Origin: an uncultured Opitutia bacterium
Lineage (GTDB): Bacteria > Verrucomicrobiota > Verrucomicrobiia > Opitutales > UBA953
DNA length: 41,472 nucleotides
Reading direction: 5' to 3'
Assembly: GCA_903925205.1 (NCBI GenBank)
Contig: CAIYEN010000036.1
Location: 1 to 41,472 of the forward strand
Shown here: one piece after another, positions 1 through 41,472 of the stretch
Layout: each line of letters starts with the position of its first letter
Position numbering within the stretch: position 1 is the first letter of the stretch
Position numbers and translations under genes: made by a program
The notes under the pieces: generated by a model
The model's input: the letters and a program-made list of their open reading frames with translations, nothing else
What the model was told of the DNA's origin: nothing
Database searches by the model: none

Positions 1-79
1 TGTAGGTGATCTCGACCTGGATCGAGTCAGGCTGCAGCCCGAAGGGGCAGTACGCCGTCATGGTGTGCTGGGTTGTCAT
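1..79 (-). CDS. Partial small phage protein, cut by window edge
   Basis: This is the first 26 codons of a leftward gene (MTTQHTMTAYCPFGLQPDSI...), nearly identical to the start of the complete 90-aa gene at 40377-40649, differing at residue 4 (Q versus K). Its ATG overlaps the stop of the upstream 83-aa gene in an ATGA arrangement, so the two are probably translationally coupled. The rest lies outside the window. Function unknown. Confidence 0.7.
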   Translation of the reverse strand, partial: MTTQHTMTAYCPFGLQPDSIQVEITY

Positions 80-330
80 CACGCGGCCTCGTCCATCAAG
101 CCAAGGTCAGCGGCCTCGATGGCGCGCGGCTCTGCGTGGTTGATCGCGTTCTCCAACGCGATCAGGAGGGCGCAGGCGTCGGCCATGTAGAGCAGGACCT
201 GAAACTCGCCGTCCTGCCCGGTGTTGCCGAACTTGATGTTGATAAACGACTGGTGCCCATCCGCCGGAAACCCGGTGACGTGGATGCCCGGCCGGTTCTC
301 GCGCTTAACGCTGAAGGTTTTGTTGTCCAT
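79..330 (-). CDS. Small unknown phage protein, left variant (83 aa)
   Basis: The start at 330 is preceded by GGAGAGGG, a strong ribosome binding site. The first residues MDNKTFSVKR and the last 35 or so (LLYMADACALLIALENAINH...LMDEAA) match the 87-aa variant at 40649-40912, while the centre (residues ~22-45) differs and lacks four residues. No signal peptide or membrane segment; the C-terminal half looks helical. It lies second in the leftward early operon behind PL, where temperate phages often carry small host-takeover or anti-defence genes; that role is only positional inference. I do not recognise the family. The longer ORF-track line 79-714 reads another frame upstream and is not the gene. 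Confidence 0.75.
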   Translation of the reverse strand: MDNKTFSVKRENRPGIHVTGFPADGHQSFINIKFGNTGQDGEFQVLLYMADACALLIALENAINHAEPRAIEAADLGLMDEAA

Positions 331-347
331 TTCCCTCTCCTGGTTGA

Positions 348-833
348 CTAGGCGGCGATTGAGTTGGTGAAGGCCGGCGCATTGATCGCCACCCGCGCGG
401 CCCGATACCGCTCGACCTGCCGGACGAACCCGGCCCACAGCTCGCGGCGACGGATCATCCAGCCCTCGCGACGATTGGCGGACCACAGATCGAACGGCAG
501 GCAGTCCCAAGCGGCGCGGCGGTCGCTCTCGTGCGTCTGCAGGTGGGAGAGCCAGTTGAGAGCGGCGGCGGCGTGCACCTCGTGCGCGAACTGGCCCATC
601 TCGATACAAGCCGGCTCGGCCCAGCGGTCGAAGTCGTAGCCCAGCAGGCGCTCGCAGCGGGCGAAGTCGGCGGCGCGGTGGGCGACCTCGGCGGTGCACA
701 CGGCGACGGCCCACTGGCGATAATTGAAGCCTTCAATTGCGTGCGAAGGCAGCGGTTGCCTTTCGCGGCGGATCAGCTCGGCGGTGGTGAGGTGATCGGT
801 GTCGCGGCGGGTGAGGGTGAGTGCGTCGGGCAT
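348..833 (-). CDS. Unknown early-left protein, left variant (161 aa)
   Basis: First gene of the leftward early operon, 30 nt downstream of the -10 box of PL, with AGGGAG ahead of ATG 833. The protein is Arg/Ala/Trp-rich, without signal peptide or membrane segments, and carries a conserved core VCTAEVAHRAADFAR and LNWLSHLQTHES. Compared with the right variant (40929-41414) it has the same length and about 83 percent identity by eye. Residues 1-29 are identical, residues 30-43 are strongly divergent (9 of 14 differ), and the other substitutions are scattered and often conservative. Both copies are intact, so both variants have been under selection. Function unknown; an anti-host or anti-defence role is possible from position and variability only. 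Confidence 0.8.
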   Translation of the reverse strand: MPDALTLTRRDTDHLTTAELIRRERQPLPSHAIEGFNYRQWAVAVCTAEVAHRAADFARCERLLGYDFDRWAEPACIEMGQFAHEVHAAAALNWLSHLQTHESDRRAAWDCLPFDLWSANRREGWMIRRRELWAGFVRQVERYRAARVAINAPAFTNSIAA

Positions 834-862
834 TGGTGGGTGGCTCCCTGTTCGGTGAAGCC

Positions 863-891
863 AAGTTAATCAACCATTAACCCACAGTCAA
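863..891 (-). promoter_or_regulatory. Left early promoter PL (TTGACT-N17-TAACTT)
   Basis: On the minus strand TTGACT (891-886) and TAACTT (868-863) are separated by exactly 17 bp, about 30 bp upstream of the 161-aa gene. The same hexamers with the same spacing occur in front of the cro-like gene (2427-2455), and spacer bases are also shared. The right copy of the block keeps the same promoter (41444-41472). Confidence 0.7.
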
Positions 892-903
892 TCAAGAATT
901 AAC
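865..903. promoter_or_regulatory. Operator pair OL1/OL2 at PL
   Basis: Two imperfect palindromes of the form GTYAAT-N5-ATTAAC lie here. OL1 is GTTAAT-CAACC-ATTAAC (865-881) and OL2 is GTCAAT-CAAGA-ATTAAC (887-903). Their centres are 22 bp apart, two helical turns. OL1 overlaps the -10 box and spacer of PL and OL2 overlaps the -35, so a bound repressor would block polymerase. The same form occurs at PR. The likely ligands are the CI-like repressor (1672-2379) and/or the Cro-like protein. Confidence 0.65.
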
Positions 904-957
904 CACCGATCAACTTTCCCTCGGCTAAGGTCCAACCTTCAACTCAGGGAGGCATGG

Positions 958-1257
958 ATGCGCGTATTTGCTATCGCAGGCGTTGCGTTGATCGTACTTG
1001 CCGGTCCCGCCATGGCGCAATTTGGCGGGACCTCACCGAACGGTGGTTATGGTTCAGGCACTTACGGGTCCGGCACCTATGGCACCGGCAGCAATCCCAA
1101 CAGCAACTCGGTCGACGGCTACACTCGCAGGGACGGGACCTACGTCCAGCCGCACCAGCGCACGAACCCGAACAACAGCCAGCTCGACAACTACGGGACG
1201 CGCGGGAACACAAACCCCTACGGCGGGCAGACCGGCACTCTGTCGCCCAGGCGATAG
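958..1257 (+). CDS. Small secreted Gly/Asn-rich protein (moron candidate)
   Basis: The 99-aa product begins with a clear Sec signal peptide (MRVFAIAGVALIVLAGPAMA, cleavage after AMA). A Gly/Ser/Tyr repeat stretch (GSGTYGSGTYGTG) follows, and then a segment VDGYTRRDGTYVQPHQRT...NPYGGQTGT. This resembles small secreted or periplasmic proteins common in proteobacteria with a 'GY.RkDGTYV.PH.RT' signature (family knowledge; function unknown). AGGGAGG precedes ATG 958. It is a single gene facing right, convergent with the Rap1a-like gene and outside the phage replication and structural operons. That fits a lysogenic-conversion gene carried between PL and the repressor. It could alter the lysogen's envelope; this is inference. 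Confidence 0.7.
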   Translation: MRVFAIAGVALIVLAGPAMAQFGGTSPNGGYGSGTYGSGTYGTGSNPNSNSVDGYTRRDGTYVQPHQRTNPNNSQLDNYGTRGNTNPYGGQTGTLSPRR

Positions 1258-1265
1258 GGGAGCGG

Positions 1266-1292
1266 GGCGGGGATCACATCCGCTTCCCCGCC
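1266..1292. terminator. GC-rich hairpin between convergent genes
   Basis: A perfect 8-bp inverted repeat, GGCGGGGA / TCCCCGCC with an 11-nt loop, lies between the stop of the secreted-protein gene and the 3' end of the Rap1a-like gene. No U-tract follows on either strand, so intrinsic termination is uncertain; position is the main argument. Confidence 0.3.
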
Positions 1293-1642
1293 GGCGGCAT
1301 CGCGGCGCAAGGGAACGCATTGATGAAGGCCGCAGCATACAGTCCGATCATGGGCTTGTGCCGCTCGGCCGGTCGGTCTTTCAGGAACTTCACAACGACA
1401 TCGACGCCCTGTTGATATGTCGCCGTTGGCGGCATGCAGAAGGGCGGGAACTTGTCGAAGGCGTCGACCCAAAACAGGGTCGCCTCGTGCATGCCGCGCA
1501 CGTAGGCATAGCACTGGTCCAGGGTCGCGACGTCTGGCTTCTCACACGCGCGCAGGAAGTCATTTCCCGTACCGGCGACATCTACCGCGCGAGCCGCCGG
1601 CGCCGTCCACAGCATCGCAAGGAAGATCAACAGCAACCGCAT
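1274..1642 (-). CDS. Rap1a/Tai immunity-like periplasmic protein
   Basis: The 122-aa product has an N-terminal signal peptide (MRLLLIFLAMLWTAPAARA). The mature domain has four cysteines in a pattern I associate with the Rap1a/Tai immunity family: a Cys after 'FLRA', a second in 'DQCYAYVRG', 'FCMPP', and a closing 'AFPC'. Members of that family neutralise type VI secretion amidase effectors in the periplasm (family knowledge). It lies 29 bp downstream of the repressor on the same strand, so it is probably expressed from the prophage. That fits a lysogenic-conversion product protecting the lysogen envelope, or superinfection exclusion. The family call rests on the motif pattern by eye; the role in the phage is inference. 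Confidence 0.65.
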   Translation of the reverse strand: MRLLLIFLAMLWTAPAARAVDVAGTGNDFLRACEKPDVATLDQCYAYVRGMHEATLFWVDAFDKFPPFCMPPTATYQQGVDVVVKFLKDRPAERHKPMIGLYAAAFINAFPCAAMPPAGKRM

Positions 1643-1671
1643 TCAGACACACTACCCCGAAGCGCCTCGAT

Positions 1672-2379
1672 TCACATTCGCGGCCGAATCTCAGCAATCC
1701 GGTAGGCCTTGGCCCACTTCCTGCGTGAAAGCTCGAAATCCTTGGCCGGGTTGAGCTGGCGGACGCGCCATACGTCTGGAGTGGCCCGCAGCAGCCGCTT
1801 CACCAAGGCGTAAAGGTTGCCGTCCTCGGACTGATGAACGAACACACAGTCCGTCATGGGCAGGAGTGGCATCGCCGGATTGATGACTACCTGGTCGCCC
1901 TGAGCCAGTCGCTCAAGCATGCTATCGCCAATCACGTGAAACGCCCAGGGATCCGTCACAGTGGCGGTGCGTTCGGTCCGCTTGATGTAGTCGATCGGCT
2001 CGGAGGTCAGAATCATCGCGCCGTCGCCATCGCCAGCGGCGGCTGACGCCCAGACAGGAATATCCGCACGGCCCATCGGCACGGGAGGCGCTGTGGCCGG
2101 CTCTGCCAGCGGGCGCCTTGCTGGGCGGTCCATCAAAAATGACGCCTGCTTGGGCTCTGGCGGCCACTTTTCCCCCGCCGCCAGAGCGCGCACCATATCG
2201 GGGTCCACTTCCAGCAACTGGGCCAGGCGCGGCTGCTTGCGCTGATCTGGCACGTTCTTGCCGGATTCCCACTGGTTCACAGCCGACTTCGTGACGCCGA
2301 AGTGCCGGCCCAGCTCAATCTGATCCCAGCCCTTCGCCTCTCGGGCGGTTTTGATGAGTTTTCCAAGCTCTGCGGACAT
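1672..2379 (-). CDS. CI/LexA-type repressor (XRE HTH + S24 peptidase)
   Basis: This 235-aa protein is the lysogeny repressor. Residues ~5-60 form an XRE helix-turn-helix (GRHFGVTKSAVNQWESGKNVP). Residues ~115-235 form an S24 peptidase domain. A cleavage site is visible in ASAAAGDGDG (Ala-Gly), the catalytic Ser is in VIGDSM and the Lys in YALVKRLL. The protein should therefore self-cleave on RecA activation, coupling induction to DNA damage (family knowledge). It is transcribed divergently from the cro-like gene across an operator array. The ribosome binding site is weak (AGAGA about 12 nt upstream). The Rap1a-like gene follows it. Confidence 0.95.
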   Translation of the reverse strand: MSAELGKLIKTAREAKGWDQIELGRHFGVTKSAVNQWESGKNVPDQRKQPRLAQLLEVDPDMVRALAAGEKWPPEPKQASFLMDRPARRPLAEPATAPPVPMGRADIPVWASAAAGDGDGAMILTSEPIDYIKRTERTATVTDPWAFHVIGDSMLERLAQGDQVVINPAMPLLPMTDCVFVHQSEDGNLYALVKRLLRATPDVWRVRQLNPAKDFELSRRKWAKAYRIAEIRPRM

Positions 2380-2392
2380 GGGTCCATTGTCT

Positions 2393-2453
2393 CTTGACCT
2401 GTGGTTAACTGCGCGAGCATTCTAGATTGACTGGTAGTCAATTAACGATTAAC
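2393..2453. promoter_or_regulatory. Right operator array OR1-OR3, 22-bp spacing
   Basis: Three sites fit GTYAAT-N5-ATTRAC in phase. OR1 is GTCAAT-TAACG-ATTAAC (2437-2453). OR2 is GAGCAT-TCTAG-ATTGAC (2415-2431, left arm degenerate). OR3 is CTTGAC-CTGTG-GTTAAC (2393-2409, weaker). Centres at 2445, 2423 and 2401 are exactly 22 bp apart. OR1 covers the PR spacer and -10; OR3 lies in the leader of the repressor gene. A second perfect palindrome, ATTGACT-GGT-AGTCAAT (2426-2442), covers the PR -35. The layout mimics the lambda OR switch; assignment of CI and Cro preference is inference. Confidence 0.6.
2419..2424 (-). promoter_or_regulatory. Candidate -10 box of repressor promoter
   Basis: TAGAAT on the minus strand matches five of six bases of TATAAT and would start a transcript about 33 nt upstream of the repressor ATG. 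No good -35 is seen at 17 bp, as in lambda PRM, which needs activation by bound repressor. Weak evidence. Confidence 0.35.
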
Positions 2454-2455
2454 TT
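2427..2455 (+). promoter_or_regulatory. Right early promoter PR (TTGACT-N17-TAACTT)
   Basis: The -35 TTGACT (2427-2432) and -10 TAACTT (2450-2455) with 17-bp spacing are identical in hexamers and spacing to PL. Transcription would start near 2462, at the ATG (2463) of the cro-like gene. Confidence 0.7.
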
Positions 2456-2462
2456 CGCGTTC

Positions 2463-2732
2463 ATGGACGCTACAGCCCCCCGAACCACCCCGCTCACTGA
2501 GACCAAGCTCGAAGGCCTGAACGCAGCCAAGAGAGCCGCAGGGAACGCCAAGCTCCTTGCGGAGAAGCTCGGCATCACTGGTGCCGCAATCAGTCGGTGG
2601 GGTGATGAAGTGCCACTGAAATGGGTGATCCCCGTCGAGGGCGCGACTGGTGTCTCTCGTCACACGCTGCGGCCAGACATGTTCACGCCGCCATCGGCGG
2701 CCACCACCCCCCACCAGGACGAAGCCGCATGA
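2463..2732 (+). CDS. Cro/YdaS-like DNA-binding protein
   Basis: This 89-aa product carries a compact helix-turn-helix (AEKLGITGAAISRWGDEVPL) followed by IPVEGATGVSRHTLRPDMF, the pattern of YdaS/Cro-like phage regulators. It lies divergent from the CI-like repressor and is the first gene from PR, so it is the expected lytic-side antagonist binding the OR/OL sites. I chose ATG 2463 over the ORF-track start 2427 because 2427 lies inside the promoter and operator. No Shine-Dalgarno precedes 2463 and the predicted transcript starts at or next to the ATG, so the mRNA may be leaderless. The stop overlaps the next ATG (ATGA). Confidence 0.8.
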   Translation: MDATAPRTTPLTETKLEGLNAAKRAAGNAKLLAEKLGITGAAISRWGDEVPLKWVIPVEGATGVSRHTLRPDMFTPPSAATTPHQDEAA

Positions 2733-2803
2733 TCGCCGAGCTGCTCGTCATCGCGGCGTTCGCCGTCCTGCTGGCCGCTCTCGTGTTCGTGGTGACGCGA
2801 TGA
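2729..2803 (+). CDS. Tiny single-pass membrane peptide (24 aa)
   Basis: ATGA overlap with the cro-like stop gives a 24-residue peptide, MIAELLVIAAFAVLLAALVF followed by VVTR, which is almost entirely one hydrophobic helix with a short basic tail. The next gene starts inside its end (ATG 2800). The tight overlaps on both sides and the hydrophobicity argue that it is translated. It is too short for the ORF track at this start. Function unknown; small early membrane peptides in phages can affect the host membrane, but nothing here shows that. Confidence 0.5.
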   Translation: MIAELLVIAAFAVLLAALVFVVTR

Positions 2804-3414
2804 GCGACGAAGGCATTACCCATTTCGAGTACCTGCAAGCCGAGAAGGCGCGGGTGCGGTCGCTGCTGTCGAAGAAGGCGAGCCCGGCTGCTTTGGCGCG
2901 GCTCCCCAAGCCCATCGTGCCCAAGCGCGAAACCCTGCCGCCGGTTGTGCTGGCGACGCGACGCGACGCGGTCAACTACCGGCAGCAGGCGGTTTCCAGG
3001 GCGGTTGCCCGCGCGCGGGTGCTGGGCACCTTTGCGACGCCCGAGCAGGAGAGGGCGATTATGGCATCCCCGTTCTACCGCATCCAGGCGACGCAGGACG
3101 GCGCGGCGCACCTGAAGGAAATGGCCGCTGTAGCGGGTGCCGCTCTGGGCCTGTCGCCTGACGATCTGGCTCGGCAACGCAGCAGCGTTCGATACACCTA
3201 CGGCCGGTACGTCGTCGCGCTCGTGCTGACTGACCTTTGCATGGTGTCGTCGGAGATGATCGGCCAAGCGCTGGGCGTGACATTTGAGAACGCCAAGAAC
3301 GCGCGCCGACGTGGCCGCAATCTGCTCGCGCGCTCGGCCGCATACACCGAGAAATATGGCGTCGCCTTGCAGGCCGTCTACGCCCGCTGGCCGCAGTACA
3401 GGACCGCAGCATGA
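2800..3414 (+). CDS. DnaA domain IV-like replication/regulatory protein
   Basis: This is a 204-aa protein starting at ATG 2800, overlapping the membrane-peptide stop; the longer track start is in non-coding frame. The N-terminal ~90 residues are basic and unassigned. Residues ~125-195 (LSPDDLARQRSSVRYTYGRY, then VALVLTDLCMVSSEMIGQAL, then GVTFENAKNARRRG) resemble the C-terminal helix-turn-helix of DnaA. There the signature is 'R..v..aR.iamyl...lt..s...IG..fg...' and the domain binds DnaA boxes (family knowledge). No AAA+ domain is present, so it is not an initiator ATPase. It could recognise the phage origin or recruit host replication proteins. The assignment is by pattern and is moderate. 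Confidence 0.5.
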   Translation: MSDEGITHFEYLQAEKARVRSLLSKKASPAALARLPKPIVPKRETLPPVVLATRRDAVNYRQQAVSRAVARARVLGTFATPEQERAIMASPFYRIQATQDGAAHLKEMAAVAGAALGLSPDDLARQRSSVRYTYGRYVVALVLTDLCMVSSEMIGQALGVTFENAKNARRRGRNLLARSAAYTEKYGVALQAVYARWPQYRTAA

Positions 3415-3620
3415 GCGGGCGGGCCACCACGCGGGATTACGGCTGGGCACGGGCGCAGGCCGACCTTGCGAACGGTATCCATCCCGGCGTCGTGGCCGCG
3501 CGGCTTGGCGATATTGAGGAGAACGTCCGCGAGATTGCCGATCAGCAGGGCTGGCCGGTGTCATGGAGCGGCCAGACGGCGCAGCAGATCCTCGACGCTT
3601 ACGAGCGGATTATCCCGTGA
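3411..3620 (+). CDS. Small hypothetical protein (69 aa)
   Basis: It starts in an ATGA overlap with the DnaA-like gene, so it belongs to the same early operon. The sequence (ARLGDIEENVREIADQQGWP, ILDAYERII) suggests a small helical, HTH-like fold ('pGvVAarLGdieenVreiA' is typical of short phage HTH proteins), but I cannot assign a function. It is the last gene before the structured region and intrinsic terminator. Confidence 0.65.
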   Translation: MSGRATTRDYGWARAQADLANGIHPGVVAARLGDIEENVREIADQQGWPVSWSGQTAQQILDAYERIIP

Positions 3621-3625
3621 GCGCA

Positions 3626-3916
3626 TCACTTTCCCTCGCTGGCGGCATTAGCTCTCCGAAGTCGCCAGTTGGCACCGTGCAGAAGATTGGGCTGCACGGT
3701 GCCACCCTTATTCGTATCCCCGGTGCGGCCCTTGGGGTGCCGCGTTCCTCCCTTGCCGGGGAAACTGGCGGTCGCGCTGTTGAGTATCTCCGGCGCGACC
3801 GCCTCTTTTATTCTCTGGTCCGCGAGCTTGGCGGCGATACGGGCCAGAACTTCGCTAAGTGGCTTCCAAGTGTCGGCTCTCTTCATGGGTTTAACCATGA
3901 AGGGAATCGTGGCCAT
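3626..3916 (-). CDS. Doubtful antisense ORF (96 aa)
   Basis: This leftward ORF opposes the rightward early operon. Its first half (TWKPLSEVLARIAAKLADQR, IKEAV) looks protein-like, and the frame stays open upstream of the only ATG (AADIAEFLAGFDDF). Its second half overlies the perfect inverted repeats at 3671-3803 and reads like low-quality sequence (KGGTRHPKGRTGDTNKGG). No ribosome binding site or promoter is visible. It could be a genuine antisense moron or a remnant of an inserted gene. Low confidence. Confidence 0.3.
   Translation of the reverse strand: MATIPFMVKPMKRADTWKPLSEVLARIAAKLADQRIKEAVAPEILNSATASFPGKGGTRHPKGRTGDTNKGGTVQPNLLHGANWRLRRANAASEGK
3663..3770 (+). ncRNA. Nested three-stem RNA structure upstream of terminator
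   Basis: Three pairings nest in the order of a three-way junction. P1 is CGCCAGTT (3663-3670) with AACTGGCG (3763-3770). P2 is a perfect 12-bp hairpin, GGCACCGTGCAG / CTGCACGGTGCC, with a 9-nt loop (3671-3703). P3 is TCCCCGG / CCGGGGA (3717-3723 / 3756-3762) enclosing GCGGC / GCCGC. P1's right arm shares GGCG with the terminator stem that follows, so the two are mutually exclusive. This suggests an attenuator, antiterminator or put-like element; alternatively the palindromes are protein-binding DNA. No known RNA family recognised. Confidence 0.5.
3767..3814 (+). terminator. Strong intrinsic terminator in early-right operon
   Basis: A perfect 11-bp stem, GGCGGTCGCGC / GCGCGACCGCC (3767-3777 / 3793-3803), with a 15-nt loop is followed immediately by TCTTTTATTCT. 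It lies about 150 bp after the fourth early-right gene, in the position of lambda tR1, so transcription of the replication genes probably needs read-through or antitermination. Confidence 0.75.
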
Positions 3917-3947
3917 GAAGTCGTCAAAGCCTGCCAGGAACTCGGCA

Positions 3948-4310
3948 ATGTCTGCCGCGCTTGATCGCGTCCGCCCGATGTTGGTCGCTATAGGCGGCCC
4001 GCGTCAGTGGTCCGACACCAAAGACCATTGGCGAAACCGCCTTGCACGGCGGCTCGATATGAACGCCCGCCGCGTAAGGGCAATCCTTTCTAACAATGAA
4101 AAAGTGAGCCTGACCGCCGATGAATATATCCGGATTGAAGAACGGTTTTGCGCGCTCGATCAACGCATTGCGGAAAACCTGCGGGCGCTCGACGCAGACG
4201 CTGGGAATGCGCCTACTTGCCAAGTGCGAGCGGGAAGAGCGCCGGATCAGGGAGCGCGTGGCGAAGCTCCAGGCGGATCGCAAGCGCGCTTACAAGCTGA
4301 TCGGCGGTAG
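3948..4310 (+). CDS. HTH-like early protein, C-terminus possibly frameshifted
   Basis: Start ATG 3948 has AGGAA seven bases upstream. The product begins MSAALDRVRPMLVAIGGPRQ and continues WSDTKDHWRNRLARRLDMNA, RRVRAILS, a helix-turn-helix-like region of a kind found in small alphaproteobacterial phage proteins. Up to about 4206 the frame has good GC-rich third positions. After that, this frame turns to poor codon usage (PTCQVRAGRAPDQGARGEAP), while the +1 frame reads a well-formed basic helix. Either the real gene ends by frameshift into 4207-4320, or a second short gene overlaps. The ORF-track start at 3669 lies inside the RNA structure and is rejected. Confidence 0.6.
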   Translation: MSAALDRVRPMLVAIGGPRQWSDTKDHWRNRLARRLDMNARRVRAILSNNEKVSLTADEYIRIEERFCALDQRIAENLRALDADAGNAPTCQVRAGRAPDQGARGEAPGGSQARLQADRR

Positions 4311-4320
4311 GGGGCGGTGA
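4207..4320 (+). CDS. Short basic helical ORF or frameshifted tail
   Basis: From ATG 4207 the +1 frame encodes MRLLAKCEREERRIRERVAK followed by LQADRKRAYKLIGGRGR, an amphipathic, charged helix with strongly GC-biased third positions (about 30 of 37 by eye). The upstream gene's own frame loses that bias at the same place. Only a poorly spaced GGGA precedes the ATG. It may be the true C-terminus of the 3948 gene after an indel or programmed +1 shift, or a 37-aa gene of its own. Its stop overlaps the next start (TGATG). Confidence 0.45.
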   Translation: MRLLAKCEREERRIRERVAKLQADRKRAYKLIGGRGR

Positions 4321-4517
4321 TGGATCGCGTGGCCCAACTCGCTGCACAGGCACGCAGGATGCTTGAGTTTGAAAAAGACTCGCTAGTTGGCTTTGAGGCC
4401 GCGCGTATGACGACGCGCCAGATGCTCCGCGAGGAAGCCGAGGACCTTGGCTTCGCCCCCAACGAAATCTCCGCCGCCGTTGACGAGGCCCTTACCGCAG
4501 CGGGGACAACGCCATGA
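4320..4517 (+). CDS. Small helical hypothetical protein (65 aa)
   Basis: ATG 4320 overlaps the previous stop; the track's GTG three bases earlier is less likely. The product (DRVAQLAAQARRMLEFEKDS, then TTRQMLREEAEDLGFAPNEI, SAAVDEAL) is acidic and helical, without membrane segments or recognisable motifs. The spacing on both sides shows that it is part of the early-right operon, directly before the DUF1064 nuclease. Function unknown. Confidence 0.65.
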   Translation: MDRVAQLAAQARRMLEFEKDSLVGFEAARMTTRQMLREEAEDLGFAPNEISAAVDEALTAAGTTP

Positions 4518-4861
4518 GCAAGCCCGGCCGCAACAAGTACGGGGCACGCAAGGTCGTCGTGGATGGCATCAAGCACGACAGCAAGCGCGAGTGGGTGCGC
4601 TACGGGCAACTGCTGCAACTCTGGAAGGCCGACAAGATCAGCGATCTAGAGCGGCAAGTGACTTACGTGCTTGCGCCTGCGGTTAACCTACACGGCGAGA
4701 AGCGTAAGAAGCCAGCTCTCCGATACGTGGCCGACTTCCGATACCGCGACCGGCAAGGCGCAATCGTCGTTGAGGACGCCAAAGGCTTTGAAAGCCCTGT
4801 GAGCCGCATCAAGCGCCACCTAATGAAGTCCGTCCATGGAATAGACGTGAGGATCACATGA
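4514..4861 (+). CDS. DUF1064 PD-(D/E)xK nuclease-like protein
   Basis: The 115-aa product starts MSKPGRNKYGARKVVVDGIK and goes on HDSKREWVRYGQLL, the signature of DUF1064 phage proteins. The second half, LRYVADFRYRDRQGAIVVED followed by AKGF, fits a PD-(D/E)xK nuclease core (Asp in the VADF strand, E-x-K in VVEDAKG). Family members are thought to act as phage recombination or structure-specific endonucleases, perhaps Holliday-junction resolvases; this is family knowledge, not shown here. It lies among replication genes, with ATGA overlaps at both ends. Confidence 0.75.
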   Translation: MSKPGRNKYGARKVVVDGIKHDSKREWVRYGQLLQLWKADKISDLERQVTYVLAPAVNLHGEKRKKPALRYVADFRYRDRQGAIVVEDAKGFESPVSRIKRHLMKSVHGIDVRIT

Positions 4862-5010
4862 CCGATTCCTGGTTCCGCAACATGCCGCCGCGCATGGCCG
4901 TCTCCATCGCACCTGTCCCGCAGGATCGCCCGCTTTTCTGGCTGGCGCTGATCGCGCTTGCGGTCGCCGTCGCGCCGGTCGTTGGGTTCGTGCTGTGGGC
5001 TTGGGCATGA
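4858..5010 (+). CDS. Small membrane protein (50 aa)
   Basis: This ORF is below the track's length limit. ATG 4858 overlaps the DUF1064 stop (ATGA) and its TGA overlaps the next ATG (5007). The product has a short polar N-terminus (MTDSWFRNMPPRMAVSIAPV) and one hydrophobic segment, FWLALIALAVAVAPVVGFVL, then WAWA, so it is a single-pass inner-membrane peptide. Coupling to both neighbours supports translation. Function unknown. Confidence 0.6.
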   Translation: MTDSWFRNMPPRMAVSIAPVPQDRPLFWLALIALAVAVAPVVGFVLWAWA

Positions 5011-5672
5011 GCGCATCGCAGGCACTGGTCCGCTACGATGCCGCTTGCAGTGCTGTCGCCGCAGCCACGACGGTCGATGAAGTTCGCGAGATTACGGCGC
5101 ATGCCGATGCCGTGCGGGCCTATGCCAAGCAGGCCAAGAATCGCCAAATGGAAGTGCAGGCGGCTGAAATCCGCATCCGCGCCGAGCGCCGGTTGGGCGA
5201 GTTGATGGCCGGGCAAGCTGCCACCGTGGGAGTGTCCAAGGGTGCGGCCGAAGCCGGAACGAATCGCGGCGCGACGCGGGTTGCGGAAAAACCCGCGTCG
5301 CTGTCCGAAGCCGGGATCGACAAGAACCTCGCCCACCGGGCGCGGACCTATGCCGCCGTTCCCGAAGACAAGTTCGAAAAGCTACTGAAAGACAAGCGCA
5401 GCCGCGAGAACCGCCGCGTTGTTCTCGATCCAGAGTTCCAGGCGCTGGCCGAGCAGTCGGCGCGCGACATCGAGATCGAGCGCGACGAGCGCATTGCCCT
5501 GTCCGGTTCAGAGGCGCTGGTCGAGGAGAACAACAAGCTGCTGAAGCAAGTGGCCGCTCTCAACCGTCGCCTCGCCGCGGTGATGGAGGAAAAAAACTCA
5601 GCGCAGTACCGCGAGAAGATGTGGAAAGAGCGGGCGATCGAGGCCGGCTGGACGGCGAGGGCGGACGCCTGA
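5007..5672 (+). CDS. Conserved phage coiled-coil protein of unknown function
   Basis: A 221-aa protein starting at ATG 5007; the track start 4995 ignores the ATGA overlap. The N-terminal part (YAKQAKNRQMEVQAAEIRIR, AERRLGELM) is a helical segment I have seen in many phage and genomic-island proteins described only as hypothetical. A middle part has LSEAGIDKNLAHRARTYAAV, PEDKFEKLL. The C-terminus (EENNKLLKQVAALNRRLAAV, MEEKNSAQYREKMW) is a predicted coiled coil. It lies directly ahead of the helicase, so a role in replication or its regulation is possible; nothing catalytic is visible. Confidence 0.7.
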   Translation: MSASQALVRYDAACSAVAAATTVDEVREITAHADAVRAYAKQAKNRQMEVQAAEIRIRAERRLGELMAGQAATVGVSKGAAEAGTNRGATRVAEKPASLSEAGIDKNLAHRARTYAAVPEDKFEKLLKDKRSRENRRVVLDPEFQALAEQSARDIEIERDERIALSGSEALVEENNKLLKQVAALNRRLAAVMEEKNSAQYREKMWKERAIEAGWTARADA

Positions 5673-7285
5673 TGGATATGTTCATCAAGTCGGCCCAGGC
5701 CCTTGTTCTCCGCGACTATCAGTCGGCCGCGATCGAGAGCGCCCGCGACAACATCCGCCGGGGCAACCGGCGGCAAATCCTGTGCGCTCCGACAGGGGCC
5801 GGGAAGACCATCATCGCGATGGGCCTGATGAAACTCGCCATGGAAGCGGGATCGCGCTCGGCTTTCATCACCGATCGCAGCGCGCTGATAGACCAGACCT
5901 CGACCGCCATGGACTTGTACGGCATCGACCACGGCGTCATGCAGGCCACCCACTGGCGCAGCAATCCACATGCCCACGTTCAGCTCGTGTCTGCCCAGAC
6001 GTTGGCGCGGCGGCTGGGTAATGGTGGGTACGTTGACCACCACCTGAAGAATTTGCGCTTTGTGCTGATAGACGAATGCCATTCGCTATATGCCGGCACG
6101 ACGAAATGGCTTTCCACCCTGCCTGAGACGACCTCGATTATTGGCCTGACCGCGACGCCGTTTACGAAGGGCCTTGGCGAGCATTTTAATGCGATCGTGA
6201 ACGTCGCCACGACGGACGGCCTGATCGCCAGCGGCGCGCTCGTGAAGCCCGTCGTCTACGCCACTGTCGAGGCCGACATCAGCGGCGTGCCCGTGAAGTC
6301 GACCGGGGAATGGGACGACAAGGGCCTGGAGAGGGCCGGCGTCACCATCGTGGGCGACGTGGCGACAGAGTACGTCAGGCTCTCGTCGGAGCATTTCGGC
6401 AAGCCTGAGAAGGCCATCGTCTTTAGCAGCACCGTCGCACACGGCGAAGAGATATGCCGGGCGATGGCGAGCGTCGGGCTCAATTTCCAGCAGATCAGCT
6501 ATTTGGACGACGAGGACGATCGGCGTCGGAAGATTGACGAGTTTCGGAAGCCCGGCAGCGCCATCATGGGTCTGGTGTCCTGCGATGCGCTGGCGAAGGG
6601 TTTCGACGTTCCCGACGTGAAAGTCTGCATCTTGTGCCGGCCGCTCCGGAAGTCGCTCACGACGCACATTCAGCAGATCGGGCGCGTCATGCGCCCGGCG
6701 CCGGGGAAAGCGAAGGCGCTGGTGATCGATCACACCGGCAACGCGATGCGCTTCCTCGAAGACACGGTGGATTTCTGGGATCGCGGCGTTGATGAGCTGA
6801 ACGACGGCGCCGAGAAGGACAAGAAGCCGCGCGAACTGTCAGAGAAAGAGCGCAAAGAGAGGGCCTGCCCGAAGTGCAAGGCGGTGTTCGCGGTCTCGAC
6901 GCCGATCTGCCCGGCCTGTGGGTGGGAACGGCCGGCACGGCAGAGCGGCGTGAACGTGGTGAGCGGGTCCGCACAGATCCTGTCGATGAGCAAGGCGGGG
7001 CAGGGGTCGAAGAGGGGCTTTGACTTCGATAACCACCCGATCCTGCGCGAGCCCCGCACCGCCTACCTCTCGATCTTTGCGTGGACGTTGATCCGCAAGC
7101 GAGGCGACGAGGATGGAGCACGGAAGTGGGCAGCATCCATGTATCGGGGCATCTACGAACGGTGGCCTGCCCAGGTCTGGCGCTCACTGCCATCTTCCTC
7201 CGGTATGGCGACGCCGGATGTCGATCGTCTATGCCGCAGCGAGATGGCGCGCTTCGCAAAGTCGAGGACGCAGCATGCCGCATAG
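5672..7285 (+). CDS. SF2 DEAD/DEAH-type helicase with zinc ribbon
   Basis: The 537-aa protein starts at ATG 5672 overlapping the upstream stop; the track start 5621 lies in the neighbour. Superfamily II motifs appear in order: Q-like LRDYQSAAIE, Walker A APTGAGKT, motif II LIDECHSLY, motif III GLTATPF, motif V GFDVPDVK, motif VI QQIGRVMRPAPG. Near residue ~405-425 a CPKCKAVFAVSTPICPACGW segment is a four-cysteine zinc ribbon, followed by an unassigned C-terminus. It is an ATP-dependent DNA helicase or translocase, probably opening the phage origin or unwinding DNA for the primase encoded next. No phage DNA polymerase is present, so host polymerase is presumably used. Confidence 0.9.
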   Translation: MDMFIKSAQALVLRDYQSAAIESARDNIRRGNRRQILCAPTGAGKTIIAMGLMKLAMEAGSRSAFITDRSALIDQTSTAMDLYGIDHGVMQATHWRSNPHAHVQLVSAQTLARRLGNGGYVDHHLKNLRFVLIDECHSLYAGTTKWLSTLPETTSIIGLTATPFTKGLGEHFNAIVNVATTDGLIASGALVKPVVYATVEADISGVPVKSTGEWDDKGLERAGVTIVGDVATEYVRLSSEHFGKPEKAIVFSSTVAHGEEICRAMASVGLNFQQISYLDDEDDRRRKIDEFRKPGSAIMGLVSCDALAKGFDVPDVKVCILCRPLRKSLTTHIQQIGRVMRPAPGKAKALVIDHTGNAMRFLEDTVDFWDRGVDELNDGAEKDKKPRELSEKERKERACPKCKAVFAVSTPICPACGWERPARQSGVNVVSGSAQILSMSKAGQGSKRGFDFDNHPILREPRTAYLSIFAWTLIRKRGDEDGARKWAASMYRGIYERWPAQVWRSLPSSSGMATPDVDRLCRSEMARFAKSRTQHAA

Positions 7286-8126
7286 CTTTCAGGAGACCGC
7301 CGCTTCGATCGGCTGCATCATCGGGAACCTGCACGAGGACGATCGCATCCATCGTTGCGCGACAGAAACACACCCGCGGAAGAAGAACGGCGCCTATCGC
7401 AGCGACGGAATCAGGGGCTGGATACGGAACTGGGAGACGTTCGAACTGGCGACGTGGCACGAGGAGCGCACTGAGCGCCGTGCCGTACCGCTCAAGCCTT
7501 TGCCCGACCTTGCCAAGCGCCGGGCCGAAGAGGCTGCAGCCGCTCGCTATGCCGCCGAAACAGCCCAGCACATGGTGAAGTCCGCCGCATGGGCGACACA
7601 CCCCTACCTCGTCCGCAAAGGCTTCCCCAAGGCCATAGGGCTCGTTCTGGAGGACATGCTGCTGGTGCCTGGCAGGATCGACGGCGAGATCACGACACTG
7701 CAGAAGATCTATGAAGACGGGCGCAAGCTGTCGCTTACCGGCGGGCGCATGAGCGGCGCGTCCTTTTCGATCGGAGATGGCCCCGTGGAGATCCTCTGCG
7801 AGGGTTATGCGACTGGCCTGTCGATCAAGGCCGCGCTGACCGGCATCTGTGTGCGCGCCAGGGTGACGTGCTGCTTTTCGGCGGCCAACGTGGCCGAGGT
7901 CGCCAGCAAGCGGCGCCGCGCGATGATCTTCACCGACAACGACAAGCCGATCTCGCAGTTCGCAGGTTTGGGCACGGGCGAGTATTTCGCGCGCCGCACG
8001 GGACTGCTTTGGACAATGCCGCCGCAGGTGGGCACGGATGCCAACGACCTTCACTTGTCGTCAGGCTTGCCCGCTCTGCAGGGCCTACTCCTCGACCTCA
8101 TGCAAAGGAGACAATGCGCCGCTTGA
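7275..8126 (+). CDS. Toprim-domain primase-like protein
   Basis: ATG 7275 lies 11 bp inside the helicase end; the longer track start (7113) would overlap 170 bp. The 283-aa product has a central region typical of phage Toprim primases (AAWATHPYLVRKGFPKAIGL). Its Toprim core has VEILCEGYATGLSIKAAL (catalytic Glu) and AMIFTDND (DxD motif), then NDLH. No obvious N-terminal CHC2 zinc finger is intact, although CIIGNLHEDDRIHRC is Cys/His-containing. It probably makes primers together with the adjacent helicase (inference from neighbour and fold). Confidence 0.8.
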   Translation: MPHSFQETAASIGCIIGNLHEDDRIHRCATETHPRKKNGAYRSDGIRGWIRNWETFELATWHEERTERRAVPLKPLPDLAKRRAEEAAAARYAAETAQHMVKSAAWATHPYLVRKGFPKAIGLVLEDMLLVPGRIDGEITTLQKIYEDGRKLSLTGGRMSGASFSIGDGPVEILCEGYATGLSIKAALTGICVRARVTCCFSAANVAEVASKRRRAMIFTDNDKPISQFAGLGTGEYFARRTGLLWTMPPQVGTDANDLHLSSGLPALQGLLLDLMQRRQCAA

Positions 8127-8194
8127 TCGTCAATCAGCCCGGTGTGCTGCGCCGGAATATAGCCCCTCAATCAGGTGTCATCACGGGAACATGA
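8114..8194 (+). CDS. Possible 26-aa peptide at end of replication operon
   Basis: AAAGGAG lies three bases before ATG 8114, inside the end of the primase gene. The peptide MRRLIVNQPGVLRRNIAPQS, GVITGT ends at a TGA that overlaps another ATG (8191), which reads only eight codons to a TGA overlapping ATG 8214. The chain of ATGA overlaps and the ribosome binding site make translation possible; the peptide has no recognisable feature. Confidence 0.35.
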   Translation: MRRLIVNQPGVLRRNIAPQSGVITGT

Positions 8195-8213
8195 CCGTGA
8201 GCATCGCCGGGGA

Positions 8214-8477
8214 ATGAGCAGCAACGCACAGGACGACGGGAAATCCGTCACGTCTGGGCGGCGGGATCGCTACCGCCGCTTGGGCCGCCGTTGGAATGAA
8301 GACTGGGAGAGCGGGGATCGGCCAACCCACCCGCACGCTGTTAGACCAGCATATCCCTATAGCGATGCGTCAAAAGCGACGGGCGGCTCGGGCCAGCATG
8401 TCGAAACGCACTTCGTCCCCGCAAGGGCGAAGTGCGTCTTCGCTCTGGACTCTCAAACCAGCATAACTGGTTGTTAA
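8214..8477 (+). CDS. Doubtful ORF in structured inter-operon region (87 aa)
   Basis: From ATG 8214 the frame reads MSSNAQDDGKSVTSGRRDRY, RRLGRRWNEDWES and is coding-like for about 40 codons, then becomes poor (AVRPAYPYSDASKATGG...). The last third lies over a long hairpin (8406-8437). The start is next to GGGGA without proper spacing. The track start 8175 is a GTG without support. It may be a short real gene with a non-coding tail, or a degraded gene. Confidence 0.3.
   Translation: MSSNAQDDGKSVTSGRRDRYRRLGRRWNEDWESGDRPTHPHAVRPAYPYSDASKATGGSGQHVETHFVPARAKCVFALDSQTSITGC
8406..8437 (+). other. Long stem-loop between replication and packaging genes
   Basis: ACGCACTTCG (8406-8415) and CGAAGTGCGT (8428-8437) are perfect 10-bp arms. 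The pairing continues through a bulged T with CCC/GGG to a short CGCAA loop, giving 13 base pairs. No U-run follows, so it is not a classical terminator. It could be an RNA processing site, a leader element of the late transcript, or a protein-binding site. Confidence 0.5.
8456..8472. promoter_or_regulatory. Short palindrome before first packaging gene
   Basis: AACCAG-CATAA-CTGGTT is a perfect 6-bp inverted repeat 22 bp upstream of ATG 8494. A partial copy, ACCAGCATA, occurs near 8346. It may be an operator or small hairpin controlling the start of the late operon; no clear promoter hexamers were found next to it. Confidence 0.35.
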
Positions 8478-8493
8478 AGGTTAGGGATTAAAC

Positions 8494-8766
8494 ATGAGGC
8501 TGAACAACTGGAGTTCGATTGATGATGTGGTCCTACGGGAGGCGCACTTGAACGGCAGACCCTGGACACCAGACCACACCGCCACGCTGACCCGCATGGC
8601 CGGCTCCGGGGCTTCCGATCTCGAGATCGCGCGCCACATGGACAGGGGCGTCAAGCTGATCGGCCGGAAGAGGCGGGACCTCGGCATCGAGCGCGGCGTC
8701 AGTCCGGCGCTCGCGGCAATGCTGGCCCGGATGAGTGGGCGCAAGCGCAGACTGGGGAGGGTGTGA
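8494..8766 (+). CDS. Small HTH DNA-binding protein (GcrA/Myb-like)
   Basis: This 90-aa protein has AGGGA six bases before its ATG. It contains WTPDHTATLTRMAGSGASDL followed by EIARHMDRGVKLIGRKRRDL, GI, which matches the pattern of GcrA-like and Myb/SANT-like helix-turn-helix domains: tryptophan, acidic helix, 'g.S..eIA..m...v..krr.lGi' (family knowledge). Alphaproteobacterial phages often place such proteins before the terminase genes, where they may regulate late transcription or assist packaging. It is the first gene of the packaging module and its stop overlaps the next start. Confidence 0.65.
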   Translation: MRLNNWSSIDDVVLREAHLNGRPWTPDHTATLTRMAGSGASDLEIARHMDRGVKLIGRKRRDLGIERGVSPALAAMLARMSGRKRRLGRV

Positions 8767-9089
8767 TGACCGCTGATGTCAGAGGCGGAGCAGGCGGGCG
8801 AAAGATGCCCATTGGAAAGCGCTTCCAGAAGGGCCAGAGCGGCAATCCTGGGGGGCGCCCAGCGGTTTCTGGGCCACTGAAGGAGCTAGCCAAGGCCCAC
8901 ACGGACGAGGCTCTGGCGACGCTCGTAGCGGCCCTGGCGGCGGACGAGAACAACGTTCGCGTCATGGCAGCCAATTCCTTGCTGGACCGCGGCTGGGGCA
9001 GGCCAACCCAGCACCACGAACTGGACGCGGGCGACGAGCTGGTCCGGCGCATGGGCGAAGCCGCGAAGAGGCTGAAGGATGGCGGCTGA
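8766..9089 (+). CDS. DUF5681-type small terminase-like protein
   Basis: ATG 8766 overlaps the previous stop; the GTG three bases upstream is less likely. The 107-aa product contains KRFQKGQSGNPGGRP, the hallmark of DUF5681 proteins encoded next to phage large terminases. The rest is helical (LATLVAALAADENNVRVMAA, NSLLDRGWGRPTQ). It probably acts as the small terminase subunit or packaging-site recognition factor. Neighbours fit: the large terminase follows after one gene. Confidence 0.75.
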   Translation: MTADVRGGAGGRKMPIGKRFQKGQSGNPGGRPAVSGPLKELAKAHTDEALATLVAALAADENNVRVMAANSLLDRGWGRPTQHHELDAGDELVRRMGEAAKRLKDGG

Positions 9090-9534
9090 GCGCCTGCAAC
9101 TGCGGATGGTGTCGTTGAGCGAGGCAAATGATTTTGTGCGCGTCTTGCATCGCCATCATCGGCCGGTGGTGGGTCACAAGTTCAGCCTTGGCGCGGTGCT
9201 GGATGAGACGCTTGTAGGCGTGGTGATCGTGGGTCGCCCGGTGTCGAGGGTGCGCGACGACGGCAATACCTTGGAAGTGACGAGGCTCTGCACGGACGGG
9301 ACGCGCAACGCATGCTCGTTCCTCTACGGGGCAGCGGCTCGAGCATGTTTTGCGCTGGGCTATCGCCGGATCGGGACGTACCTGCTGGCAAGCGAGAACG
9401 GCGCGAGCGTCCTTGCCGCTGGTTGGCGCTGCCTTGGCGAGCGTGGCGGCGGTTCGTGGCATGCGCCATCGCGCCCACGCAAAGACAGCCATCCCCTCGA
9501 GAGGAAGCAACTGTTCGAATTGGAGACCGCTTGA
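9079..9534 (+). CDS. XF1762-family GNAT-like protein
   Basis: The 151-aa protein shows the XF1762 family pattern: a start like LRMVSLSEANDFVRVLHRHH, then RPVVGHKFSLGAVLDETLVG and TLEVTRLCTDGTRNACSFLY, GAAARAC, and a C-terminus GGGSWHAPSRPRKDSHPLER. The family has a GNAT-like acetyltransferase fold and occurs in phage and plasmid regions; the substrate is unknown. It is embedded between small and large terminase genes, with short overlaps at both ends, so it is made with the packaging proteins. It may modify a phage or host protein; no direct evidence. Confidence 0.75.
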   Translation: MAAERLQLRMVSLSEANDFVRVLHRHHRPVVGHKFSLGAVLDETLVGVVIVGRPVSRVRDDGNTLEVTRLCTDGTRNACSFLYGAAARACFALGYRRIGTYLLASENGASVLAAGWRCLGERGGGSWHAPSRPRKDSHPLERKQLFELETA

Positions 9535-11057
9535 CGCAGGCTGAACGCCGCGACCCCGAAGGCGACCTGATCGAAGTCATCGCCGGGTTCCGCCACAATC
9601 CGCTGGGCTTCGTGCGCTACGCCTTCCCCTGGGGTGAGCCGGGAACGGAACTTGCGGACGAGACGGGCCCGCGGCCGTGGCAGATCGAGACGCTGAACAT
9701 CATCGCGGAGGCCCTGTCGGCGGACGACATAGAGGGCGCGCTGCGCATCGCCACGGCATCGGGCCACGGCATCGGCAAGTCGGCGCTCGTGTCCTGGGTA
9801 ATCCTCTGGGGCCTGGCGACGGCGCCGCTGACGAAGGTCGTGATCACGGCGAACACCGGGGACCAGCTCCGCACCAAGACATGGCCGGAGGTGTCGAAGT
9901 GGTTCAACCTGCTGATCTGCCGGCACTGGTTCAAGTTCGAGGCGACGTCGATTGCGCGGCGCAACAGCAGCGGCTCGAAGGAATGGCGCTGCGACGCCGC
10001 GACATGGTCGGAGAACAATACGGCGGCCTTCGCGGGCCTGCACAACAAGGGCCGGCGCATCATCCTGCTGTTCGACGAGGCTTCCCAGATCGCCGACAAG
10101 GTCTGGGAAGTCGCCGAGGGCGCGCTGACCGACGAGGACACCGAGATCCTGTGGCTCGTCTTCGGCAACCCGACCGAGAACACCGGGCGGTTCCGCGAGT
10201 GCTTTGCCGGCGGCCGGTTCGCCCATCGATGGAGCCCGCGCCAGATCGACAGCCGTGAGGTGCCCGGCACGAACAAGGGCGAGATCGACAAATGGATTGC
10301 CGACTATGGCGAGGACAGCGACTTCGTCCGCGTCCGCGTGAAAGGGCAATTTCCTCGAGGAGGCAGCATGCAGTTCATCGACGGCGACCTGGTGGACGAG
10401 GCCGCCAACCGGGAGGCGGTATCGCACCTGCGGCAACCGCTCGTGATGGGGGTCGACGTCGCGCGCTTCGGCGATGACCAACAGGTGATCGTGTTCCGCC
10501 GCGGCCTCGACGCCCGAACGATCCCTACGCTGAAGTTCCGGGGCCTCGACCTCGTCAGCCTTTCCGGCAAGGTCGCGGAGCAGGCCATGCTTCACGGCGC
10601 GGTGGGCGTGTTCATCGACGAGGGCGGCATGGGCGCGGGCGTGGTCGACATGGTCCGCAAGATGCTGCCCGGCCGGCTGGTGATCGGCGTCAACTTCGGC
10701 GGCAAGGCTGACCGCTACACGATGGGCGGCGACCTCCCGCTGGTGGCCGACAAGGCTGCCGAGATGTGGGCCGGGATGCGCCTGTGGCTCAAGACCGGGG
10801 CGATTGAGAAGGACCCCGAGCTGAAGGCCGAGTTGACCGGCCGGCAGTACGGCTTCGACACCCACAACGCGATCCGCCTCGAGCGCAAGGAGGACATGAA
10901 GAAGCGCGGCCTGTCCTCGCCCGACGTGGCCGACGGCCTGGCGCTCACCTTCGCCTATCCGGTCGCCGACCAGCCGGCCGACACGCGCTTCGACGTGCAG
11001 GGGATCGCCGCCGCCCCGGTGCTGCAATCCGACTACGATCCCCACGCCGATCTATAG
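9531..11057 (+). CDS. terL: Terminase large subunit
   Basis: The packaging motor and nuclease. I place the start at TTG 9531 (GGAG six bases upstream, 4-bp overlap with the previous stop), giving 508 aa. The track start at 9312 would include 73 residues of out-of-frame sequence. The ATPase domain has Walker A ATASGHGIGKSALVSW (residues ~73-88) and Walker B IILLFDEAS (~177-185). The nuclease domain has VMGVDVARFGDD (~305), GVFIDEGGMG and DVADGLALTF, typical RNase H-like acidic residues. It cuts concatemers and pumps DNA through the portal encoded downstream. Confidence 0.9.
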   Translation: MTQAERRDPEGDLIEVIAGFRHNPLGFVRYAFPWGEPGTELADETGPRPWQIETLNIIAEALSADDIEGALRIATASGHGIGKSALVSWVILWGLATAPLTKVVITANTGDQLRTKTWPEVSKWFNLLICRHWFKFEATSIARRNSSGSKEWRCDAATWSENNTAAFAGLHNKGRRIILLFDEASQIADKVWEVAEGALTDEDTEILWLVFGNPTENTGRFRECFAGGRFAHRWSPRQIDSREVPGTNKGEIDKWIADYGEDSDFVRVRVKGQFPRGGSMQFIDGDLVDEAANREAVSHLRQPLVMGVDVARFGDDQQVIVFRRGLDARTIPTLKFRGLDLVSLSGKVAEQAMLHGAVGVFIDEGGMGAGVVDMVRKMLPGRLVIGVNFGGKADRYTMGGDLPLVADKAAEMWAGMRLWLKTGAIEKDPELKAELTGRQYGFDTHNAIRLERKEDMKKRGLSSPDVADGLALTFAYPVADQPADTRFDVQGIAAAPVLQSDYDPHADL

Positions 11058-11124
11058 GTTGTGCTTGATTTTGAAAAACCCCCTCAGGAAGGTGTAACTC
11101 TGACTCCCTCGTGAGGTTCAGCCC

Positions 11125-11358
11125 TTGGGTTTATTCTCCATGATGTCGCAGGCCACTGGAGTGGGCCAGCCTCAGCCTCTTCCTCCGATGCCCGAACCCG
11201 TGCCGCAGATGGCCGACGAGTCGGTCAAGCGCGCGCGGGACGAGCAGAAGAAGCGCGCCGCCGCGATGTCCGGTTATGCCTCCACGATCACGACAGGCGG
11301 GCAGGGCGTTGTAGGGCCCGCCAGCACGACGGCCGGTAAACAGCTGTTGGGCGCCTGA
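11125..11358 (+). CDS. Small proline-rich protein before portal (77 aa)
   Basis: The likely start is TTG 11125, with GAGG nine bases upstream, giving MGLFSMMSQATGVGQPQPLP, PMPEPVPQM. An ATG at 11140 would remove five residues. Similar small proteins with a Met-Gly-(Gly)-Leu-Phe start and a proline stretch occur just before portal genes in BPP-1-like and related podoviruses; I know no function. The middle (ESVKRARDEQKKRAAAMSGY) is helical, the end is Gly/Thr/Ala-rich. Its stop overlaps the portal ATG. Confidence 0.65.
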   Translation: MGLFSMMSQATGVGQPQPLPPMPEPVPQMADESVKRARDEQKKRAAAMSGYASTITTGGQGVVGPASTTAGKQLLGA

Positions 11359-13031
11359 TGGCTCGTGACGTCGCCCTCCGGACCCACCTCGACGACCGCA
11401 TCAACGTCCTGCGGCGGCAGCGTTCAAGCTGGGAAGGCGGCTGGCGTGACCTCTCGCGCTACGTGAACCCGCGCCGCGGCCGGTTCTTCTCGTCACCGAA
11501 CTCGAACCAGGGCGGCGTGCAGAAGAACGGCGCCATCCTCGATCCGACGGCGCTTTTCTCGCTCCGCACCCTCGTCGCCGGCCTGATGTCGGGCATCACC
11601 TCGCCGGCCCGTCCGTGGTTCCGGCTGACCGTGGCCGATCGGCAGGTTGCCCAGCTCGCGCCGGTCAAGGCGTGGTTCGACGACTCGGCCGAGCGGATGC
11701 GCATGGTGTTCAACGCCGGCAACCTCTACTCGGCATTGCCGCTGATCTACGAGGAGCTGGGTCAGTTCGGCACCGGCTGCGCAATCCTCGAGTTCGACCG
11801 CGAGGACGTGATCCGGCTCTACACGCTCACCACGGGCGAATATTACCTCGGGCTGGACTGGCGCGGCCGGGTCGACACGCTCGCGCGCCGGTTCATGTAC
11901 ACGTACCGCCAGATCGAGCAGCGCTGGCCGGACCACGGGATCGCCGAGATCACGACCAAGGCGAAGAGCGCCGAGGCCGACAACGAGATCGCGATCATGC
12001 ACATGATCGAGCCGAACCCGAAGGTCGAGAAGGGCCGGATGGACTATGCCGGCAAGGCGTTCCGCTCGGTCTACTGGCGCGAGGGCAGCGGCCAGGCCGA
12101 GGGCGAGTTCATCCACCGCGCGGGCTACGCCCGCTTCCCGGTCCTGGCGCCGCGCTGGAAGCCGATCGAGAACGAGGCCTACAGCCAGGGTCCCGGCCAC
12201 GACTCCCTGCCGGACGTGAAATCTCTGCAGATCCTTGCCAAGCGCGAACACAACGCCGTCGACAAGCACGTCAACCCGCCGATGGGCGCTCACATCAGCC
12301 TGCGCGGCTCGGCCTCTTCGGTCCTGCCCGGCGCCATCAACTACTTCACGACGCAGGAAAAGGGCGCCGGCATGTGGCCGCTCTACCAGACCGCTCCCGG
12401 CGCGATCGCCGAGGTCGAGCGGCTGGTGATGCGGACCCGTGAAAGCGTGAAGTCCGCCTTCTTCGCCGACCTGTTCCTGATGTTCGACCAGATGGAGGGC
12501 GTGCAGCCGCGCAACCAGCTCGAGATCAGCACCCGGCGCGAAGAGAAGATGCAGATGCTGGGGCCCGTGCTGGAAAACCTGCACGACGATCTCCTGCAGC
12601 CGCTGGTCCAGCAGACCTTCGACATCATGTTCGAGAACCGCCTGCTCGCCGAACCGCCGGAGGAGCTGCAGGGCTACCCGCTGGATGTCGAGCTGATCTC
12701 CATCCTGGCGCAGGCGCAGAAGGCGGCCGACCTCGGCTCCGTCGAGCGCCTATGGGCCATGGCGGGCAGCATCGCGGCAAGCCGGCCCGACGTGCTGGAC
12801 AAGCTCAACCCCGACGAGACGATGGACGTCTACGCCGACAAGCTCGGCGCTCCCTCGGCAATCGTGGTCAGCGACGACCAGGTGGCGAAGGTCCGCGCGG
12901 CCCGAGCGCAGCAGGCACAGCAGGCGCAGGCGGCGGCGGCTGCCACGACGGCGGCCGACGGAGCCAAGACCCTCAGCGAGACGGACGTCGGCGGCGGGCG
13001 CAACGCCCTGCAAGGCATCTTGGGGCTCTGA
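11358..13031 (+). CDS. Portal (head-tail connector) protein
   Basis: This 557-aa protein matches the T7 gp8-type head-to-tail connector family: N-terminal LRTHLDDRINVLRRQRSSWE, GGWRDLSRYVNPRRGRF, then GLMSGITSPARPWFRL and ITPSS-like segments. Twelve copies form the ring through which DNA enters and leaves the capsid (family knowledge). The C-terminal ~50 residues are rich in Ala/Gln (RAARAQQAQQAQAAAAATTA), a flexible tail. It starts in an overlap with the preceding stop, and its own TGA overlaps the next ATG. Confidence 0.9.
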   Translation: MARDVALRTHLDDRINVLRRQRSSWEGGWRDLSRYVNPRRGRFFSSPNSNQGGVQKNGAILDPTALFSLRTLVAGLMSGITSPARPWFRLTVADRQVAQLAPVKAWFDDSAERMRMVFNAGNLYSALPLIYEELGQFGTGCAILEFDREDVIRLYTLTTGEYYLGLDWRGRVDTLARRFMYTYRQIEQRWPDHGIAEITTKAKSAEADNEIAIMHMIEPNPKVEKGRMDYAGKAFRSVYWREGSGQAEGEFIHRAGYARFPVLAPRWKPIENEAYSQGPGHDSLPDVKSLQILAKREHNAVDKHVNPPMGAHISLRGSASSVLPGAINYFTTQEKGAGMWPLYQTAPGAIAEVERLVMRTRESVKSAFFADLFLMFDQMEGVQPRNQLEISTRREEKMQMLGPVLENLHDDLLQPLVQQTFDIMFENRLLAEPPEELQGYPLDVELISILAQAQKAADLGSVERLWAMAGSIAASRPDVLDKLNPDETMDVYADKLGAPSAIVVSDDQVAKVRAARAQQAQQAQAAAAATTAADGAKTLSETDVGGGRNALQGILGL

Positions 13032-13393
13032 TGGCACACGACATCAACGATGCCAAGCAAGTCCGCGACGCCGAGAAGCGCGAGAAGCTGCAGCTCGAGC
13101 AGGCAGCCGACGACGTGCGCGCGGTCATGGTGACGGAGCAGGGACGCCGCTTCGTCAACGGCCTGCTCGGGCTCTGCGACATCCGCGCAGACGGCTACGT
13201 GCCGGGCGGGCCCGAGGCGCAGCGGCACCAGGACTACATGGCGGGCCGCCGCAGCATCGGTATCGAGGTGCTGGGCCAGATCGAGCAGCACGCGCCGCAA
13301 CAGACCGAACTGATGACGGCCGAGGCGCGCGCCGCCGCGGCCGAGAAGCAACTGGCCGACGAGCTGGCCGCGCAGGAGCAGGATGATGGCTGA
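13031..13393 (+). CDS. Bbp19-like capsid-module protein
   Basis: The real start is ATG 13031 (the track begins 279 bp earlier inside the portal), giving 120 aa. The core AVMVTEQGRRFVNGLLGLCD, IR, then YMAGRRSIGIEVLGQIEQHA resembles the Bbp19 family, named after BPP-1, whose members have 'GR.f...LL..cgi......f..GrR.iG..ll..i'. The N-terminus and C-terminus are charged coiled-coil-like. It lies between portal and scaffold, as expected. Role in assembly is not established. Confidence 0.7.
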   Translation: MAHDINDAKQVRDAEKREKLQLEQAADDVRAVMVTEQGRRFVNGLLGLCDIRADGYVPGGPEAQRHQDYMAGRRSIGIEVLGQIEQHAPQQTELMTAEARAAAAEKQLADELAAQEQDDG

Positions 13394-14024
13394 CGAGACC
13401 ACGACGACCACCGAGACCACGACCACGGAAACGACGGCGCCCGAGACCAAGGCGGCCGACACGACCACGACGACCGAAACCAAGGCCGCGGAAACCACGA
13501 CCGAGACGAAGCCGGCCGAGACCACGGAAACCAAGCCGACCACCGAGACCAAGGCCGACGCCCCGGCCGACTACACCGCGCTGAAGCTGCCCGAGGGCTA
13601 CAAGCCCGACGACCCGGTCTTCGCCGACGCGGTGAAGCTGTTCGAGGGCGAGAAGATCGCGCCGGACGTGGCGCAGAAGCTGATCGATTTCACGGTCGAG
13701 CGGGACAAGGCGATTGCCAAGGCGGTCAATGACCAGTCGGCAGCGCAGTGGACCAAGCAGACCGGCGAATGGCGGGCGAACGCCGAGAAGGAGTTCTCCG
13801 CCGACCAACTGGGCAACGCCAAGACGGCGCTCGCTCAGGTCTTCGACAAGGAGACCGTCGCCTACCTCGAAGGGCTGGGGTTCACGAACCACCCCGGCCT
13901 GATCCGGGGGATGGTGAAGGTCTCGCAGGCGATCAAGGACGACACGTTCGTCGGCGGCAATGCCGGCCGGGCCAACGGCGCGCTGGATCCCAAGTCCATG
14001 TACCCCAACACCCCGCACAACTAG
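13386..14024 (+). CDS. Scaffolding protein with Thr/Glu-rich N-terminal repeats
   Basis: Two in-frame ATGs are adjacent (13383, 13386). AGGAG at 13375 favours 13386, giving 212 aa. Residues 1-55 are low complexity, built of repeated T-T-E-T, ETKA and KPAET units. The rest is acidic and helical (YTALKLPEGYKPDDPVFADA, LIDFTVERDKAIAKAV). It ends with GNAGRANGALDPKSMYPN, like other podovirus head scaffolds encoded just before the major capsid gene. It should guide procapsid assembly and then leave. The identification rests on position and composition. Confidence 0.75.
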   Translation: MADETTTTTETTTTETTAPETKAADTTTTTETKAAETTTETKPAETTETKPTTETKADAPADYTALKLPEGYKPDDPVFADAVKLFEGEKIAPDVAQKLIDFTVERDKAIAKAVNDQSAAQWTKQTGEWRANAEKEFSADQLGNAKTALAQVFDKETVAYLEGLGFTNHPGLIRGMVKVSQAIKDDTFVGGNAGRANGALDPKSMYPNTPHN

Positions 14025-14036
14025 GAACCCTGACCA

Positions 14037-15056
14037 ATGGCAACGCTTTCCGTAACCAACCCGACCCTGGCCGACTGGGCCAAGGTCACCGACCCCGATG
14101 GCAACGTCGCGCAGGTGATCAATCTGCTGTCGCAGATGAACGAGATCACCGACGACATGGTGTGGGTCGAGGGCAATCTGCCCACCGGCCACCGCACCAG
14201 CGTCCGCACCACGCTCCCGACCGGCACCTGGCGCCGCTTCAACGAAGGCGTCGCGCCGACGAAGAGCACCAGCACGCAGATCACCGACGCCTGCGGCATG
14301 CTGGAGACCTACTCCGAGATCGACAAGGCGCTCGCCGACCTGAACGGCAACACGGCCGCCTACCGCCTCTCCGAGGATCGCGCCTTCATGGAAGGCCTGA
14401 CGCAGCAGTTTGCCGGCATGCTGATGTACGGCAACACCTCGACCAACCCCGAGCGCATCATGGGGTTCGCGCCGCGCTACAACACGACCTCGACGGCAAC
14501 GTCGCAGACCGCCAACAACTTCATCAGCGGCGGCGGCTCGGGTTCCGACAACACGTCGATCTGGCTGGTCGGCTGGGGCGACCTCACCGTCCACGGCATC
14601 TTCCCGAAGGGCAGCAAGGCCGGCCTGTCGATGCGCGACCTCGGCGAGCAGACGATCCTCGACGCGATCGGCACCCGTTACCAGGGCTATCGCACCCACT
14701 ACAAGTGGGACTGCGGCCTGACCGTGCGCGATTGGCGATACGTCGTCCGCATCGGCAACATCGACGTTTCGGATCTCGCGGGCTCGACCCCGGCCGACCT
14801 CGTCAAGCTGATGATGCGCGCGATCAACAAGATCCCGAACATCAAGATGTGCCGCCCGGCCTTCTACATGAACCGGACGACGAAGCAGTGGCTCGACATC
14901 CAGCGCAACCTCGGCGCCTCGGTCGCTGCCACGACCAACAACACCAACATCCGCCGCACGCTCGACGAGAGCGACGGCCGCTTCTTCGACTCGTTCGGCG
15001 GCATTCCGATCCGGAAGGTCGACCAGATCACCCTCGCCGAAGCGACCGTGTCGTAA
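14037..15056 (+). CDS. Major capsid protein (Bbp17-like)
   Basis: The 339-aa protein with AGGAA eight bases before ATG 14037 matches the major capsid proteins of BPP-1-like podoviruses. The start (LADWAKVTDPDGNVAQVINL), the segment MVWVEGNLPTGHRTSVRTTL and the segment YSEIDKALADLNGNTAAYRL are typical. The C-terminus has FDSFGGIPIRKVDQITLAEA. It forms the HK97-fold shell (family knowledge). Neighbours (scaffold before, cement protein after) agree. No N-terminal prodomain is obvious. Confidence 0.9.
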   Translation: MATLSVTNPTLADWAKVTDPDGNVAQVINLLSQMNEITDDMVWVEGNLPTGHRTSVRTTLPTGTWRRFNEGVAPTKSTSTQITDACGMLETYSEIDKALADLNGNTAAYRLSEDRAFMEGLTQQFAGMLMYGNTSTNPERIMGFAPRYNTTSTATSQTANNFISGGGSGSDNTSIWLVGWGDLTVHGIFPKGSKAGLSMRDLGEQTILDAIGTRYQGYRTHYKWDCGLTVRDWRYVVRIGNIDVSDLAGSTPADLVKLMMRAINKIPNIKMCRPAFYMNRTTKQWLDIQRNLGASVAATTNNTNIRRTLDESDGRFFDSFGGIPIRKVDQITLAEATVS

Positions 15057-15084
15057 ACGGCAGCCCAGGAAAGGAAACCACACC

Positions 15085-15513
15085 ATGATGTACGACAAGC
15101 ACCTCACCTTCGGCACCGACCAGGCAGTCACCGCGACCGCCGCGTCGACCGACATCGTCGACCTCGGCGTTGTCCGCGACATCGGCAACGGCGAGCCGTT
15201 GGAACTGGTGGTCCTCTGCACGGAAGCGGCGACCGCCGCCGGCGCTGCAACGGTCACCTTCACCTTCGAAACCGACGACAACAGCGGCTTCTCGTCGGCC
15301 GCAACCCTCGCCGCCACGACCGCGATCGGCAAGGCGTCGCTGACCGCCGGCACGGAAGTGCTGCGCGTGAAGGTGCCGCTCGGCGTCGAGCGCTACCTGC
15401 GCATGAACTACACGGTGGCGACCGGCCCGCTCACGGCCGGCAAGTTCACCGCGTTCCTGGCCGAGGAGCGTCAGGCGAACACGGCCTACGCCTCCGGCTT
15501 CACCGTCAGCTAA
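15085..15513 (+). CDS. Capsid cement protein (Bbp16-like)
   Basis: The 142-aa protein begins MMYDKHLTFGTDQAVTATAA, STDIVDLG and continues RDIGNGEPLELVVLCTEAAT, the pattern of the Bbp16 family of capsid cement proteins from BPP-1. It has a jelly-roll-like, Thr/Ala-rich beta composition and the typical closing RYLRMNYTVATGPLTAGKFT. The family member decorates and stabilises the BPP-1 capsid. Strong AGGAAAGGAAA purine run upstream supports high expression. This is one of the clearest links of this phage to the BPP-1 group. Confidence 0.85.
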   Translation: MMYDKHLTFGTDQAVTATAASTDIVDLGVVRDIGNGEPLELVVLCTEAATAAGAATVTFTFETDDNSGFSSAATLAATTAIGKASLTAGTEVLRVKVPLGVERYLRMNYTVATGPLTAGKFTAFLAEERQANTAYASGFTVS

Positions 15514-15527
15514 CCGGAGACTGATCC

Positions 15528-15791
15528 ATGGCCAAGGCCGACACCGAAACCAAGCCGCGCGCGTACATCGTCGTCGACAATCCCTTCTACGACGGCGTGC
15601 AGCTTCATCCCGTGGGCGAGCGCGTTCTCTGGGCCGGTCCGCCCAGCAACTCGCTCGTGCCCTACGAGAACCGCAACAGCCGCCCCAGCACCACCGAGGC
15701 CCCGATCTTCGGTGATCCGCTGGGAGGCCGTGGCGATAAGGCTCCGGTGAAGGCCGCGGACCCCGGCCAGCCCGTCGTGCTGGTCCAGTAA
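15528..15791 (+). CDS. Small head-module protein (87 aa)
   Basis: Beginning MAKADTETKPRAYIVVDNPF, YDGVQLHPVGERVLWAGPPS, it resembles short phage proteins found after the capsid genes, with a conserved 'g..y.pGe.v.w.g.Ps..L.P.' pattern. The rest is Pro/Asn-rich and probably disordered. It is likely a minor head or connector protein by position only. A GC-rich hairpin follows 8 bp downstream. Confidence 0.6.
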   Translation: MAKADTETKPRAYIVVDNPFYDGVQLHPVGERVLWAGPPSNSLVPYENRNSRPSTTEAPIFGDPLGGRGDKAPVKAADPGQPVVLVQ

Positions 15792-15798
15792 CCCGCTA

Positions 15799-15842
15799 CG
15801 GGGCCGGTCCAGCGCCTTCCGAGGCGCGACGGATCGGCCCCG
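15799..15842 (+). terminator. Hairpin after capsid genes (partial terminator candidate)
   Basis: An 8-bp outer stem, CGGGGCCG / CGGCCCCG (15799-15806 / 15835-15842), encloses a perfect GCGCC-TTCCGA-GGCGC hairpin. ACTTTC follows, only a weak U-tract. It could partly terminate or stabilise mRNA so that capsid genes are expressed more than downstream ones. Confidence 0.4.
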
Positions 15843-15864
15843 ACTTTCATCACAGGAGGCCACG

Positions 15865-16173
15865 ATGGCGAGCATGGAACTGAGCCCCGAGGATGCCCTC
15901 GAGCAGATGGCGCCCGAGCCCTATGTGCAGCGCTACGCCGTGAACGAGCTGCACATCAGCTCGGACGGCCTCGAAGCAATGGGCATGGTGGATCCGCTCA
16001 CACCGGGCGCTACGGTCCGCGTGAACGCCATCGCGACGGTCATGTCGTCGGCCCTCGACGAAGAAGGCGAGGGCGCCGGCCGCCTCTGCATCCAGATCGT
16101 CGACTTGGAACTGGAGCCGTGGGGCAAGCAGATCGACGCCGGCAAGCTCTATCCCACCATGAAGGATTCGTAA
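15865..16173 (+). CDS. Hypothetical head/neck module protein (102 aa)
   Basis: AGGAGG precedes ATG 15865. The product (ELSPEDALEQMAPEPYVQRY, AVNELHISSDGLEAM...TVRVNAIATVM) is acidic with alternating beta-type segments. The ending (CIQIVDLELEPWGKQIDAGK, LYPTMKDS) resembles small capsid-associated phage proteins of unknown function that follow major capsid genes. No catalytic motif. Co-transcribed with its neighbours; ends 1 bp before the next ATG. Confidence 0.6.
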   Translation: MASMELSPEDALEQMAPEPYVQRYAVNELHISSDGLEAMGMVDPLTPGATVRVNAIATVMSSALDEEGEGAGRLCIQIVDLELEPWGKQIDAGKLYPTMKDS

Positions 16174-16174
16174 G

Positions 16175-16540
16175 ATGGCACAGGACATCGCGTATCAGTC
16201 GGCGACGGGCCGCGGCAACGTACCCGTCTCCGAAACGCGCCCGCTCCCGGTCAAGATCATCGGCCTGACATCGGGTGCGCTCACCAAATCGACCGTGACC
16301 ATGTCGGGAGCGTCGGACGTACTCGTGGCGGCGGATGCCACCCGCGCGATCGTCATCGTCAGCAGCACCTCGGGCAATGCCAGCGCCGCGATCGACATCA
16401 CGGGCGGCACCTGCGCGCTCGATTCGGGCATCCCGATCGCCGGCGGCGACACGGTGCAGATCGTCGGCAGGGAGGCCCAGAGCGCCATGACGCAGATCGG
16501 CACCACCACGCAGAAGCTCACCGTCTACACGGGGGCGTAG
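16175..16540 (+). CDS. Hypothetical beta-rich head protein (121 aa)
   Basis: The sequence is rich in Ser, Thr and Ala with short hydrophobic strands (LPVKIIGLTSGALTKSTVTM, IVIVSSTSGNASAAIDITGG), as in capsid decoration or tail-tip proteins. No signal peptide. It is located between capsid genes and a lectin-like protein gene, so a virion surface role is plausible but unproven. I do not recognise a named family. Confidence 0.6.
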   Translation: MAQDIAYQSATGRGNVPVSETRPLPVKIIGLTSGALTKSTVTMSGASDVLVAADATRAIVIVSSTSGNASAAIDITGGTCALDSGIPIAGGDTVQIVGREAQSAMTQIGTTTQKLTVYTGA

Positions 16541-16544
16541 CCCC

Positions 16545-17369
16545 ATGCCGGTCACCTTCCTGAACCGGGTGCGCAGCGGCGGCGCCGCGCGGGCCTTCGA
16601 CGCCGACGTGCTTTCGTGGGAAGCGGCGGTCATCGCCAACGGCGGCACCGTATCCCTTGCCCGGCGGATCATCGTCGACCAGTTCGTCTTTTCCGAGAAG
16701 GCGTCGAACGCATGGTCGCTGACCGACGACTACCACGGTCTTTGGGGCGAGAACGCCGCGCAGTCGCTCACGTCGATCAAGCAACGCCGGCTTGCGACGG
16801 CGACCAACTCACCGACCTTCACGGCCGACCGTGGGTATACCTGCGACGGAGTGACAAACTACATCGACACCGGCTTTGTGGCGTCCACCCATGCCATTGC
16901 GATGACGGAGAATTCTGCACATCTGGAAGTGTACGAAAGAACAAACGTCAGCGGTAATAACTCTGCGGCGGGCACTCTCAGCACCTCCGCTAAATACCTT
17001 GCAATTCGTCCTCGCTCAGCGGGTGGCGCCTTTATATATAGTATCTCAACACCCGCGACATACACTCTGCCTGTAGCGACCAGCTTGGGTCTTACGCAGG
17101 GTGGTCGTAACGGAACACTCGTTACCGATGTTTACGGGGCAAAGAATGGTGTGGACATGGTGCGCACGGCAGACCCGACTGTTATGGGCACTTTGCTACC
17201 TGACTTCAGCCTCATACTTGGCGCTCATAACAACGCCGGTACCCCAGCGTCCTTCCGAGCTACGTCTCTGGGCTTTATATCCTACGGCGCGGCCCTCAGT
17301 GGCGCACAGCGTTTGGCTCGTTACAACGCCGTCCAGGCGTGGGCAACGGCGGTGGGGGCGCAGGTCTGA
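16545..17369 (+). CDS. Virion-associated lectin/LamG-like protein
   Basis: The 274-aa product has a conserved N-terminus (MPVTFLNRVRSGGAARAFDA...SWEAAVIANGGTVS). Its central region resembles LamG/concanavalin-like folds of phage surface proteins (TADRGYTCDGVTNYIDTGFV). A conserved C-terminus follows (LGFISYGAALSGAQRLARYN, AVQAWATAVG). Between about 16900 and 17300 the DNA is clearly less GC-rich than its surroundings (tatatagtatctcaacac type sequence), while the ends are phage-like, suggesting that the variable centre was exchanged by recombination. Such proteins may bind surface sugars; function here is inferred. Confidence 0.6.
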   Translation: MPVTFLNRVRSGGAARAFDADVLSWEAAVIANGGTVSLARRIIVDQFVFSEKASNAWSLTDDYHGLWGENAAQSLTSIKQRRLATATNSPTFTADRGYTCDGVTNYIDTGFVASTHAIAMTENSAHLEVYERTNVSGNNSAAGTLSTSAKYLAIRPRSAGGAFIYSISTPATYTLPVATSLGLTQGGRNGTLVTDVYGAKNGVDMVRTADPTVMGTLLPDFSLILGAHNNAGTPASFRATSLGFISYGAALSGAQRLARYNAVQAWATAVGAQV

Positions 17370-17602
17370 TGGCGATGTTTATCCTCCTCACGGCCGAGCA
17401 GGCCGACACCGTGCGCGGCCCATCGAGTTCTACGCCATCCGCCGCCTTGGCGCCGGTCGAGCGTCGGGGCGGTGTCTTCATCCTTGGCGTCGAGGTGCTG
17501 GGCGACCCGGCGCACGAAGCGCACGAAGCACTTCTTGGCGGCCTGCCGCAGAAGGACAGCGGCGCCCCTGATTTCCCGCCGACGATCGAGCCGCCCGCCT
17601 AA
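17369..17602 (+). CDS. Small conserved phage protein (77 aa)
   Basis: ATG 17369 overlaps the previous stop; the track's earlier start reads Gly-rich out-of-frame sequence. The product MAMFILLTAEQADTVRGPSS...ALAPVERRGGVFILGVEVLG, DPAHEAHEALL is similar in style to small proteins beside phage lysis or tail genes ('mFvLLt.eqad.vRGps'), without a known role. Its C-terminus is Pro-rich. Confidence 0.6.
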   Translation: MAMFILLTAEQADTVRGPSSSTPSAALAPVERRGGVFILGVEVLGDPAHEAHEALLGGLPQKDSGAPDFPPTIEPPA

Positions 17603-17614
17603 CAGGGGTGACCC

Positions 17615-17938
17615 ATGAGCGACCTTGAATCCCCGAAGTTCGAGAACCGCATTTCGATGGGGAACTTCATCACCATCGGGATCGGCGTGCTGGCCCTCGC
17701 CACTGCCTGGGGCACCCTGCAGGCCGACATCCGGGCGCTCGCGCAGCGTGTCGACAAGGGCGAGACCCGCGACGACAAGACCGCCGAGACGCTGGACGCC
17801 ATGAAAAGCGCGCTGGTCGAGCTGCGGTCGGACAGCAAGGCCACCAAGGCAGAGGTCGAGCGCATGGGTCGCCAGCTCGACCGCATCGTCGACAACAACC
17901 GCGGCAACGCGACGCCAGCCCAGAGAGGCACGCCATGA
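17615..17938 (+). CDS. Membrane-anchored coiled-coil protein of lysis cassette
   Basis: The 107-aa protein has one hydrophobic segment near residues 15-35 (GNFITIGIGVLALATAWGTL) and then a long charged helix (ADIRALAQRVDKGETRDDKT...MDAMKSALVELRSDSKATKA-type) predicted as coiled coil. It ends 4 bp into the endolysin gene. Topology (N-terminal anchor, periplasmic or cytoplasmic coiled coil) and position fit a spanin-like or holin-accessory protein, but similar proteins also occur as unknown phage membrane proteins. No lipobox partner found. Confidence 0.55.
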   Translation: MSDLESPKFENRISMGNFITIGIGVLALATAWGTLQADIRALAQRVDKGETRDDKTAETLDAMKSALVELRSDSKATKAEVERMGRQLDRIVDNNRGNATPAQRGTP

Positions 17939-18477
17939 TCGACTACCAGTCAGCCGCCGACCAGATTGGCGTCGAGGTTGCCGCCGTGACGGCCATTGCC
18001 GAGGTGGAGAGCAGCGGCCAGGGCTTCCGGGACGGGATGCCAATCATTCGGCTTGAGGCCCACTGGTTCGGCAAGCTCACCGGCTACCAGTTCAACGACA
18101 GCCACCCGCATATTTCCTGCCGTGCATGGACGCCTGCGCTCGCCGCCCGCAACCAGGGCGAGGCGTGGGTGCAGTTCGACGAGGCCGCGTCGCTGGATGA
18201 GGGCGCGGCCATCCAGTCGACGAGCTGGGGCCCGTTCCAAATCATGGGTTTTCACTGGCAGGCGCTGGGCTACGAGAGCCCGCAGGCGATGCGCGAGGCG
18301 ATGGGCACCGACGAGGGCCAGCTCGACGCCTTCGTGCGCTTCGTGAAGGCCGACGCGGTGCTGGTCGACGCCGTGCGCCGCAAGGACTGGCACGCCTTCG
18401 CCGCCCGCTACAACGGGCTGGGGCAGGTCGATCGCTACGCCGGCCTGATGGCTGCGGCCTACGAAAGGAACGCCTGA
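17935..18477 (+). CDS. Endolysin (N-acetylmuramidase family)
   Basis: The 180-aa protein matches the phage N-acetylmuramidase (DUF3380) family: AVTAIAEVESSGQGF with catalytic Glu25 in the VESSG motif, then MPIIRLEAHWFGKLTG and SWGPFQIMGFHWQALGYESP, ending in KDWHAFAARYNGLGQVDRYA. It hydrolyses peptidoglycan glycan strands. It has no signal peptide, so it needs the holin encoded next. It overlaps the upstream membrane protein by 4 bp and the holin ATG by 1 bp, a compact lysis cassette. Confidence 0.9.
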   Translation: MIDYQSAADQIGVEVAAVTAIAEVESSGQGFRDGMPIIRLEAHWFGKLTGYQFNDSHPHISCRAWTPALAARNQGEAWVQFDEAASLDEGAAIQSTSWGPFQIMGFHWQALGYESPQAMREAMGTDEGQLDAFVRFVKADAVLVDAVRRKDWHAFAARYNGLGQVDRYAGLMAAAYERNA

Positions 18478-19037
18478 TGCCCCTCATCCCCCTGCTGCTC
18501 GGCCTGGCGCCGACCGTCGCGTCCTGGATCATGGGCGACAAGACCGGCGCCGCCGTCGGCAAGATCACCGGCATCGCGCAGGACATCCTTGGCACGTCGG
18601 ACGCTGCCGGCATCGAGCGCGCAATCTCTGCCGACCCGAACCTCGCGCTGCAGTTCAAGATGGCCGTGCTTCAGGCGGAAGCCGACGCCCGGAACCACGA
18701 AGCCGAGATGAACCGGCAGGCGCTGGATGAACTGAACGCCCGCATCGCCGACGTGGCCAGCGCCCGCAGCCAGACCGTCGAACTCGCCAAGGCCGGATCC
18801 CCGATCGCCTGGGGCTCGCCGATCGTGTCCGTGCTGGCCATCGTCGTGTTCGCCGGCTTCGTGTGGATGCTGTTCAAGCAGAGCGTCCCGGACGGCATGA
18901 AGGAGGCGCTCTTGCTCCTCGGCGGCAGCGCGGCCACCGGCTACGGCATGGTCCTGTCCTACTGGCTCGGCTCGTCCAGCGGCTCTGCGGCGAAGACGGC
19001 GGCGCTTGAGAAAGCCGCCACGGGGAGGGGCTCCTGA
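18477..19037 (+). CDS. Holin (GTA-type 3TM holin)
   Basis: The 186-aa protein has a hydrophobic N-terminus (PLIPLLLGLAPTVASWIMGD), a long helical charged middle (ALQFKMAVLQAEADARNHEA, EMNRQALDELNAR), then two hydrophobic helices (PIVSVLAIVVFAGFVWMLF and LLLLGGSAATGYGMVLSYWL). This is the architecture of the 3TM holin family first described in gene transfer agents of alphaproteobacteria. It permeabilises the inner membrane to release the endolysin. Adjacent to the endolysin. Confidence 0.85.
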   Translation: MPLIPLLLGLAPTVASWIMGDKTGAAVGKITGIAQDILGTSDAAGIERAISADPNLALQFKMAVLQAEADARNHEAEMNRQALDELNARIADVASARSQTVELAKAGSPIAWGSPIVSVLAIVVFAGFVWMLFKQSVPDGMKEALLLLGGSAATGYGMVLSYWLGSSSGSAAKTAALEKAATGRGS

Positions 19038-19681
19038 TGGCCACCGACGTCGACATCGGCAACATGGCGCTCAGCCGTCTCGGCACGCGCGCCACCATCG
19101 CCGACCTGACCGAGAACAGCACCGAGGCCCGCGAGATCAACCGCTGGTACGCGACGATCCGCGACGACCTGCAAGGCCTGATCGACTGGACCTTCAACCG
19201 CGTGACGCGGTCCATGTCCCTGTCCGGCACGGCGCCCGATCGCTGGGCCTACAGCTACGCCTACCCGTCTGACTGCCTGACTATCTGGCGGCTGGACTTC
19301 AGCGGCGGCTGGTACTGGCACCGATGGAACGGCCTGGCGATCCCGTTCGAGATCGCGTCGGACGGCACCAACCAGTTCCTGCTCTGCAACGACTCGATCA
19401 CGACTGCGATTTTCAGCCAGCGGATCACCGACCCGGCCCAGTTCAGCGCCGCCTTTACCCTGGCGTTCGTTGACTGCCTCGCCGCTGCCATCGCCCTGCC
19501 GATCACCCAGAAGGAGGGCCTTGCCGAGCGCCTTGCCCGCCATGCTCAGGATCGCGTCGAGAAGGCTATGGCAGGCAGCGCCAACGAGCAGTCGACGACG
19601 GACCGCTTCCAGGTCGCCGAGTCTCTGGCCGTGCGCGGCTATGAGGATGCGCCCTTCGGTTGGCTGGGCGGGTATCGCTGA
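19037..19681 (+). CDS. Tail tubular protein A (T7 gp11-like adaptor)
   Basis: The 214-aa protein begins DVDIGNMALSRLGTRATIAD, LTENSTEAREINRWYATIRD, the typical start of gp11-like tail adaptor proteins, which attach to the portal and carry the nozzle. It also contains WAYSYAYPSDCLTIWRLDF and a helical C-terminal half. It starts in an overlap with the holin stop and its stop overlaps the next ATG, so tail genes are coupled to the lysis cassette. Confidence 0.85.
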   Translation: MATDVDIGNMALSRLGTRATIADLTENSTEAREINRWYATIRDDLQGLIDWTFNRVTRSMSLSGTAPDRWAYSYAYPSDCLTIWRLDFSGGWYWHRWNGLAIPFEIASDGTNQFLLCNDSITTAIFSQRITDPAQFSAAFTLAFVDCLAAAIALPITQKEGLAERLARHAQDRVEKAMAGSANEQSTTDRFQVAESLAVRGYEDAPFGWLGGYR

Positions 19682-22167
19682 TGCCGATGCCGATGGTCCT
19701 GCCGAGCTTCGCCGCTGGGGAGCTTTCCCCGGCGCTGCACGGCCGCGTCGATCTGGCGAAGTACCAGGTGGGGCTCGCAACCTGCCTGAACTGGTTCATT
19801 CACCCGTTCGGCGGGGCCTCAACGCGGGCGGGGCTGGCCTTCGTCGGGCAAGTCCTGAACGCCAACAAGCGCTCGCGGCTGATCCCCTTCGCCTTCAACA
19901 CGACGCAGACCTACGTGCTCGAGTTCGGCGACCAGCAGATGCGGGTCATCAAGGATGGCGGCTACGTCCTTGAAAGCGATGTCACCATCACCGGAATCAC
20001 CCGGAACAACCCCGGCGTCGCCACCACGTCGGCCGCGCATGGCTATTCGACCGGCGACACCGTGTTCATCCAGAACGCCGCCGGCATGACCGAGATCAAC
20101 CGCCGGCAGCTCACCATCACGGCCCTGAGCGCCACCACCTTCGCCGTCGGCATCGACACCTCGGCCTACGGCGCCTGGACCTCGGGCGGCACCGTGGCGC
20201 GGCTCTACACCCTCGCGACGCCCTACGTGACGGCCGACCTGCCGCGGCTGAAGTACGTCCAGAGCGCCGACACGATGACGCTCACCCATCCGACCTACGC
20301 CCCGCGCAACCTGACCCGCAGCGGGCATGCCTCGTGGACCCTGACGGCGATCACCTACGCCCCGACGCAGCAGCCGCCGACGGCGCTGGTCTCGTCGTCT
20401 CCCGGCGCGGGCTTCGACTATGTCGTCACGGCGGTATCGTCGGAAACCGGCGAGGAGAGCGTCGCCTCGGCCTCGACCAGCGCCACGACGCAGACCTCGA
20501 CCATCACCTGGACGGATGCCACCGGCGCCAACTCCTACAACGTCTACAAGGGCAAGAACGGGGTCTATGGCTTCATCGGCCGGGCAGGGACCGGGGCAAC
20601 GGGCTTCACCGATGCGACGGTCGCGCCGGACACCTCCGACACGCCGCCGGAGAGCAAAAACCCGTTCAGCGGGGCCGACGCGTATCCCGGCTGCTCGACC
20701 TACCACGAGGGCCGGCAGTGGTACGCCCGCACCAACAACAAGCCTCAGACGCTCTATTCGTCGGCCTCGGCCGCCTTCAACAACATGAACACCAGCTCGC
20801 CGTCCAAAGACAGCGACGCCATCACCCGCACCATCGCCTCGCGCGAGGTGAACGAGATCCTCCACCTGCTGAGCCTGAACGTCCTGCTCGTCTGGACCTC
20901 GGGCGCGGTGTGGAAGGCATGGGCCGGCGCGCAGGCCGATGTCATGACCCCGGCCAATTGCGCCGTGAAGCCGCAGAGCTACGAGGGGATTTCCGAGCTG
21001 CCGCCGATCGGCACCGAGAGCAGCGCGGTCTATGTGACGGCGTCGGGCAAGAAGGTCCGCGACGTGGCCTACGAGTTCGCGTCGGACAGCTTCCAGGGCC
21101 GCAACGTCTCGATCCTCGCCGGCCACCTGTTCGAGGGCAAGACGATCGAGGAATGGGCCTACGCGCGCGACCCCGACGGCGTCATCTGGTGCGTGCGCTC
21201 CGACGGCGTGCTGCTGGGCTTCACCTACCTGAAGGAACACGACGTCTACGCCTGGTCGCGCCATGTGACCGACGGCACGGTCGAGAGCGTGGCCACGGTG
21301 CAGGAGGGCAGCGAAAGCATACTGTACCTCGCGGTCAAGCGCACGGTGGGCGGGCAGACGGTGCGCTACGTCGAGCGCATGGCGAGCCGGTACTTCGCCG
21401 ATGTCTATTCGGCGTGGTGCGTCGATTCGGGCGTCAGTTACAACGGCTGGAACACCGACACCGGCAAGACGCTGGCGCTCAGCGGCGCGAGCTGGAGCGC
21501 GGGCGATACCGTCACCGTCACGGCGGCCGGGCACACCCCGTTCACCAGCGCCTCGGTCGGCACGAAGTACATCCTGCGCAGCGGCCAGAACCAGGTCACG
21601 GTCACGGTGACGGCCTACACCGATACCACCCATGTCAGCGCCACGCTCGACACCGCGCCGCACACCTCCCTGCAGGCGACGACGCTGTCGGACTGGGCGC
21701 TGGCGACGCTGACGCTGGGCGGGCTCTGGCATCTGGAGGGCCGCACGGTCGCCATTCTCGGCGACGGATCCGTGCAGCCGTCGGCTACGGTGGCGAGCGG
21801 CACGGTCACGCTGCCCCGCGCCTGCGGGCGTGTCGTGGCGGGGCTGGCCTATACCTGCGACCTGGAGACGCTGAACATCGAGGCGGGGCCGCCGACGCTG
21901 CAGGGCCGCCAGAAGGCCATCGGCGAGGTCGTGCTGCGGGTGAAGGACACGCGCGGCCTGAGCGCCGGGCCGACCTCCGACCGCCTCGTCGACATCAAGG
22001 AGCGCACGACCGAGCAGCCCGGCTACCCGACGATGCTCACCACGGGCGACGAGCGGGTGCTGATCGACCCGAGTTGGAACGCGCAAGGCCGGGTCTTCGT
22101 CCGCCAGGCCAACCCGCTCCCCGCGACCCTCGTCGCCATCATCCCCCGCATCGAAGCCGGAGCCTGA
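19681..22167 (+). CDS. Tail tubular protein B (nozzle, T7 gp12-like)
   Basis: ATG 19681 gives 828 aa. The N-terminus (LPSFAAGELSPALHGRVDLA, KYQVGLATCLNWFIHPFGGA) and RLIPFAFNTTQTYVLEFGDQ, QMRVI are signature segments of phage nozzle proteins. Residues ~235-310 form an inserted Ig/FN3-like domain (DYVVTAVSSETGEESVASAS...TDATGANSYNVYKGKNGVYG), common in this family. Further parts (SYEGISELPPIGTESSAVYV, EHDVYAWSRHVTDGTVESVA) also fit. It forms the hexameric tail tip. The long antisense ORF 19819-22668 is a GC-bias shadow. Confidence 0.9.
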   Translation: MPMPMVLPSFAAGELSPALHGRVDLAKYQVGLATCLNWFIHPFGGASTRAGLAFVGQVLNANKRSRLIPFAFNTTQTYVLEFGDQQMRVIKDGGYVLESDVTITGITRNNPGVATTSAAHGYSTGDTVFIQNAAGMTEINRRQLTITALSATTFAVGIDTSAYGAWTSGGTVARLYTLATPYVTADLPRLKYVQSADTMTLTHPTYAPRNLTRSGHASWTLTAITYAPTQQPPTALVSSSPGAGFDYVVTAVSSETGEESVASASTSATTQTSTITWTDATGANSYNVYKGKNGVYGFIGRAGTGATGFTDATVAPDTSDTPPESKNPFSGADAYPGCSTYHEGRQWYARTNNKPQTLYSSASAAFNNMNTSSPSKDSDAITRTIASREVNEILHLLSLNVLLVWTSGAVWKAWAGAQADVMTPANCAVKPQSYEGISELPPIGTESSAVYVTASGKKVRDVAYEFASDSFQGRNVSILAGHLFEGKTIEEWAYARDPDGVIWCVRSDGVLLGFTYLKEHDVYAWSRHVTDGTVESVATVQEGSESILYLAVKRTVGGQTVRYVERMASRYFADVYSAWCVDSGVSYNGWNTDTGKTLALSGASWSAGDTVTVTAAGHTPFTSASVGTKYILRSGQNQVTVTVTAYTDTTHVSATLDTAPHTSLQATTLSDWALATLTLGGLWHLEGRTVAILGDGSVQPSATVASGTVTLPRACGRVVAGLAYTCDLETLNIEAGPPTLQGRQKAIGEVVLRVKDTRGLSAGPTSDRLVDIKERTTEQPGYPTMLTTGDERVLIDPSWNAQGRVFVRQANPLPATLVAIIPRIEAGA

Positions 22168-22170
22168 TCC

Positions 22171-23259
22171 ATGGCCCTCACCACCACGACCAACAAGGTT
22201 ATTCACAACGGCAACGCCAGCGCGACGGTGTTCGCCTACACCTTCCCGATCCTCGACGCCTCGCACCTGTCGGTCATCTACACGAGCGCGGCCGGCGTCG
22301 AGACGACCCTGTCGGCCAGCCAGTACAGCGTGACCGGCATCGGAACGACGGCCGGCGGCAACGTCACCTACCCGCTGACCGGCTCGCCGATCGCCAGCGG
22401 CACCAAGCTGACCATCGTGCGGACGGTGCCCTACACCCAGACGACGGTGCTTTCCAACCAGGGCGGCTACTATCCCGAGGTGGTCGAGTCCCGGCTGGAT
22501 CAGGTCTACATGGCGATGCAGCAGCTCGCCGAGATCGTCGGGCGCTACACGGTCTCCAGCATCAGCGACCCGGCGACCGAGCAAAGCAATTACGCCCTGA
22601 TCCAGGCGCTGCAGGCCGACCTCGGCGACCTCGACAAGCTGTCCACGGCGGGGGACCTGCTCACGCACAACGGCACGACCTACATCCGTCTGCCGCGCGG
22701 CACCGGCGGCCAGTTTCTCGGGATCAGCGGCAGCGCAGCGGCATGGCTGTCGCCGGCCAGCGCGGTCTGGGAAACCGGCGACTACCGCATCAGCTCACGC
22801 GCAACGACGGCGCTCTCAGGCTGGGTCAAGGTCGACGACGGCACCATCGGCAATGCGGCCAGCGGCGGGACGACGCGGGCGAACGCCGACACCGCCGATC
22901 TGTTCACCCATCTATGGAACACCTTCAGCAACAGCATATGCCCGGTCTCGACGGGACGAGGCGCGAGTGCCGCGGCCGACTACGCCGCCAACAAGACGAT
23001 CACCCTGTCGGCGATGCTCGGCCGGGCGCTGGTCGTTGCGGGCGCCGGCAGCGGTCTGACGGCACGTGCGCTGGGCGATAAGACAGGCGCAGAGACCCAC
23101 ACCCACACCGGCACGACGAATAGTGGTGGAGCGCCAACATCAAACGTCGGTGGCGGCGGAACCGACGTAGCCGGTCAATTACACGCTCACACCTTCACGA
23201 CGGCGGCCGGTTCCTCTATGCAGCCGTCAACCTTTATCAACGTGTTCATGAAGCTCTGA
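22171..23259 (+). CDS. Tail fibre/receptor-binding protein
   Basis: Residues 1-~150 match the T7 gp17-type fibre N-terminal (virion-anchoring) domain: NKVIHNGNASATVFAYTFPI, then GSPIASGTKLTIVRTVPYTQ and YYPEVVESRLDQVYMAMQQL. The C-terminal third looks like a tail-collar-type receptor-binding domain (LGRALVVAGAGSGLTARALG, DKTGAETHTHTGTTNSGG...HAHTFTTAAGSSM...FINVFMKL). The His-rich H-T-H-T and H-A-H-T motifs suggest metal-binding loops on the trimer axis. The last 150 bp are less GC-rich, consistent with exchange of the tip. No reverse transcriptase or template repeat nearby. Confidence 0.85.
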   Translation: MALTTTTNKVIHNGNASATVFAYTFPILDASHLSVIYTSAAGVETTLSASQYSVTGIGTTAGGNVTYPLTGSPIASGTKLTIVRTVPYTQTTVLSNQGGYYPEVVESRLDQVYMAMQQLAEIVGRYTVSSISDPATEQSNYALIQALQADLGDLDKLSTAGDLLTHNGTTYIRLPRGTGGQFLGISGSAAAWLSPASAVWETGDYRISSRATTALSGWVKVDDGTIGNAASGGTTRANADTADLFTHLWNTFSNSICPVSTGRGASAAADYAANKTITLSAMLGRALVVAGAGSGLTARALGDKTGAETHTHTGTTNSGGAPTSNVGGGGTDVAGQLHAHTFTTAAGSSMQPSTFINVFMKL

Positions 23260-23708
23260 TGATCACGATGCTCCCCGCCACCGAGGACGACGCCCGCGAA
23301 CTGGCGCCGCTGCTGCGTGCGGAGGATCGGGCGGAAGTGCTGGCGCTGGGCGTGGACCCGGTCGACGGCTTGCTGCAGAGCCTCGCCGCTGCGCAGGAGG
23401 CATGGACCTACCGCGACGACGGCCGGATCATCTGCATGGCCGGCGTGGCGCCGCTCAGCCTCATCGGCTCGACGGGTGTGCCCTGGCTGCTGGGCTCGCC
23501 GCTGGTCTCCACGAACCGCCGCGCCTTCATGGTCGAGACCCGGCGCATGGTGGCGCACTGGCTGACGCTCTTCCCGCTGCTGCGCAACGTCGTGGATGCC
23601 CGCTACGACGCAGCGATCCGCTGGCTGCGCTGGCTGGGCTTCGCGATCGGCGAGCCGTTCATGCTGGGCAACGGCTGGTTCCGGCTGGCCCTGAGAGAGG
23701 CCGCATGA
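23259..23708 (+). CDS. Internal virion protein, T7 gp13-like (DUF2833)
   Basis: The 149-aa protein starts MITMLPATEDDARELAPLLR, AEDRAEVLALGVDPV, with AWTYRDDGRIICMAGVAPLS and VDARYDAAIRWLRWLGFAIG. This is the DUF2833 pattern of T7 gp13-like internal core proteins, which have a degenerate GNAT acetyltransferase fold. It is required for virion assembly rather than a proven enzyme (family knowledge). The stop overlaps the next GNAT gene. It begins the block of internal virion proteins. Confidence 0.8.
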   Translation: MITMLPATEDDARELAPLLRAEDRAEVLALGVDPVDGLLQSLAAAQEAWTYRDDGRIICMAGVAPLSLIGSTGVPWLLGSPLVSTNRRAFMVETRRMVAHWLTLFPLLRNVVDARYDAAIRWLRWLGFAIGEPFMLGNGWFRLALREAA

Positions 23709-24154
23709 TCCGCCCCAGCACCGTGGCCGAACTCGAGGCGGCGCCGGCCTTTCCGGACCTGCTGGCCGAGTATGCCGCCGAGTCCTCCATCAAGGGCCTG
23801 CCGGCACCGTCGGCGAAGATGGAGACCTATCGCCACCTCGAGCGCAGCGGGTTCCTGCACGTCCTTGCCGCCTGGGTGGGCGATACCCTGACGGGCTTCA
23901 TCACCGTGCTGGCCGCGCCGTTGCCCCACTACGGGCGCACCGTGGCCGTGAGCGAGAGCTTCTTCGTGGCGCAGCAGCATCGCGGCACCGGAGCGGGCCT
24001 GAAGCTGCTGCGCGCGGCCGAGGAACTGGCCGCAAAGCTGGGATCGCCCGGCCTGCTGGTCAGCGCGCCGTTCGAGGGCGACCTCTTCAAGGTCCTGCCC
24101 CGCGTCGGCTACGTCGAGACGAACCGGGTATTCTTCAAGGCGGTGGGCCAATGA
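23705..24154 (+). CDS. GNAT N-acetyltransferase
   Basis: A 149-aa protein with a clear GNAT core: VAAWVGDTLTGFI-type beta strands, then VSESFFVAQQHRGTGAGLKL, LRAAEELAAKLG with the acetyl-CoA-binding Q/RxxGxG/A motif (QQHRGTGAG), and FKVLPRVGYVETNRVFFKAV at the end. Unlike its neighbour it looks catalytically competent. The tandem GNAT pair is located among virion genes, so it may be packaged or modify a virion protein; substrate unknown. Confidence 0.8.
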   Translation: MIRPSTVAELEAAPAFPDLLAEYAAESSIKGLPAPSAKMETYRHLERSGFLHVLAAWVGDTLTGFITVLAAPLPHYGRTVAVSESFFVAQQHRGTGAGLKLLRAAEELAAKLGSPGLLVSAPFEGDLFKVLPRVGYVETNRVFFKAVGQ

Positions 24155-24582
24155 ACGACCTCGCCATTGCCCGCCCTCACATCGCGGCCATGAGCTCGGC
24201 GACGATCGACAAGGTGCGGACGCTGGAAGCGATCGTCGGCGCCATGCCGCAGATCGCGATCAGGACCGACCACGTCTTTCATGCCGGCGTCTATGCGCGA
24301 ACCGTCCTCATCCCGGCCGGAGCGGTGATCACGGGGGTGCTGATCAAGATCCCCACCATCCTGATCGTCAACGGAGCCGCCATCGTCCACACCGAGGGCG
24401 GGCCGATCGAGCTGCACGGCTATCACGTCCTGCAGGCCGCGGCCGGGCGCAAGCAGGCGCTGGTCGCCCTGACGGATACCCACCTCACCATGATCTTCGC
24501 CAGCGATGCCTGCGATCCCGACGCCGCCGAGCGGGAGTTCACCGACGAGATCAACAATCTCATGTCGCGCAAGGAGGCGTAA
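24151..24582 (+). CDS. Hypothetical virion-module protein (143 aa)
   Basis: It starts in an overlap with the GNAT stop. The product (ATIDKVRTLEAIVGAMPQIA, RTVLIPAGAVITGVLIKIPT, AIVHTEGGPIELHGYHVLQA) contains a cupin-like beta pattern with 'pAGavitG...' and 'l.GyhvL.a..gRkqa', and a C-terminal helix EREFTDEINNLMSRKEA. Similar small proteins occur beside internal virion genes in podoviruses. Function unknown. Confidence 0.65.
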   Translation: MNDLAIARPHIAAMSSATIDKVRTLEAIVGAMPQIAIRTDHVFHAGVYARTVLIPAGAVITGVLIKIPTILIVNGAAIVHTEGGPIELHGYHVLQAAAGRKQALVALTDTHLTMIFASDACDPDAAEREFTDEINNLMSRKEA

Positions 24583-24584
24583 CA

Positions 24585-25181
24585 ATGTCAGGTCTCAGCA
24601 CGGCCGCCATCATCTCGCTCGGCGCGACGGCCCTTAGCACGGGTCTGGGCGTCGTTGGTATGATCGGCCAGCAGAACGCGCAGGCGCAGGCCGCGAGCGC
24701 CGCGGCGGCGCAGGCCCGCTATCAGGCGCAGGTCGCCCAGCAGAACCAAGAACTGGCCCGCAGGCAGGCCGCCGACGCCACCCAGCGCGGGCAGGTCGCC
24801 GAGGAGAACCGCCGGCGCATGACCGCCCAGCAGATCGGGCAGCAGACGGCCGGGCTCGCCGCGCAGGGCACCGACTTCAGCGGCACCGAGACCGACATCC
24901 TCGGCGACACGGCAGCGGCCGGCGAACTCGACGCCCGCACCATCCGCGCCAACGCCGCGCGCGAGGCCTACGGCTACGAGGTGCAGGGGCTGGGCTACGG
25001 CAGCACGGCCGCGCTGGAGACGGCTCGTGCGGCCAACTCGACGTACACGCCGAACTATCTCGGGGCGGGGGCGTCGCTGCTCGCGGGGGCGTCGACCCTC
25101 AGCGACAAGTGGTACAAGTTCCAGCAGAGCGCGCCCGGCGGGTTTGACGCCAGCGGGCCGAACGGGGGAGTGCCGGACTGA
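24585..25181 (+). CDS. Internal virion protein, T7 gp14-like
   Basis: The 198-aa protein has an N-terminal hydrophobic stretch (TAAIISLGATALSTGLGVVG, MIG), then a long Ala/Gln-rich helix (QNAQAQAASAAAAQARYQAQ, VAQQNQELARRQAADATQRG), and the tract QTAGLAAQGTDFSGTETDIL typical of gp14-type internal proteins. These are ejected with DNA and form a channel in the outer membrane (family knowledge). It sits directly before the gp15-like protein. Confidence 0.8.
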   Translation: MSGLSTAAIISLGATALSTGLGVVGMIGQQNAQAQAASAAAAQARYQAQVAQQNQELARRQAADATQRGQVAEENRRRMTAQQIGQQTAGLAAQGTDFSGTETDILGDTAAAGELDARTIRANAAREAYGYEVQGLGYGSTAALETARAANSTYTPNYLGAGASLLAGASTLSDKWYKFQQSAPGGFDASGPNGGVPD

Positions 25182-27484
25182 TGGCAATGATCCGCTCGTA
25201 CAACCAGCCCGCCGTCGAGGCGCGGGGCATCCCCGGTGCCGCGGTTCCGATGGCCGCCCCGGTCGGGGCTTTCGGCAACCCGGCGCAGGCGATGGGCGAC
25301 GCGAACGTCCTTGTGCAGGCAGGCGCCCAGCTCGGCCAGGCCGCGCAGAGCATCGACCAGATCCTCGAGCGCGAGCGCGCGATCGCCGATGAAACCGTCG
25401 TGCAGGAGCAGGGGCAGGCCTACCAGTCCGAGCGCCGGAAGCTGCTCTACACGAACCCGGATGCCTTCTACTCGCTGAAGGGCGAAGCCGCGATCAAGGC
25501 CATGGAACCGACCATGAAGCGGCTGGACGAGCTGAAGCAGAACTACCTCGCCAACACGAACAACGACCGCCAGCGCCGGGAGCTTAACAAGCGTCTGGGC
25601 TTCTTTACGGCCGAGGCTGAGGACGCCATGGGCCGCTATGTCGGCCAGCAGTCCCTCGTCTGGAAGGACTCGGTCGCCAAGGGCCAGGTCCGCAACGCGC
25701 TGGACGAGGCCGCGGTCTCTTACAACGACCCGGCCAATGTCACGCTGCACCTTAAGGGCGCGGCGCAGATTGAATACGACCGGGTAATCAAGAACGGCGG
25801 ATCCCCGGAGGAGGCCACGGCAATGGCGCGCTCCGTCACCAGCAACGGCTACAAGAGCGTGATCCAGCTCATGGCACTAAAAGACCCGGCCGCGGCGCAG
25901 CGTTTTTTTGAAGCCAACCGCGACAAGTTCGATGCCGCGGACCTGGTGGCAATCGAGGGTCAAATTCAGACAATCAGAACGAGCATCACGGCCCAGGCGC
26001 AGGCGACGGCAATGCTGAGTGGCCTGCCGGAGACCGAGCAAGCGAAGAAGGGCACCCAGCAGAGCCTGCAGTTCTGGACATCTGACGGGTACACACAGAA
26101 GGTCTCGGCTGGCATTACCGCCGGCTTCCTGCGCGAAAGCCAGTTCTCTCCGGGCGCGGTCAACCCGCGCGACGGTAGGGATGGGTCCGACAGCATCAAC
26201 ATTGGACAGTGGAATCAGGCCCGCGCCACGGCTTTTAAAGATTATGCCCGCAAGAACGGCCTTGACCCCAACGACATGGCGACCGGACTCAAGTACGCGA
26301 AGGCCGAAATCGACGGCGAGATTCCCTATTCAATCTCGGGGCTCAGTCCCGACTTCAAAGCGCGGCTGCAGAACGCCAAGACGGAGAAGGAAGCAGCCGA
26401 CATCATGACGCGCGGCTACTTCCGCCCAAAATACACCGAGGGCGAGAGCGCGCATCGGCAGAACTCAGCCTCACAGATCCTCGCCAAGTATGGCGACCCG
26501 CTACGCGATGCCGTCAATGATGCCACGGGAAGTGCCCCGTCGGCGCCCGCTGGAAATGACCAGCCGAAGAACGGCCCGCAGTACGTCGACACCCGCAAGA
26601 TGCTGCTGGACGCCGACGCGGCTTACGACTTGGCGACTCGCCGCAACATGGAAATCAACGCCACCAATGAGCCCCAGCGCCGGGCAACGCAGGCGCAGCT
26701 TGAGATGAACCTTGCCATGCAGAAACGTCAAATTGAGATGACGAAGCTGCAGCTCGACATCAACGTCGACAAGTGGATGCAGACCGGAGGCCCGAACGGC
26801 ACAGCAGCAACTACTCGCCCGCCGCCGGAAATCTGGAATCAGCTTCACTACGAGAAGCAGAAGTCGATCGACGCGACCCTGGTACACAATGCCAAGGGAA
26901 CCGACGCCGTCACGGATCAGCAGGCTTGGTACGAATTGCAAAGGGGATTGACGAGCGCTGATCCGAAGGTGCGCGAGGAGTACGCCAACAAGCCCCTGTG
27001 GGAATACAAGGCAAAGCTCTCCAATCAGGACTTTCAGGAAATCGCGAAGATGCAAGGCGCGGCCCGAAAAGGCGACCCCGACAAGAACCTGACGCACGTC
27101 CGAAACATCAACCAGATGGTCGACGACACTTTGCTGAAGCTGGGTGTCGACACGACACCCAAGCCAGGCGCGACCGATGCAACGAAGGCCCTGCAGTTCC
27201 GCCGTTTGGCGCAAGACAAGATCACAGCTCTGGAGGTTGAAACAGGCAAGAAGTCGACGCCGGAGCAGCAGCAAAAAATCATCGACAGTTTGGCGATCAA
27301 CGTTGTGACCAAGCCCGGCATCCTCTGGGACAGCACGAAGAGCCGCTACGAGATGACGATCAAGGACGTGCCGGACGCTGAGAAGTCCAAGATCACCGAC
27401 GCATTGAAGCGCGGCGGTATCCCGGTCACTGACGAGACGATCATCGACCTGTTCGCCCGCAAGAACGCGAAGGCCCCGAAATGA
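25181..27484 (+). CDS. Internal virion protein with lysozyme-like domain (gp15-like)
   Basis: The 767-aa protein is largely helical. Residues ~305-425 resemble the phage tail lysozyme (Phage_lysozyme2) family: AGITAGFLRESQFSPGAVNP with a probable catalytic Glu319 in LRES, then SINIGQWNQARATAFKDYAR and SEHRQNSA-like helices. In T7 the ejected peptidoglycan-cutting activity resides in gp16; here it appears in this protein instead. It probably opens the cell wall for DNA entry. The stop overlaps the giant gene's ATG. A run of seven T occurs at about 25902. Confidence 0.8.
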   Translation: MAMIRSYNQPAVEARGIPGAAVPMAAPVGAFGNPAQAMGDANVLVQAGAQLGQAAQSIDQILERERAIADETVVQEQGQAYQSERRKLLYTNPDAFYSLKGEAAIKAMEPTMKRLDELKQNYLANTNNDRQRRELNKRLGFFTAEAEDAMGRYVGQQSLVWKDSVAKGQVRNALDEAAVSYNDPANVTLHLKGAAQIEYDRVIKNGGSPEEATAMARSVTSNGYKSVIQLMALKDPAAAQRFFEANRDKFDAADLVAIEGQIQTIRTSITAQAQATAMLSGLPETEQAKKGTQQSLQFWTSDGYTQKVSAGITAGFLRESQFSPGAVNPRDGRDGSDSINIGQWNQARATAFKDYARKNGLDPNDMATGLKYAKAEIDGEIPYSISGLSPDFKARLQNAKTEKEAADIMTRGYFRPKYTEGESAHRQNSASQILAKYGDPLRDAVNDATGSAPSAPAGNDQPKNGPQYVDTRKMLLDADAAYDLATRRNMEINATNEPQRRATQAQLEMNLAMQKRQIEMTKLQLDINVDKWMQTGGPNGTAATTRPPPEIWNQLHYEKQKSIDATLVHNAKGTDAVTDQQAWYELQRGLTSADPKVREEYANKPLWEYKAKLSNQDFQEIAKMQGAARKGDPDKNLTHVRNINQMVDDTLLKLGVDTTPKPGATDATKALQFRRLAQDKITALEVETGKKSTPEQQQKIIDSLAINVVTKPGILWDSTKSRYEMTIKDVPDAEKSKITDALKRGGIPVTDETIIDLFARKNAKAPK

Positions 27485-30400
27485 CCGACATCAGCATGGG
27501 TATGGACGAGGGGCCGGACGTTCAGGTCGCCGAAGCGCCCGTGCCCAGTCCGCTTGCCAAGCAGCCTGCTGGAAAGAACGAGTACGACGACCTGGTCGCG
27601 CAGGCGCCGCAGGTAACGACCGCGCCGCCGGCCGGCGACTATGACGCCCTGGTAGTCGACCTGAAGAAGGCGCGCGACCAACGCCTGCGTGGCACCTTGG
27701 TCGGCGCCCAGCAGTCGACGCCAGACGCTGCGGCCAAGGCGGTCGACCTCGCGAAGAAGACCGGCGTGCCGGCCGACATTGTCGAGCGCAACCTCGACAA
27801 GGTCGACGGCGACCACAAGCTGAACGAATACGACGCCATCCTCAAGAAGTCGCCGAAGCTGTCGTTGTGGCTGCTCGCCGACCAGATCAACGCCAAAGTG
27901 GCGAAGGACGATTTCGAGAGCTTGTCGTTCCTCGAGCATACGATCAACGAGGCCTTCTGGCGGCCCTACTACAGCGGCCGGGCAGAGGCCCAGGAAAAGA
28001 ACATCAACCAATCCGTTCAGCTTGGCGCCGACCTCGAGGCAGCGCTGGCACGACAGGCATCCGGCGAGACTCTGTCAGCCTACGATGAGGGCCTGGTCAA
28101 GGACGAGGCCGCAATCCGCGACGTCGTGCGTCAGTCCATCATAGACGCCGGCACCGAGCGCACCCGCCGCCAGGAGCAGGCCGCGGCGCTGCCGCAAAGG
28201 CCGAACGTTATCGAGATGCAGAAGGCAGGCAAGGCGGGCGACTGGGAGGCCTGGTGGAAGGCCTTCGACAAGGACAAGCTGGGTGCCTTTTACACGGTCG
28301 CCCTACAGTCCATGTACACCCTGCCGGCGCAGTTGGTTGGCGGCGCGATCGCCGGTCCAGGTGGTGCCGGCGCGATGTCTTTCGGCTTCGAGTATTGGGG
28401 CGCCGTCATGGACGCCCTTGAGGAAAGCGGCGTCGACATCAACGACCCAACGCAGTTGACAAAGGCCTTCGCCGATCCTGCCAAGATGGCGAAGGTGAAG
28501 GAGCAGGCGACGATCAAGGCCGGCACGATCGCGACCTTGGACGCGGTAAGTTTCGGCGTGGCCAGCAAGTTCCTCGGCATCGGCAAGCGCATGGTCACGC
28601 GCACGGCCACAAACATTCCAGCGCAGGTTGCTTTGCAGGGCGCGCTTGGCGGCGCAGGCGAGGCGGGCGGCTCTTACCTTGCCGGCATGAAGGTCGACCC
28701 GCACGCGGTCATGGCCGAGATCATGGGCGAGGGTTTCGGCTCTCCCGTCGAGGTCGCGACGGCGCGGTGGCGTGAGGCTCGCCAGGCCGACATGACGGCA
28801 AAGCAGTGGGAGACCTTTCAGGCCCTGCCGCCGCTACAGCAGCAGGCCGAAGGCATGGCCATGTCGATCGACAAGCTGGTCGCGATCGCCAACGACACGA
28901 AGCTGGCCACAAGCTCGCCGTCGAAGCTGCAGGAGTTCATCGCCAGCGTCTCCGGTCAGGATGCCACGGTCTACATCCCGGCCGAGGCGGTGATGACCTT
29001 CATGCAGGACATGACGGGACTGCAGGCCGAGCAGTTCGCCGACCGGCTGGGCATCAGCGACCAGTTGGCCCGCATCGCCGCCACCAACGAAGACTTGGCT
29101 ATTCCGCTCGCCCGCTACATCACGGGCGCGAGCGAAGCGCACGCTGCCTGGCGCGAGCAGATCCGCACCGAAGTCGACGGCTTCTCCATCAAGCAGGCGC
29201 AGGAGTATGAGAAGTCCAAGGCCACCGAGCTGAAGGAACTGCAGGACCGCTTTGAAGAGCAGATCGCGGCCGGCATCGTGGCCGACCCGCAGACCATCGT
29301 GTACCAGCAGGTGCTGGCGATGGCGAAGGCCAATGGCTACACGAACGAGGTCGCCGCCCAGCACGCCGCGATCTACGCCAGTCGCTACGCGTCGCGCGCG
29401 GCCCGCAACCCGGAACGCTACGCCGACGCCCTGGACGCCTTCCAGCAGGCCGGTACCGGCAAGGGCATGACTATCCAGACCGTGCTGCCGGACGGCACGC
29501 GCGCCATGGGGCCGGACGTCTTCGACACGCTGCTGGACAGCATCCGGTCGGGCAAGGACCCGATCGTGCCGCCGGCTCACTTCGCGCACCTTGAGGCGCG
29601 GAAGGAGGCGCAGAAGGCGGCCCTCGAGCCGGTCCTTGGCCCGGAGCCGCCGCCCGCGCCGCCAACCCCCAAGCAGGTCGCCGAGGCCCGCAACAAGGCC
29701 GCGCTGGAGGCCTTCAAGGCACAGCGCCAGGAAGTGGCCGACGCTCTGACCAGCATGGGGTTGGACCCGGCCACCATGACCAACGCCCAGATCAGGGACG
29801 CCATCGCCAAGCAGGTGAAGGAGGGGACGACCTACCAGCAGGGGGCCAAGAAGTCCCTGTCCGACAGCCTGATCATGGTTGCCCAGCGCGGCGATCGCGT
29901 CACCGGCAATCGACTGCTTTTGTCTTCTGAGGAGAAGGCGGCCATTGAGGCCTCAGTCGGTCCGTCAGGCCTGTCTGCCAAAGAGATCACCACAACCGTT
30001 CGTAAGCACAAGTTGGCCCACCCCCCGGCCCAGGGATGGGAGCCTCTGGTGTTTCTGCGGGCGCAGCTCGATCCCAAGGGCAAGCCGGAGTTCATTTACC
30101 AGCAAGTCCCCTATGGCTTCATTAGGGACAGCAACAACAAAGAGATCGAGCCAACCGACAAGAGGTACGCGGCCCGCGTCGAGGCGATCGGCAGCGCCAT
30201 CTCTGAAGAGGTTCGTATCGTCTACCGGCGCGCAATTTCCGGCGACAAGAATGCACAGAACATTCTAGCCCAGGCCGGCTGGTACAAGGCGATGCGCGCT
30301 CGGCTGCGGCAGGAGTTCGGCGGCCTGGGCGACCTGTTTGCTGACGCCCTGGGCGCAACGTCTCCCAACACGCCCGTGCGCGGGAATTGGGAGAACGCGA

Positions 30401-33400
30401 TCGACGGCCTGCGCCGCGCGAGCCGAGGCGACTTCGATGAGCTGATGCCGAAGTGGGTGGCCTGGTCGGAGAATATCGATCGGCTCGAGATGGAACTGCG
30501 CGCCTTCGTGAACGAGAGGTTGGCGCAGCAAGATGATAACGGCAAGCCGAGGACAAAGAAGTCTGTCCTCTCTATGCCCGAATACCAGAAGCTGAGAAAA
30601 GAATTGTCTGCGGCGCGCGTTCTGCCGATGGATCTGATGCCGCGGAAGGAGAGCGGCGCGCAGTACGGGTTCAACGGCAAAAACCTGGTACGCGCCATGC
30701 TCGACCTGTGGCGCGTCATCAAGGACGCGGATGCAGACATCGGCCGCAGCGGGACGGCGCCGAAGGCTCTCAACTTTTCGGGCAACCTCATCGGCTTTCG
30801 AGAGAAGGCGACGATCGACGTTTGGGCCGCGCGCCTGCTGCAGCGCCTGGCTGGCAAGCGGCGCATCCCGAGCATGGCCGAGTCCACCGTGTCGGGCGAG
30901 ATGTTGTCGGACGCTTCCACTACCAAGCAGTTCGGCTTTGGCCAGGATGCATTTGCGCATGCTGTCAATCTCATCAAGTCCGACAGCGAGATGAAGCAGG
31001 ATGCCTCTCTCGCGAAGATCAATGACGATGACCTGCAAGCTGTCGTGTGGTTCATCGAGAAGGAGGTGTGGACGGTCAACAACTGGACGAGCGTCGCGGG
31101 CGAAGGCGGTTCGTTCGAGCTGGAGGCTAACCTTACTGGCACCGCGAAACAGGCGCGCGTGCGAGAGTTGCGGAAGATTATCGACAGCTCCCCGGCATCG
31201 GCGGACGTAGAGGCGGCTGCTAATGCCGACGCGGTTTCGGATAAGGTCGCAACGTGGACGGCTGAACACACGGCTGAGATTGAGGAACTGGGCAAGATCA
31301 ACGAGCGCCTTTCCTCCGAAGCGGACACGCTATCGAAGAAGGAACAATCGGACCTGAAGAAGCGCGCCGCAGAACTTGAGAAGGCAATCAAACTGCCGGC
31401 GGATCTCGCCAAAGAGATGCGCGCCGTGGAGAGCGCCCAGCGCCGGATTGACGAGCGCGCCGCCAACAAGGTACTGGCCCGTGCGGAACTGGCCACTCTT
31501 GAGCGGCCGGTCGATCGCTACGTCGGCGGCCTGTCCACGCAGATGTCGATCGACAACCAGGGCATGGACTACGTGCCGACCAACGCCGACATGGCCCGCC
31601 TGGGAGAGGCCATCCGGCTGGCGGTCTACGAGAACGACAAGAACGCGGACGTGCTGGCGTCCAAGGCTTTGTCGACCCAGGGGCGCTACGGCAGCGTGGA
31701 GCGGTCGCTCGATCTAGAGATCGTGACCCGCGAGGGATACGACCCTAGCACCGTCTGGGCCGAGATGCTGCGCCAGGCGCAGGCGGCCCGACAGGACTCG
31801 ACCTTCCTGTCGCGTGTCCTGCGAGAGCATGAGGCGATCGATTACACCAAGCACCGGCCGGGCGTTGAAATCTACTTTCGAGACGCCGCCGCTGCCGAGC
31901 AACTCGAGAAAATGCTCGAGGACCTGGCGAAGGAGGGCGTTTCGTTCCTGACGGTCACGGTCGACGGACGCCGCATGCCGGGATATGTGGCGGGCGCCAT
32001 GCCATCTGCAGTAGGTGTGCGACTTCAGTACATACCGGAGTTCGAGCAGAGGTACGGAAACGACGATTTTTCGGGGTTGGACGACGCCGCCATCGCGGCT
32101 AGAATGCAGGCCAAACGCGACGAACTGCAAGACGTCGCTTTCCGCGTTGCCGCCAATGTCCCTGGCGTCTCTTTTGCAGGCGTGTTCTGGCACGAGACCG
32201 AGGTGGCTTTCAGCCACCAGTATCAGGAGAAGATCGATGCCCTCGCAACTCGAAGACTTGAAGTCGAGTCTGGCACGCCTGGAGGCGAAGCCGGGTGGCG
32301 CGGACAATCCGTTGGTGCAGGGATTGAAGATGCAAATCGCCAGTCTCGAGAAGCCGCGAGCGGACAACCCGGTGAGCAATCGGGAGACGTACCAGGCGGG
32401 AATGCGGTCGGCTCCGACCAAGGGCTAGGCGAGACCTACCAGCAGGAAGCCCGCGGCGAGATCACCTTCGCCGACAACGTCACGACCATCAGCCTGTTCC
32501 AGGCGCGCGACCTGTCGACGCTCGCGCATGAGACCGGCCACCTGTGGCTGGCCGAACTGGAGAGTGACGCCAAGCATTCGGCGGCGTCCGACCGGTCGAA
32601 GGCCGACTGGCAGACGGTCCTGACCTTCCTCGGCAGCGACGGCTACATCACGCGCGAGCAGCACGAACTGTTCGCCCGCGCTTTCGAGACCTACCTGATG
32701 GAAGGCAAGGCCCCGACCGAGGGGCTGCGCGGTGTGTTCCGGTCGTTCAAGAACTGGCTGGTTGGCATCTACCGCAACCTCGCCAGGCTGCAGGCGCCGA
32801 TCTCGCCCGAGATGCGGGAAGTGTTCGATCGGCTGATCGCGACCGACGAGGAGATCGCCGCGGCCCGTGACGTGCAGGGCTTCAACCCGGTATTCACCGA
32901 CGCGAAGTCGGCCGGCATGACCGAGGTAGAGTTCGCCGCCTACACCAAGCGGGTGACGCAGGTCGTAGACGCGGCAGAGGAGGCGGTCCTCGAGAAAGTG
33001 ATGGCCACCATCCGCCGGCAGAAGACCAAGGAGGTCGCCGCCGAGAAGTCGAAGATCCGCAAGGAAGTCACCGAGGAGATGATGAAGGACCCCGGCAACG
33101 CGGCCCTTCACCTTCTGCGGACGGGGATGCTGTACGGCTCCCCGGTCACGCCTATGAGCCTGGTCGACGCCAAGCTGTCGCGCGCCGCGCTGGTTGCGAT
33201 TATTGGCGAGGAGGGGCTGAAGAACCTGCCGCGAGGCATCTACGCCAACGAGGGCATCGACCCCGACGACCTCGCGCAGGTCTTCGGGCTAGGCAACGGC
33301 CAGGAACTGGTCGAGCGGCTGATGCACATCCAGGCCGAGGCCGACGCCATGCGCGCTAAGGGCGACAACCGATCGCCGCTCAACGCCCGCATCGCCGAGG

Positions 33401-36195
33401 AGACCCAGCGCCGACTGATCGAGAGCCTCGGCGACCCGCTCAACGACGGCTCGATCGAGGCCGAGGCGATGGCCGCCATCCATTCCGACAAGCAGGGTGC
33501 GCTGCTGTCGAGCGAGTTGAAGGTGCTGGCCCGCAAGGCCGGGCAGTCCGGCACCATCACGCTGGACGACATCAAGGGATGGGCCGCAAACACGATCGGC
33601 GAGATGTCGGTCTACCAGGCCACACAGGCGGCGAAGTACCAGCGCGCCGAGCGCATGGCCGGGCAGGCCGTGCAGCGGGCGCTGATCAAAGGCGACTTCG
33701 TGGCGGCGTTCAAGGCGAAGCAGGACCAGCTAGTCAACTTCGCCCTGTACACCGAGGCCAAGAAGGCAGCGCAGGAGGCCGAGAGCATCCGCAAGCTGGC
33801 AGACCGCTACGCCTCGGCGGCGACCATCAAGTCGATGGACCAGGGCGCGCTGGAGCAGATCCACCAGTTGCTCGAGGACTACGACTTCAAGCGCCGCAGC
33901 GGCGCCCTGTTGGCTGAGCGCACGACCTTCAGCGCGTGGGCGGCCGAGCAGGCGGCGCAGGGCTTTGAGGTAATCGAGCCGCCCCGGTTGAAGGGCGCTC
34001 AGCGGGTTCACTTCAGCCAAATGAACATGGACGAGATCCGAGGGCTGGGCGACACGATCAAGCAGATCGCCCACATCGGCCGCTGGAAGCAGGAGATGGT
34101 CGACGGCGCCAAGAAGCGCGCCTTTGACGCGATCGTCGCCGAGGCTGTCGACACCGCCGGCAAGATTGATCAGCGCGGCGTCAGCCAGATGCGCCGCGGC
34201 ACGACCGCGTTGCAGGACAAGCTGGGCGACGTCGCATCGTGGTTTCGGTCGGTCGACGCCGCACTCCTGAAGATGGAGACCATCTTCGAGTGGCTCGACA
34301 ACGACAAGACGGGCAGGGGCGTATTCAGCCGGGTGGTCTTCCGGCGAATTGCCGACGCGCAGGTGAAAGAGCGCGACATGCAGAAGGACCTCGCCGGAAA
34401 GATGCAGGTGATCTACGACAAGGTCCCGGCCGCCCAGCGCAAAGACTGGTCGAAGCAGCACGTCATTACCGAGCTGGGGACCAAGCTGAACAAGTCGCAG
34501 ATGATCGCGGTCGCGCTGAACATCGGCAACGCCTCGAATCTGCAGAAGATGCTGTCCGGCGAAAAGTGGGACGAGGCCGCCGTCAGGCAGATGCTGAACC
34601 AGCACCTGACCAAGGAAGAGTGGCAGTTCGTTCAGGACACCTGGGACCTGATCAATTCCCTGTGGCCCGAGACCGAGGCGCTTGAGAAACGGGTCAACGG
34701 CGTGGCGCCGCCCAAGGTCGAGCCGACCCCGGTCGAGACCCCACACGGCACCCTGCGGGGCGGCTACTACCCGATGGCCTATGACAAGGCCGGCGACATC
34801 AAGGCCGACCGCATCGCGTCCAATAGCGCCGAGGGCCTGTTCGACCCGGAATACCGGAGGGCCTCGACCCGCGCCGGCTCGACCAACAAGCGCACCGAGG
34901 GCTTCAACGCCAAGGTGCTGCTGTCGCTCAATGTCATCGGCATGCACCTGAACGAGGTCGCCCACGACCTGGCCTTCCGCGAGGCCGTGATGGATGCCTT
35001 CAAGTTCCTGTCGAACGACAAGGTGCGCGAGGCAATCCGATCGGCGGTAGGCCCCGAATACGAGAAGCAGACGCAGGTCTGGCTGAAGGCGGTGGCCAAC
35101 GAGTGGGCGGTCGATCGGCGCGGCCTCGAGGGCATCGACAAGTTCCTGCAGACGGCTCGTGCCAACACGGCGATCGTCGGCATGGGCTTCCGCGTCAGCA
35201 CGATGTTCTCGCAGGTGGCGGGCTTCGCCAACTCCATCCAGCGCCTCGGCTCTGCCTCAATGATGGCCGGCATCCGCGACTTCTACAAGGACCCGGCCGG
35301 CATGGCGGCGTTCGTGCGCGAACGGTCGGGCGAGATGCGCCACCGGGCGAACGACCTCGAGCGCGACATCCGGCTAGCGCTGAAGCGCATGGAAGGCAAG
35401 GACGGCAACCTCGACGCGGTGCGCCGGTTTGCCTTTCGCGGTATTGCGCTGTTCGACGCCGCGGTCTCGCTGCCGACCTGGGTAGGCGCCTATAACCAGG
35501 GCCTGAAGCAGGGTATGACCGACGCCGAAGCCGTGGCCTACGGCGACAAGATGGTGCGCGACACTCAGGGCGCCGGATCGGTCAAGGACCTGTCCGCGTT
35601 CCAGCGCGGCGGCGAGGCCCTGAAGTTGCTGGGCATGTTCTATTCGTACTTCAACGTCTACTACAACCGGCAGCGCGGGCTGGTACGCGACGCACGGGAG
35701 GCCGACAGCTTCTCCGACTACATGGACGTGGTCGGCCAGGGGTTGTGGCTGATGGTCGTGCCGACGCTGCTGTCGGCCCTGCTCTCGGGACAGGGACCGG
35801 AGGACGACGAGGAGTGGTGGCTGTGGGCCACCCGCAACGTCGGCTTCGGCGTGTTCTCCGGTATCCCTTGGGCGCGCGACATCGGCGGCTCGCTGTCGAA
35901 CCAGATCGCCGGCAAGGGCTTCGGCGGCGCCAAGCTGTCTCCGGTGCAGGGCATTGGCGAGGGCATCCAGCACCTGACCACCGACGCCGCACACCTGGTA
36001 AACGGCGAGGAGACGTCGAAGTCTTCGATCAAGAACCTGTTCAACGTGGTTGGCTTGTTCACCGCGCTGCCGACCGGCCAGCTCGGCGCCACAACGCAGT
36101 TCGTTTGGGACGCCTTGGCCGAGGGCAGCCAGAACCCCGAGGGCCTGCTCGACTGGCTCAAGGGCCTGGCCTATGGGCCGAAGAAGCAGAAGTAG
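27481..36195 (+). CDS. Giant polyvalent internal virion protein (2904 aa)
   Basis: The last late gene, occupying T7 gp16's place. It has an N-terminal intrinsically disordered/helical part. Hydrophobic segments lie near residue 280-300 (YTLPAQLVGGAIAGPGGAGA). Around residues 900-1230 is a domain recurrent in polyvalent phage proteins (LGATSPNTPVRGNWENAIDG, ALNFSGNLIGFREKATIDVW, AARLLQRLAG). A zinc metallopeptidase motif HETGH sits at ~1683-1687 (LSTLAHETGHLWLAELE). Long helices follow to a C-terminal membrane-active region (GQGLWLMVVPTLLSALLSGQ) like the LPD38-type domain. It should be ejected into the host. DNA between about 30000 and 32430 is less GC-rich. The reading frame is locally poor at 32237-32428. 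Confidence 0.85.
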   Translation: MTDISMGMDEGPDVQVAEAPVPSPLAKQPAGKNEYDDLVAQAPQVTTAPPAGDYDALVVDLKKARDQRLRGTLVGAQQSTPDAAAKAVDLAKKTGVPADIVERNLDKVDGDHKLNEYDAILKKSPKLSLWLLADQINAKVAKDDFESLSFLEHTINEAFWRPYYSGRAEAQEKNINQSVQLGADLEAALARQASGETLSAYDEGLVKDEAAIRDVVRQSIIDAGTERTRRQEQAAALPQRPNVIEMQKAGKAGDWEAWWKAFDKDKLGAFYTVALQSMYTLPAQLVGGAIAGPGGAGAMSFGFEYWGAVMDALEESGVDINDPTQLTKAFADPAKMAKVKEQATIKAGTIATLDAVSFGVASKFLGIGKRMVTRTATNIPAQVALQGALGGAGEAGGSYLAGMKVDPHAVMAEIMGEGFGSPVEVATARWREARQADMTAKQWETFQALPPLQQQAEGMAMSIDKLVAIANDTKLATSSPSKLQEFIASVSGQDATVYIPAEAVMTFMQDMTGLQAEQFADRLGISDQLARIAATNEDLAIPLARYITGASEAHAAWREQIRTEVDGFSIKQAQEYEKSKATELKELQDRFEEQIAAGIVADPQTIVYQQVLAMAKANGYTNEVAAQHAAIYASRYASRAARNPERYADALDAFQQAGTGKGMTIQTVLPDGTRAMGPDVFDTLLDSIRSGKDPIVPPAHFAHLEARKEAQKAALEPVLGPEPPPAPPTPKQVAEARNKAALEAFKAQRQEVADALTSMGLDPATMTNAQIRDAIAKQVKEGTTYQQGAKKSLSDSLIMVAQRGDRVTGNRLLLSSEEKAAIEASVGPSGLSAKEITTTVRKHKLAHPPAQGWEPLVFLRAQLDPKGKPEFIYQQVPYGFIRDSNNKEIEPTDKRYAARVEAIGSAISEEVRIVYRRAISGDKNAQNILAQAGWYKAMRARLRQEFGGLGDLFADALGATSPNTPVRGNWENAIDGLRRASRGDFDELMPKWVAWSENIDRLEMELRAFVNERLAQQDDNGKPRTKKSVLSMPEYQKLRKELSAARVLPMDLMPRKESGAQYGFNGKNLVRAMLDLWRVIKDADADIGRSGTAPKALNFSGNLIGFREKATIDVWAARLLQRLAGKRRIPSMAESTVSGEMLSDASTTKQFGFGQDAFAHAVNLIKSDSEMKQDASLAKINDDDLQAVVWFIEKEVWTVNNWTSVAGEGGSFELEANLTGTAKQARVRELRKIIDSSPASADVEAAANADAVSDKVATWTAEHTAEIEELGKINERLSSEADTLSKKEQSDLKKRAAELEKAIKLPADLAKEMRAVESAQRRIDERAANKVLARAELATLERPVDRYVGGLSTQMSIDNQGMDYVPTNADMARLGEAIRLAVYENDKNADVLASKALSTQGRYGSVERSLDLEIVTREGYDPSTVWAEMLRQAQAARQDSTFLSRVLREHEAIDYTKHRPGVEIYFRDAAAAEQLEKMLEDLAKEGVSFLTVTVDGRRMPGYVAGAMPSAVGVRLQYIPEFEQRYGNDDFSGLDDAAIAARMQAKRDELQDVAFRVAANVPGVSFAGVFWHETEVAFSHQYQEKIDALATRRLEVESGTPGGEAGWRGQSVGAGIEDANRQSREAASGQPGEQSGDVPGGNAVGSDQGLGETYQQEARGEITFADNVTTISLFQARDLSTLAHETGHLWLAELESDAKHSAASDRSKADWQTVLTFLGSDGYITREQHELFARAFETYLMEGKAPTEGLRGVFRSFKNWLVGIYRNLARLQAPISPEMREVFDRLIATDEEIAAARDVQGFNPVFTDAKSAGMTEVEFAAYTKRVTQVVDAAEEAVLEKVMATIRRQKTKEVAAEKSKIRKEVTEEMMKDPGNAALHLLRTGMLYGSPVTPMSLVDAKLSRAALVAIIGEEGLKNLPRGIYANEGIDPDDLAQVFGLGNGQELVERLMHIQAEADAMRAKGDNRSPLNARIAEETQRRLIESLGDPLNDGSIEAEAMAAIHSDKQGALLSSELKVLARKAGQSGTITLDDIKGWAANTIGEMSVYQATQAAKYQRAERMAGQAVQRALIKGDFVAAFKAKQDQLVNFALYTEAKKAAQEAESIRKLADRYASAATIKSMDQGALEQIHQLLEDYDFKRRSGALLAERTTFSAWAAEQAAQGFEVIEPPRLKGAQRVHFSQMNMDEIRGLGDTIKQIAHIGRWKQEMVDGAKKRAFDAIVAEAVDTAGKIDQRGVSQMRRGTTALQDKLGDVASWFRSVDAALLKMETIFEWLDNDKTGRGVFSRVVFRRIADAQVKERDMQKDLAGKMQVIYDKVPAAQRKDWSKQHVITELGTKLNKSQMIAVALNIGNASNLQKMLSGEKWDEAAVRQMLNQHLTKEEWQFVQDTWDLINSLWPETEALEKRVNGVAPPKVEPTPVETPHGTLRGGYYPMAYDKAGDIKADRIASNSAEGLFDPEYRRASTRAGSTNKRTEGFNAKVLLSLNVIGMHLNEVAHDLAFREAVMDAFKFLSNDKVREAIRSAVGPEYEKQTQVWLKAVANEWAVDRRGLEGIDKFLQTARANTAIVGMGFRVSTMFSQVAGFANSIQRLGSASMMAGIRDFYKDPAGMAAFVRERSGEMRHRANDLERDIRLALKRMEGKDGNLDAVRRFAFRGIALFDAAVSLPTWVGAYNQGLKQGMTDAEAVAYGDKMVRDTQGAGSVKDLSAFQRGGEALKLLGMFYSYFNVYYNRQRGLVRDAREADSFSDYMDVVGQGLWLMVVPTLLSALLSGQGPEDDEEWWLWATRNVGFGVFSGIPWARDIGGSLSNQIAGKGFGGAKLSPVQGIGEGIQHLTTDAAHLVNGEETSKSSIKNLFNVVGLFTALPTGQLGATTQFVWDALAEGSQNPEGLLDWLKGLAYGPKKQK
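32237..32428 (+). CDS. Embedded ORF (63 aa) in +1 frame inside giant gene
   Basis: AGGAG lies seven bases before ATG 32237. The product MPSQLEDLKSSLARLEAKPG, GADNPLVQGLKMQIASLEKP, RADNPVSNRETYQAGMRSAP, TKG is a convincing small coiled-coil protein. By-eye third-position GC is clearly higher in this frame than in the giant ORF's frame over the same bases, which here reads compositionally odd sequence (ESGTPGGEAGWRGQSVGAGI). It may be a real overlapping gene, or mark an ancestral gene boundary where two proteins were fused. Confidence 0.55.
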   Translation: MPSQLEDLKSSLARLEAKPGGADNPLVQGLKMQIASLEKPRADNPVSNRETYQAGMRSAPTKG

Positions 36196-36222
36196 GCAAC
36201 GCCGTCAGGTGAGCCCAGATGT

Positions 36223-36248
36223 AGGACCGTGATTCACGTTCTGGTCCT
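36223..36248 (+). terminator. Hairpin after the late operon
   Basis: AGGACC (36223-36228) pairs with GGTCCT (36243-36248), with an inner CGTGA-T-TCACG palindrome competing, followed by TCCTG. It lies 28 bp after the giant gene's stop. The U-tract is poor, so intrinsic termination is uncertain; position supports it. Confidence 0.35.
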
Positions 36249-36281
36249 TCCTGTGCGAATCGGGGGCAATGGAAAGAAGTT

Positions 36282-36302
36282 GCGCCAAGTCATTGGTGGC
36301 GC
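36282..36302 (-). terminator. Weak minus-strand terminator candidate
   Basis: On the minus strand GCGCCA-N9-TGGCGC is followed by AACTTCTTTCC. It could end the leftward early operon about 100 bp after its last gene. Six-bp stem and interrupted T-run make this weak. Confidence 0.3.
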
Positions 36303-36331
36303 TTGCTGGAAACGATCCGGCAATATTCTTA

Positions 36332-36359
36332 GTATCGCATAATATATATTGGGACTAGA
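36332..36359 (+). other. attP: dif-like XerCD site, candidate phage attachment site
   Basis: An AT-rich island reads GTATCGCATAA-TATATA-TTGGGACTAGA. Against E. coli dif (GGTGCGCATAA-TGTATA-TTATGTTAAAT) the core CGCATAATATATATT differs at one of 15 positions. The left arm fits a XerC site, the centre is six bases, and the right (XerD) arm is degenerate, as in many phage sites that exploit Xer. It lies between the end of the late operon and the end of the leftward operon, the topological place of attP in lambda. No integrase gene is seen in the window. Confidence 0.55.
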
Positions 36360-36398
36360 AGCTCAGGCAAAACAACAGTTTGTGGTTGCGCTGGAATT

Positions 36399-36788
36399 TC
36401 AGGAAACATTGCGAGACTTGATCGGCTTCTTGCCCGTGGGCGTCTTGCCGTTCATGTAGACCAACACTTCAGCGGCCGACTTGATGACGTGCCGCAGATC
36501 CATGCGCTGGCGATTTATACCACGTTGATGGTCCTGGGTCACGACCAGAGCCTCGACCAAGGCCGCCTGCAGGGCCTCTATCTGGCGCCGCGTGTGGATC
36601 GGGTCGGAGAAGGTGAGTTCAAGCCGGACCGGCGCGCAGATCGCATCCACGGCCTCGGCGGACAGGCGCACGTCGCCGGGCTCGCGCGTGGTGGTGGTCG
36701 GGTCGAAGTTCTTGGCGCGGGCCATGAATGCCTCTCTCTGGCGCTGGAAATCGACAATCGCCTGTTCGGTGACGGTCATGTCGCTCAT
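36399..36788 (-). CDS. Hypothetical early-left protein (129 aa)
   Basis: The start at 36788 overlaps the upstream stop (ATGA); the track's longer version begins in the neighbour. The product starts MSDMTVTEQAIVDFQRQREA, FMARAKNFDP and has a middle VRLSAEAVDAICAPVRLELT with a helical end. No recognised motif. It is the last gene of the leftward operon, next to the convergent intergenic region with the dif-like site; in lambda this is where int and xis would be, but nothing in the sequence suggests a recombinase. Confidence 0.65.
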   Translation of the reverse strand: MSDMTVTEQAIVDFQRQREAFMARAKNFDPTTTTREPGDVRLSAEAVDAICAPVRLELTFSDPIHTRRQIEALQAALVEALVVTQDHQRGINRQRMDLRHVIKSAAEVLVYMNGKTPTGKKPIKSRNVS

Positions 36789-37087
36789 CCCTCCGTCTCC
36801 TTCGGTGCGTTTACGCTCTCGGCCCAATCGGCCCACGCCATGAGCGCCGCCGAAAGGGCTCGCGCCTCGCGCACATCGGTCAAGCTGAACTCCAGTTCGT
36901 AATGGTGCAGATTTTCCCGAGACCCTTGCCTCATCACCACGACCATTGATCCATCGGCAAATCCGGGATGAGGCCCGACTTCGATCATCGTCTCGTTCTC
37001 GGTGTAGGCGAGATCAACACGCGCACCCGCGACTGTTCTGTCGGGGTCGCGGAAAAGCGCATCTATGATGCGGCCAACGGATGTCAT
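36785..37087 (-). CDS. Hypothetical protein (100 aa)
   Basis: It begins MTSVGRIIDALFRDPDRTVA and has alternating strands (ARVDLAYTENETMIEVGPHP, MVVVMRQGSRENLHHYELEF, SLTDVREARALSAALMAWAD), so a small mixed alpha/beta fold. ATGA overlaps at both ends place it firmly in the leftward operon. No family recognised. Confidence 0.65.
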   Translation of the reverse strand: MTSVGRIIDALFRDPDRTVAGARVDLAYTENETMIEVGPHPGFADGSMVVVMRQGSRENLHHYELEFSLTDVREARALSAALMAWADWAESVNAPKETEG

Positions 37088-37263
37088 CGCTTATTCTCCT
37101 TATGGAATTTCTCGATAGCCTGCGCGATCCTCTCCCACGCTTCCGGGTCTGTGACCGCAAGACGGTTGTGGGCCATGCCGTTCTGACGCCACCAGCGTTC
37201 CCAATCCTCGCGGTTCCGCCAAGGGCCTACGGGCCACGCTATCGCTCTATTCGGCGTGTCCAT
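37084..37263 (-). CDS. Small Trp-rich hypothetical protein (59 aa)
   Basis: I choose ATG 37263 (AGGA eight bases upstream) rather than the track's 37350, which overlaps the HNH gene by over 100 bp. The product MDTPNRAIAWPVGPWRNRED, WERWWRQNGMAHNRLAVTDP, EAWERIAQAIEKFHKENKR has an unusual number of Trp residues and a helical basic end. Function unknown. Confidence 0.55.
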   Translation of the reverse strand: MDTPNRAIAWPVGPWRNREDWERWWRQNGMAHNRLAVTDPEAWERIAQAIEKFHKENKR

Positions 37264-37568
37264 GCGTTGTATCCTGGTGGCGGTTTGCGCCATGCGGAGG
37301 GCTTCTTCGCCCCGTACAACTTCGCTTTGACGCGCTTCGCCTTCGACCACGCCGCCGCGTCCGCTTTGGTCTTGGTCGCGTGGCAGTCCTTATGGGCAGG
37401 CCGCATGTTGGCCGCGTCGTCCGCGCCATCGAGCGCCAAGGGCCGCACATGCTCCACGTCCCAAGGCTGGCCGACCTGAATACGCAACTCGCACAGGTGG
37501 CAGCGGCCAGAAGCGCTCTCAAAAATTCTCAGCCGCTGAAGCGGAGATAAGGTCCGTCTCTTAACCAT
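37239..37568 (-). CDS. HNH endonuclease
   Basis: ATG 37568 gives 109 aa: MVKRRTLSPLQRLRIFESAS, GRCHLCELRIQVGQPWDVEH, VRPLALDGADDAANMRPAHK, DCHATKTKADA. The zinc-binding CxxC, the catalytic His in WDVEHVRPL, the Asn in ANMRPAHKDCH and final His form a standard HNH nuclease. Such enzymes assist packaging or degrade host DNA. Its start region duplicates the motif R-R-x-L-S-P-L-Q-R found at the beginning of the ORF upstream, see the inserted endonuclease entry. It overlaps the preceding stop by 8 bp. Confidence 0.85.
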   Translation of the reverse strand: MVKRRTLSPLQRLRIFESASGRCHLCELRIQVGQPWDVEHVRPLALDGADDAANMRPAHKDCHATKTKADAAAWSKAKRVKAKLYGAKKPSAWRKPPPGYNAWTRRIER

Positions 37569-38166
37569 GACGCCGCCATTGCTTGCCGGGAAGAAGCGCC
37601 TCCTCCAGTGGCCATCCTTTCGCGATCCTGTTCCGGAATGTCCCAGGCTTGAGGTCAAGTCCTCGGCATAGCTCGACCGAAGTCGTACCTCTCACGTAGT
37701 TGTTGCTCCGGTTCCGCGATTGCTCAATGTTTGTGGCCCAACGGCAATTCCCCGGCTCATAAGGACCGTTGTTGTTGATCCGATCTATTGAATGATCGGC
37801 AGACGGCCTGGTGCCCATATCTGCGGCGAATGCATCAATATCGTGCCACCGCTCGCAAACCACGATCCCGCGCCCGCCATATCGCGGATAGTCCTTGCTG
37901 CGCGAGTTGTGGCAACGATCCAGCATCCCGGCGTGGATGTTGTAAAGGGGGTGTTTTGTTATGTTCCTCGGCCTGCCGTCGATCAGGCAGCCGCACGATT
38001 TTCTGTTTCCCGCGCGCAGATCACCCCCTTGCGCAACCAAGAGGTTTCCGCAGTCGCATTGGCACTCGAAATGAGCGCCCGGCTTGTCGGGCACGTAGAC
38101 AAACCGCAAGACGGTTAATGCCCCGAACTTCCGCCCGGTTTCGTCCTTGGCCCGCTTGTCGTTCAT
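37561..38166 (-). CDS. Homing-type HNH endonuclease, probably inserted
   Basis: From ATG 38166 (GAGAG upstream) the 201-aa product reads MNDKRAKDETGRKFGALTVL, then a zinc-finger-like CQCDCGN...KSCGCL, and the homing-endonuclease signature LYNIHAGMLDRCHNSRSKDY, PRYGGRGIVVCERWHDIDAF, HSIDRINNNGPYEPGNCRWA. The C-terminus has a short helix-turn-helix-like segment for DNA recognition (GTTSVELCRGLDLKPGTFRN). The 16 codons ahead of this ATG encode a second copy of the HNH enzyme's start. The gene therefore seems to have inserted at the beginning of the HNH gene. Confidence 0.8.
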   Translation of the reverse strand: MNDKRAKDETGRKFGALTVLRFVYVPDKPGAHFECQCDCGNLLVAQGGDLRAGNRKSCGCLIDGRPRNITKHPLYNIHAGMLDRCHNSRSKDYPRYGGRGIVVCERWHDIDAFAADMGTRPSADHSIDRINNNGPYEPGNCRWATNIEQSRNRSNNYVRGTTSVELCRGLDLKPGTFRNRIAKGWPLEEALLPGKQWRRHG

Positions 38167-38214
38167 CGACAGTCTCTCGCGTTGTAATGGGGAGAGGGAG
38201 CGGCGGGTGGTCAT
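38167..38214 (-). pseudogene. Remnant of HNH gene start (16 codons)
   Basis: ATG 38214 overlaps the ninB-like stop (ATGA), as expected for the next gene of the operon, and encodes MTTRRSLSPLQRERLS. This matches the beginning of the HNH enzyme downstream (KRRTLSPLQRLRIF), though the DNA has diverged. The frame continues into the homing-type endonuclease. It may be read as an N-terminal extension, but a leftover 5' end of the interrupted HNH gene is likelier. Confidence 0.45.
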
Positions 38215-38612
38215 GCTTCAATCTTCTTGAACGTGACGCCGTGTTGATGGCCGAACACGAACAGCCACTCGTTCAGCGCGGCGCATTGCTTCGTGGTCAG
38301 GTCGCTCGTGTGCGGGAGCAGGAGGGCGAATTGCAGCCCGTCCAGGCTCTCGACAAGCTCCGGCGTCTCGCCCGTCTCGATCAGCCATTGCAAAGTAATC
38401 CGGCGCTTCCACCACACGGCGTCGTGCAGTTCGCCCGTTTCCGGCGGCCACGCCAGTTGGTCCGCGATGTCGTTCAGCGCCGCGTGAAGGAGGCGGTTTT
38501 GCTTGTGGGTCCGGCTTTGATGCGGGCGCGGGCTTCCCTTCCGGCTTCCACCAACCGGACGCGGTCCGCCTCGCTCAGAGCCGTAATCAGGGATTTGTGC
38601 TGTCGCCACCAT
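38211..38612 (-). CDS. NinB-like recombination protein, N-terminus uncertain
   Basis: Residues from about 33 on (SRTHKQNRLLHAALNDIADQ, LAWPPETGELHDAVWWKRRI, LLPHTSDLTTKQCAALNEWL, FVFGHQHGV) match the NinB family (lambda Orf), which loads recombinases at SSB-coated DNA and works with annealing proteins. The only in-frame ATG (38612) has no ribosome binding site and its first ~30 residues read like out-of-frame sequence of the neighbour. The true start or a frameshift is unresolved. Adjacent to the ERF gene, a logical partner. Confidence 0.65.
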   Translation of the reverse strand: MVATAQIPDYGSERGGPRPVGGSRKGSPRPHQSRTHKQNRLLHAALNDIADQLAWPPETGELHDAVWWKRRITLQWLIETGETPELVESLDGLQFALLLPHTSDLTTKQCAALNEWLFVFGHQHGVTFKKIEA

Positions 38613-38683
38613 GTGTCCAACTCATCGTCAGAGGTTGCCTGTGCAAGCGCCCAAATCAGGACGATAGGCAACAAGTCACTCAA
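38474..38683 (-). CDS. Small helical protein downstream of ERF (69 aa)
   Basis: The start is TTG 38683, overlapping the ERF stop with GAGG close upstream. The product begins MSDLLPIVLIWALAQATSDD, ELDTWWRQHKSLITALSEAD, RVRLVEAGREARARIK. Helices with 'lieaW..n...I..L.e.dr..l..a...r' occur as short units linked to phage annealing or exonuclease genes. It overlaps the NinB-like ORF by 139 bp, and its last ~14 residues (AGPTSKTASFTRR) look out of frame, so an indel may have separated one ancestral reading frame. Confidence 0.55.
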   Translation of the reverse strand: MSDLLPIVLIWALAQATSDDELDTWWRQHKSLITALSEADRVRLVEAGREARARIKAGPTSKTASFTRR

Positions 38684-39587
38684 GGTCCTCGCCGGTCACG
38701 TTCTGGTAGCACTGCTTGACGCGCAGATACTGTCCGGGGGAGTTGTCGGAAAGCCACTGCAGCGGCGACTTCGACTTTCGAGGCGGCACCGTCTGGGCGA
38801 CGCGACGCCATTCCTTTGCGCTTTCGGTGTTGCCCATATTGATCGTCTGAATAGCCCCGTCCGCGAACTCCTTAGCCCTCTCAGCAGCCTTGGCGCTGTA
38901 GTTGGACAGCAGGCGGCCATCTTCCCCGCGCGGCCCTGTGGAGAGCCGTTCCACGTCGTCGTTGTGGTCGGCCCCGTTGCCGTCGTCGTCCACGTCGCCA
39001 ACAGCCAGATTGAATATCAGCTTGAGTAGATACCTCTGGCCGTAAGAGGCAGCCGCTCCCGTGGCATGTGTCCTGGTCATCACGTCGCCGCCCTTGGCTC
39101 CCTTGCCATCTGCGGGCATGTCGATTTTGTAGTCCTGCCTGTGGCCGCCTCTATGCGACACGACGCAGAGCAAACGAACCTCTGCCGGAGTGGGGGCGTC
39201 GCCTGTGTTGAAGCTCAGGGCGAAGCCGTGCCGGGCGTAGATTGGCCGCACGGCATGATCGAGCGCCGCATAGGTCGCGTATTTGCTCCGGGTCTGGCTG
39301 TTGTTCGCGTCCGGGCTGATCGCCCGCATGGCTTCCTGGGCATCGGCCATAGCGGCGTCGAACTCGTCCCGCGCCTGCTTGGCGTCGCGGCGCTCCTTCA
39401 TCTGTAGAAGGCGGTCCATCTTGTCGATATCGACGCGGGGATCTGAAGCCGCGCGCTCGATCATCATGAGAAACGGGTCGCCTCCGGTCGGGATGGCGGG
39501 CGGCTGGTGCTGGGCAACGGCTGGTGCCGCTCCCTGCGGCATGGCATCGACCGGCGTAAAGTCGATCTCTTGAATAACGCTGTCCAT
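38676..39587 (-). CDS. erf: ERF-family single-strand annealing protein
   Basis: The 303-aa protein has the ERF core in residues ~70-190: SQTRSKYATYAALDHAVRPI, YARHGFALSFNTGDAPTPAE, VSHRGGHRQDYKIDMPADGK, GDVMTRTHATGAAASYGQRY, LLKLIFNLAVGDVDDDGNGA. ERF anneals complementary strands and promotes circularisation and recombination of phage DNA. N-terminal 45 residues are Pro/Ala-rich; the C-terminus (SPLQWLSDNSPGQYLRVKQC) is a separate small region. Leftward early operon, as expected for recombination genes. Confidence 0.9.
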   Translation of the reverse strand: MDSVIQEIDFTPVDAMPQGAAPAVAQHQPPAIPTGGDPFLMMIERAASDPRVDIDKMDRLLQMKERRDAKQARDEFDAAMADAQEAMRAISPDANNSQTRSKYATYAALDHAVRPIYARHGFALSFNTGDAPTPAEVRLLCVVSHRGGHRQDYKIDMPADGKGAKGGDVMTRTHATGAAASYGQRYLLKLIFNLAVGDVDDDGNGADHNDDVERLSTGPRGEDGRLLSNYSAKAAERAKEFADGAIQTINMGNTESAKEWRRVAQTVPPRKSKSPLQWLSDNSPGQYLRVKQCYQNVTGEDLE

Positions 39588-39635
39588 CTGTATGGCTCCT
39601 GTTGTGTTAGTTGAAAGTTGGAGTGATAGCGGCGG

Positions 39636-39743
39636 TCACGACATCACCTCGAGCGCAGCACTGGCCCGCGGCACGTACAGGATGATGAAGGCCAGCCCGG
39701 CCAGCAGGAACGTGACCGCGATGGCGTTGGCGAGGCGGGTCAT
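39636..39743 (-). CDS. Tiny membrane peptide (35 aa)
   Basis: ATG 39743 overlaps the upstream stop. The peptide MTRLANAIAVTFLLAGLAFI, ILYVPRASAALEVMS is a single hydrophobic helix with a basic start, resembling either a small inner-membrane peptide or a short signal-like sequence. The track line 39636-40001 starts far upstream in another gene's shadow. Function unknown. Confidence 0.5.
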   Translation of the reverse strand: MTRLANAIAVTFLLAGLAFIILYVPRASAALEVMS

Positions 39744-40039
39744 GGCGCCGCTCTCTTCCAGAACTCGCGCGGCAGCTTCATGTCCAACTGCATCGAGTGA
39801 TGATCGGTATAGGCGTCCACGTAGTGCAGGACGCGACCGCCGGGCGACATTGAGACGGTGACGCGCCGGCCCGTCGCTTCCCAGTGGAGGTGCGGGCAGT
39901 CGATTGTGTGGACGCCAACCCTCACGAGGCCGGCCGCTGCGAATTCGAATGGACCCGAGTGCTTGATGATGCCGTCGCTGCGGGTCGCGCCCAGCGCCCA
40001 AGTGAACGCCGCGCGAAGCATTTGCTCTGTCTTGGTCAT
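39740..40039 (-). CDS. Hypothetical early-left protein (99 aa)
   Basis: The product (MTKTEQMLRAAFTWALGATR, SDGIIKHSGPFEFAAAGLVR, VGVHTIDCPHLHWEATGRRV, TVSMSPGGRVLHYVDAYTDH) has an N-terminal helix and a beta-rich His-containing middle. ATGA overlaps at both ends. No recognised family. It lies in the group of small unknown genes between PL and the recombination genes. Confidence 0.65.
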   Translation of the reverse strand: MTKTEQMLRAAFTWALGATRSDGIIKHSGPFEFAAAGLVRVGVHTIDCPHLHWEATGRRVTVSMSPGGRVLHYVDAYTDHHSMQLDMKLPREFWKRAAP

Positions 40040-40380
40040 CGGTCGGCCCTCAGCTCGGCGGCGTATTCCCGCGCGCCTTCGTGGTCAGAAGCGGCGATTT
40101 CGAGCGCGGCGTCGTAGCCCTCGTTGTCGAGCCAGTCCTGCGCCTCGTCCAGCAGCATGCGGTCAGCGATGTCGGTGAACACGCCGTGATTGCCGGCGCC
40201 CGGCTTGATGCTCACAACCTCGACTTCGGCGTCCCATCCGGGGTGCCCAGGATCGCCGTTGCGCAGGTACATCACGTCGGGGCTGCCGGGCCGGAACTCG
40301 AACGTGATTTCCTGCTCGTCCTCCCAATCCATGCCGTCGCGGGAGCCGGACCTGTACCAGTTGATTTTGTGCTTGCTCAT
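40036..40380 (-). CDS. Acidic hypothetical protein (114 aa)
   Basis: The product (MSKHKINWYRSGSRDGMDWE, DEQEITFEFRPGSPDVMYLR, NGDPGHPGWDAEVEVVSIKP, LDEAQDWLDNEGYDAALEIA) is strongly acidic, with a beta-rich first half and a helical second half. Small acidic early proteins of phages are sometimes DNA mimics or anti-defence proteins; this is only a compositional hint. Coupled by ATGA overlaps. Confidence 0.65.
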   Translation of the reverse strand: MSKHKINWYRSGSRDGMDWEDEQEITFEFRPGSPDVMYLRNGDPGHPGWDAEVEVVSIKPGAGNHGVFTDIADRMLLDEAQDWLDNEGYDAALEIAASDHEGAREYAAELRADR

Positions 40381-40649
40381 GACGCAGCCTCGCAGGCTGC
40401 GTGATATCCGCCGGTCGGGCTGTCATCGCCCAAATGCTCCTGCGCCCACTCCGAGAGCATCGCCTGCATGGTGTCATCGAGCGCGTGCAGCGTGGCCTTG
40501 GCCGATACGAACTGCACCTCGGCAGGATCGGCGGGGTCGATGCGCGTGGCGCGAGCGCCCGCCGTGTAGGTGTAGGTGATCTCGACCTGGATCGAGTCAG
40601 GCTGCAGCCCGAAGGGGCAGTACGCCGTCATGGTGTGCTTGGTTGTCAT
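40377..40649 (-). CDS. Small hypothetical protein (90 aa), complete copy
   Basis: Starting at ATG 40649 (overlapping the 87-aa gene's stop; the GTG three bases earlier is less likely), it reads MTTKHTMTAYCPFGLQPDSI, QVEITYTYTAGARATRIDPA, ..., MLSEWAQEHLGDDSPTGGYH. First half beta, second half helical. Its first 26 codons are repeated at 1-79, where the contig begins. Function unknown. Confidence 0.65.
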   Translation of the reverse strand: MTTKHTMTAYCPFGLQPDSIQVEITYTYTAGARATRIDPADPAEVQFVSAKATLHALDDTMQAMLSEWAQEHLGDDSPTGGYHAACEAAS

Positions 40650-40912
40650 CACGCGGCCTCGTCCATCAAGCCAAGGTCAGCGGCCTCGATGGCGCGCGGC
40701 TCTGCGTGGTTGATCGCGTTCTCCAGCGCGATCAGGAGGGCGCAGGCGTCGGCCATGTAGAGCAGGATATTGAACTCGCCGCTTTGCACGCTGTCGCCGA
40801 GCCGGATGTTGATGAACGCTTGGCCGTTTCCGTTCTCCAAGTCCTGCGGAAACCCGGAGACATGGATGCCGGGGCGGTGGGCGCGCTTAACGCTGAATGT
40901 CTTGATGTCCAT
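40649..40912 (-). CDS. Small unknown phage protein, right variant (87 aa)
   Basis: Homologue of 79-330 with the same ribosome binding site (GGAGAGGG) and the same C-terminal 35 residues or so. The central part differs (FPQDLENGNGQAFINIRLGD, SVQSGEFN against FPADGHQSFINIKFGNTGQD, GEFQ) and is four residues longer. Both variants are intact. It shares the operon position behind the 161-aa gene. Function unknown. Confidence 0.75.
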   Translation of the reverse strand: MDIKTFSVKRAHRPGIHVSGFPQDLENGNGQAFINIRLGDSVQSGEFNILLYMADACALLIALENAINHAEPRAIEAADLGLMDEAA

Positions 40913-40928
40913 TTCCCTCTCCTTGTGA

Positions 40929-41414
40929 TCAGGCGGCGATTGAGTTGCTGAAAGCCGGCGCATCGATCGCCACCCGTGCGGCGCGATACCGATCGACCTG
41001 CCGCACGAACCCGGCCCACAACTCGCGGCGCTTGGTGAGCCAGTCGGCCCGGCGCTTCGCGGTCCACAGATCCCACGGCAGGCAGTCCCAAGCCGCGCGG
41101 CGGTTGCTCTCGTGCGTCTGCAGGTGCGAGAGCCAGTTGAGCGCGGCGGCGGCGTGGCATTCGTGCGGGAACTGGCCGATCTCGACGCAGGCCGGCTCGG
41201 CCCAGCGGTCGAAGCTGAAGCCCAGCAGGCGCTCGACGCGGGCGAAGTCGGCGGCGCGGTGGGCGACCTCGGCGGTGCAAACGGCAGCGGCCCAGCCACG
41301 GTCGCTGCACCCGTTGAGGTCGTGGCGGGGCAGCGGCTGGCGCTCGCGGCGGATCAGCTCGGCGGTGGTGAGGTGATCGGTGTCGCGGCGGGTGAGGGTG
41401 AGTGCGTCGGGCAT
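40929..41414 (-). CDS. Unknown early-left protein, right variant (161 aa)
   Basis: Homologue of 348-833, same length, about 83 percent identical by eye. The first 29 residues are identical; residues 30-43 read RHDLNGCSDRGWAA where the left variant has SHAIEGFNYRQWAV. Other changes are spread (for example FSFDRW against YDFDRW, DCLPWDLW against DCLPFDLW) and mostly conservative. It keeps the promoter and leader of the left copy, so both are expected to be expressed in the same way. Function unknown. Confidence 0.8.
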   Translation of the reverse strand: MPDALTLTRRDTDHLTTAELIRRERQPLPRHDLNGCSDRGWAAAVCTAEVAHRAADFARVERLLGFSFDRWAEPACVEIGQFPHECHAAAALNWLSHLQTHESNRRAAWDCLPWDLWTAKRRADWLTKRRELWAGFVRQVDRYRAARVAIDAPAFSNSIAA

Positions 41415-41443
41415 TGGTGGGTGGCTCCCTGTTCGGTGAAGCC

Positions 41444-41472
41444 AAGTTAATCAACCATTAACCCACAGTCAA
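41444..41472 (-). promoter_or_regulatory. Left promoter PL, right copy, cut at window end
   Basis: TTGACT (41472-41467) and TAACTT (41449-41444) with 17-bp spacing, identical to 863-891. OL1 (41446-41462) is complete; OL2 is cut by the window end. Confidence 0.65.

Follow-up and report, generated by a model that had tools for sequence, protein, structure and literature searches.

The DNA analysed here (the window) is the whole of contig C36, 41,472 bp, of the 2.47-Mb metagenome-assembled genome (MAG) G000, and it encodes a tailed phage in which a conserved Xer-type site very probably stands in for an integrase. The site is a dif-like 28-mer, GTATCGCATAATATATATTGGGACTAGA, at positions 36332-36359 of the plus strand. 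We regard it as the likely attachment site of a tailed phage of the IMEX type (integrative mobile element exploiting Xer) that would integrate at dif by means of XerCD, because it matches dif sites of the host order, has a conserved neighbour gene, and stands where relatives lacking the site have an integrase. An attachment role for this Xer-type site is well supported by these comparisons; actual integration at the chromosomal dif we infer.

The contig closes on itself imperfectly. Positions 40571-41472 match positions 1-891 at 88% identity, with both edges of the overlap near-identical and its middle divergent. This fits an imperfect circular closure, such that the contig would hold the whole map of about 40.6 kb, and the divergent middle fits two population variants in an assembly from a mixed population. 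Self-closure of this kind would equally be expected of phage DNA that is replicating or packaged. The portal (PHROG 332), capsid (PHROG 212) and tail proteins make this an epsilon15/phiV10-type podovirus. Its late operon runs rightward and ends at 36195 with the gene for a 2904-residue protein (27481-36195, plus strand; PHROG 9880, Pfam LPD22), which is convergent with the early operon; the latter runs leftward and ends at 36399, and the dif-like site lies between the two. The early operon includes, all on the minus strand, an HNH endonuclease (37561-38214; PHROG 374), a NinB/Orf recombination mediator (38211-38612; Pfam PF05772) and an Erf-like annealing protein (38676-39587; PHROG 155, Pfam ERF). 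A CI/LexA-type repressor with HTH and Peptidase_S24 domains (1672-2379, minus strand; Pfam and PHROG matches) and a divergent Cro/YdaS-like regulator (2427-2732, plus strand; Pfam YdaS_toxin above cut-off) are encoded, and the phage is therefore taken to be temperate. A Mom-like DNA modification protein (PHROG 1384) is encoded at 9079-9534, directly before the terminase. The muramidase and its neighbours (17615-19037) share 79-87% identity with genes at 50540-51932 of the relative G006, where they sit after the last large late gene; on this comparison a lysis module has been transferred in mosaic fashion. Neither the Rfam search nor the tRNA search of the window gave a match.

A six-frame search of the window found no tyrosine integrase (PF00589), and scans with Pfam, PHROG and NCBIfam, whose coverage of the ORFs varied by library, found no serine recombinase, transposase or partition family. 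The original prediction, which described a podovirus-like phage with a CI/LexA-type repressor but no integrase, transposase or partition gene, is thus borne out on each of these counts. It had also placed a dif-like site in the convergent intergenic region, with a core one position away from Escherichia coli dif and a degenerate right arm. Sequence and coordinates both proved correct, and the site can be given exactly as the 28-mer above.

This 28-mer reads GTATCGCATAA-TATATA-TTGGGACTAGA. The XerC-type arm GTATCGCATAA (36332-36342, plus strand) agrees at 9 of 11 positions with the XerC arm of the dif of genome G075, and its segment ATCGCATAA is kept across the related phages described below, apart from one C-to-T change in G412. 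The central hexamer TATATA (36343-36348, plus strand) is identical in all five phages; it agrees at 6/6 positions with the commonest dif centre of the order and at 5/6 with the TATACA of the MAG genus. The XerD-type arm TTGGGACTAGA (36349-36359, plus strand) is degenerate, with only 6-7 of 11 positions matching the host arms TTATGTCTAAT/TTATGTCTAGT. In all five phages the AT at positions 3-4 of the host XerD arm is replaced and the TTATG of that arm is lost.

A degenerate search of the MAG found its dif, ATTTCGCACAATATACATTATGTCTAAT, on contig C102. Of 54 same-genus genomes, 46 have exactly one copy of the 18-base core of this sequence; a reversed control pattern gave eight matches over all 95 genomes. 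A candidate dif in contig C88 was dropped as coding-like DNA at a contig edge. The usual form across the order is NNNNCGCACAATATATATTATGTCTAAT, and G075 has ATTTCGCATAATATATATTATGTCTAGT. A six-frame search of the whole MAG with PF00589 returned two matches only, both outside the window contig. Contig C150 encodes XerD, above the NCBIfam cut-off, and contig C219 has XerC as its best NCBIfam match, below the cut-off of that model. Since the centre is TATACA in the MAG genus and TATATA in the phage, the phage may in fact belong to a different host within the order.

With a single mismatch to E. coli dif, the core CGCATAATATATATT is the sole match in the window at up to three mismatches; shuffled sequences gave a mean of 0.07 matches at that level. 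Over its full length the site matches E. coli dif at 17 of 28 positions, below its match to dif sites of the host order. The original prediction had proposed alignment with the dif of the predicted host genus; here the site scores 19/28 against the MAG dif and 22/28 against that of G075, and no unrelated position in the window does better than 15-16/28. Among 5000 Markov sequences with the composition of the island, none attained 22/28 to the G075 dif and 7 attained 19/28 to the MAG dif. A matrix built from 26 order-level dif sites scores the phage site at 25.5 bits and the next independent position in the window at -3.8. Other loci, with 1.57 million positions scored, contain none that attains the score of the site.

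The neighbour of the site is a small gene, the last of the leftward early operon, whose 3' end lies 40 bp from it. The listed ORF, for a protein of 145 residues, spans 36399-36836 on the minus strand, with a likely ATG start at 36788 (gene 36399-36788). Homologues that are 56-62% identical were found in four other tailed-phage contigs, namely G387 (L151; 62%), G386 (L161; 56%), G412 and G413. In four of four, a dif-like site lies about 70 bp beyond the gene in the same orientation: TCATCGCATAATATATATTTGGTCTAAA (G387), TGATCGCATAATATATATTGTGACTAGA (G386), TGATCGTATAATATATATTGTGACTAGA (G412) and TCATCGCATAATATATATTGTGGTAAGC (G413). This co-occurrence is partly by design, since G386 and G387 were recovered from IMG/VR by searching for the site itself, as its core followed by a loosely defined right arm; an alignment of three protein sequences, used alone, returned these two together with G412 and G413. 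A single-sequence search with the 145-residue protein gave no homologue. In the five-phage alignment 18 of the 28 site columns are invariant, 16 of them within the first 19, compared with 67 of 252 flanking columns, and the window shares 52-55% intergenic identity with the other four. Because G386 and G412 are siblings (92% identical in the island), the five phages count as only four lineages. Eighteen IMG/VR stretches contain the exact 17-mer ATCGCATAATATATATT, and among these only the three contigs with the adjacent gene are GC-rich; an exact 20-mer of the window site had no match in viral contigs.

A second intergenic element is conserved about 110 bp to the XerC side of the site. It includes AGATGTAG (36217-36224, plus strand), within which AGATGT is invariant in the five-phage alignment, and further short blocks are conserved nearby. 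The element is possibly an accessory sequence, a site for an accessory protein, or a terminator. The 145-residue protein itself is predicted, with modest confidence, to be helical. It matches no family and no solved fold; a fold search returned one uncharacterised protein of an uncultured member of the Caudovirales, 50% identical, and no homologue was found in 72,556 plasmids. XafT, the activator associated with TLCphi, acts on XerD and is encoded by a Vibrio cholerae IMEX (PMC9765430), and we speculate, by analogy, that the 145-residue protein is a candidate Xer accessory factor with an XafT-like role.

No tyrosine integrase was found in G386, G387, G412 or G413, although this absence is weak evidence for G386, G387 and G413, which are fragments. 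G412 spans 39.3 kb and has no PF00589 match. Its portal and capsid families differ from those of the window, and what the two have in common is mainly the terminase (31%), a CI-like gene and some small genes of the early region; the gene-plus-site pair therefore occurs in different structural backgrounds. Six relatives that do have an integrase (G384, G390, G409, G001, G003 and G006) have no dif-like site, and their integrase lies in the gap that separates the late from the early operon, or else at the contig end equivalent to this gap. In G384, whose capsid is 97% identical to that of the window phage, a 364-residue integrase is convergent with the last late gene. The gene-plus-site cassette thus appears, from these gene maps, to take the place of the integrase at an equivalent junction of late and early genes. 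Seven viral contigs share the last late gene of the window and have different neighbouring DNA without a dif-like site; as a refutation these were set aside once three of them proved to carry an integrase. The original prediction would have been weakened by related phages without this island: the integrase-less relatives keep it, whereas the integrase-bearing ones are without it.

On the attachment-site reading, circular phage DNA would, after infection, pair with the dif of the chromosome, and the XerC and XerD of the host would bind the site and exchange strands within the 6-bp centre, possibly with the help of the 145-residue protein. One junction would join the phage XerC arm to the host XerD arm, giving a working dif with dimer resolution retained, and the other would join the host XerC arm to the degenerate phage XerD arm; the predicted prophage borders are a hybrid GTATCGCATAATATATATTATGTCTAAT-like site and a site made of an XerC arm plus TTGGGACTAGA. 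Excision driven by FtsK when the cell divides would be held back by the weak XerD arm, in line with a proposal made for the gonococcal island. The centre mismatch with the dif of the G000 genus, on the XerD side, would favour an XerC-led route or a different host within the order. A bolder proposal, which we offer tentatively and would not yet favour, is that a portable cassette (the gene for the helical protein plus a site with a weak XerD arm) replaces the integrase in several differing tailed phages, probably alphaproteobacterial, and that the protein drives integration and excision by host XerCD at dif without FtsK.

Across 79 genomes of the family, the last late gene has no homologue outside the MAG itself that would mark an integrated copy, and same-genus genomes have no second, hybrid dif site. 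Portal homologues in 373 genomes of the order are distant only (best 28% identity), with no credible dif nearby; AT-rich matches in contigs of G335 and G323 were judged to be chance. The dif of the MAG is intact, uninterrupted and free of a prophage, and since the contig also closes on itself, the phage DNA in the MAG is not at dif. Of the original prediction that the phage integrates at dif by host XerCD, the attachment-type Xer site is therefore supported, but no prophage at dif was found.

The main alternative, which we consider unlikely, is a prophage maintained as a circular plasmid, with the site serving as a cer/psi-like resolution site at which XerC and XerD turn multimers into monomers. 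Accessory sequences of cer and psi lie on the XerC side of the site, and the conserved AGATGT element would be such a sequence. The missing integrase and the closure of the contig as a circle suit a plasmid, and many tailed plasmid prophages exist, often with Xer-family recombinases of their own (PMC8026635). However, no partition or plasmid replication family emerged from the Pfam, PHROG and NCBIfam scans, in which some small ORFs stayed unassigned, the adjacent protein is absent from the plasmids searched, and the site occupies the position of the relatives' integrase. The loss of TTATG from the XerD arm in five of five phages is also unlike plasmid Xer sites, which to our knowledge retain a canonical XerD arm. 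We give little credence to the idea that the phage is non-integrating and that host XerCD acts on the site only in the lytic cycle, for example in monomerising circles or in coupling replication to division. Unrelated tailed-phage contigs do have dif-type sites just upstream of terminase, some with a full XerD arm, but a temperate phage is indicated by the presence of a CI repressor and a Cro-like gene, and here the site replaces an integrase at the same map position.

Still less probable is a conserved AT-rich transcription element, a terminator or promoter that merely resembles dif. A gap between convergent genes would suit a terminator, and the region has one weak promoter-like and one weak terminator-like match; yet conservation spans exactly the XerC arm, the centre and the first bases of the XerD arm, transcription from a promoter at this place would run antisense into the genes on either side, and in the 17-mer scan the GC-rich carriers are only those contigs with the adjacent gene. 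The degenerate XerD arm could be read as a sign of chance resemblance, or of a degraded att site in a phage that has lost its integrase. We strongly disfavour both, as the site is kept in four lineages at about 50% intergenic identity and its level of match to the G075 dif was never reached in the Markov trials.

Sites of dif type also occur in tailed-phage contigs unrelated to the window phage: L147 (about 637-664), L158 (about 60-87), L154 (about 222-251), L162 (about 1494-1521) and L278 (about 3049-3076). These contigs are of low or middling GC and have terminase or portal genes nearby. L278 is related to the Methylophilales phage MEP301, in which no dif-like site is present. The sites in these contigs lie just upstream of the terminase region and may represent a second, independent use of Xer by tailed phages.

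Filamentous phages, some tailless phages and islands are documented users of host XerCD at dif. The tailed prophages in a survey of marine Vibrio depended on integrases of their own (PMC11630473), and a limited full-text literature search found no report of a tailed phage using host XerCD at dif. The IMEX principle is known; what would be new, judging from the limited set of papers searched, is its use by a tailed dsDNA phage as a cassette with a conserved partner gene. If the attachment-site reading is true, methods keyed to integrases would miss such prophages or misread them as lytic, large prophages would have to be looked for in dif regions, and the product of the neighbour gene would be a testable new Xer control factor.

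CTXphi and VGJphi are filamentous, integrase-less phages that use XerCD at dif, and CTXphi integrates as folded single-stranded DNA. The window phage likewise has no integrase, but the XerD arm of CTXphi and VGJphi is not degenerate in such a manner. In both TLCphi attP and difGGI of the gonococcal genetic island, the XerC arm and centre are good and the XerD arm diverges (PMC5357621, PMC4246890), and TLCphi, a satellite phage of Vibrio cholerae, integrates by an XerD-first route without FtsK (PMC4246890, PMC5357621). Like TLCphi, which relies on host XerC/XerD, the window phage has kept the XerC arm and centre, has a diverged XerD arm, and lacks an integrase; unlike TLCphi, a small satellite of a filamentous phage, it is a tailed dsDNA phage of about 40 kb. 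It resembles the gonococcal island as a large dsDNA element in which the XerD arm has diverged and the XerC arm and centre are good, whereas that island encodes a secretion system and its integration is demonstrated, which for the window phage we infer. Jorvik has no predicted integrase and dif-like attP and attB in an alphaproteobacterium (PMC10589892). Jorvik and its kin are membrane-containing, tailless phages of 8.9 kb, unlike the tailed window phage, and in both cases the use of XerCD is deduced. Against epsilon15/phiV10-type records the capsid is 55-58% and the portal about 40% identical, with a similar order of late genes. The near epsilon15-like relatives G384 and G390 carry a tyrosine integrase, and the window phage has the dif-like cassette instead.
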